Source: a virus. Taken from it: DNA of 40,287 nucleotides. Made by a program: the position numbers and the translations under genes. Numbering within the stretch: the first letter of the stretch is position 1; every line of letters starts with the position of its first letter. This document shows, piece after piece, positions 1 through 40,287 of the stretch. The notes under the pieces are model-generated. The model ran no database searches, was not told the DNA's origin, and was given only the letters and a program-made list of their open reading frames with translations. The DNA is taken from IMG/VR virus record IMGVR_UViG_3300022920_000015, positions 1 through 40,287 of that record; one strand, 5' to 3'.

Positions 1-1
1 C

Positions 2-151
2 GCACCACCAACTCCAACACCAACTCCTACTCCCGAACCACCAACTCCAACACCAACTCCTACTCCCGAACCACCAACACCAACTCCAACACCAACTCCA
101 ACACCAACTCCTACTCCCGAACCACCAACTCCAACTCCAACACCAACTCCT
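2..151 (+). repeat. Pro-Thr codon repeat (PPTPTPTPTPE units)
   Basis: In-frame low-complexity repeat built from cca/act/aca/cct codons. Units are 11 residues (33 nt), each ending in Glu, with one expanded 15-residue unit. It runs in from the left edge of the window, so the true length is unknown. The encoded segment should be an extended, protease-resistant linker. Confidence 0.9.
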
Positions 152-469
152 ATCTCGTCACCTTCCCCAAGCCGAATACATAAATCCAGAATAAAACAAG
201 AAGACGATAATGTCATGTCAACTCCGATGTATGACACAGAAGACCCCTCATTAAAAGGTCCTTATTATGTTCCTTGGAAAAAAACAACTATGGAGTTATA
301 CAATAAGTTAAAAAAAGATGACAATGAATCTATATACGCAGATACCAGATATAAGTCCAGTGGTGGGTATATTGAAGGTAGTACTATTGGCAATGTTCCA
401 CTAAAGGACGATGTTGATGATAAGAAGAATAAATCAGATTTACCTGAGGATAAAAATAAAACTAACTAA
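2..469 (+). CDS. C-terminal part of a phage protein with a Pro/Thr-rich linker (5' partial)
   Basis: The reading frame is open from the first bases of the window, so the gene starts upstream and only its last 155 codons are present. An ATG at 215 exists, but nothing breaks the frame before it, so I do not treat it as the start. The visible part begins with about 50 residues of almost pure Pro-Thr units (PPTPTPTPTPE), which look like an extended surface linker. A hydrophilic, charged tail follows (DDVDDKKNKSDLPEDKNK) with no domain I recognise. A very similar Thr-Pro linker occurs in the giant tail protein (positions 20163-20324), which suggests this is also a virion or tail-appendage protein. 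The stop is followed after a short gap by a small membrane-protein gene. Function unknown. Confidence 0.7.
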   Translation, partial: APPTPTPTPTPEPPTPTPTPTPEPPTPTPTPTPTPTPTPEPPTPTPTPTPISSPSPSRIHKSRIKQEDDNVMSTPMYDTEDPSLKGPYYVPWKKTTMELYNKLKKDDNESIYADTRYKSSGGYIEGSTIGNVPLKDDVDDKKNKSDLPEDKNKTN

Positions 470-518
470 AAAAACATTTTAGTTGACAAACATATATTTA
501 TATGAGATATTTTACCGA

Positions 519-800
519 ATGATTAATATTCTAAGTCCCTTATTGATAAGTTGTAGTGTGTTTACACTATTATCAGGAGTACTTGTGTATATAATATATA
601 ATCTGTATAGAAAAAATACAATATACGAAAATTGGAGTGAGGGAGTTTATGAAAAACTAAACAAACTCCAATCCGACATTAAGCAAATAGACGATAAGAA
701 AATATTCGAGTCTGATGACGAAGTGGGTGCTGTGTTCACGGAGTTGTCCGAAACTATACAAGAATTTGATCATGGTATAAAATCAAATAAAAAGGAATAG
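519..800 (+). CDS. Small single-pass membrane protein
   Basis: A 93-codon frame from ATG 519. An in-frame TTG at 483 would add 12 residues, and neither start has a clear Shine-Dalgarno. The N-terminal third is one hydrophobic segment (about residues 5-30, with LLISCSVFTLLSGVLVYII), followed by a charged region likely to form helix or coiled coil (YEKLNKLQSDIKQIDDKKIF). That is the shape of an inner-membrane protein with a short outside end and a cytoplasmic coil, as in some phage spanins, holin partners or superinfection proteins. Nothing in the sequence chooses between these. It sits between a linker protein and the late sigma factor and lies just upstream of it, so it is probably co-transcribed. 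Unrecognised family. Confidence 0.65.
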   Translation: MINILSPLLISCSVFTLLSGVLVYIIYNLYRKNTIYENWSEGVYEKLNKLQSDIKQIDDKKIFESDDEVGAVFTELSETIQEFDHGIKSNKKE

Positions 801-804
801 TTAA

Positions 805-1536
805 GTGGATACAACGGGTAACAAACCAAAAAAACGAAGAAAAAAATCTAAAATATACTTTGGAAAAGACGCAGAAAACGCAATTATTAAATATAATCAA
901 ACCGAGTGTGTGGTGGAGAGAAATAAAATTTACAATGAGGGGATTTCCTATCCGTTTGATAAACTTGCAGAAAACATACTAAACACATTCAAGTTCTCGT
1001 ATTTTCAATGCAGTCACTTAGAGGTTCAGCAGGAAGTTGTTAGTAATTTAGTCAGCAACATCCACAAATATAAACCAGATAACGGAAAGGCTTTTTCTTA
1101 TTTCAGCATAATTGCCAAAAACTTTTTAATATTGTATAATAACGGAAATTATAGAAAATTTAAAAAGCACGTAAGTGTTGATGACGATGAATCTACAAAC
1201 GTTGACTTGGAACTAAGTTCTCTACCATCAAACCCAACTAGTAAAAAAGAACTATCTGAGTTTTTTGGACTAATGATAGCTTATTGGGATGTGAATATTA
1301 AAAAGGTTTTTAAAAAACAAAATGAACTACAGATAGCCTACGCAGTTCTTGAGATATTTAGAAACTCAGATAGAATTGAAAATTTTAATAAAAAAGCATT
1401 GTATCTTTATATTAGAGAGATGACTAATTGTAAAACTCAAAATATTACAAAAGTCGTTAATAAAATGAAGGATATGCAAAGACGAATTCAAGTCGAATAC
1501 AAAGAAACTGGTGATGTAAAAAACGATTATCAGTAA
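805..1536 (+). CDS. gp55: Late-transcription sigma factor, T4 gp55-like
   Basis: This protein resembles the T4 gp55 family, sigma-like subunits that redirect host RNA polymerase to late promoters together with the sliding clamp. After a basic N-terminus (KPKKRRKKSK), residues about 45-110 match the conserved gp55 core: a YPFDKLAENILNTFKF segment, then the sigma region-2-like KPDNGKAFSYFSIIAKNFLI (about 91-109). At 243 aa it is longer than T4 gp55 (185 aa); the extra length is an acidic linker (VDDDEST) and a C-terminal helical region. It starts with GTG at 805, with an AAAAAGGA ribosome-binding stretch at about 790-797 that overlaps the end of the upstream gene. It immediately precedes the structural block, which it would be expected to switch on. 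Recognition is from motif memory, not a search. Confidence 0.85.
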   Translation: MDTTGNKPKKRRKKSKIYFGKDAENAIIKYNQTECVVERNKIYNEGISYPFDKLAENILNTFKFSYFQCSHLEVQQEVVSNLVSNIHKYKPDNGKAFSYFSIIAKNFLILYNNGNYRKFKKHVSVDDDESTNVDLELSSLPSNPTSKKELSEFFGLMIAYWDVNIKKVFKKQNELQIAYAVLEIFRNSDRIENFNKKALYLYIREMTNCKTQNITKVVNKMKDMQRRIQVEYKETGDVKNDYQ

Positions 1537-1561
1537 CTAATATAAAAAATATATATATTCA

Positions 1562-1568
1562 TATTTAT
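1562..1568 (+). promoter_or_regulatory. TATTTAT element in the gap before the structural block (candidate promoter)
   Basis: The 36-nt gap holds only A/T-rich sequence with TATTTAT four bases before ATG 1573. The same heptamer or TATTTAC lies in the other gaps at 22332, 24490, 33927 and 40246. TATTTATA is the reverse complement of the T4 late promoter TATAAATA. If it acts as a -10 element, the transcript here would be almost leaderless. Inference only. Confidence 0.3.
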
Positions 1569-1572
1569 ATTT

Positions 1573-1983
1573 ATGGATACTGATAAAGAAATTTTTGATG
1601 GAAAAACATTTTCATCTCTTGCCAAAGACATTTATTTTAACTCAACTCGTAAGTCTGCTCAAATTGATCAATTGATTAAAGATTTACGCACAATGGTAAA
1701 AGATGCAGGAAGTGCCACTGTAATTGCCCCTATGATCAAGGATTATATTGATGTATCTGTTAAAAACGATGACCAACTGATAAAGTTGTCTGCGGTTTTG
1801 CAAAGATTTTTAAGTGGTTCGTCATCATCTGAAGATGGTGGTGGAGATGGTGGTGGGTTAACTGAGATTGAAAAAGAACAATTACTCCAAAACGTTAAAA
1901 AAGAAGTAGAGGAAATAAGCAAAACTGATGGTGTAATAGAGAAAGACTTTGAGAAGATCAAGAACGATTCGGAATCTGTATAA
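1573..1983 (+). CDS. Small conserved-looking phage protein next to the spike genes
   Basis: A 136-aa soluble protein. The first about 80 residues are helical and look like a compact domain (AKDIYFNSTRKSAQIDQL, then MVKDAGSATVIAPMIKDYID and KNDDQLIKLSAVLQRFL). A flexible acidic/Gly linker follows (SSSSEDGGGDGGG, about residues 92-104), then a predicted coiled-coil tail (IEKEQLLQNVKKEVEEI). I have the impression that the N-terminal domain recurs beside baseplate genes in marine T4-like phages, but I cannot name a function. Its stop overlaps the start of the OB-fold spike gene by one base (TAATG), so the two are probably translationally coupled and may belong to the same baseplate assembly. No Shine-Dalgarno is visible, and the start codon follows an AT-rich promoter-like stretch directly. 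Confidence 0.7.
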   Translation: MDTDKEIFDGKTFSSLAKDIYFNSTRKSAQIDQLIKDLRTMVKDAGSATVIAPMIKDYIDVSVKNDDQLIKLSAVLQRFLSGSSSSEDGGGDGGGLTEIEKEQLLQNVKKEVEEISKTDGVIEKDFEKIKNDSESV

Positions 1984-3032
1984 TGGCACACACACAAGTA
2001 CAACTTAAATCAAAAACACAAAATCTTGACAAAAAAGAATTATCAACTGTACGTGGTAATGAGTTATCGGGAACCGACTCTTCTTTTTTTTATGAACTAG
2101 AAGCTGCGATAGTAATAGACGTAATTCGGGATGAAACCCATCCGATATTTTCTTCGTCAAATCCAGAAGTACCAACGGTAGAACGATCAACATGGCCTGA
2201 TACATATAACAACCCCAACATCCGTGATTATTCTTGGATTGGAAGAGTTAGAGTAAGATTGGTAAATAGTCAACAAACAACACCTGTGGATAAACTTGAT
2301 TGGGTTACTCCACTTGAAACCGGTGTATTTGAATATCCACTTGTAAATGAAATTGTTATAGTTTCAATGTATATGGGCAGACAATACTATACACGTAGAC
2401 TCAACTCAAGAAATTTTGTTAATAATTGTGCAGACTTCTCCCACGAACACAGATACGGAGGTCCTGGAGGAATAAGTGCAACTAAAAGTCCGGGATCACT
2501 TGACGGAGCAAGAAATAAATCAGACCTATGGCCAGCAACAAACAGATATGCCGATCCTGTGGGTAAAAGTTATCTAGGAAAATATTTCAAAGCAAACAAT
2601 AAAATAAGACCACTGCGACACTATGAAGGTGATACAATAATACAGAGTAGATTTGGTAGCAGTGTTAGATTCGGGTGTTATGAAAACAACCCATCTGTGG
2701 ATGTTGGGACACAAAACGGATATGGAGAATCATATGCCGACAACTTAGGAAATCCTATGATACTTATCAGAAACCGTCAGAAAGTTACAAAAAAAGACGA
2801 AAAGTGGTTTCAATATAATATACTCGAAGATGTAAATGAAGATGGAAGTTCAATACAAATTACGTCAGGACGAACCGTATCCAAGTTCGTACCTACACTA
2901 ACCCACAAATATGACAATGTCCCATATCGCAGACGTGGTTGTGTACACAAGACATACAATGGTATGGACGGAATATCAAACAGTAACATAGGAAAACGAA
3001 AAGACATAATCGACACAAGTTTTAGAAACTAA
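1983..3032 (+). CDS. Baseplate central spike/hub protein with gp5-like OB-fold
   Basis: A 349-aa protein that I read as the base of the central spike. Residues about 83-140 match the gp5/VgrG OB-fold pattern (YSWIGRVRVRLVN, DWVTPLETGVFEYPLVNEIV and VSMYMGRQYYTRRLN), which in T4 gp5 mediates contact with gp27 at the hub. A second part (EGDTIIQSRFGSSVRFG, then GNPMILIRNRQK and EDGSSIQITSGR) looks like the beta-rich region seen in spike proteins of marine T4-like phages, where the trimer begins its beta-helix. No lysozyme domain, which T4 gp5 carries between the OB-fold and needle, is visible. The next gene starts two bases after the stop and carries the needle-like end, so the spike functions may be shared by two polypeptides. 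Confident of spike/hub identity, less so of exact T4 equivalence. Confidence 0.7.
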   Translation: MAHTQVQLKSKTQNLDKKELSTVRGNELSGTDSSFFYELEAAIVIDVIRDETHPIFSSSNPEVPTVERSTWPDTYNNPNIRDYSWIGRVRVRLVNSQQTTPVDKLDWVTPLETGVFEYPLVNEIVIVSMYMGRQYYTRRLNSRNFVNNCADFSHEHRYGGPGGISATKSPGSLDGARNKSDLWPATNRYADPVGKSYLGKYFKANNKIRPLRHYEGDTIIQSRFGSSVRFGCYENNPSVDVGTQNGYGESYADNLGNPMILIRNRQKVTKKDEKWFQYNILEDVNEDGSSIQITSGRTVSKFVPTLTHKYDNVPYRRRGCVHKTYNGMDGISNSNIGKRKDIIDTSFRN

Positions 3033-3033
3033 A

Positions 3034-5664
3034 ATGAAAACCAAAGATTCAAATTGTAAGGCGTGCGAAGAAAAAAATCCAAATGCCCTACCCAAGTCAC
3101 AAATAGCATCTTTTGCATCTAATAATAATATGACGGGTGCACTAACTGCTTCATTTGGAACTGCGGTAGATGGAGGAACTGCGGGTAAGTTGGGTTCACA
3201 CTTTGGAGGAAAGTCTTCTAATAATTTAATGAAATTCATAGAGACTCCTGGAAGTAACAAGCAGAAACGAAATATGTCCACCGACCAAAAATCGAAACAC
3301 TTGATAAACTCGGTGGGTTTGGGTAACTTTGGATTGAACTCAACACTTGAGAAGGGGATAATCAACTCCGTTGGGTCGGCACGTGGTGGTTCGTCTTCTT
3401 TTTTTAAGGGAAATAAAACAGGAAACTCCTTAATGGCTGCATCTGCACTTGGGATTGATGTTCCTGGTGGGGATATGTTGGGTATAGGACCAAACGATAC
3501 ACCTATGTTTAAGTTATTCAAACTTGCTGGTTTTGGTTTAAAATTATTATGTGCTGGATTAAAAGGAAAACAACGAGGTGGTCCTGGTGGGTATAATTCC
3601 GATACAGAACAAGCACTTGGTTTAATATTATCAATAGGAATAAATTTAGATTTACTTGCACGACTTAAATCAATATTTGACAAACTTTTAAATCTGAAAC
3701 CAAATTTTTCTGGATTCGGAGTACAAGATTTAAATATTGCAAACAGTTTGTTTAATTTATGTGACTGGGTGGAAAATATGGAATATGGGTCGGATACGAT
3801 TGATTCATTAAGAAAAACATTTTCAAACACATTAACAAACAAAGGACTAACAAGTGCGGTTGGAAATAAACTTATATCTGATGGAACATACGATACATAC
3901 GCCGCAAATGATTTTGGTTTTGATCAGCAATTTAAATCAATCGCAGGTGATGTAGATATGCTAAAGTGTGATGCCTGTAATTTAGGAAAAACCGACATTA
4001 CAGTGTCACAGGGAAATAAAGATTTAGTAAATTTAGAATTTGACACTCGTACAGGATACCAAAGAGAACGTGGATATGATGAACAAGAAACTGAAATAAC
4101 CGATACAAACTCAACTATTGCCAAAAGTAATCTTACAAAGAAACTCGGAGTTGCAGACACATTAACAGAACCGGTTGCAGCGGGATCAACAAAATTACAA
4201 GTAAATAACGCAGAACAATTTCCAATAAATTCGTTTGCGGTGATAGATGAAGGTACACCACAAGAAGAATGTATATGCGTTCAGGGTTATGGTTCGTTAA
4301 AATTAAAAGAACCTATGCAAAATGATCACGATGTGGGTGCTACATTATCACCACCTGCAAGTGAGTGTAAGGCTTTTTTTGATTGGAACTCTGATGCAGA
4401 TACGAACGAGGGAATTAACTATGAATCTGAAAATACAGGTATTGACTTTGTAAACGAAAACATATCAGCATCTGAAGTATCCGAAGAAATTGGCCAAAAA
4501 ACTTCAATTATTAAAAAGGATATAAATGTTGAAGATTTAAAATATTCACAGAAATCAATTTCAACTCAAGTAGCTGAGTCAAATAATAAATTAATAAAAC
4601 AGGAAAACATACAGGTAACCATACCTAACAAACCCAAAAGTGTAAGAGATCAACTTGGAATAAAACCACAGACGCAAAACGAACCCGTAACTACCGGTGC
4701 ACCTGCACTTACAAAATCATCCGGTTCTAATGAAAATAAAAAAATTAAAGCAACAACTAAAAATGAACTTGAAGACGAAATAAAAAAAGACGCAATCAGT
4801 TCTCATCAAATAGAAGAAAAGAATTCTTCGGGTATAACATATGAATCAGACAACAAGAGTGTGGTTTACGATACATACACAGATGGTAGTGGAGATATAA
4901 AAGAAGATACATATGAAAAAACCGGAGATGAACCATACAAAAAAACAAAATCTAAAACAAAACAAAAGAAACCCGTTGGGGGTCCACCAGCAGAACAGGA
5001 TGCCAACGAAGTAACTTCATTTCATACAGGAGAAACAATTAAACGTGAAGAATTAAAGGACACCATCCTTGAAGATGCTGATATGAACGCGGTTGGGTTG
5101 CTACATCCAAATGATCTGAAAAACTTAAAGAACAATGAAGAGGTGCAAAAAACACTAGCAGATGCAGAAAAAGTGTACGACAAAATATTTGCAAAAGAAA
5201 TAGAAAAAACAGAAAACTTGGTATTATCAGAGCAAACTGATGGTATAATATTTGGAGCACAACTTCCTACTTTAAATGGAAATCAAATTGTAATAAATTC
5301 AGAACGAATACTTATATCGGCTAAAACTCAAGAGTGTGGAATCTTCTCAAAAAGAAAATTTTTTGTTTCAACTGATGATGAAATTACAATGAACGCAAAG
5401 CAACGAATTGTTTTAAAAACTGATATGCATACATCAATAGAATCACCTACAATTCACTTGGGTGTATATACAACAAGAAATCACCCGTCATTAAAAGGAG
5501 ATTGTACGGTTTGGTGGTTACAAGATTTATGCGATTGGTTATCTGGTCATACTCACAGTGACCCGTGGGTAACTACAGGAACACCAACTCAACAAGGTTC
5601 ATTAGCAGCTTTAAGAGCAAGAGCTCCAACATTATTAAGTGAACGAATATTTATATCTGGATAG
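3034..5664 (+). CDS. Large baseplate spike protein with C-terminal beta-helical needle
   Basis: An 876-aa protein. The N-terminal third is Gly/Ser/Asn-rich with some hydrophobic helices (KLFKLAGFGLKLLCAGLKG). Residues about 379-440 form a small beta domain of a type common in phage virion proteins (AAGSTKLQVNNAEQFP ... FAVIDEGTPQEE). A long, charged, probably disordered Lys/Glu-rich region follows (about 480-700). The last 140 residues are the telling part: INSERILISAKTQ, STDDEITMNAKQRIVLKTD and IESPTIHLG are short beta repeats like the trimeric beta-helix of gp5/VgrG spikes, followed by a conserved-looking end with SGHTHSDPW and APTLLSERIFISG. Cys pairs occur at 8/11 (CKAC) and 312/315 (CDAC). 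No peptidoglycan hydrolase motif is seen. Translation is probably coupled to the OB-fold gene upstream. Confidence 0.7.
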   Translation: MKTKDSNCKACEEKNPNALPKSQIASFASNNNMTGALTASFGTAVDGGTAGKLGSHFGGKSSNNLMKFIETPGSNKQKRNMSTDQKSKHLINSVGLGNFGLNSTLEKGIINSVGSARGGSSSFFKGNKTGNSLMAASALGIDVPGGDMLGIGPNDTPMFKLFKLAGFGLKLLCAGLKGKQRGGPGGYNSDTEQALGLILSIGINLDLLARLKSIFDKLLNLKPNFSGFGVQDLNIANSLFNLCDWVENMEYGSDTIDSLRKTFSNTLTNKGLTSAVGNKLISDGTYDTYAANDFGFDQQFKSIAGDVDMLKCDACNLGKTDITVSQGNKDLVNLEFDTRTGYQRERGYDEQETEITDTNSTIAKSNLTKKLGVADTLTEPVAAGSTKLQVNNAEQFPINSFAVIDEGTPQEECICVQGYGSLKLKEPMQNDHDVGATLSPPASECKAFFDWNSDADTNEGINYESENTGIDFVNENISASEVSEEIGQKTSIIKKDINVEDLKYSQKSISTQVAESNNKLIKQENIQVTIPNKPKSVRDQLGIKPQTQNEPVTTGAPALTKSSGSNENKKIKATTKNELEDEIKKDAISSHQIEEKNSSGITYESDNKSVVYDTYTDGSGDIKEDTYEKTGDEPYKKTKSKTKQKKPVGGPPAEQDANEVTSFHTGETIKREELKDTILEDADMNAVGLLHPNDLKNLKNNEEVQKTLADAEKVYDKIFAKEIEKTENLVLSEQTDGIIFGAQLPTLNGNQIVINSERILISAKTQECGIFSKRKFFVSTDDEITMNAKQRIVLKTDMHTSIESPTIHLGVYTTRNHPSLKGDCTVWWLQDLCDWLSGHTHSDPWVTTGTPTQQGSLAALRARAPTLLSERIFISG

Positions 5665-5676
5665 AAAGGTTATACA

Positions 5677-6078
5677 ATGAAAAAAAATGAATTAATAAAA
5701 CTAATAAGAGGTGCGGTTAGGGCTGAATTAAATGAGTCTTTGCCAAAAATGTTGTCCGAACTGATAAAAATAGAAACTACACCAAGTGTGATAAATGATT
5801 CAGTTGAGACTACAAAACAAATACTTAAAAATGTTCCATCGAAAAAAGTACCCACGAAGAGGTATAGCAATAACGAGGCACTAAATAAGGTACTGAACGA
5901 AACCGTGGGGGGAATTCCAACAGAAGGATCACGTGTAGGAAATCAACAGACCATGACCGACTTAAATGGAAATGATGTGGACATAAATGCTTTACCTGAT
6001 CACGTATCAAGTGCACTCACCAGAAATTATTCTGATGTAGTAAAACTTGTAGATCAGAAACGAGGGAACATTAAATGA
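5677..6078 (+). CDS. Small helical phage protein preceding gp25
   Basis: A 133-aa protein of unknown function. It opens with an amphipathic, basic helix (MKKNELIKLIRGAVRAEL), has a Lys/Thr-rich middle (KKVPTKRYSNNEALNKVLNE) and ends with LPDHVSSALTRNYSDVVKLV. It has no Cys, no membrane segment and no catalytic motif. A GAAAGGT ribosome-binding site lies at 5664-5670, suitably placed for ATG 5677. The stop overlaps the gp25 start (ATGA), so it belongs to the baseplate operon. By position it could be a baseplate accessory or assembly factor, but this is only inference. Confidence 0.7.
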   Translation: MKKNELIKLIRGAVRAELNESLPKMLSELIKIETTPSVINDSVETTKQILKNVPSKKVPTKRYSNNEALNKVLNETVGGIPTEGSRVGNQQTMTDLNGNDVDINALPDHVSSALTRNYSDVVKLVDQKRGNIK

Positions 6079-6461
6079 ATAAAGACATCCCACTTGGTAT
6101 CAGAATACCATATTCACGTGGTAGATCCGGTTTTTTCGACCAAACATATTCTGATATAGAACGTGCACATACCAATTTAAAAATGCTTTTGATGACGGCC
6201 AAGGGAGAACGACCCATGATGCCAACCTATGGAAGTGACTTAAGAAGTTTGTTGTTTAATCCAGCAGAAGAAGATTATGATGAACTACTTAAAGAAGCAG
6301 TGAGAGATGCAACCGAAAAGTGGATGCCAGAAGTGCTTGTTCTTAGTGTGGATATAACAAGAGATACATCAACTGCACCCAATTCAGCGACACTACAAAT
6401 TACATTTTCGTTAAGTTCAATACCTGACTCATACGAAAAATTAGAAATAGAGGTTTCATAA
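6075..6461 (+). CDS. gp25: Baseplate wedge protein gp25-like
   Basis: A 128-aa protein of the gp25/GpW family, a conserved small baseplate wedge component that sits at the sheath-baseplate junction and starts sheath assembly. The family signature is clear at residues 44-63: GERPMMPTYGSDLRSLLFNP, with the Pro-x-(Y/F)-Gly-(S/T) turn and the following amphipathic helix. The C-terminal half (EVLVLSVDITRD ... TLQITFSLSSIP) supplies the expected beta strands. Length is normal for the family (T4 gp25 is 132 aa). It overlaps the upstream gene by four bases (ATGA) and is followed two bases later by the gp6-like gene; a gp25-gp6-type neighbourhood is the rule in contractile tails. Confidence 0.93.
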   Translation: MNKDIPLGIRIPYSRGRSGFFDQTYSDIERAHTNLKMLLMTAKGERPMMPTYGSDLRSLLFNPAEEDYDELLKEAVRDATEKWMPEVLVLSVDITRDTSTAPNSATLQITFSLSSIPDSYEKLEIEVS

Positions 6462-6463
6462 AA

Positions 6464-8434
6464 ATGGCCAACGACACATATAAACAATCATCTGCAAGCA
6501 AAAAAGACATTAATTATACGGGTAAAGATTTCAATTCGTTTAGAAAAAACCTGATTGAATATTCAAAATCTTATTTCTCATCTACATATCGTGACTTCAG
6601 CGAGAACTCTACGGGAATGATGTTTATAGAACTCGCCAGTTATGTAGGTGATGTGTTGTCTTACTATATAGACCACCAATTCAAGGAGGGATTTTTACAG
6701 TACTCGTCAGAGAGAAAGAATATAATAAGTTTAGCAAATTATCTTGGATACAAGATAAGAACCTCTGTGTCAGCGACAACTGAGTTAGAGGTTTTTCAAC
6801 TCGTACCTTCAAAGGTGGGTTTAAACGGGAAAATGGAACCAGATTTAAAATATGCACTTAATATCCAAGAGGGTATGGAGGTTGCCTCATCTGACGGAAA
6901 CTCACCTCCATTTAGAACAATGTCTCAAATAAATTTTAATGAAGATAAAAAAGACTTTCCACGTGAAGTTAGTGTATATGAACGTGATTCAATTGGTCAA
7001 CCTACATTCTACATTCTTAAAAAACGATGTCTAGCAAGTGCCGGAACTTTAAAATCAAAAACAGTTAGAGTTGGTGAACCAACTGAATTTTTCGAGATTA
7101 CACTTCCTGATCAAGATGTAATAGAGATACTTTCAGTAGAGGACTCGTCTGGAAACCTCTACTACGAAGTTCCATATCTTGCACAAGATACAATTCCGAT
7201 AGAAGAACCAAACGATTATCGAAACAATCCAGTGTATTCAAAATACTCCGAATCAGTTCCATATATATTGAAGTTCATACGATCTTCTAAGAGATTCACC
7301 ACAATAGTAAATCCAGACAACACTACTACACTAGAGTTCGGTGCTGGAAGTGATAAATTTGATGATGAGATCATTATACCAAATCTCGATAACTTAGGAA
7401 AAACCATGAACTCTGCCAAACACCTAGAAACCAGCATTGATCCAAGTAATTTTCTAAAATCAAGTAGTTATGGAAGTTCTCCTTCTAATACCACACTCCT
7501 TGTAAAATATTATGTTGGTGGTGGTGTTTCGTCGAATGTTTCAGCAAACACGTTAAATACTATTCAAAGCATACAATTTCAAGAAACAACTGAGTATGTA
7601 GATCAATCAGAACAAGCATCAATCGACACGGTTAAGTCAAGTATACAGGTAAATAATCCACTACCTGCCGTGGGAGGAAAGTCCGCCGAAACTGACGAAG
7701 AAATAAGACAAAATGGACTTGCTTCGTTCTCCTCACAACATCGTGCAGTTACACGTGATGACTATGTAATACGAACGCTGTCTATGCCACCTAAGTTTGG
7801 GAGCATTGCAAAGGCATATGTATCCAAAGACGGAACTCTTGATACTCGTTCACAAACTAATATTTTTAAAGAAGCTTTTACGGACGAAGCGAAGACAACA
7901 CCGAACGGAATGAACATTGTGTATGGAGAACTTAACAATCCACTTGCTATTAATCTTTATGTATTGTCGTATGATAAAAACAACCACTTAATAAGACCGA
8001 ATGAGTTGATATTAAAAAACTTAAAAACTTATTTGGGTAAATATAGAATACTGACCGATGGTATTAATATTACGAATGCGTTTGTAATAAACTTTGGAAT
8101 AAACTTTGAAATATCAGTATTTGAAAACTTCAATAAAAAAGAAGTTTTAATTAATTGTATTAATGAAATTACGAATATATACACAACTGATAAAATTTCA
8201 ATTATGCAACCAATTGAAATTGGAGAAATAGAACTAAAACTAACAAAGATATCGGGTGTTCGATCCGTGGTTGATGTTGAAGTAGTAAATTTAACAACTG
8301 AGAATGGCAACTATTCCGAAAACGAATATGATATAGAGGCAGCTACATCGGGTAAAACAATATATCCGTCAATGGACCCTTCTATATTTGAATTAAAGTT
8401 CCCAAAGAAAGACATAATAGGGAGGGTTGTATAA
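6464..8434 (+). CDS. gp6: Baseplate wedge protein gp6-like (baseplate J family)
   Basis: A 656-aa protein, almost the length of T4 gp6 (660 aa). gp6/J proteins form the inner ring that ties wedges together around the hub. The N-terminus shows the family start (KDINYTGKDFNSFRKNLIEY, then MMFIELASYVGDVLSYYIDH). Residues about 397-436 carry the baseplate-J core (NPLPAVGGKSAETDEEIR, then HRAVTRDDYVIR), and the C-terminal third is alternating alpha/beta, ending with the GVRSVVDVEV type of strand. It starts two bases after gp25. Its stop overlaps the next start (TAATG), with a strong GGAGGG at 8421-8426 inside its 3' end serving the downstream gene. A firm assignment by motif order, length and context. 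Confidence 0.93.
   Translation: MANDTYKQSSASKKDINYTGKDFNSFRKNLIEYSKSYFSSTYRDFSENSTGMMFIELASYVGDVLSYYIDHQFKEGFLQYSSERKNIISLANYLGYKIRTSVSATTELEVFQLVPSKVGLNGKMEPDLKYALNIQEGMEVASSDGNSPPFRTMSQINFNEDKKDFPREVSVYERDSIGQPTFYILKKRCLASAGTLKSKTVRVGEPTEFFEITLPDQDVIEILSVEDSSGNLYYEVPYLAQDTIPIEEPNDYRNNPVYSKYSESVPYILKFIRSSKRFTTIVNPDNTTTLEFGAGSDKFDDEIIIPNLDNLGKTMNSAKHLETSIDPSNFLKSSSYGSSPSNTTLLVKYYVGGGVSSNVSANTLNTIQSIQFQETTEYVDQSEQASIDTVKSSIQVNNPLPAVGGKSAETDEEIRQNGLASFSSQHRAVTRDDYVIRTLSMPPKFGSIAKAYVSKDGTLDTRSQTNIFKEAFTDEAKTTPNGMNIVYGELNNPLAINLYVLSYDKNNHLIRPNELILKNLKTYLGKYRILTDGINITNAFVINFGINFEISVFENFNKKEVLINCINEITNIYTTDKISIMQPIEIGEIELKLTKISGVRSVVDVEVVNLTTENGNYSENEYDIEAATSGKTIYPSMDPSIFELKFPKKDIIGRVV
8421..8426 (+). 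promoter_or_regulatory. Strong ribosome-binding site (GGAGGG) for the 434-aa structural gene
   Basis: GGAGGG lies seven bases before ATG 8434, inside the end of the gp6-like gene. It is one of very few strong Shine-Dalgarno sequences in the window and settles the start of the downstream gene. Confidence 0.8.
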
Positions 8435-9738
8435 TGATTAAATTTATATATCCAACAGAATCTTGTACATTATACAGTAATTATGATATACTAAACACGG
8501 GTGCAGATGAAATATTAGAAGTTGCTTCTGATTTTACCCCAACTCGTGGTCCTATTATATCAAGGTCTCTTTTATTATTTTCCAACGAGAATATCTTATC
8601 AGACTTTAAAACAACAAACAGATACACCTTAAACCTAAAGATAGTACAAAGTTTAGAGTTGGAGTCGGATGTTGAACTTGAAGTATATCCGGTGTCTGAA
8701 AAATGGAATGCAGGAAAGGGTAGGTTTTCTGATACAGAACTATTGTATCCGGGTGCATCTTGGTTATATAAAAATAAAAACAAAGATACATGGACTACGA
8801 CCACACCAACCGAATATGACACAGGTGGGGGTTCTTGGTATGATAAATTTTATGACAATGAACTAGACGAAGAATCTATATTAGATTTTAAATTTAAGTT
8901 TGGAGAACTTGCTTCAGATGTAAAACTTGATATAACTCAACTTGTTTCTTTTTGGAATATGTCTGCTATTGATAATAACGGAATTATTTTAAAGTTTAAA
9001 AACGATACAACACAACGGTGTGGTAATGTAAAGTTTTTCTCAAAAAACACAAATACAATTTATCGTCCGTATATTGAAGTTGGTAGATATGACTATAAAT
9101 TTGAACCATATATTATCACAACGACCAAAAAAGAAATAGAACTTCAATCAGGATCACTAGACTCGGGATCATTAGACTCGGGATCACTAGACACAGGATC
9201 ATTAGACTCGGGATCATTAGACACAGGATCATTAGACACAGGATCATTAGACACAGGATCATTAGACTCGGGATCACTAGACTCGGGATCACTAGACACA
9301 GGATCATTAGAAGAATCTGTAATTAATACTACACAAACCAAATCACTTGAAAGTGACATAGTAGAGTTAAAAAGTAAAGACCTGCATATTTTTGTAGAAA
9401 ATATAAAAGAGTCATATTCAAAAGATGGGATTGAAAAAATGATGGTTGGTGTAAGGGAACTGACTCCTAAGAAAACTTTCTCAACTAGAATGAGATATAC
9501 TAGTCGCAATATTACTCAACTTGATTTGTTCTTTTCTGTGTTGGATGCCGAAACAGAAGAAGTGGTTATAGACTTTTCTGAGTTTACAAAAATATCATGC
9601 GACACAAACGGCCATTATTTTAATTTTGAATTTGGGTGTCTGTCTAGAGGTAGACTCTATAAATTTATTTTGAAATTAGAAACTGATGGTATTGTGAAAA
9701 AATACAATGACAAACTAACATTTATGATAACAAATTAA
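8434..9738 (+). CDS. Virion structural protein with DNRLRE-like N-terminus and Gly-Ser-Leu-Asp tandem repeat
   Basis: A 434-aa protein just downstream of gp6, so probably a baseplate or fibre-attachment component. Residues 1-230 look like a beta-sandwich of the DNRLRE type (LNLKIVQSLELESDVELEVYP ... TWTTT ... VKLDITQLVSFW ... IILKF), a fold often found on surface and virion proteins. Residues about 240-294 are a repeat linker of ten GSLD(S/T) units plus a degenerate GSLEE unit. The C-terminal about 130 residues form a second domain with Ig-like strand patterns (MRYTSRNITQLDLFFSVLD, GRLYKFILKLETDG). Start ATG 8434 has a strong GGAGGG seven bases upstream. I do not recognise a named T4 counterpart; by position it could replace gp7 or gp8, but no similarity supports that. 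Confidence 0.75.
   Translation: MIKFIYPTESCTLYSNYDILNTGADEILEVASDFTPTRGPIISRSLLLFSNENILSDFKTTNRYTLNLKIVQSLELESDVELEVYPVSEKWNAGKGRFSDTELLYPGASWLYKNKNKDTWTTTTPTEYDTGGGSWYDKFYDNELDEESILDFKFKFGELASDVKLDITQLVSFWNMSAIDNNGIILKFKNDTTQRCGNVKFFSKNTNTIYRPYIEVGRYDYKFEPYIITTTKKEIELQSGSLDSGSLDSGSLDTGSLDSGSLDTGSLDTGSLDTGSLDSGSLDSGSLDTGSLEESVINTTQTKSLESDIVELKSKDLHIFVENIKESYSKDGIEKMMVGVRELTPKKTFSTRMRYTSRNITQLDLFFSVLDAETEEVVIDFSEFTKISCDTNGHYFNFEFGCLSRGRLYKFILKLETDGIVKKYNDKLTFMITN
9151..9315 (+). repeat. 15-bp tandem repeat, ten units plus one degenerate
   Basis: Unit GGATCAYTAGAC followed by TCG or ACA, encoding GSLDS or GSLDT. Ten full units (9151-9300) and a diverged last unit (GSLEE, 9301-9315). The unit order by last residue is S,S,T,S,T,T,T,S,S,T. 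Exactly in frame, so unit gain or loss changes linker length by five residues without disrupting the protein. Every unit carries a GATC. Confidence 0.95.
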
Positions 9739-9739
9739 G

Positions 9740-10315
9740 ATGAGCCAACAGAACAACATTCCAGATTATTTAGATAATAGAAACTTTGATCAAACTGAGT
9801 TAAGCAATTTACTTTCGGGTACATCGGCAACTGAACATATTGATGAAAACGGTAATCAACTAGTTGATATGAATACCGAGGATTTAAGTAACAATATTTC
9901 CGTAGTGAAACAAAATATTACGGAATTCTCTAACAATAAAATTGAGCAAAACTATGATACATCATTCAACGAACTTATCAATGAGTCAGATTTTAATAAC
10001 AATCTTATGATAGAAGATGATATAAAACAATTGAGTGAGGATCAATTAAAACGAGAGGGTGTGTTAGAAAATCAACTAGATGAGTTATCAAAAGTATTAG
10101 AACGAGAATCACATCGCAATATTAAAATCCAAGAGGATGCTGAAACTAACTACAAAGCAATGAAAAATGTGATAGTTGAACAGAGAATCAAAAATGGAGA
10201 GGGTGTAGATGAAACTGATTTTTCGGATGCGTTTCCGTTTTTACCTAAAAGTGAGACTAATTCTAATGATGAAACTTCACTCAACCCATCACCTTATGCG
10301 GTTGAACCCACATAA
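9740..10315 (+). CDS. Acidic coiled-coil protein of unknown function
   Basis: A 191-aa acidic, Asn/Gln/Glu-rich protein. The first 100 residues are low in hydrophobics and probably flexible. Residues about 95-150 have heptad-like spacing (LSEDQLKREGVLENQLDEL, then SKVLERESHRNIKIQEDA), typical of a coiled coil, and the C-terminus is Ser/Asn/Pro-rich. No catalytic motif, signal peptide or membrane segment. It starts one base after the previous stop and lies 19 bases before the giant gene, so it is probably co-expressed and may be a connector or chaperone-like partner of the giant protein. That is inference from position alone. Confidence 0.65.
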   Translation: MSQQNNIPDYLDNRNFDQTELSNLLSGTSATEHIDENGNQLVDMNTEDLSNNISVVKQNITEFSNNKIEQNYDTSFNELINESDFNNNLMIEDDIKQLSEDQLKREGVLENQLDELSKVLERESHRNIKIQEDAETNYKAMKNVIVEQRIKNGEGVDETDFSDAFPFLPKSETNSNDETSLNPSPYAVEPT

Positions 10316-10334
10316 CAAATAACTTAAACTGGTT

Positions 10335-13300
10335 ATGACTGACATTTTACAACACACATTTGCATCTAAGTTTGACATTGATACTAACGTCTTACGATCT
10401 AGTAGTTTAGACTCATCTGACTTTAATAAAATAAAAGAAAGAGAGGTGTCTGGAGACTTATTCGGTGTAAACTCAAAGGATGCAATAGAGTTTTCGGCAT
10501 TTACACAAAACAACGAACTTATTGGTTGGAAGACCATACAACAGACACCAAATTATTCTACACGTGATGTATCATACTTAAATTCCGATGGAGTCATTGA
10601 AAGAAAAAACATATCTTACTTAAAGTCTTTATATCCAAAAACAAAAGATGGAAATGTATTAGTTTCACCGAAGTATGAGTTGAATCAACTTGGAATTATG
10701 CAAGGTGAGTACAAAGTAAGAATCTCATATAGAAACGACATAGTGGGTTCATTTGAGAACCCATACAAACTACAGATAAAAGAAATATCTGGATCAAGAA
10801 CTGAAATAAAGGCAGTAACTCAGTCTTTTAAAAATTCAAGAAACCCAAATCAAATTTCTTTCAATTTTGAATACGGAAACTTTTTAAACAAACAAGTTGT
10901 AGTTGCCCATGTAATAGAGAGGCTTAAAAATATACTCAAAAACAAAACATTTGTATCCGAACTCGAATCAAACGAATTTTCCAAAAAAACATCTGACTAT
11001 TCATTATATATAGACAAAGCAAAAACGTCTTTTTCTTTGACTGAGTTACAAATATTAAAAGAATTAGATTCAATATATACAAATCTAAAAGATACATATA
11101 AAAACTATCTATATGGAAGTTACAATGAAGTGTTTTCACAAAGTAGATTTTACACAGATTATATAAATTTAATTGATTATACACTGAACACCTTTTCACG
11201 ATTTGTCCAAGAGGATAATGCTGATTTAAAAATGTTCTACAAATATATGATGATACAGATGTTTGATGAAGACGAAGTTTCTAGTGTATTTAAAAAACGA
11301 TTTGATACATATCTTTTAAATGGAATGAACTTTGGCAACGGGTTGTTTGTTCCGTTTTTGAAATACACAAGTTATACAGATGAATCATTGTCAAGTGAAT
11401 CAAATGATGTTTTGTTAATAAAATTACTAACACCCTTAGATGAATCAATCACAGAAGATGTAAATTTTTATATATCACAGAACCCGTATTCGGATGATAT
11501 AGTAAAAAGCATTATACTCAGATCGTTGGTTGAAAAAAGTTCTACAACATTTAAGTTGAGGGGTCCTGATATATCAACAAAGTTAACTTCAAACGCAACT
11601 AAAAAGTTTTCACTTAGTGACGAAGAAGAATCTCAGTTATCAGAAGATGATGTAAATAGTGCAGAAAACCACTTTAAGACAACCAACACGGAAATAGAAA
11701 ATCTCAACATAGATTACTCTGACTTTAAAAACTTTGTTAAGTTTTCTTCTGCACGTGCAAGATTGGATAATTTTGTTTTAAAACTCACGAATATATCAAA
11801 ACTTAAATTCAAGATTCAAGAAACGGTTAGAAAAATAAATAAATTAAACAATGATGTGTCTGATGGTTTTCTGACTGCGATTGAGGCAAACCGATCAATT
11901 GAGATATTAAAAAATGAAGATATTAGAAAGTATAACGAAGGAATTGTTGAAATATTTAAAACATTTACTCCATATGATAAATTTCTATATTATGACAATA
12001 ATACCAGTTCGTGGCCACGTGAAACATCATTTAATATAAACGGATTCGATGGATCAACAGATGGTGCGAATGGTTTGTACAAATTACACGCATCTAGAAA
12101 ATACGACCTTGATAAAGTTTTTCTAAACGAAAATAACCATTCCTGGAAGATAATATGGGACTACACCGTTTCAAAGTGGAAATTATTTAATGAGGATACC
12201 GATATATTCATTTACTCGGGTACGGCAAACCTAAACTCAGGATTCTCTGCAAATGATAATAACAATATTGGATTTGCAAATCAATCATCTCTGTTTAAAC
12301 TCAGTTTACTCGAAGGGGAGTATACAGAGGGAACTGCGATATTTCCACCTGAACTAATTCCTACTAAGATAATTGACTTTCAGAAAAGTGATGGGTTTTC
12401 TTGGTATAAAAGTAAAGCAAAAGAAGCAGAGTTGCACGATAAATACAACGATGAGTCACTATACAATAGTTTACCCGAGTTTTTGGTAAGAACAAACGAA
12501 AACGAAGAGTTTACTCTGTTTTTGGGAATGATAGGAGAGCAGTTTGACATTCTTCATGTATATACAGAAAACATGACAGAAATGGCAAGTGCGAGAAACT
12601 CAATTAAAAAAGGAATTCCAAATCAACTAGTTTGGTTTGTAATGAACTCATTTGGAGTTAGACTGTCAGGAAGAACATCAGACCAACTTACAATTGGAAA
12701 GAAGTTTGAAGAAAATAGAGACATAGTTTGGCGCAGAGTTTTAAACAACTTACCCTATATTCTAAAAACATCAGGTACCGAAACCTCAATCCGTGCGTTG
12801 TTTAAGTGTTATGGAATTCCCGATTATCTATTTAGAATACGTGAATATGGAGGAATAAATTACAACACAGATTTAGACGAATCTGATACCAGTTTTAAAA
12901 TAGATACACTTGATTATGCATTGCAGATAAATCAATCCGACCAATATTTGGACATTCCTATAAACTTTGAAATTGGTGAAGAAAATGAAGCATCAATTGA
13001 GTTGAAACTCAGTGTAGGTAAAGAGTTTTTTGAAAATACTAATGACACAATAACATTTGAAAAACAAAACAGTGCAACATTACCTTCAAACATAGGAATT
13101 AGTGTTGGAATCGAAAGACTAATTGACTCCGATGATGACTATATTATTGGTTCTAGTAAACCTAAATTTTACACAAAAGGAAAAAATCAAGACTCGTTTA
13201 TTCCTGAAATGTGGAAAACAGAAAACTCGGTTATTGCGATATCTTGGAAAAATTTTAGAGAAGGGGTTTCATTTTCGTATCCAAAAGTAAACGCAGGAAC

Positions 13301-16300
13301 AGAACCTTCGTTTGTAACTATATATTCGGACCGGGGAAAATTGGAAGACGGAACATATGATCCATTGTATACTCTAGCAGAAATTGGTGCTCAAGACACA
13401 CTTAACGGCGAGGTGGTGAGGTTGTCATTTAGTTTCTCACAAGATCCCGATGCCACCAGTGGTGAATTTAGAAATGACGAGCATAATCTTGATTTTAGAT
13501 TTGAAGGAAGTGTCACTGGAAATCACTACACAATCAGTGAATTAAAACAAAACGGATATCTTAATAACAGTGGTTACTATTCTATTTTACAATCAAATAA
13601 AAACTGGGAATTCGGAATTCACCGAGATAGCACATTCAAAGAAGATTATGGAAAGTTTTATTTAAATTTTTATAATACCGATGGTATTCTTGTGTGTCCA
13701 AGTAAACTTTCTAATCCAATATACTTTGATGATAATGTTGAGTATGATATATTAATAACCAGCAAACAATCGAACATCAACACAGATTCTGTTATATCCA
13801 TGTGTGTAAAACGAATGTATGACTCAGCTGAAGTGTTTTCAAGTCAAGAAGATTTAGTAGTAACTAAGTACACCTCAAATAATATTATACAAACAAAAAA
13901 TTTATATTTTGGAAACTATAATCAACAGACGAACTTCAGAGGAACAATTGATAAACTTAGAATTTACACAACTGCTATCTCAGAAAAACGATTTATTGGT
14001 CACATAAATAACAATCAAGGTTACGACATTGATAACTACATTGAACTAGAAAGTGTGTTGCTTACTAAAATAAACTTTGATCATCCATATTCACTTATAT
14101 CTGAACAATCTGAGTCACCCACATCACCGATGGGGGTTGGTACTATAAAAAACTATGCATTATCCCCCCACAAACAAGATGTAATTGCATATAACTTTAC
14201 AAGCACCACATATCCATACCACTTCGTAGGAAAAAACAGAAGTGAGATTAGTAATCTTCCTGCAATGGGTGGAAAATCATTTAACAATGATAAAATACGA
14301 ATTGAGACCCAAGAAAAGGTGTCAGAACTAAATCCATACTCCCGTTCTACAAAAAAATCAAAGGACAGACACACGGTAGATTCAAACACACTTGGAGTAT
14401 ACTTCAGTCCCACGGATATAACGAATCAGGAAATCATCAGATTTTTCGGTCAGATTAATTTGGGAGAGTTTATAGGAAACCCACAAGAAACATATAACCA
14501 TTGTTACAAAAAACTAGAGGGATTGAGAAAGATATTTTTTAAACATGGTTTTGGAAAACTTGATATTCAAAAATACTTTAATCTAATTAAGTCTTATATT
14601 GATCCATCTTTATTTGAAAATTTAGAAAAGATAGTACCTGCTAGAGCAAATTTAATATCAGGATTATTAATCGAACCGTCTCTGCTTGAAAGACACAAAA
14701 TACCACCACCACGTATACAGTCTACATCTTGGATAGACTTGGAAGATAATGCACACTCGGATAAAGAAAAAATAACTGAAATTTTAAATATTAATTTTGA
14801 TCTGGGTTTATCTAATAGGAACATAGCAACCTTTGGAAACGAACGCACATACCTCATAAATAAAAAAGCAGACTATAAAATAACACACGACTCAGACATT
14901 AAAGTTTTTAAAAACGAATCTGAGTTTACATTTGACTACAACTATTGTGGAAAGTTGGTAGGTGAAGATATTACAGATTCTACACGGGATATATTTACAG
15001 TCCACGGAATTACAGAGCAAAAAGGAAAACTTTTTAAGGTCGAAAAAATAAAAGAAAAGAAAACAATAGGAGTTCAGTATACAGGTAAGTTGGTAAACTA
15101 TGATATATTTTTTAATGACGGAATTCAGATTTCGGGATTTACAGATGGAATGGAAACTGCAAATGGAATATACGAATTTAAATTCAAAGGAACTTCTGGT
15201 TTTCCTGTATTTACAAATCAAAGTAGAATGTGGTGGGTCTTCTATTCCTCCCTCAAGATGAGGTGGATCATTGCATCAGACAACACAATTGACGGTGGTA
15301 AGTATTTGGCACTAAACCAAGGTAGACAATATGAAAACTATACTTGGGTTGGGGGTAATAAGATAGCAGATAGCAATACACACACACCAGAGTGGTTCAG
15401 CACCGGATTTAATAACTCAATTCAATCAGACAATTTACCACAACGAGACGTGGACTATTTTGGTCGTGTTAATTTTATTTCAAAATATGATAGATTCATC
15501 GAGTGTGATGCATATATACACGGGTGGGTTAATGCAGAATTATACGGAATTTACAAGGGTGAGTTAACCGAACGGGTTTTCTCAGATGAGTCCGGTTTTA
15601 AAAACATAAGCAAACCCAGTGATAATTACACATTTTCTGGAGATAAAAAATATGTATTTTTAAACGGAAATTTTAAGGGTAAGTTACAAAACGGATGGGT
15701 GGGTAGTGATCAAATTCAACAAACTGAATCGGATAAAAATATTAGAGTAGTTGGTTTTTTTGATGGAAAAAAATACGAATCGTGTGACAAACCATACTAC
15801 ACATCGGGATTAATCAATTCATTGGTTAGTTTTGATAATCGTGACAAGTTGGTTTTTGATTTTAGAAACTACAGTAGCAACCAAGTTAGATTTTCTTCTA
15901 AAAACTTTGACAATGTAAATTTAGTAAAAATACCAAACTCTTTGAACTATTCAAATGATGTCAACTTTAAGTTTATATCAGACTATAATATAAAAAATCA
16001 AGGAATTTCCGACGTAGTTGATTTGAGTAGTGGTCAAGTTAAAAAGAAACACATACACAAAACAACTGACATATTTTACTCACCTGATGTATACGACATA
16101 TCCGTTACACACGATATAAAACTAAAAACAAACTCAATTCTAAAAATACAATTTTTGGCTAAAGGAATAAATTTTAAAGTAAACAGAAATGTGACGGTAA
16201 GGATTAATGAATGTAATCTTAAATTTAATTTTCATAAAAATGAATACAAAAATTGTGAGATAATAAGCAGAGGAAATAATTTTCAACCTGGATCGGTGTA

Positions 16301-19300
16301 TAACCAACAAGGAGAAAAGATAAAAACAAATACTCGTAACTTGATTAAAAACATTAAAGAAAGTGTAAATTATATTTCAAATGAAAAAACTATAAATAAT
16401 TTTGAAAAAAATATTCTAACAAAAGAAGATTATAGTTTAGTTTATGTGGGTGAGTCACTTGATAATTTTGACTTTATGTTTTTAATATCACTCGAATCTA
16501 CATCGGAAGTAACTTCCAACTTAAAGTCTGAAAACTTTTTTCAAAATACATTAATTACACGACAAACAAACGAAACACAATTCCAACCCACACCCATGCA
16601 TACAAACAATATACCACAATTTGTTAGGGGAATTGACTTAATTAAAAATGGAATGGGGTATACTGGACAGGAAGAGGTAGAAATATATGGAAACCGACCT
16701 GCTAACTGGAAGTCATCTTGGCCACAGAAGATAAAGGCATATAAACTATTTAACATAGACACTTTATCAGGACAAATAACAGGAATAAAACCAGATAACT
16801 TTTTAATCACGGGAATAAATTGGATTACAGACAACACTATAACATTTAATGACACACCAAAAATAAAGATTGAAAATCCAACTACCGATTCACGATATAC
16901 AAAAAAAGAAAAAGCAGAACTAAGAATTATTACAGGAGAACCAACACCGGCCGTAAGTTCAGTCGTAACACTTCAAAACTATGTAGACTTAGAACTTGGT
17001 GATACAATTGGAAAATCACTAAGTTCTGCGAATATGTATTTTGAAGGACGTGATTCGGTAAAATATGACACAGGATTAATACACACCAAAAAAATTAACA
17101 TACAAACTTCGGAAAAAACATCAAGTAAAAGATTAAACGCAACCGAAGTTATAGTTTTTTCTAACGAGTCTATTTTAGATTTTGAATTATATTTAGACGC
17201 AAAAATAAAAGAGGTAATGCGTTCTGATGTATGTGGAAACGAAACACCGATTTCGTCTGATACATATGAAGTTCAAATTACAAATTTCTATGAAGAAGAT
17301 GGAGACATAGATTATGGAATTACATACACCAAGAACAGAGAACTTGTAAATAATTTCTTTGTAATCTTAAACGAAGAAAAAACATCAGAAATCGGTGAAT
17401 TCATATCAGATGAACAATATGTAAATAAAATATCCAAGATAAACGATAATAAATACTCTGATGGATATGTTAGGATAAATGGGTTCACTGCCAAACAAGC
17501 TTCGGCAAATGGTGTATATAGATTTAGAAATGACATTTCATATTGTGATAAGTTTGATGCATACAATATTCCAATTCCGACTTATACAAACGAAAACAGA
17601 GAGTGGATTATAACCTACGATGACGACATCAGAAAGTGGAAACTCAGAAATATTAAAAATTTAAATTTTATAGTTTCAAATACAAAATATTTAGAAGACG
17701 GATTTCTTGCAAATAAAAATAATAACCAAGGGTTTTATACAGGAAAAGAAGTATTGGTTAATTCTGATAATACGGTTGATCAAAATGGGTTTGTTTACGA
17801 TACATCTAAACAAATAATAGGTAACAAGTTTCAAGAAGCAAATGTATCGGTTAGCAACAGATTCAAAATAGTTCCCAACAAATTACTATTTAAACTTGAA
17901 AAACAAAATTTTAATAACTTTTTAATTTGGAAAATTAATATTAAATCCAAAACAAATAATAAATTCATCTATGAAATACCACTTGTTTATATAAACTCAG
18001 ATTCACAAGATGAATTATTTTTAGATAAATACAATAGTATAGAAAATAAGTTAAAATTGCTTGATATAATGCAATATCAAGAAACAAGTGCTTGTAATTT
18101 AAATTTTCAAAATGCAATAGTTTGGAAACTAAAATCAACCAATGAGCAGAGTGGTGAATTTTCAAATAGGTCGAAAATCAATACACAGGGATTGACGCAC
18201 TTAAATGCAACCTGCTTTTCCAAAGATAAAAATTCTTTTTTAGGTGGACGATATTCGTATGTTGTAGATAAAATTATAAACGAAAATAGTTCTGTTGTTG
18301 AATTTTCTAGACTAAATCGTGCTTGGAAACTGAAAACACTATCCAGAGATGTTAGTTTATTGATGAATAATAAGTATCCAAGGTGTGGGGTATATAAAAC
18401 TACAACAAAAAATATATATGGTATATGTGAATACAAAACTGCGGATGGCAACGGAAATCTGGCAATTGAACTTAGAAACTTAACGGATGAGTATGAGGGA
18501 GCAAACGGAGTTTATTATTCATATGGATATCTAGAAACGGGTGAATATCTTTTTAGAAACAATAATTCAAATTGGTTATTCCACACATCCAATAACGGAG
18601 AAACGTGGGAACTTAGAAATGACAGACTACACCCCACATTAACAATAGAACAACATAGTCAAGTTGACCAGGTGGGGGTATATACAAATACGTCAGAAAC
18701 TTTGAAATTTTATATAAATTTTGAAATCGATTTTATTTTTGAAGATACACGTGACTTTTTAAATGTAGATGTTGAATCTCTTCGTTTAAAAAGTGATATT
18801 GGTGGGTTACTCGTTTACAACAAAACAGGATACGAAAAAAATATTTCAGATGATATGAAGTTAACGGTTGAAGTCGGTGTGGTAAATGCTGAAAAAATAT
18901 CTAAATATTGGTCATCAATTCCATGTAAAACCGAACGAAGTGTGAGTGATTTTTATACTCATAATAACCTGTTTCTTAAATCAAAAAACGAAGTGTATGT
19001 AGACGAGGGTGGTTTTGATAAATTTAAATTAAATTTTATTGTAGAAAACTCAAAAGATATTCTTCATACAGATGTTGAATATGATACTGATCTAAGTCAA
19101 CACTCAAACGACATACCTCATGTTATTGAAAATTTCTACGACAATAGTTTTAAAACCAATGTTAAATATAAAGTGGGAGACCGGGTGTATCACAATGATT
19201 TAATGTGGGAATGCAAGAAAGACATTCCTGACAATAGAAGTGTAATACCAGGAGTTGACTTTGATACAGGTAACCATTGGAAAATATATAGCAACAACTA

Positions 19301-21410
19301 TACTAAACTGTGTGTTACCTCAACTATAAATGTTAAAAAGAAAAAATACAAAGACCAGAGTATAATTGATTATCACGACTTTGAGTTTTCTAGTGAGTTT
19401 GTTGAAATATTTAAATCACAAAATCAATTTAACTTTGGGGTTGATAAAAGTGTATTGTGTTTCTCTAATAAAAAGTATTTAGTAGAAAAAGAATATTTAC
19501 CATTTGATTTAGCACATATAGGTACTACCAAAAACATAGTTTCGCATGGTAGATTAAGAACACACACAGAAAATAGCTATAATAGAAATCTTGGTGTTTC
19601 TAGTAATGGCAACGAAACAACAATTGACACTTCAACTGGATATGTATGTGGAAAACCTTCAATCGTAAGAACATATAAAAAATCAGACCAACGAAAAACG
19701 GAGTATGAAAAAGACTCATTTTGGTTTAATCAAGATAAAAAACATATTAGGCAAAGTGAACCAAGTTTGGTTTACGAAAAACCAGAAACTGATCCAATCA
19801 TATCTTTTAAATTTGAAAACCACGACACATTACGGGATATTACATTAAAAGTTACGAACTTCAATTCAAACGAAACCGAAGAAGCAAACGGAGTGTACAC
19901 CAAAATTAATCGTTCATATAATAATACTCATGTATTTGAAAATGAAAATGGGTACTTTATATACAAAACTGATGAGTGTTGGGTGATGCAAAAATCAAAT
20001 AAATTTAATGATTTACAATTTTTAGAAAATGTGGGGTATGACTATACTACAAGTGAAGCAAAACGAATTGGTGATGATTTAAATGGAAATTTTGGTAGCA
20101 GTTCAAATTTTTCATCCCAAATTGGATTAATAGAAATAATATCTAATAATATAATTGAAAAAACTCCAACACCGACTCCTGAGCAAACTCTAACACCAAC
20201 TCCAACCTCAACACCCACATTACATTCAAACGAATCTCCTGAGACACCTGAGGGTATATTAACACCGTCCCCAACACCAATCACCACACCAACTCCTGAG
20301 ATCAATGATGTTACACCAACACCACAAGATACATTTCAAGTTGATAATGCGTTTTTATTTGAATATGGTGACTTTGCGATTACAACTAAAAAATATGATT
20401 TATCAAAGAACCCACACTTAACAGAGTTAGAAATAGCAGAGGACTTGGACGAACAGAGAATAGTTATTTCGGGTATTATGTCAGTTGAAGAAATACAAGA
20501 CCGAGAAGAAATGCTATCAGACATACCGGATATTGCTAAAAACTTTGGAATGAGTGTTTCAAACTATACGAAGATGATCGATGGAATGATTACGTCGGAA
20601 AATATAAACCAGTATGGTTGGGATTCTAGTAATGTACATACAAATGGTAAATTTAGAGCATTTTATATGTCAAAAAATCAGATGGGTCTTTTACACAAAT
20701 ATGACAACCAACATCTATTTGCAGATTATGGATACTTCATTAAAAGTTGGATTGGTGCCAGACATATAGCAGTAAAAGTACTAAATCAGATTGATCCTGT
20801 TACTGAACTAACAGCCACAACAGGACTACCGGAGGGTGTGTTGTTGTCGTGGAAACCATCGTATAGTGCAAGTTACTTACGAATAGAAGCACAAAATGAA
20901 AACACGACTGAGTGGGTAGTTGTTGCTGACAACATTTCGCAAATAAGAGTGACCGATGGGTATCTCGATTCATCACTTGACCTTAATGAAGAAAGAAAAT
21001 ACAGAGTTATATCAATTGGGGTGTCTGGAAAAGAAACGACGTCAGCAACTACAATTGGGTGGAAGTTGGGAATTCCAGATTCACCTTCATTTTTGAATGC
21101 ATCATACGGAAAATATTCTAATAAAATAGAACTTTCTTGGGATGGGAGTTCACTAAACTCCCAATTCAACAAATCGGAAAGTTTTACAATTCTTAGATCA
21201 GAGACTAATGAATTTGAAGATTTTTCAACTTATGTTGCAATTGCAAATAATATCAAGGAAACTACATATACCGATATCGGTAATTTAAACCCCACTTTGA
21301 TATATTGGTATGTGGTTGTTTCTAATAATGAAAAAACAAAAATATTGACGGAGGATGAGTTTAATAAAAAAGAAAACTGGTCAACCTCGGTGGCGGGTAA
21401 ATTATCATAA
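10335..21410 (+). CDS. Giant baseplate/tail-fibre protein (3691 aa), multidomain adhesin-like
   Basis: One uninterrupted 11-kb frame. Residues about 722-842 contain a block I associate with large tail/baseplate proteins of marine myoviruses (FTLFLGMIGEQFDILHVY, RRVLNNLPYILKTSGTE, IRALFKCYGIPDYLFRIREY); a related piece follows at about 1409-1462 (PSLFENLEKIVPARANLISG, IEPSLLERHKIPPPR). Between them is a LamG-like domain (about 870-1230) interrupted by one copy of a 147-residue domain that is tandemly repeated in the other giant protein. Five copies of an ANGVY module lie near residues 565, 1596, 2379, 2709 and 3171. A chitin-binding-like module (YKVGDRVYHNDLMWECKKD) is at about 2942-2986, a Thr-Pro linker at 3277-3330, and two fibronectin type III domains at about 3486-3668. 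Likely a virion-surface, host-recognition protein; exact tail position is inferred from context after gp6. Confidence 0.8.
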   Translation: MTDILQHTFASKFDIDTNVLRSSSLDSSDFNKIKEREVSGDLFGVNSKDAIEFSAFTQNNELIGWKTIQQTPNYSTRDVSYLNSDGVIERKNISYLKSLYPKTKDGNVLVSPKYELNQLGIMQGEYKVRISYRNDIVGSFENPYKLQIKEISGSRTEIKAVTQSFKNSRNPNQISFNFEYGNFLNKQVVVAHVIERLKNILKNKTFVSELESNEFSKKTSDYSLYIDKAKTSFSLTELQILKELDSIYTNLKDTYKNYLYGSYNEVFSQSRFYTDYINLIDYTLNTFSRFVQEDNADLKMFYKYMMIQMFDEDEVSSVFKKRFDTYLLNGMNFGNGLFVPFLKYTSYTDESLSSESNDVLLIKLLTPLDESITEDVNFYISQNPYSDDIVKSIILRSLVEKSSTTFKLRGPDISTKLTSNATKKFSLSDEEESQLSEDDVNSAENHFKTTNTEIENLNIDYSDFKNFVKFSSARARLDNFVLKLTNISKLKFKIQETVRKINKLNNDVSDGFLTAIEANRSIEILKNEDIRKYNEGIVEIFKTFTPYDKFLYYDNNTSSWPRETSFNINGFDGSTDGANGLYKLHASRKYDLDKVFLNENNHSWKIIWDYTVSKWKLFNEDTDIFIYSGTANLNSGFSANDNNNIGFANQSSLFKLSLLEGEYTEGTAIFPPELIPTKIIDFQKSDGFSWYKSKAKEAELHDKYNDESLYNSLPEFLVRTNENEEFTLFLGMIGEQFDILHVYTENMTEMASARNSIKKGIPNQLVWFVMNSFGVRLSGRTSDQLTIGKKFEENRDIVWRRVLNNLPYILKTSGTETSIRALFKCYGIPDYLFRIREYGGINYNTDLDESDTSFKIDTLDYALQINQSDQYLDIPINFEIGEENEASIELKLSVGKEFFENTNDTITFEKQNSATLPSNIGISVGIERLIDSDDDYIIGSSKPKFYTKGKNQDSFIPEMWKTENSVIAISWKNFREGVSFSYPKVNAGTEPSFVTIYSDRGKLEDGTYDPLYTLAEIGAQDTLNGEVVRLSFSFSQDPDATSGEFRNDEHNLDFRFEGSVTGNHYTISELKQNGYLNNSGYYSILQSNKNWEFGIHRDSTFKEDYGKFYLNFYNTDGILVCPSKLSNPIYFDDNVEYDILITSKQSNINTDSVISMCVKRMYDSAEVFSSQEDLVVTKYTSNNIIQTKNLYFGNYNQQTNFRGTIDKLRIYTTAISEKRFIGHINNNQGYDIDNYIELESVLLTKINFDHPYSLISEQSESPTSPMGVGTIKNYALSPHKQDVIAYNFTSTTYPYHFVGKNRSEISNLPAMGGKSFNNDKIRIETQEKVSELNPYSRSTKKSKDRHTVDSNTLGVYFSPTDITNQEIIRFFGQINLGEFIGNPQETYNHCYKKLEGLRKIFFKHGFGKLDIQKYFNLIKSYIDPSLFENLEKIVPARANLISGLLIEPSLLERHKIPPPRIQSTSWIDLEDNAHSDKEKITEILNINFDLGLSNRNIATFGNERTYLINKKADYKITHDSDIKVFKNESEFTFDYNYCGKLVGEDITDSTRDIFTVHGITEQKGKLFKVEKIKEKKTIGVQYTGKLVNYDIFFNDGIQISGFTDGMETANGIYEFKFKGTSGFPVFTNQSRMWWVFYSSLKMRWIIASDNTIDGGKYLALNQGRQYENYTWVGGNKIADSNTHTPEWFSTGFNNSIQSDNLPQRDVDYFGRVNFISKYDRFIECDAYIHGWVNAELYGIYKGELTERVFSDESGFKNISKPSDNYTFSGDKKYVFLNGNFKGKLQNGWVGSDQIQQTESDKNIRVVGFFDGKKYESCDKPYYTSGLINSLVSFDNRDKLVFDFRNYSSNQVRFSSKNFDNVNLVKIPNSLNYSNDVNFKFISDYNIKNQGISDVVDLSSGQVKKKHIHKTTDIFYSPDVYDISVTHDIKLKTNSILKIQFLAKGINFKVNRNVTVRINECNLKFNFHKNEYKNCEIISRGNNFQPGSVYNQQGEKIKTNTRNLIKNIKESVNYISNEKTINNFEKNILTKEDYSLVYVGESLDNFDFMFLISLESTSEVTSNLKSENFFQNTLITRQTNETQFQPTPMHTNNIPQFVRGIDLIKNGMGYTGQEEVEIYGNRPANWKSSWPQKIKAYKLFNIDTLSGQITGIKPDNFLITGINWITDNTITFNDTPKIKIENPTTDSRYTKKEKAELRIITGEPTPAVSSVVTLQNYVDLELGDTIGKSLSSANMYFEGRDSVKYDTGLIHTKKINIQTSEKTSSKRLNATEVIVFSNESILDFELYLDAKIKEVMRSDVCGNETPISSDTYEVQITNFYEEDGDIDYGITYTKNRELVNNFFVILNEEKTSEIGEFISDEQYVNKISKINDNKYSDGYVRINGFTAKQASANGVYRFRNDISYCDKFDAYNIPIPTYTNENREWIITYDDDIRKWKLRNIKNLNFIVSNTKYLEDGFLANKNNNQGFYTGKEVLVNSDNTVDQNGFVYDTSKQIIGNKFQEANVSVSNRFKIVPNKLLFKLEKQNFNNFLIWKINIKSKTNNKFIYEIPLVYINSDSQDELFLDKYNSIENKLKLLDIMQYQETSACNLNFQNAIVWKLKSTNEQSGEFSNRSKINTQGLTHLNATCFSKDKNSFLGGRYSYVVDKIINENSSVVEFSRLNRAWKLKTLSRDVSLLMNNKYPRCGVYKTTTKNIYGICEYKTADGNGNLAIELRNLTDEYEGANGVYYSYGYLETGEYLFRNNNSNWLFHTSNNGETWELRNDRLHPTLTIEQHSQVDQVGVYTNTSETLKFYINFEIDFIFEDTRDFLNVDVESLRLKSDIGGLLVYNKTGYEKNISDDMKLTVEVGVVNAEKISKYWSSIPCKTERSVSDFYTHNNLFLKSKNEVYVDEGGFDKFKLNFIVENSKDILHTDVEYDTDLSQHSNDIPHVIENFYDNSFKTNVKYKVGDRVYHNDLMWECKKDIPDNRSVIPGVDFDTGNHWKIYSNNYTKLCVTSTINVKKKKYKDQSIIDYHDFEFSSEFVEIFKSQNQFNFGVDKSVLCFSNKKYLVEKEYLPFDLAHIGTTKNIVSHGRLRTHTENSYNRNLGVSSNGNETTIDTSTGYVCGKPSIVRTYKKSDQRKTEYEKDSFWFNQDKKHIRQSEPSLVYEKPETDPIISFKFENHDTLRDITLKVTNFNSNETEEANGVYTKINRSYNNTHVFENENGYFIYKTDECWVMQKSNKFNDLQFLENVGYDYTTSEAKRIGDDLNGNFGSSSNFSSQIGLIEIISNNIIEKTPTPTPEQTLTPTPTSTPTLHSNESPETPEGILTPSPTPITTPTPEINDVTPTPQDTFQVDNAFLFEYGDFAITTKKYDLSKNPHLTELEIAEDLDEQRIVISGIMSVEEIQDREEMLSDIPDIAKNFGMSVSNYTKMIDGMITSENINQYGWDSSNVHTNGKFRAFYMSKNQMGLLHKYDNQHLFADYGYFIKSWIGARHIAVKVLNQIDPVTELTATTGLPEGVLLSWKPSYSASYLRIEAQNENTTEWVVVADNISQIRVTDGYLDSSLDLNEERKYRVISIGVSGKETTSATTIGWKLGIPDSPSFLNASYGKYSNKIELSWDGSSLNSQFNKSESFTILRSETNEFEDFSTYVAIANNIKETTYTDIGNLNPTLIYWYVVVSNNEKTKILTEDEFNKKENWSTSVAGKLS
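13161..13590 (+). repeat. Single copy of the SWKNFREN domain, apparently inside a LamG-like domain
   Basis: About 145 residues (PKFYTKGKNQDSF ... ISWKNFREGVSFSYPKV ... TLAEIGAQDTLNGEVVRLSF ... GSVTGNHYTISELKQ) that match the eight tandem copies at 26995-30710. Flanking sequence on both sides (ASIELKLSVGKEFF before; GTIDKLRIYTTAISEKRF after) reads as the two halves of one LamG/concanavalin-like sandwich. Confidence 0.85.
19158..19292 (+). other. Chitin-binding-like (CBM5/12 type) module in the 3691-aa protein
   Basis: Segment with the spacing Y-K-x-GD-x-V-x-(H/Y)-x(3)-WEC ... P ... HWKIY, typical of small carbohydrate-binding modules with exposed aromatics. The resemblance is by motif only. 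It would fit glycan binding by a host-recognition protein. Confidence 0.45.
20163..20324 (+). repeat. Thr-Pro-rich linker in the 3691-aa protein
   Basis: Encodes about 54 residues of TPTP-type sequence (TPTPTPEQTLTPTPTSTPT, TPSPTPITTPTPE). It separates the large N-terminal part from the C-terminal fibronectin type III pair and is the same linker style as at the left edge of the window. Confidence 0.9.
20790..21340 (+). other. Two fibronectin type III domains at the C-terminus of the 3691-aa protein
   Basis: First domain: VTELTATTGLPEGVLLSWKP, with YLRIEAQ and KYRVISIGVSG strands. Second domain: SPSFLNASYGKYSNKIELSW, with FTILRSE and YWYVVVSNN. Both show the Trp in strand B and the Tyr in strand F typical of FnIII, a common decoration of phage tail proteins. 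Confidence 0.8.
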
Positions 21411-21417
21411 AGTAAAC

Positions 21418-22314
21418 ATGAATACTATACATAAATTATATTCCGAAGACACGGAAAAGGTGGATGCAGTTTTATATAACGGTAAACTTATCAGTGCAGG
21501 ACAAAATCGAGGTTTTAAAACCGCTGTTGAATTTAACAATGACGCAGATTTAAATGAAACAATTCAATCATTTGCTGATATCAATTGCGATAGTTTTTCA
21601 ACAAGAGAACTTTCTCTTTCCTTTTGGATACACCCAAAAAATAACAGCTTTAAAAACTCACCAATATTCGTAAATGAAGACAACGACAAATTAACGGGTG
21701 TTTTTTACAATTGCGGAGATGATGGTGAGGGAAATTTAGGGGTGTGTTGGAACGAAGATAAAAATAACCAACCCACAAAATTTGATGTAAAAATATCTAA
21801 CTCTGGATGGGTACATTTTATTGTCTTATTTGAAAAAGAAGGTATCACTAGAGTGTTTGGAAACGGAAAATATCTTTTTAAACACGACATGGGTCGGGCT
21901 TTAGAAAAAGTAAAATTTTCAAATATGAAACTCGGAGGATTTTCCGGATGGATTGACGATTTTAATGTGTATCACTATCCATTAAAATATGGAAGGGTCA
22001 ATTTAAACCAACTTGCAACACAGAATGTCTCTTACTTATTTAATACAAGCAGAAAAACCGGAGATTTATCAATTCCGGTTGACATTGATTTTGAAGAAAA
22101 GAATGAACCATTTTATTATTTGCAAAATAATAAATTCGTAGAAGCACATGAAAATTACAACTTACAAAAGCAAAACAATCAAAGTTATTTTGACGAAGAA
22201 TCTATGCATCAAATTTTAGGTGGTGAAAATGATGGAAAACTCACAGAGGCCTCCGGTGCATTTAGAACCTTTTTGGGTAAGATATACGATGAACCACCAA
22301 ACGAAGACGAATAA
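21418..22314 (+). CDS. LamG/concanavalin A-like structural protein
   Basis: A 298-aa protein from ATG 21418. An in-frame ATG at 21355 would overlap the giant gene by 56 nt, and the extra 21 residues look like an out-of-frame reading of that gene's end, so I prefer 21418. The fold signature is LamG-like: LSLSFWIHPKNN, GWVHFIVLFEKEGITRVFGNGKYLF, and GGFSGWIDDFNVYHYPLKY, the same closing pattern as the LamG region of the giant protein upstream (GTIDKLRIYTTAIS). Such domains bind glycans or serve as trimer decoration in tail fibres. The C-terminus is polar with Gln/Asn runs. It lies seven bases after the giant gene and is probably a partner structural protein. Confidence 0.75.
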   Translation: MNTIHKLYSEDTEKVDAVLYNGKLISAGQNRGFKTAVEFNNDADLNETIQSFADINCDSFSTRELSLSFWIHPKNNSFKNSPIFVNEDNDKLTGVFYNCGDDGEGNLGVCWNEDKNNQPTKFDVKISNSGWVHFIVLFEKEGITRVFGNGKYLFKHDMGRALEKVKFSNMKLGGFSGWIDDFNVYHYPLKYGRVNLNQLATQNVSYLFNTSRKTGDLSIPVDIDFEEKNEPFYYLQNNKFVEAHENYNLQKQNNQSYFDEESMHQILGGENDGKLTEASGAFRTFLGKIYDEPPNEDE

Positions 22315-22331
22315 AAAATCTTATATATAGA

Positions 22332-22338
22332 TATTTAC
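22332..22338 (+). promoter_or_regulatory. TATTTAC element in 58-nt intergenic gap (candidate promoter)
   Basis: GATATTTACATG lies about 35 bases before ATG 22373 in an A/T-rich gap. It is a variant of the TATTTAT heptamer in the other larger gaps; this position would leave a leader of about 28 nt. Inference from recurrence only. Confidence 0.3.
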
Positions 22339-22372
22339 ATGAAATAATTTTAAATTAAATATATATATTAGT

Positions 22373-23044
22373 ATGGGTTATCTAAATAATGAAACTATAA
22401 CCGTTCATGCGGTTCTTACACGAAAGGGTAGGGAGTTACTTGCTTCGGAAAATGGTCTAAATATCACGAGTTTCGCACTTGCTGATGATGAAATAGACTA
22501 TACACTATACGATCCGAATCATCCAGAGGGATCACAATACTATGATTCTGCACTTCGCAACATACCTGTATTTGAACCACTTACTGATGAAACACAGTGT
22601 TTAAAATATAAACTAGTAACACTTCCTCCTGGAACAGAATACATTCCTACCATTAAACTTGGCCAACAAAACATTATTGTTGACAAGACATACAATGGAG
22701 TGATTAATATTACACCTACGACAGAACCTGTATACAATACCTCACTTGGATATACTGCGGTTTTATCAAACAGAAATGTAGGAACACTAACAGGTACGGG
22801 ACTTGATATAGAAGCTTCACAAACAGCTTCTATATTTTTAGGAGACACCTCAAGTGAAATGGCAACTACTGAAGTTGGGTTTTCTTTTACATTTAAACCA
22901 AACAAAAGCATAACAACTGACCAGCGGGCAACACTCACTATAATTGGAAACGAGAGTGGGGGTTCTACTTCAATTCCAGTTGTCGTAACAGTAGTTTCGT
23001 CGAGTGAGAATTCAGAACAAGATACACTTAATACATTCCTATGA
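22373..23044 (+). CDS. Phage structural protein with C-terminal Ig-like domain
   Basis: A 223-aa protein. The N-terminal about 95 residues (MGYLNNETITVHAVLTRKGRELL, NITSFALADDEIDYTLYDPN, ETQCLKYKLVTLPPGT) form a pattern I associate with small virion proteins of marine T4-like phages, where the segment is strongly conserved next to large tail genes; I cannot give it a T4 name. The C-terminal half is all beta and Thr/Ser/Val-rich (ITPTTEPVYNTSLGYTAVL, RATLTIIGNESGG, IPVVVTVVSS), most like an Ig-like decoration domain. The stop overlaps the next start (ATGA), so the two are coupled. A 58-nt gap upstream suggests a transcript may begin here. Confidence 0.72.
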   Translation: MGYLNNETITVHAVLTRKGRELLASENGLNITSFALADDEIDYTLYDPNHPEGSQYYDSALRNIPVFEPLTDETQCLKYKLVTLPPGTEYIPTIKLGQQNIIVDKTYNGVINITPTTEPVYNTSLGYTAVLSNRNVGTLTGTGLDIEASQTASIFLGDTSSEMATTEVGFSFTFKPNKSITTDQRATLTIIGNESGGSTSIPVVVTVVSSSENSEQDTLNTFL

Positions 23045-24459
23045 GCATATACAGAGAAATAGAACAAACTGACAAAGTTTTTGGTCGAGTCCGAAAGGTA
23101 TCCTCTGGATTATTTTCAACTGGATTTGAGTGCATAGATTTTTATATGGATCAGTCTGAAGTTTCCAGCAACATAAGTGGTTGGATGGAGTTAACGCCGG
23201 ATGAACTTACACCAATTTCGTATGTAAGTCCAAAGTTCGATGACTTTGGAAATGTTACTAACTATATTGCAGATGATGTAGTGCTCGAAGGGGCTGACAC
23301 AGGAACACTAAGTGCGAACAAAAAAAAATGGAACGACGTGTCATTCGGAGATTATTATGTAAATGTGTACAATGAACCAACATATGTTGACGGAGTTCCA
23401 AACGACAATTCCACTTCACAATTTTCTATATCATATGGAAACAAACACGGATATGGATCACTAAATTCCGATTTATCTACATCTGTCACAAAAGCAGTTT
23501 ACAACCAATACAAAAATATATTACTTGGACCAGGTGACTCTAGTTGGACATTTGCGTTGGATTCAAATACCAACGCATTTAAAGATAGAGATTCGATATA
23601 TGTGATAAATTTTGCATCATCTCAGTTAAAAGAAAAGTTTGATCCGGGTAATCTTGAGTTTAGACTAACAATAACACATGACGATATTACTGTAACTGAG
23701 ACATTTAGAGATGATAGTAGATTTACGACAAGTTCAACTAAGAACACATCCACGGGTAAAGTATATCAGATAGTCACTGGTTCTATTGTCGATGAGATGT
23801 CAGATGACAAACGATACGCATCTGGATCAGGAGAGGGGTCAGGTGAAGGATTTGGGTTCGCATATCCTGATTTAGGAATTCTCGTTTTAAACCCGTTTGC
23901 GTTGTCGTGTCACTTAGGAAGCAAAATAGAAGAAGAACTAATTAGCAGAGGTGAATCGGAACAGGCGTCGGCAAAAAATAACAAAGCCAGACAACTCAGT
24001 TGGTATGGAAAAAGTGATCCGGTTGTAATAAATACAAGTGAAGAACTTGGTTCAGCTGATATGCAATATGGAACAGAACGCAATCATCAAAATTTTATGA
24101 AGTTGTTTACTTGTATTAAATCAGGTGGTTCGTTTAAGGCAAGGAGCACGGAGTTTGTACCATCCAAGCACTATTTTATACGAGTAAAAAATACAGACTT
24201 TAACTACAGTAATAATCCTTCATTTGTATACGGAGGAAAAGAAGCAACCCAAATTCATGAAGAAGGTTCGGGTCCTAATCGTGACTATTGGATTGGTAGA
24301 CTGCGTCATGAAGATTTTATTGATGATCCGAAGTCTTACATTACTACTGTTGGTTTGTATAACGAAAACAACGAGTTGGTTGCAGTTGCAAAGTGCAGTG
24401 TTCCAATTTTAAAAAGTTTTGATACAGAAACATTGATAAAAGTAAAACTAGACTTCTAA
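23041..24459 (+). CDS. Phage structural protein with conserved ITTVGLY C-terminal motif
   Basis: A 472-aa beta-rich, probably virion protein. No signal peptide, membrane segment or catalytic motif. Recognisable pieces are an internal Gly/Ser/Glu run (GSGEGSGEGFGFAYPDLGILV, about 260-280), a NYSNNPSF segment, and a C-terminal end YITTVGLYNENNELVAVAK ... LIKVKLDF. The same end pattern closes the 3136-aa protein (YATTIGLYSGLELAMVAKLG ... FLIKFDN), which suggests a shared assembly or attachment role. I recall similar ends in structural proteins of marine myoviruses. It is coupled to the upstream gene by a 4-nt overlap and followed by a 42-nt A/T-rich gap. Confidence 0.75.
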   Translation: MSIYREIEQTDKVFGRVRKVSSGLFSTGFECIDFYMDQSEVSSNISGWMELTPDELTPISYVSPKFDDFGNVTNYIADDVVLEGADTGTLSANKKKWNDVSFGDYYVNVYNEPTYVDGVPNDNSTSQFSISYGNKHGYGSLNSDLSTSVTKAVYNQYKNILLGPGDSSWTFALDSNTNAFKDRDSIYVINFASSQLKEKFDPGNLEFRLTITHDDITVTETFRDDSRFTTSSTKNTSTGKVYQIVTGSIVDEMSDDKRYASGSGEGSGEGFGFAYPDLGILVLNPFALSCHLGSKIEEELISRGESEQASAKNNKARQLSWYGKSDPVVINTSEELGSADMQYGTERNHQNFMKLFTCIKSGGSFKARSTEFVPSKHYFIRVKNTDFNYSNNPSFVYGGKEATQIHEEGSGPNRDYWIGRLRHEDFIDDPKSYITTVGLYNENNELVAVAKCSVPILKSFDTETLIKVKLDF

Positions 24460-24489
24460 AGAATACGTGTAAATATTTTAATACAAATA

Positions 24490-24496
24490 TATTTAT
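24490..24496 (+). promoter_or_regulatory. TATTTAT element before the 3136-aa gene (candidate promoter)
   Basis: TATTTAT lies five bases before GTG 24502 in a gap with no Shine-Dalgarno. The arrangement is nearly the same as at 1562-1573. If it is a -10 element, the mRNA would be essentially leaderless. Inference. Confidence 0.3.
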
Positions 24497-24501
24497 ATAT
24501 T

Positions 24502-27500
24502 GTGATAAAAGTATTAAAACTATCAAATAAGTCGGTTACACGATTTAATACTAATAAAAAATGGAATTATAGTACACTTGATTCTGGTAGCAATATAGTC
24601 CTAGAGCAAGGTGATGATATTCCATTATTTTCGTCTGCGACAAACAAATTATCAACAGAACAAAATAACTCTGAGTTTAAGTTGAATATGAGGGTCGGTA
24701 AAAAAGTGACTGGTACTTTTTTCTCAAAAGACAGTAAACACTATAATTCAAAAAACGAACCTTTGAATTATGACGGTTCATATCAACGGGTTGTATATAA
24801 CAGTGTAAAGCATTTATTCTACAACGACTACGGAACGATTGGAGATACTGAAAACGATCATCACTACAAAAACCCAATGAACATTTTCGGAAGTGAAACT
24901 GGAATCTATTCACCACAAAACTTTAATTCAAACACACTTGAAGTAGATAAAAGAAGCGAACGCAGAATATTGAAAGATGAGGTTACCGTTCTTGAGATTC
25001 CGGCTGGGGTGTTTGGTGAAAAAATAAAACCGGGTACGTTAAAAATAATAGATCATAGCTCTGAATATGAATCGATAGAAATTGTTGATGATGGAAACAC
25101 CAACTTAGTTGTGGGGTCTGATACCTTTAATAGTATATCTGAATTAAACTTGAATTCGTTTTTTAGTTCAATATCTGAAACATCATCTGTAGATAGTAAG
25201 ATAACTATTGATTACACCGATTTGTCGTATGGATATGCAGTTGACTCACACGGAGACTTCTTAGTCACCGGAGCTCCCATATTATCAACATCTCCCTCAG
25301 AGAACCAATCGGGTCGTGCATCTTTGCATAAATTCAATACAACAACTAAGCAACATGAATTAGTAAAAAACTTTTATTGTCCATTTACACAAAATGGAAT
25401 TGCACAAGAAAACAGAAATGATAATTGTCAGTTTATAATAACAGAGTTGGATGATGTTATATCAACCGAAGATTTTTTGGTAAATGATAACTTTGGAAAA
25501 TCTGTTTCAATTAACGAAACGATATGTGCAATAGGATCTCCTATGTCACATATAAATGGAAGAAACAACGATCAACCAACTGGTCATGTTTTTATTTATG
25601 AAAAAGATAAAGGTGGAAAAGAAAATTGGGGGATTGTAAATGTATTTGAAGGAACACCTGACTCTGAGTTTGGAGCTTCTATCTCAATTGATAAAGATTT
25701 TATAGCAATTGGATCACCCAATTTTGACAATGGAACAGGATGTGTTTATTTATTCAAAAAAACAAAAAGAACAAAAAAACATCCCTGGATCAAGACATCG
25801 TCTGTGTACGATTCGTACAAATGGAATGATGTGTTATCCAAATACGAAGGAGTTCCGACTCAAAACACAGAGAAGTATTCCAAGTATCTAAAAGAACGTG
25901 ATAGAATCGTTTCACATCGGATTTCAAAAACAATCAAAGAACTTAAAAACGCAAGAGATGCAGGAATTATGTCAGATGTAGAATATGGCCAACGTGTACC
26001 AACAAAAGACGATTATAGTGAGGTATTTCCATATAACTATTTATATACGGACAATAATCAAGATTGTGATAATAAATCTGTAAATTGGTATAACCAAAAA
26101 ATATGGAGCAAGAATACTCATCCAGCAACTCGTTGTCAATTTTCTGAAACTGAAAAAAACTTTAAGAAATCTGTTTGGCCTGGATATATGACAGATGAAA
26201 AAACTGACCTATATCTACCAAATCCTGATCACGAACAAAACAAAGATAACAAGTGGGCATATCGTTGGAAACTGCAAAATGTTGAGGGTGGTGCGGAGTC
26301 AATTCATTTATTTGGTGAAGAAACCATGTGTGAGTTAGAAGAAGTATCCATGTTTTCAGACTCGGAACTGAACTCATTCGGAGATGATAGTGGGTTTCCG
26401 TTGACAGAGTATTCGGAAACACCAAGAGAATCAATCGGTGATACAACATTTGATTTGGTGGGAACTATAAAGTCACCTGATTTGAGCAGTAAACGATTTG
26501 GTGAGAAGGTAGTTATTAAAGGAAACAAGTTATATGCGTCAACATACTCAACTGATCTGCCACGATGTTATATGTTCACCAAAACTACAAATAAACATGG
26601 TTGTGAGGTATGGGACTTAAAAAATACAATAACTGAAACAGAGTTGGTAGGGCATACATCTGAGTCATATGTAGATGAAACGGCTTTCAAGTCGGCAGAA
26701 ATAAACCACTATGACACATACTTTGATATTAAGGTGTGTCCAAATACACAATCCAACTCAGAGTCAAGTGGAGTGGATGTATACGATAATTGGATATACA
26801 GTTTTGATCAACCTATTTTGAATTCGGAGTATAAAATACAAGGTGGGGTGAGGGTTAACAAATGCGACTCTATATGTAAAGACTTTAACACATATAAATA
26901 CTACTCAAGGTTTGGAAAGATAAACACAAATCTATCAGCGCAGATACCTGCCAATTACGGAACATCTGTAGATCTACCTATGTTAGACACATCTGCAAAT
27001 TTTTTTAGTAAACCTGAGTTAGCAGATTCGTTTTACCACCCGTCCGAAAACTCAACTGGAGTATCGTGGAAAAATGCAAGAGAAAACGTTTCGTTTGTAT
27101 ATACAAATGTTGAACCTGGAACTTTTCCAAACTTCATGACGATATATTCAAACGAAGCTAAACAAGAGGACGGAACATACGATCCAATTCACACACTGAT
27201 AGAAATCGGTGCACAAGAAACTCTGAATAACAAACCTGTTAGATTAATAATAAACAGTGGACTTGGTGACATAGAACACTTTTATGAATTTTTATATCGT
27301 GGGTCAATAGAGGGTACTCATTACACAATAAATGAACTCAAACAATCAGTAGACTTTGACTGCACCCTCCCTCCGAACAACGGACATTATGAAATAATTT
27401 CTAATGAAAATTTCGTAGATTCACTTGGCAATAAACCAAATGCAAAGTTTTTCTATAACACAGAAAGTGATTCTACATACTCCGAACCGTGGACATCCGA

Positions 27501-30500
27501 TGGCACATTAAGTATCGGGTGGAAGAACTTCAGAGAAAATGTATCGTTCTCTTACCCTTCAGTTGTTAAAGGAAAAGAATCATCTACAATGAAGGTGTAT
27601 TCAAATAATGCTAAAAATTCAGATGGGTCGTATAATCCATTGAATATATTAGCAGAAATTCATGCACAAGAAACACTTGAAGGTGAAACTGTCAGACTTA
27701 CATTCAACACGGGATTCACCAATGATGTGGAGTACTATTATGACTTTATATATCGTGGATCGGCAACTGGTACTCAATATACATTAAATGAACTTAAAAC
27801 ATCATTGGATTATAGTTGTACTCTACCACCAAACCAAGGTGAATATATTCAAATTTCAGAAGACAAGTTTACGGACCCACTTGGTGGAAAACTACCTGCA
27901 TATTTATTTTCCAAAGGAGAAACTACACCGTCTTATATACAACCTTGGTGTGGTGAGAACACAATAGGGTTATCCTGGAAAAACTTCAGAGAGAATGTAT
28001 CTTTTTCATACCCCAATGTCAACAGTGGTAAACTTCCTTCATTCATGGCAATTTATGCAAATGAAGCAAAACAGGAGGATGGATCACATGACCCAAGATA
28101 CATCTTAGCAGAAATAGGTGCTCAAGAAACTTTAAACGGAGAAATGGTGCGACTTACATTCAACACTGGATTCGTTGGGGGTGACGAATATTATTATGAA
28201 TTTATTTATCGTGGTTCAATTGAAGGTACGCACTTTACACTAAATGAACTTAAAGAGGTATGTGATTCTGAATATGCCGAGACAAACATAAACTCAGGAA
28301 CAATTCGATATATCAATGATTATGAAAATTTGAATATATTCAAAAAATGCCGACTTCCAAAGTTTTATTCAAAATCAGAAAATCAACTTTCATATGTTGA
28401 ACCATATTCATCTGACGAAACGCAAGCAATTTCATGGAAGAACTTCAGAGAAAATGTTTCATTTTCATATCCAAACATAGACTCTGGATCTGAACCGAGT
28501 TTTGTAACAATATATTCAGATGGAGCAAAACGATTAGATGGATCGTATGATCCTGTTTATATGTTGGCAGAAATTGGTGCTTCCGATGCAATGAATGGTC
28601 AGGTTGTAAAACTCTTTATATATGCTGATAATTGTAAAAATGATAAAACTAAAGTCTATGAGTTTATATATAAAGGATCAGTTGAGGGTTCTCACTATAC
28701 CCTCGGTGAATTAAAAAATAAACTCGACTACGATTGTACACTACCTCCTAATATGGGAACTCCCGTTTTGCTAACAACAATAAACCCAATTGCAAATGAA
28801 AACTCGTTGCTTTTTAGTAAACCCACAGGAGGGTTATCATATACAGAACCTTACTCATCTGACAACTCAATGGGGTTGTCATGGAAAAACTTCAGAGAGA
28901 ATGTATCTTTTTCTTATCCTGATGTATCCAGAGGCAACCACCCTTCATTCATGGCAATTTATGCAAATGAAGCAAAACAGGAGGATGGATCACATGACCC
29001 AAGATACATCTTAGCAGAAATAGGTGCTCAAGAAACTTTAAACGGAGAAATGGTGCGACTTACATTCAACACTGGATTCATTGGGGGTGACGAATATTAT
29101 TATGAATTTATTTATCGTGGTTCAATTGAAGGTACGCACTTTACACTAAATGAACTTAAACAATCATTAGATTTTGATTGCACACTTCCTGCGAATATGG
29201 GTGGTTATATCTCTATCTCAGATAGTGAATTCAGTGATCCTCTTGATAACAAAACCAGAGCAAAGTTTTTCTCAAAGAATGAAGATGGAGTTTCATATAC
29301 GGAACCCTGGATGGATGACGACGTAATTGATATTTCGTGGAAAAATTTCAGAGAGAATGTATCATTTTCGTATCCAAGTGTGAAAAAAGGAAATACACCA
29401 TCTGTAATGACAATATATGGAAATGGTGCGATTCAACTAGATGGAACATACAATCCAATGTGTATACTTGCAGAAATCGGTGCACAGGAAACTTTAAACG
29501 GAGAGTTGGTCCGTCTGACATTAAATTCGGGTTCGGTTGATGGAGAGGAATATTACTACGACTTTATATATCAGGGTTCATTGGGTGGTACTCACTATAC
29601 AATCAACGAACTAAGAGAGTCAGTTGAGTTTGAGTGTATGTTATCACCAAACCAAGGAACATCAGTTTCCTTGTCAGATATAAAATTTGATGACTATTTA
29701 CTAAACTCCAATGGTGCAAGGTTTTATACAAAAAATAAGAATCAAAGTTCATATAAACAAAACCCACATATTGATGAGATTTCAATTGGTTGGAAAAACT
29801 TCAGAGAGAATGTATCATTTTCCTACCCAAGTGTAAGATCGGGATCAGAACCTAGTTTCATGACAATATATGCAAACGGTGCCAAAGACAAAAACGGTAA
29901 CTATGATCCAATAAAAACTCTAGCAGAAATAGGGGCGGAAGATTCTTTAAATGAACATACAGTTAGGTTGACGTTTAATTATGGGTCCGAAACTGACGAT
30001 GAGTTTTATTACGAATTTATCTACAACGGTTCGTTGAATGGAACGCACTATACACTCGGTGAACTTATGGAGCACAACTTACTAAAACTAGTAGAATCAA
30101 CATCACATATTCAAAAAAATAAATCTGATAAAAATAATAGATTTTATGTTGAAAAACTTAGAAATGAAGTAGTACATCAAGTCAAACCTCATGATGTTAA
30201 TTTAATTACAAGTGATGTAAATACAAAAATTAAAAAAATAAAATCGTTTGGAATGTTGCCCAATAACTATGGTCACGCAGACACACTTAGAACTCAACTT
30301 ACAGATGATATACTACAATCGTCTAATCAAATTACATTTTATAGTATGGGTGATAATAATACACCATACACACAACAAAGTGGATTAAAAGATGAGATAT
30401 CGATCAGTTGGAAGAACTTCAGAGAAGGTGTCAGTTTCTACTATCCAACTATTTCAAAAAAAACATCTGATCTGAGTGAGTGTTCTATGAGTGTATATAT

Positions 30501-33500
30501 GGATCACACCACCGAGGTGGGTTATGATAAAAACAGAATTCTCGCAGAAGTAAAATCAAATACTGCATTAAACGGAGAGATTGTTCGGTTGGTTCTTAAT
30601 AAGGATGAAAATACCGAAATTTTCTATGAATTTCTATTTGATGGTACACCAAACGGTACTCACTACACACTTACAGAGTTAACTGAGAACATTTCTCCAA
30701 ATCTAAATAAACCTTTAATAGTTCACTCTCCGGAAATTGAAAATTGTAAAGTTAGAATAGATAAAAATCAACTTACACCTGGATTGCATAAGTTGTACAT
30801 ATTATTATTAGATTCGTCTGACCAACCAATTGGTAAAGAATCAAAAATAGAGATGTATAACAATCCAATTATTTATGACTTAGAAAACCGTAAAAACTTA
30901 GTTAAAAAATCATATACATATTCAACAGACATAAACTCTAAATTTGGAAAAGGAATCGATGCTTCGGATAATTTTTTGGTTATTGGAAATCCCGTGGACA
31001 GAAAGTACTACACAGATTACAGAACATCATATAAAGCAGGAAGTGCGTTTGTATTTAGGGTAAACGAACAAAATCTAGACTTTATTGAAAAAATTTATGG
31101 TGAAGATAACTTTGAAAACGAATTTAGTTCAGAATTTGGAAACGACATATCTGTACTTGGAAGTAATTTTTTAGTTGGGGGTCATTCAACAGAAATGACG
31201 AATATTAACATAAATGAACGCAGTGGAATTAAAAAACTTGATATTGAAGATTTGGAATTTGGAGCAACAAAATATTCGGACGAATACTATAATACAAACG
31301 AAGCACTGATAACTGATTATGAATTTGATTTAAACAGTGAAGTTGGGGATGCAATAATAAAAGTAAAAATAGATGACTTGAACATAAATAAATTATTACT
31401 AAATGAAGCAACCTTAAAAGCAAACTTTATTGATACCGGATACGAAACTTTGAGAATTTCTGATGTAGAGGGAGAAACAATCGAGACTTTAAACGGAGTG
31501 TATAGATTAATAAAATCTCCAATTAATGTTGTTTCTGGATGCGATGTAGATTTAAATTCAATGAATCGTGTCTACATGAATAAGCATAACTGGTCGGTGT
31601 TTTATGATAAACTACGAACTCGTTGGGTTCTTACTGATAAACCCAATATATCAGTTGAATATGAAATACCGTGTAGTTGGAATAATACTCTTGAAATATT
31701 TGAACGAATTAATTTAATAAGTGAGTTTAATTTGTTGACCGAAGAGATGCTGACAAGTGCGTTGTCTTTGTATAATATAAGTGATCATGGTGTGATAAAT
31801 AAATGGAAAGCACGAACACAAACTAAAATTCCGAGAATACACATCAGATATGCAGATTTAATCAGAGAACTTGAATCAATTTCTAAACTTAACTTAAACG
31901 AACAAATAACAGAAGAATTGTTTTATTTGTATAGTTCAAATTCAAGAAAACGTATAGACATAGACATACTAAAGAGGTGGAAAGAATCCGATGGTAATTT
32001 AGGGATGTTGCCCTTTGTATACGAACTAGACTCAGTTAACCCCATTTCTTTAAATTTTAACTTATTGGTTAAAACTTTGGACATCTATAAGTTAAAAGAT
32101 TATAAAATATTAAAATCGTGGTCAGTCAAACTTGGGTATGAACACCTCCTTGGTGATTTATTGACAGAAATTAGACCAAACTACCACGACAATTTATCTT
32201 TATATAATTTACGGGTGTTGAGTAAAATTGCTTTAGATTTTATAAATCAAAGAAAATATAACTCGTTGCCTGATATGGACGATAATCTGTGTTCTGATGT
32301 TGAAAACTTTGACTTAACTGAAGAAGAACTTGTTAGTTATAGACAAAAATGGAAACCTCATGTAGATAATAGTGGTTTTTTACTAAGTGATGTATTCAAA
32401 GATATAAACAAAAATATAAATATCAATTTCGCATTATCAACCGAGGTCTCCGAAGAAGAAATTCCGCAGAATTTCAAGTCGGGAGTCGGAACTCTTGATA
32501 ACAAAACTATTGATGTATATTCAAACAACGATACAACGGGTCAAAATTCATCATTAACATGGGGAATATACCGAGATGAAACAAAAATAGTAGGAAATTA
32601 CATACACTTTTATATTAATTTACTTCCCGATGTCAAATTAGATAGTACACTAGTCTTTGTGTATAATTCTGTAAAGTCGGCGATCAATGGGTATGTATAT
32701 TATTACTCGGTTGATAAAATCAATAATAAATGTAATAAGTTGAAGAGGATGAAAACTAACAAGACACCATATTCATGTAAAAAACAATATGGTCACTCGG
32801 TAAGTTTAAGCAAAAACTTTATTTCGGTTGGGTCTCCTATACTTGGTAACTTCAATATTGATGAAATTACTACATTTGGTGGACGATCAATGGTATCGTT
32901 TGGGGAATCTGAAAAACTTTTTATAGAGTATAGCACAATACATCCTACTTACATAAGTCAACTTAGTAAAAAGGCGGTGGGTTCTATCATTGCATATGAC
33001 CACTCTGCAATACGAGATAATAAACGTCATTATATAGGAAACATATTCTATAAGAATGGAATTATAGCACTCACAGATAGAAGTGGGTATTTCTCAAATG
33101 TACTAAGTAACAGTGGTGTGTCTGGATTTGAGTTAGAGTTTAAATCGATGCACACTTTATATGAAAATGAAATATTATGTAAAGTTGACCCACATGAATT
33201 TAATTTCAGCACAAACCCATCCGCCGTCACCACGGGAAGTGTTTCATATGATATAAATCAAGATGGAAAGTTTGATATAATTGATGCATCCTACATATTT
33301 AAATACATAATGGGTGAAGTTGGAGATATAGAAATAACCGATGATGAGATAATAGAAAACGAAACGTCGATCAAGTTGTCAGATAAAAACAATTGGCCAA
33401 AGCAAGATATATTGATGACGGAGTCTGAAGATGCTTTATTGATGGATTTGTTTTTTAGTTCTACCATAATTGAAAATCGTCCAGTGCATGAAAAAATACT

Positions 33501-33912
33501 ATCAAATTTAAAAGAAAAATATGAAAACGGAGATTTTGATATCAACGGAGATGGTAAGACTGATGAAGTTGATGCGAATTTATTATTAAGATATTTCATA
33601 GGACGTCGTGGTACATATTTAACACGTGACTTGGTAAGTAAATATAACAATTCGTCTAGAACAGATTCAAGTAGTATAGTGGAGTTTCTAGATGAAAAGA
33701 CTGGTAAAAACTTAGGTCGTGAAATATTAAAAGATTTTCAAGACTTTTCTGAAAATGACAAACAAGATTCTACTGGAAGTTACCTTGCTCCATATGCAAC
33801 CACAATTGGATTATATAGTGGTTTAGAACTTGCTATGGTTGCAAAATTGGGCAAGCCTGTGAAAATACTTCCGAACTATCCTATAAACTTTTTAATAAAA
33901 TTTGATAATTAA
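24502..33912 (+). CDS. Giant repeat-rich surface protein (3136 aa) with FG-GAP motifs, eight SWKNFREN repeats and dockerin segments
   Basis: One 9.4-kb frame from GTG 24502, with no Shine-Dalgarno; the next in-frame ATG is about 60 codons in. Residues about 236-700 hold FG-GAP/integrin-alpha-type motifs (YGYAVDSHGDFLVTGAP, FGKSVSINETICAIGSP, FGASISIDKDFIAIGSP, FGEKVVIKGNKLYAS). Residues 832 to about 2070 are eight tandem copies of a roughly 150-aa domain. FG-GAP motifs resume at about 2146 (FGKGIDASDNFLVIGNP), 2208 and 2762 (YGHSVSLSKNFISVGSP). An ANGVY-type module is near 2315 and a helical repeat stretch runs about 2408-2590. Dockerin-type calcium loops lie at 2917-2938 and 3013-3034, and the end matches the 472-aa protein's C-terminus. 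Most likely a tail-appendage or host-binding protein; its exact virion place is unknown. Confidence 0.8.
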   Translation: MIKVLKLSNKSVTRFNTNKKWNYSTLDSGSNIVLEQGDDIPLFSSATNKLSTEQNNSEFKLNMRVGKKVTGTFFSKDSKHYNSKNEPLNYDGSYQRVVYNSVKHLFYNDYGTIGDTENDHHYKNPMNIFGSETGIYSPQNFNSNTLEVDKRSERRILKDEVTVLEIPAGVFGEKIKPGTLKIIDHSSEYESIEIVDDGNTNLVVGSDTFNSISELNLNSFFSSISETSSVDSKITIDYTDLSYGYAVDSHGDFLVTGAPILSTSPSENQSGRASLHKFNTTTKQHELVKNFYCPFTQNGIAQENRNDNCQFIITELDDVISTEDFLVNDNFGKSVSINETICAIGSPMSHINGRNNDQPTGHVFIYEKDKGGKENWGIVNVFEGTPDSEFGASISIDKDFIAIGSPNFDNGTGCVYLFKKTKRTKKHPWIKTSSVYDSYKWNDVLSKYEGVPTQNTEKYSKYLKERDRIVSHRISKTIKELKNARDAGIMSDVEYGQRVPTKDDYSEVFPYNYLYTDNNQDCDNKSVNWYNQKIWSKNTHPATRCQFSETEKNFKKSVWPGYMTDEKTDLYLPNPDHEQNKDNKWAYRWKLQNVEGGAESIHLFGEETMCELEEVSMFSDSELNSFGDDSGFPLTEYSETPRESIGDTTFDLVGTIKSPDLSSKRFGEKVVIKGNKLYASTYSTDLPRCYMFTKTTNKHGCEVWDLKNTITETELVGHTSESYVDETAFKSAEINHYDTYFDIKVCPNTQSNSESSGVDVYDNWIYSFDQPILNSEYKIQGGVRVNKCDSICKDFNTYKYYSRFGKINTNLSAQIPANYGTSVDLPMLDTSANFFSKPELADSFYHPSENSTGVSWKNARENVSFVYTNVEPGTFPNFMTIYSNEAKQEDGTYDPIHTLIEIGAQETLNNKPVRLIINSGLGDIEHFYEFLYRGSIEGTHYTINELKQSVDFDCTLPPNNGHYEIISNENFVDSLGNKPNAKFFYNTESDSTYSEPWTSDGTLSIGWKNFRENVSFSYPSVVKGKESSTMKVYSNNAKNSDGSYNPLNILAEIHAQETLEGETVRLTFNTGFTNDVEYYYDFIYRGSATGTQYTLNELKTSLDYSCTLPPNQGEYIQISEDKFTDPLGGKLPAYLFSKGETTPSYIQPWCGENTIGLSWKNFRENVSFSYPNVNSGKLPSFMAIYANEAKQEDGSHDPRYILAEIGAQETLNGEMVRLTFNTGFVGGDEYYYEFIYRGSIEGTHFTLNELKEVCDSEYAETNINSGTIRYINDYENLNIFKKCRLPKFYSKSENQLSYVEPYSSDETQAISWKNFRENVSFSYPNIDSGSEPSFVTIYSDGAKRLDGSYDPVYMLAEIGASDAMNGQVVKLFIYADNCKNDKTKVYEFIYKGSVEGSHYTLGELKNKLDYDCTLPPNMGTPVLLTTINPIANENSLLFSKPTGGLSYTEPYSSDNSMGLSWKNFRENVSFSYPDVSRGNHPSFMAIYANEAKQEDGSHDPRYILAEIGAQETLNGEMVRLTFNTGFIGGDEYYYEFIYRGSIEGTHFTLNELKQSLDFDCTLPANMGGYISISDSEFSDPLDNKTRAKFFSKNEDGVSYTEPWMDDDVIDISWKNFRENVSFSYPSVKKGNTPSVMTIYGNGAIQLDGTYNPMCILAEIGAQETLNGELVRLTLNSGSVDGEEYYYDFIYQGSLGGTHYTINELRESVEFECMLSPNQGTSVSLSDIKFDDYLLNSNGARFYTKNKNQSSYKQNPHIDEISIGWKNFRENVSFSYPSVRSGSEPSFMTIYANGAKDKNGNYDPIKTLAEIGAEDSLNEHTVRLTFNYGSETDDEFYYEFIYNGSLNGTHYTLGELMEHNLLKLVESTSHIQKNKSDKNNRFYVEKLRNEVVHQVKPHDVNLITSDVNTKIKKIKSFGMLPNNYGHADTLRTQLTDDILQSSNQITFYSMGDNNTPYTQQSGLKDEISISWKNFREGVSFYYPTISKKTSDLSECSMSVYMDHTTEVGYDKNRILAEVKSNTALNGEIVRLVLNKDENTEIFYEFLFDGTPNGTHYTLTELTENISPNLNKPLIVHSPEIENCKVRIDKNQLTPGLHKLYILLLDSSDQPIGKESKIEMYNNPIIYDLENRKNLVKKSYTYSTDINSKFGKGIDASDNFLVIGNPVDRKYYTDYRTSYKAGSAFVFRVNEQNLDFIEKIYGEDNFENEFSSEFGNDISVLGSNFLVGGHSTEMTNININERSGIKKLDIEDLEFGATKYSDEYYNTNEALITDYEFDLNSEVGDAIIKVKIDDLNINKLLLNEATLKANFIDTGYETLRISDVEGETIETLNGVYRLIKSPINVVSGCDVDLNSMNRVYMNKHNWSVFYDKLRTRWVLTDKPNISVEYEIPCSWNNTLEIFERINLISEFNLLTEEMLTSALSLYNISDHGVINKWKARTQTKIPRIHIRYADLIRELESISKLNLNEQITEELFYLYSSNSRKRIDIDILKRWKESDGNLGMLPFVYELDSVNPISLNFNLLVKTLDIYKLKDYKILKSWSVKLGYEHLLGDLLTEIRPNYHDNLSLYNLRVLSKIALDFINQRKYNSLPDMDDNLCSDVENFDLTEEELVSYRQKWKPHVDNSGFLLSDVFKDINKNININFALSTEVSEEEIPQNFKSGVGTLDNKTIDVYSNNDTTGQNSSLTWGIYRDETKIVGNYIHFYINLLPDVKLDSTLVFVYNSVKSAINGYVYYYSVDKINNKCNKLKRMKTNKTPYSCKKQYGHSVSLSKNFISVGSPILGNFNIDEITTFGGRSMVSFGESEKLFIEYSTIHPTYISQLSKKAVGSIIAYDHSAIRDNKRHYIGNIFYKNGIIALTDRSGYFSNVLSNSGVSGFELEFKSMHTLYENEILCKVDPHEFNFSTNPSAVTTGSVSYDINQDGKFDIIDASYIFKYIMGEVGDIEITDDEIIENETSIKLSDKNNWPKQDILMTESEDALLMDLFFSSTIIENRPVHEKILSNLKEKYENGDFDINGDGKTDEVDANLLLRYFIGRRGTYLTRDLVSKYNNSSRTDSSSIVEFLDEKTGKNLGREILKDFQDFSENDKQDSTGSYLAPYATTIGLYSGLELAMVAKLGKPVKILPNYPINFLIKFDN
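28036..28254 (+). repeat. 219-bp near-identical block, first copy (repeat unit 3)
   Basis: Aligned by eye with 28942-29160 at an offset of 906 bp (302 codons). The only difference is G at 28174 versus A at 29080 (Val/Ile). The flanks diverge at once downstream and within a few tens of bases upstream. Confidence 0.95.
28942..29160 (+). repeat. 219-bp near-identical block, second copy (repeat unit 5)
   Basis: Partner of 28036-28254 with one mismatch in 219 bp. The unit lying between them (unit 4) is clearly diverged, so simple duplication of neighbouring units does not explain the identity. Confidence 0.95.
33250..33603 (+). other. Two dockerin type I calcium-binding segments
   Basis: Segment 1, DINQDGKFDIIDASYIFKYI followed by MG (33250-33315), and segment 2, DINGDGKTDEVDANLLLRYF followed by IG (33538-33603). 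Each has the full D-x-N-x-D-G-x-x-D-x-x-D loop and the helix ending in (K/R)Y(I/F)(M/I)G. In classical dockerins the two segments are separated by a short linker; here by about 74 residues. Confidence 0.85.
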
Positions 33913-33926
33913 GCAAGTTGGCTTGA

Positions 33927-33933
33927 TATTTAT
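33927..33933 (+). promoter_or_regulatory. TATTTAT element upstream of the Gly-rich protein gene (candidate promoter)
   Basis: GATATTTATGAG lies in a 53-nt gap. A start about 6-8 bases downstream would give a leader of about 25 nt containing the GGAGA ribosome site at 33953-33957. This is the most promoter-like of the five examples. Confidence 0.4.
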
Positions 33934-33952
33934 GAGTAATAACCTATTAATC

Positions 33953-33957
33953 GGAGA
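33953..33957 (+). promoter_or_regulatory. Shine-Dalgarno GGAGA for the Gly-rich protein
   Basis: GGAGA lies eight bases before ATG 33966 and decides this start over the ATG at 33932, which opens only a 10-codon frame. Confidence 0.8.
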
Positions 33958-33965
33958 AAAATAAA

Positions 33966-34568
33966 ATGAGTTTAGATGCAAAAACAGCAAATGCAAGATC
34001 AAAAACACTTAACAATTCAAGTGGACGTTGGTCTGTAGATGAAGGCCTTGGAGGAAAAGGACTTGAGGCTTTATACGCAAACGCAAAAGGAAGTATTTAC
34101 ACAGCAATGGGTGGTGGTAATTTACCAGCCGGAGCAAAGTCACCTGGTTTGAATGATCAAATTGGTAACGGTATGAACAGAACTGAAGGTGGTCAAAGTT
34201 TCTTCGGATTTGGTCGTGGCAATGTACAAGCACGTGGGGGATCACAAGGATCAAAAGGAGTTGGTTCTGAAAATGTAGCAGGTGGAGAAGGCCGTGGTAA
34301 ACAAGCACCAAAACAAAAGGGATCGGTTGAAATTAAAGGTTTTACAACTTATCGTGTACCAATGACTGACCACGACTACGGAGCAAATGCGGCCGGAGTA
34401 AAAGATTTGGCAATGGCAAGTTGGTATACACAAGGTCTTGATAAACCAGCAAAATACGGTCAAAAAATGACCGGTCTTGGTGGTAGAAGTAAAAGTTCAC
34501 GTGGTCGTACCGCGGGTGGTAAAGATAATGCTAGAAGTGGTGGAGACGGAGGTCAAAGCAAACTCTAA
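33966..34568 (+). CDS. Gly-rich basic protein of unknown function
   Basis: A 200-aa protein, rich in Gly, Ser, Lys and Arg. The sequence alternates Gly-rich stretches (GGGNLPAGAKSPG, GFGRGNVQARGGSQGSKGVG, GLGGRSKSSRGRTAGGKDN) with one conserved-looking patch (SVEIKGFTTYRVPMTDHDYG, about residues 120-139), so it is mostly flexible with one possible folded or binding segment. No Cys, no membrane segment. It stands alone between the structural and DNA-metabolism blocks, with its own candidate promoter and one of the best ribosome-binding sites in the window, which suggests high expression. Candidates are a minor virion, nucleic-acid-binding or assembly protein, but nothing fixes the role. Confidence 0.7.
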   Translation: MSLDAKTANARSKTLNNSSGRWSVDEGLGGKGLEALYANAKGSIYTAMGGGNLPAGAKSPGLNDQIGNGMNRTEGGQSFFGFGRGNVQARGGSQGSKGVGSENVAGGEGRGKQAPKQKGSVEIKGFTTYRVPMTDHDYGANAAGVKDLAMASWYTQGLDKPAKYGQKMTGLGGRSKSSRGRTAGGKDNARSGGDGGQSKL

Positions 34569-34597
34569 TATTTAATCTTGCCTTTTTAGCACAATAC

Positions 34598-34617
34598 GCA
34601 TAACATATAGGTTATGC
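34598..34617 (+). promoter_or_regulatory. Perfect inverted repeat spanning the start codon of the RuvC-like gene
   Basis: GCATAAC, six-base spacer ATATAG, then GTTATGC. The ATG at 34614-34616 lies within the right arm, and the only Shine-Dalgarno-like bases (AGG, 34609-34611) are in the spacer and arm. In RNA this 7-bp hairpin would hide the start; in DNA it could be a dimeric operator. There is no T-run, so it is not an intrinsic terminator. Confidence 0.55.
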
Positions 34618-35144
34618 AAAATAAATCTTATTGTTTAGGATTGGATATCAGTTCAACTGTAGTGGGCTACTGTGTATCCTATTCTAAAGATAAAGTAACT
34701 CATGCTGGATATATAGATATTCGTAAAGAACTTAGTATCAAGCAAAAGGCACATAGTGTAGCACAAGTACTAGATAAGTTAGAAATAGAACCATCTGTAA
34801 TTATAGTAGAAGATACACTAAGTGGTTTTGGTGGTGGAAGAACTAGTCAGCAAACTATTGTTAAGTTAGCAAAGTGCAATGCAGTAATAAGTTATGTAGT
34901 AGAAGCATTGTATGAATTGGATGTAGAACACATAAATGTGTCTTCTCTTCGCAAGGTTGTATTCGGAAAAAGTCGTGAACAGGGCGTTGATAGTAAAACT
35001 TTTGTACGTGAACAACTTGAAAAAAAGATTGATTTAAATGAATTTGTCGTCTATAATAGTAGAAAAAATTATGATAAAAGAAACTACGATATGTTGGACG
35101 CAACGGTAGCATCACTATATCATTGGTATACTATTGACAATTAA
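34614..35144 (+). CDS. RuvC-like Holliday junction resolvase
   Basis: A 176-aa protein of the RuvC/RNase H-like nuclease superfamily, which cuts four-way DNA junctions. All expected acidic residues are visible: D11 in LGLDISSTVVGYC (strand 1), E66 in SVIIVEDTLSG, and the C-terminal pair D159/D162 in NYDMLDATVASLYHW. Length is that of bacterial RuvC (about 170 aa). T4 itself uses an unrelated resolvase (endonuclease VII, gp49), so this is an alternative solution for branch removal before packaging. It opens the DNA-metabolism block, and its stop overlaps the primase start by one base (TAATG). The start codon sits in a perfect inverted repeat with no good ribosome site, so expression is probably controlled. 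Confidence 0.87.
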   Translation: MQNKSYCLGLDISSTVVGYCVSYSKDKVTHAGYIDIRKELSIKQKAHSVAQVLDKLEIEPSVIIVEDTLSGFGGGRTSQQTIVKLAKCNAVISYVVEALYELDVEHINVSSLRKVVFGKSREQGVDSKTFVREQLEKKIDLNEFVVYNSRKNYDKRNYDMLDATVASLYHWYTIDN

Positions 35145-36070
35145 TGGGGATTTCAGAACAAAAATTATATGCCTTGATGCAGAAGGTACTAGGTGAGGGT
35201 AAAATCGTCTCTAAAGACGAAGCAATGTTTGTATGTCCGTTTTCGCATCACCGTAAACCAAAGTTGGCAGTTAATCTTACAACGCAGAGGTGGCAAAGTT
35301 GGATTGATACAAACGCAAAGGGTCGTAGTATCTTTTCGTTATTTAAAAGAATGCAAGTTCCAAGCAATTATTTTGCAGAGTTATCCAAGATTGTTAAACT
35401 TCCAAAAAATACCAAACTTGCAGATACCGAAGAGCAATTTGTATCGTTGCCTTATGAATTTAAAAGATTGACTGAAGCACATACTGATTTTTTTTATTCT
35501 AAAGCAATGAAGTATTTAAAAAACCGTAGAATTGAGTCATATGACATTGAAAGATACGATATAGGATATTGCGATAAAGGAGATTATGCTGGACGAATCA
35601 TTGTTCCATCATTTGATGCAGACAATAAACTAAATTACTTTCTTGCAAGAGATTTTACAGGCAATGCTTATTTGAAATACAAAAATCCACCGGTAAGCAA
35701 AGATGTGGTTGTATTCGAAAACCAAATAGATTTCTCTGAACCTCTGATTTTATGCGAAGGTGTATTTGATGCCATTGCCATCCGTAGAAATGCAATTGCT
35801 TTGCTTGGAAAAAATATTCCAAGTAAACTTAAAATGCGTTTGGTAGAACATGGTGTAAAAGAAGTTAGCATCGTATTAGATAATGATGCATATAAAAATG
35901 CTTTGTATATATCAGAAACTTTAATGAACGATAATATAAAAGTAAAATTGGTCAGAATGGGAAGTGAAGATGCCGCTGATTTAGGATTTAAAAAGATTAT
36001 AGAAAGAATCAACACAACAGACAACTTAGATTTTAGTTTGTTGATGCAACAGAAGTTATGCTTGAGTTAA
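35144..36070 (+). CDS. DnaG-type DNA primase with degenerate zinc finger
   Basis: A 308-aa primase-like protein, which would make RNA primers for lagging-strand synthesis. The N-terminal zinc-finger region is recognisable (VCPFSHHRKPKLAVN, C31 and H35/H36) but the second ligand pair, normally in a W-x-C-W-x-C type of stretch, reads WQSWIDTNAKG with Ser and Asp. The catalytic core then follows: YLKNRRIESYDIERYDIGYC, GRIIVPSFD, and a Toprim domain with E205 in LCEGVFDAIAI and D246/D248 in VLDNDAY. There is no C-terminal helicase or helicase-interaction domain; at 308 aa it is close to T4 gp61 (342 aa). It overlaps the Mre11-like gene by 13 nt, so the cluster is one operon. Confidence 0.8.
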   Translation: MGISEQKLYALMQKVLGEGKIVSKDEAMFVCPFSHHRKPKLAVNLTTQRWQSWIDTNAKGRSIFSLFKRMQVPSNYFAELSKIVKLPKNTKLADTEEQFVSLPYEFKRLTEAHTDFFYSKAMKYLKNRRIESYDIERYDIGYCDKGDYAGRIIVPSFDADNKLNYFLARDFTGNAYLKYKNPPVSKDVVVFENQIDFSEPLILCEGVFDAIAIRRNAIALLGKNIPSKLKMRLVEHGVKEVSIVLDNDAYKNALYISETLMNDNIKVKLVRMGSEDAADLGFKKIIERINTTDNLDFSLLMQQKLCLS

Positions 36071-36762
36071 AAAATAATTTAAAGAATGTAGAAAAAGTAT
36101 ATCACCTCGCAGATATTCATATACGTAATGTAAAAAGACACACAGAGTATTCGGCTGTTTTTGATAATTTTTACGAACAAGTTAAAAAAGACAATCTTGA
36201 TAATGCCATTATCTTCATTGGAGGAGATATTGCTCATGCTAAAACAGAAATGTCTCCGGAACTCATTCAGCAAATTTCATCATTTCTTCGTAGATGTTCT
36301 CAGTTACATCCAACTGTTGTAATTGCGGGTAATCACGATTGCAATCTAAACAATCCAGATCGTCTTGACGTTTTATCTCCGATTATGAATATGATGGATG
36401 ATAATAATTTATATTATTTAAAAGATACAGGTGTATATAAAATAGGTGATGTTGCAATAAGTGTATTTGGTATCTTCGAAGAACCAACTGACTACATACA
36501 TGGTAATGAAATAGATAATCCCGAAATTAAAACTAAGATTGCAGTTTACCACGGAGCAATCAGACGAAGTACAACAGACATTGGTTATATTGTAGTTGGA
36601 GGAGATTTAACACTTCCTCAATTTGATGGATATGATATTGTTATGCTCGGTGATATTCACAAATATCAAGTTTTACAAGAGTACAAAACCGAACACAGAT
36701 TTATACCAGAAAGTAAATTAGATTCATATAAATTAGATGGGTGGGACGTGTGTGATGACTAA
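36058..36762 (+). CDS. Mre11/SbcD (gp47)-like nuclease, phosphoesterase core only
   Basis: A 234-aa protein carrying every metal-binding motif of the Mre11/gp47 calcineurin-like phosphoesterase: D19/H21 in LADIHIR, D57 in GGDIAH, N92/H93 in AGNHD, H165 in YHGAI, and D199/H201 in LGDIHKYQ. Mre11 processes DNA ends with Rad50 and is needed for recombination-dependent replication. The frame ends only 33 residues after the last motif. The part that should follow (YSGSMIQQNHGE and the capping domain) is not here but at the start of the gene at 37629. The last about 24 residues (from about EHRFIPESK) do not look like Mre11. Start ATG 36058 overlaps the primase. The nuclease core is intact, so this is a split gene rather than an obvious pseudogene. 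Confidence 0.88.
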   Translation: MLELKNNLKNVEKVYHLADIHIRNVKRHTEYSAVFDNFYEQVKKDNLDNAIIFIGGDIAHAKTEMSPELIQQISSFLRRCSQLHPTVVIAGNHDCNLNNPDRLDVLSPIMNMMDDNNLYYLKDTGVYKIGDVAISVFGIFEEPTDYIHGNEIDNPEIKTKIAVYHGAIRRSTTDIGYIVVGGDLTLPQFDGYDIVMLGDIHKYQVLQEYKTEHRFIPESKLDSYKLDGWDVCDD

Positions 36763-37639
36763 GATTTTAATAAATTGCGTTGACTTAGATATTGGTGATA
36801 TTTTATTTGCAAGCAGTGTTGCTAAAAAAATAAAAGAAGAATCTCCGTGGGAAACATCATGCCAACTTGAGTTTAGTGTAAATTATTTACAACCACTTGA
36901 ACTTTTGAATAACAACCCATACATTGACAAAGTTTACTATAAAGAGTGTGGGGATGAATACACCGAGGTTTTTGATATAAATAAAAGTAGTCACGAATTA
37001 AATCTATCCACATCCGTGGTTTCTCAATATCAGCAAATGTGTAACATTAAAAATTTCAACGATACCTTTGAAATTTTCACAAATCCGATAAGTGATTATT
37101 CAATTGAGTGTAGTATGAAAGAACTTGTTGAAATTGAGTATTGGAATTCTGATATAATAAAAGTTTGTTATGTAATGGACTGGGATCGTAAGAGTTACTC
37201 ATTACATAATTCAGTTGATAGACCAATCACACGAAATGCTCATTCAATAATTGAACCACTAAAAGGCAATGAGCAAATTATGTTGTTTGCCATAGGAATT
37301 GAATCAAAGGATTCTAAAAAGTTTCCGAGCATAAATTCAGCAAGCAAATTTAGTTTTACTGCGAGTTTAATTAAAAATTCTGATTATGTAATTGGTCCAG
37401 AGGGATGTCTTACCAACTTAAGTTCTGCAATCGGTACAAGTACAATAATAACAACTGATTATATTCAAGGTGTATATGGACCCAATGGTACTAAGGTGGA
37501 TATAAATAAAACTTATGTAGAACCATTTCTAGGACCTCGCAAGTATTTTCCATCTGGAAACCACACACACCTTGACCCCACTTTAACTGACCAAGAAGTT
37601 GGAAACGAAATTTTTAAGATTGTATCACATGGAAGATAA
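36755..37639 (+). CDS. GT9-like glycosyltransferase lodged between the two parts of the Mre11 gene
   Basis: A 294-aa protein from ATG 36755 (an ATG at 36737 is also in frame). It resembles the GT9/ADP-heptose transferase family: an N-terminal Rossmann start with ILINCVDLDIGDILFASSVA followed by SVNYLQPLELLNNNPYIDKV, and a C-terminal nucleotide-sugar-binding pattern, SDYVIGPEGCLTNLSSAIGT. GT9 enzymes move sugars from nucleotide donors to lipopolysaccharide cores or other acceptors. The middle (about 95-185) is divergent. It overlaps the Mre11 core gene by 8 nt and the cap-Rad50 gene by 11 nt, each in a different frame. The substrate is unknown; modification of phage DNA, virion or host surface are all possible. 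Family call moderate. Confidence 0.6.
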   Translation: MTKILINCVDLDIGDILFASSVAKKIKEESPWETSCQLEFSVNYLQPLELLNNNPYIDKVYYKECGDEYTEVFDINKSSHELNLSTSVVSQYQQMCNIKNFNDTFEIFTNPISDYSIECSMKELVEIEYWNSDIIKVCYVMDWDRKSYSLHNSVDRPITRNAHSIIEPLKGNEQIMLFAIGIESKDSKKFPSINSASKFSFTASLIKNSDYVIGPEGCLTNLSSAIGTSTIITTDYIQGVYGPNGTKVDINKTYVEPFLGPRKYFPSGNHTHLDPTLTDQEVGNEIFKIVSHGR

Positions 37640-40229
37640 AGAAAATTACATAAAAGTAAAACGACATTGCAAGAATAAACCAGTGGTGGTTTATTCAGGA
37701 AGCATGATTCAGCAAAATCACGGAGAGAAACCACTTGGACATGGTTATGTTTTATGGGACATTCCAAATAGAACTCACATCCACCATGAGGTGCATAATG
37801 ATTATGGTTATTATACAATTGAAGTGAGGGATGGTAAGTGTGTAAGTGATTTAAGTAAACTTCCTAAAAAGGCTAGGTTACGTGTAAAGGTGTATAATAC
37901 AACTGCAACTGAAACAAAAGAAATAATAGCGGATATTAGAAAGCAGACTAATATAACTGATTTAAATGTCACACGCTGTGATGCCATATCCGAGGCAAAA
38001 AAGTTTGATCGTGATAATAAATTTGATTTTGGTGACATTTCTTTGATTCAAGTACAAAATAATCTAATTGAAGATTATTTAAGACGGAACTTTGTAGTAG
38101 ATGATGATCAAGTTCAAACTGCTCTTGATATTAACAAAGAAGTAAATGATAAATTGATTGTAAAGGAAGTTCTTCGTAATTGTATATGGAAACCAAAGAA
38201 GTTTGAGTTTGGAAATATGTTTAGTTACGGAGATGGAAATGTAGTAGATTTTACTAACATGAAAAGTGTCATGGGGTTATTTGCTTCAAATGCAAGTGGT
38301 AAAAGTAGTGTAATGAGTGCATTGAGTTTTTGTTTGTTTGATAAATGTGATCGTGCGTTTAAAGCTTCTCATGTACTAAACACCCAAACCGAATCTTTTT
38401 ATTGTAAATTAAATTTTGAAATCTCGGGTGTAAATTATTATATTGATAGAACTGCATCCACTAAGAAAAATGGAGATGTAACTGTTGTAGTTGATTTTTG
38501 TAAAATTGACAATGAAGGTGAACGGATATCACTAAATGGTGAACAACGGGCAGGAACAAATGCTTCAATTCGTGACCACGTAGGTTCATACGATGATTTT
38601 GTTTTAACAACACTTAGTTTACAGAACAACAATGCTATTTTTATAGATAAAAGTCAAAGTGAACGAAAAGATTTACTTGCTCAGTTTATGGGTATTGATA
38701 CATTTGATCAATTGCACACAACTGCTTCAGAAGATATTAAAGAAATTAATGCATTGCTTAAACGATTTAATCGTGAAAATTTTGATGAAACATTGGCCGA
38801 TGTTAAAGAAAAACTTAATATCGTTAACGAACAATACAATGAACATGATAGCAAAACAAATATTGTACTGCTCAATCAAAAAAGATTAAACAAAGAATTA
38901 GTAGATAAAAATGCTTTGTTTAAAAACTGTTTATTTGATGAAAATGAAGTCGATATAGATAAGTTGGAATTTGATAAAAATAATTTAAAAGAACGACTAA
39001 GTTCTGCTGGTGATAGTAGGTCAGAAGAATCTAACAGAAAATCAGATTTAACTAAACAAAAGCAAAATTGTTTATCTAAGATTTCCGATATTAAAAATGT
39101 TGAAGAATCATATATTAAAGTTTTAAAAGTTCGTGAAGAGATTACTAGGGTAGATAAAGACTTGGCTGTATTGAGAACATCTGTAAATGCAAAGTTAGAT
39201 AAACTTAAACACTATGATAGTCATGCGTATGATCCTAAGTGCAAATTCTGTGTAAACAATTCAAAGAGTTTAATAGAAAGTGCATCGCAAACTAAGAGTG
39301 AACTTGATAAAGATAAAGCGGCGGCTGATGAATTGGTAACACAGAAAAATTTACTAACTATTATTCTAGATGAAAATAAAGATGCCGAGCAGAATTATGA
39401 AATGTTAAACAATCTTAAACAGAAAGCTTCAAATCTTGTTTTTGAAATAAACGAGGCAGATTCCAAAGTTCTTGCTCTTTCGAGTATGATTCAATCAATA
39501 GAAAAAGATATATCTATAAATGAAAATAACATCAACGGATATTACGAATGCAAGGATATAATAGAATTCAACAAAAGATTACAAACTGAGGTTGATGAAA
39601 TTCAAACGAAGTTAACTATAGTAAATTCTGTTGCAAACACAGAAACAGAAAAACTACAAACTTTATTTGGTGAAGTTAAAATTGCTGAAAAAGAACACGA
39701 AGACATTTTAGCATCTATTGAAGAAGCAAAAAGTTACGAACGAAAAAAACGTGGTTACGAGTTATATCTTGATGCAGTAAAACGAGATGGCATTTCATAT
39801 GAACTTATATCCAAGACAATTCCAAGTATTGAAAGTGAAGTTAATAATATTCTATCTCAAATCGTTGATTTTGGAATGCAACTTGAAATGGACGGAAAGC
39901 ATATCTATTCAAAGATTACATATGAAGACCGTCATTGGCCATTAGAAATGTGCAGTGGCATGGAACGTTTCATCAGTAGTATCGCAATGCGAGTGGCACT
40001 CATCAACGTAAGTAGTCTTCCTCGTTCCAATTTCCTTGTTATTGACGAAGGATGGGGTTCGTTGGACGGAGACAACATAAGTAGTGTATTTAACCTGTTT
40101 ACCTATTTAAAGGGGCAGTTTGAGTTCGTAATGGTTATAAGTCATTTGGACGTAATGAGAGATATGGTGGACGAAATTATTGAAATTCAAAAAGAAGGTT
40201 CTTTTAGTAAGATAAAATACACATCATAA
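37629..40229 (+). CDS. Mre11 capping domain fused to Rad50/SbcC (gp46)-like ATPase
   Basis: An 866-aa protein from ATG 37629 (a TTG at 37599 is less likely). Residues about 1-85 are the C-terminal part of an Mre11 core (KNKPVVVYSGSMIQQNHGE, GYVLWDIPNRTHIHHEV, NDYGYYTIEVRDGK). A helical region then leads to the Rad50 ATPase at about residue 190 (KFEFGNMFSYGDGNVVDF). Visible Rad50 features: Walker A with K225 in GLFASNASGKSS (Ala where Gly is usual), long coiled coils, a zinc hook C538-x2-C541 (CKFC), signature motif at 775 (CSGMERFISS), Walker B D806/E807 (FLVIDEGWGSLD) and switch His at 839 (VISHLD). Fused Mre11-Rad50 proteins occur, to my recollection, in large DNA viruses and phages; here only the Mre11 tail is fused, the nuclease half being separate. 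Confidence 0.88.
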   Translation: MEDKENYIKVKRHCKNKPVVVYSGSMIQQNHGEKPLGHGYVLWDIPNRTHIHHEVHNDYGYYTIEVRDGKCVSDLSKLPKKARLRVKVYNTTATETKEIIADIRKQTNITDLNVTRCDAISEAKKFDRDNKFDFGDISLIQVQNNLIEDYLRRNFVVDDDQVQTALDINKEVNDKLIVKEVLRNCIWKPKKFEFGNMFSYGDGNVVDFTNMKSVMGLFASNASGKSSVMSALSFCLFDKCDRAFKASHVLNTQTESFYCKLNFEISGVNYYIDRTASTKKNGDVTVVVDFCKIDNEGERISLNGEQRAGTNASIRDHVGSYDDFVLTTLSLQNNNAIFIDKSQSERKDLLAQFMGIDTFDQLHTTASEDIKEINALLKRFNRENFDETLADVKEKLNIVNEQYNEHDSKTNIVLLNQKRLNKELVDKNALFKNCLFDENEVDIDKLEFDKNNLKERLSSAGDSRSEESNRKSDLTKQKQNCLSKISDIKNVEESYIKVLKVREEITRVDKDLAVLRTSVNAKLDKLKHYDSHAYDPKCKFCVNNSKSLIESASQTKSELDKDKAAADELVTQKNLLTIILDENKDAEQNYEMLNNLKQKASNLVFEINEADSKVLALSSMIQSIEKDISINENNINGYYECKDIIEFNKRLQTEVDEIQTKLTIVNSVANTETEKLQTLFGEVKIAEKEHEDILASIEEAKSYERKKRGYELYLDAVKRDGISYELISKTIPSIESEVNNILSQIVDFGMQLEMDGKHIYSKITYEDRHWPLEMCSGMERFISSIAMRVALINVSSLPRSNFLVIDEGWGSLDGDNISSVFNLFTYLKGQFEFVMVISHLDVMRDMVDEIIEIQKEGSFSKIKYTS

Positions 40230-40245
40230 AACATATTTAGATATA

Positions 40246-40252
40246 TATTTAT
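40246..40252 (+). promoter_or_regulatory. TATTTAT element after the Rad50-like gene (candidate promoter)
   Basis: ATATATTTATTATG in the terminal gap. It is followed at 40268 by a second TATTTATG that overlaps the next candidate start codon. Same heptamer as in the other gaps. Inference. Confidence 0.3.
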
Positions 40253-40272
40253 TATGTACCTGAAGTGTATTT

Positions 40273-40287
40273 ATGAGCAATTCCGAA
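40273..40287 (+). CDS. Possible start of the next gene (3' partial)
   Basis: ATG 40273 opens MSNSE and runs off the window edge. An alternative ATG at 40254 (MYLKCIYEQFR) is in another frame and also open. Only a few codons are visible, so neither can be judged. Confidence 0.2.

Follow-up and report, generated by a model that had tools for sequence, protein, structure and literature searches.

A phage repeat domain of an undescribed family, predicted to be nested within LamG in a giant protein of the baseplate region

A giant gene in the viral record IMGVR_UViG_3300022920_000015 encodes a single copy of a domain that is repeated in a second giant gene, and this copy is flanked on both sides by stretches resembling a LamG domain. 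The question raised by this locus is whether the repeat was inserted into one LamG fold or is an ordinary bead between two domains and, if it was inserted, how often this happened and from which source. The window, i.e. the whole stretch of DNA analysed here, has a length of 40,287 nucleotides, and the following features define the setting of the giant protein.

10335..21410, plus strand: giant tail/baseplate-region protein P0001, an open frame of 3691 aa that hosts the nested domains
6075..8434, plus strand: baseplate-wedge genes, gp25-like (6075-6461) and gp6-like (6464-8434), which set the locus context
11970..12854, plus strand: first part of the conserved core, up to the REYGG motif, defined by tblastn hits, alignment and tree and common to the Mel-JY01, LR756508 and immuto proteins
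14454..14729, plus strand: second part of the conserved core, EFIGNP...VPARANLISGLLIEP, present in homologues; its approximate ends were computed from an anchor position

The gene at 6075-6461 matched Pfam GPW_gp25 (E 7.5e-14) and the gene at 6464-8434 the PHROGs baseplate wedge (E 3.7e-15). Both are located upstream of the giant gene with two genes in between, and the homologue of the giant protein in Flavobacterium phage immuto likewise has gp25 and gp6 neighbours. For the core of the giant protein no convincing match was obtained among solved structures, Pfam and PHROGs, and a weak Tail_P2_I match was seen in one of the 26 members of the core family (E 0.18). Therefore, the label of a baseplate protein is derived from gene order: the position beside gp25 and gp6 homologues is shared with T4 gp7 and P2 gpI and suggests a baseplate component at about their place. 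Several other features were recorded in the window. Gene 8434-9738 contains an in-frame array of 15-base repeats (GSLDS/GSLDT; 9119-9341) with a Pentapeptide_2 match, the gene next after the giant gene (21355-22314) encodes an unbroken LamG domain scoring 35.9 bits, above the Pfam cut-off, and PT-rich repeats of ACTCCAACACC units are present at 3-177, in a frame already open where the window begins, and at 20149-20299, close to the C-terminal end of the giant protein. Downstream genes at 34614-40229 look like DNA metabolism genes (RuvC-like, primase-like, SbcD-/SbcC-like) by translations judged by eye.

The copies of the repeat domain are found in two places of the window.

13071..13550, plus strand: inserted repeat domain, residues ~913-1072, one of nine copies, with the start motif LPxNxG; it folds alone in the model
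26944..30696, plus strand: eight-copy array of paralogues in P0002, the second giant protein (24502-33912), defined by repeat matches

With the single copy as query, the eight array copies were recovered at E values from 2e-16 to 1e-37, with identities to the single copy of 41-56% in the search matches and 37-52% in the alignment, and common ancestry of the copies is evident at this level of sequence similarity. The window total is nine copies, one in 10335-21410 and eight in 24502-33912, and the description of the giant-gene copy as the ninth in the earlier note holds for this window; relatives with longer contigs have a tenth copy, in a third gene that lies further upstream than this stretch reaches. 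An LPxNxG-type motif, which reads TLPSNIG at residues 915-921 of the giant protein, opens every unit of the repeat family, and a near-invariant WKNxRE core is found within the domain. When the lone domain was modelled by itself (pLDDT 86.8, pTM 0.84), its first strand started at residue 913 and its closing helix was placed at residue 1072. Based on the start motif and on these strand and helix limits, the insert was assigned to approximately 13071-13550. The earlier note had located the copy correctly and misjudged its limits, which it gave as 13161-13590 (residues 943-1085). The stretch GISVGIERLI (residues 921-930), counted there as part of the first LamG half, belongs to the repeat unit, this half ending at about residue 904, and the second half begins at about residue 1080 (YYSILQSNKNWEFGI) and not at GKFYLNF (residue 1106). 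The start of the whole feature at 12946 was one base out of frame, giving 19 stops on translation, and 12945 is in frame. Besides the array, the second giant protein carries FG-GAP repeats (E 5.9e-15) and, near its C-terminus, two dockerin-type stretches (E 1.3e-6), which are unusual company for a phage protein.

The stretches on both sides of the insert were delimited as follows.

12891..13046, plus strand: first LamG segment, residues ~853-904, TLDYALQINQSDQYLDIP...ASIELKLSVGKEFFEN, defined by the insert-free LamG profile and the model strands
13572..13982, plus strand: second LamG segment, residues ~1080-1216, defined by the insert-free LamG profile and a sub-threshold match to Pfam Laminin_G_3

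An AlphaFold2 model of residues 841-1251, computed with 51 related sequences (pLDDT 84.8, pTM 0.84), was in line with the earlier proposal of two halves of one domain, as both flanks are predicted to make a single LamG/pentraxin-like sandwich and not two independent domains. In the comparison with VIA-align, 176 residues over model positions 19-410 were aligned with positions 13-212 of PAPP-A (Z 16.1, 2.9 A) and 171 model residues with positions 1-186 of serum amyloid P (SAP; Z 14.7). Because these alignments span both ends of the model, the two segments with the insert between them match one continuous domain of 200 residues. By the model, the host domain has the single jelly-roll sandwich fold of the LamG/ConA-like lectin superfamily; it is like the LamG/pentraxin-like members of the ConA superfamily (PAPP-A, SAP, CRP) in fold, with Z scores of 14-16, but unlike them it is broken by a 160-residue domain.

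In addition, a LamG profile was built from 14 insert-free relatives. In insert-bearing proteins the match to this profile is split into two successive pieces adjoining at the insertion site, e.g. with profile positions 5-61 followed by 59-229 in L022, and in L024 and L022 the profile positions 5-60/61 correspond to model residues 6-61/64. In the window protein, profile positions 62-229 were aligned with model residues 243-411 (138 bits), so that the match of the second segment carries on to residue 1251 (14087), and the first piece had the same start with 34 bits and an alignment extending into the insert; this run into the insert, of low accuracy, was seen in both the window protein and L001. 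Since the first-piece alignment of the window protein enters the insert, the position of the junction, at about residue 904, relies on L022 and L024 together with the model strands. Insert-bearing and insert-free proteins aligned globally with MAFFT were not used for the junction, as in the insert-free rows the opening strand of LamG was placed on the last strand of the repeat, and the alignment for the structure model was made without insert-free N-terminal fragments.

Homologues with an empty site are numerous. The same core is found in the proteins of Microcystis phage Mel-JY01 and of LR756508, where a LamG domain (read by eye) occupies the same place and has no insert, the core of Flavobacterium phage immuto is free of LamG, and the IMG/VR relatives L130-L153, at 35-52% identity, have LamG without the insert. 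Of 99 distinct sequences that cover the region completely, 88 are insert-free and 11 have the insert, so the earlier suggestion to search for homologues lacking it was rewarded with LamG domains intact at the same place. The distance from REYGG to the PAR motif is 146 aa without LamG, 383-499 aa with LamG and 582-696 aa with LamG and insert, this spacing being longer by about 160 aa when the insert is present. In a tree built from the part of the core that precedes LamG, the 13 insert-bearing rows are found on one side of a branch with support of 100/99, and a single insert change is required compared to a shuffled mean of 11.4. In a tree of the C-terminal half of LamG the insert-bearers again group together as a single clade (98/98), whose sister groups resemble those of the core tree. 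Both trees were rooted at the midpoint, with long-branch warnings among distant rows. Since the insert-bearers form one clade on both trees, a single gain of the insert is supported by the sequences, and since the clade and its neighbours in the LamG tree resemble those of the core tree, LamG was apparently not swapped in together with the insert.

These data also bear on other histories of the region. If the flanks were separate domains with the repeat as an ordinary bead between them, it would be understood why Pfam sees LamG in the C-terminal flank alone, and weakly (Laminin_G_3 at 18-21 bits compared to a cut-off of 27.6), and finds no family for the first flank; insert-free relatives are sub-threshold as well, and the splitting of the domain lowers the Pfam score. 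However, the model is one sandwich that is matched whole by single continuous LamG/pentraxin domains, and the flanks are joined in the insert-free homologues, whose profile splits at the insertion site, leaving this arrangement with next to no credibility. Phage tail genes often recombine, and the LamG domain with its insert might have arrived as one piece from a different phage and taken the place of a plain LamG domain; yet the C-terminal half of LamG recovers the same insert clade with neighbours similar to those in the core tree, and the scans performed detected the repeat domain in no further phage family, which makes such a replacement very improbable. The same low standing is given to an ancestral insert that was repeatedly lost in other clades. 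The midpoint rooting of the trees would leave room for it, but the insert is absent from the neighbouring clades and from all relatives further away, and several independent clean losses at one loop would be needed.

The preferred reading, to which a probability of roughly 0.85 is assigned as a whole, is that the domain was inserted once, in the ancestor of this clade of environmental tailed phages, into the LamG loop between the strands ASIELKLSV and YYSILQSN. The LamG domain itself is an extra lobe in the core after the REYGG motif, and therefore the layout is that of a domain in a domain in the core. The inserted copy is paralogous to the array of eight copies that the second giant protein gained in this lineage. 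It is likewise paralogous to the C-terminal copy in the third gene, which is also present in insert-free sisters.

Regarding the identity of the inserted domain, no convincing family was found in Pfam, NCBIfam or PHROGs and no convincing sequence match among solved structures, and its fold had no match at E 0.001 among PDB and viral structures. The best Foldseek hit of the lone domain had an E value of 0.41, some Ig-type chains being among the non-significant hits, and with VIA-align no chain reached Z >= 2, an unusually empty list that does not establish a new fold. Weak sequence hits to transketolase, Nop5/56 and the pentapeptide protein QnrS were rejected as chance or composition. The unit is a self-contained, beta-rich domain in the model, and it belongs to an undescribed family. 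The Ig-like domains of tailed phages are portable accessories on several kinds of virion protein. The repeat domain is like them in occurring as a portable accessory in several proteins, but differs in the lack of an Ig-family match in sequence or fold and in its occurrence, so far, in one phage group; among the Pfam matches listed for 69 repeat copies there was no Ig family. Of the earlier proposal of a portable domain nested in another fold without breaking it, as Ig-like decorations are in other phages, the nesting agrees with the model and the empty-site homologues, and nothing found here shows an Ig-like nature.

In order to trace the origin of the domain, IMG/VR was scanned with the repeat alignment, and 30 loci were obtained, all within this phage group. 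They represent three settings: one copy in the LamG domain of P0001, the array of P0002 orthologues, which comprises 5-8 copies in complete orthologues, and the C-terminus of a protein of about 750 residues. The third gene (~710-820 aa; L218-L226, L227-L231) carries one C-terminal copy, also in phages without the LamG insert and the array, and its protein from L220 had no match in Pfam or PHROGs. No relative was detected among INPHARED phages by tblastn with one repeat copy, and none of 107 pattern matches in GTDB genomes was confirmed. Five insert-free sisters (G006, G011, G012, G015 and G017) have exactly one copy each, in the orthologue of the third protein. In the insert-free sister records searched, no array copies were found, and their P0002 orthologues are open frames of 1289-1482 aa, under half as long, with a range of 1379-1482 aa in the five sisters just named; absence in the remaining sister records says little, because these are fragments. 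As five insert-free sisters carry the copy in the third gene and none in an array, the C-terminus of the third protein is probably the oldest known home of the domain. Both the LamG insert and the array were acquired along the lineage that gave rise to the insert clade. In the repeat tree, the LamG copies form one clade (99/88), as do the third-gene copies (99/94), and the LamG clade is located beside or among the array copies on a poorly resolved backbone. These results support a spread of the domain within the genome that is ancient and common to the whole clade. Accordingly, the intragenomic transfer proposed before is retained as a spread within the genome and abandoned as a recent event in this genome.

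Comparisons between phages gave 51-93% identity for the insert, and in most pairs it is at least about as conserved as its host LamG domain. Its dN/dS values of 0.06-0.17, given where computable and with dS saturated in some pairs, show purifying selection. Functionally, a surface-displayed accessory domain seems the likeliest: the insert would be displayed on the tail surface and add weak, many-copied contacts, for which the host surface and neighbouring tail proteins are about equally probable partners. A competing idea, to which we give a little less than an even chance, is that the domain is mainly cement, its copies in three proteins binding each other or the baseplate and stiffening the tail without host contact. 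The occurrence of the domain in three separate genes within these phages, the near-invariant WKNxRE core and the purifying selection on the insert would fit this role, but such conservation would also fit a ligand site or fold stability. Beyond the surface-displayed accessory, a new fold acting as a general module for surface attachment, which went from one ancestral copy to ten over three virion proteins, including the insertion of a domain in a domain in the core, is conceivable but rather unlikely.

Among the papers listed by the literature searches, no description of this repeat-domain-in-LamG arrangement was found. The evolved Dit proteins of siphophages have a carbohydrate-binding module within the galectin domain (PMC9437275), and these insertions may be regarded, by analogy, as the nearest described parallel in kind (PMC9437275). 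Both systems have a foldable extra domain in a beta-sandwich loop of a tail-tip protein, directed outward (predicted in the present case), which is present in some relatives and absent from others. In contrast, the host fold is LamG here, the gene comes after gp25/gp6, and the inserted domain, from an undescribed family, has paralogues in two further genes of these phages. With this work, a phage domain family is defined that is absent from the family libraries searched and has a confident model without a convincing match among the known structures compared. Reconstructions of domain insertion usually start from two end states. In these related phages one can see the site both empty and filled, along with paralogous copies and a probable older home, and therefore the timing and the source of the insertion are testable, while each acquisition, that of the LamG insert and that of the array, can be checked against many relatives without it.
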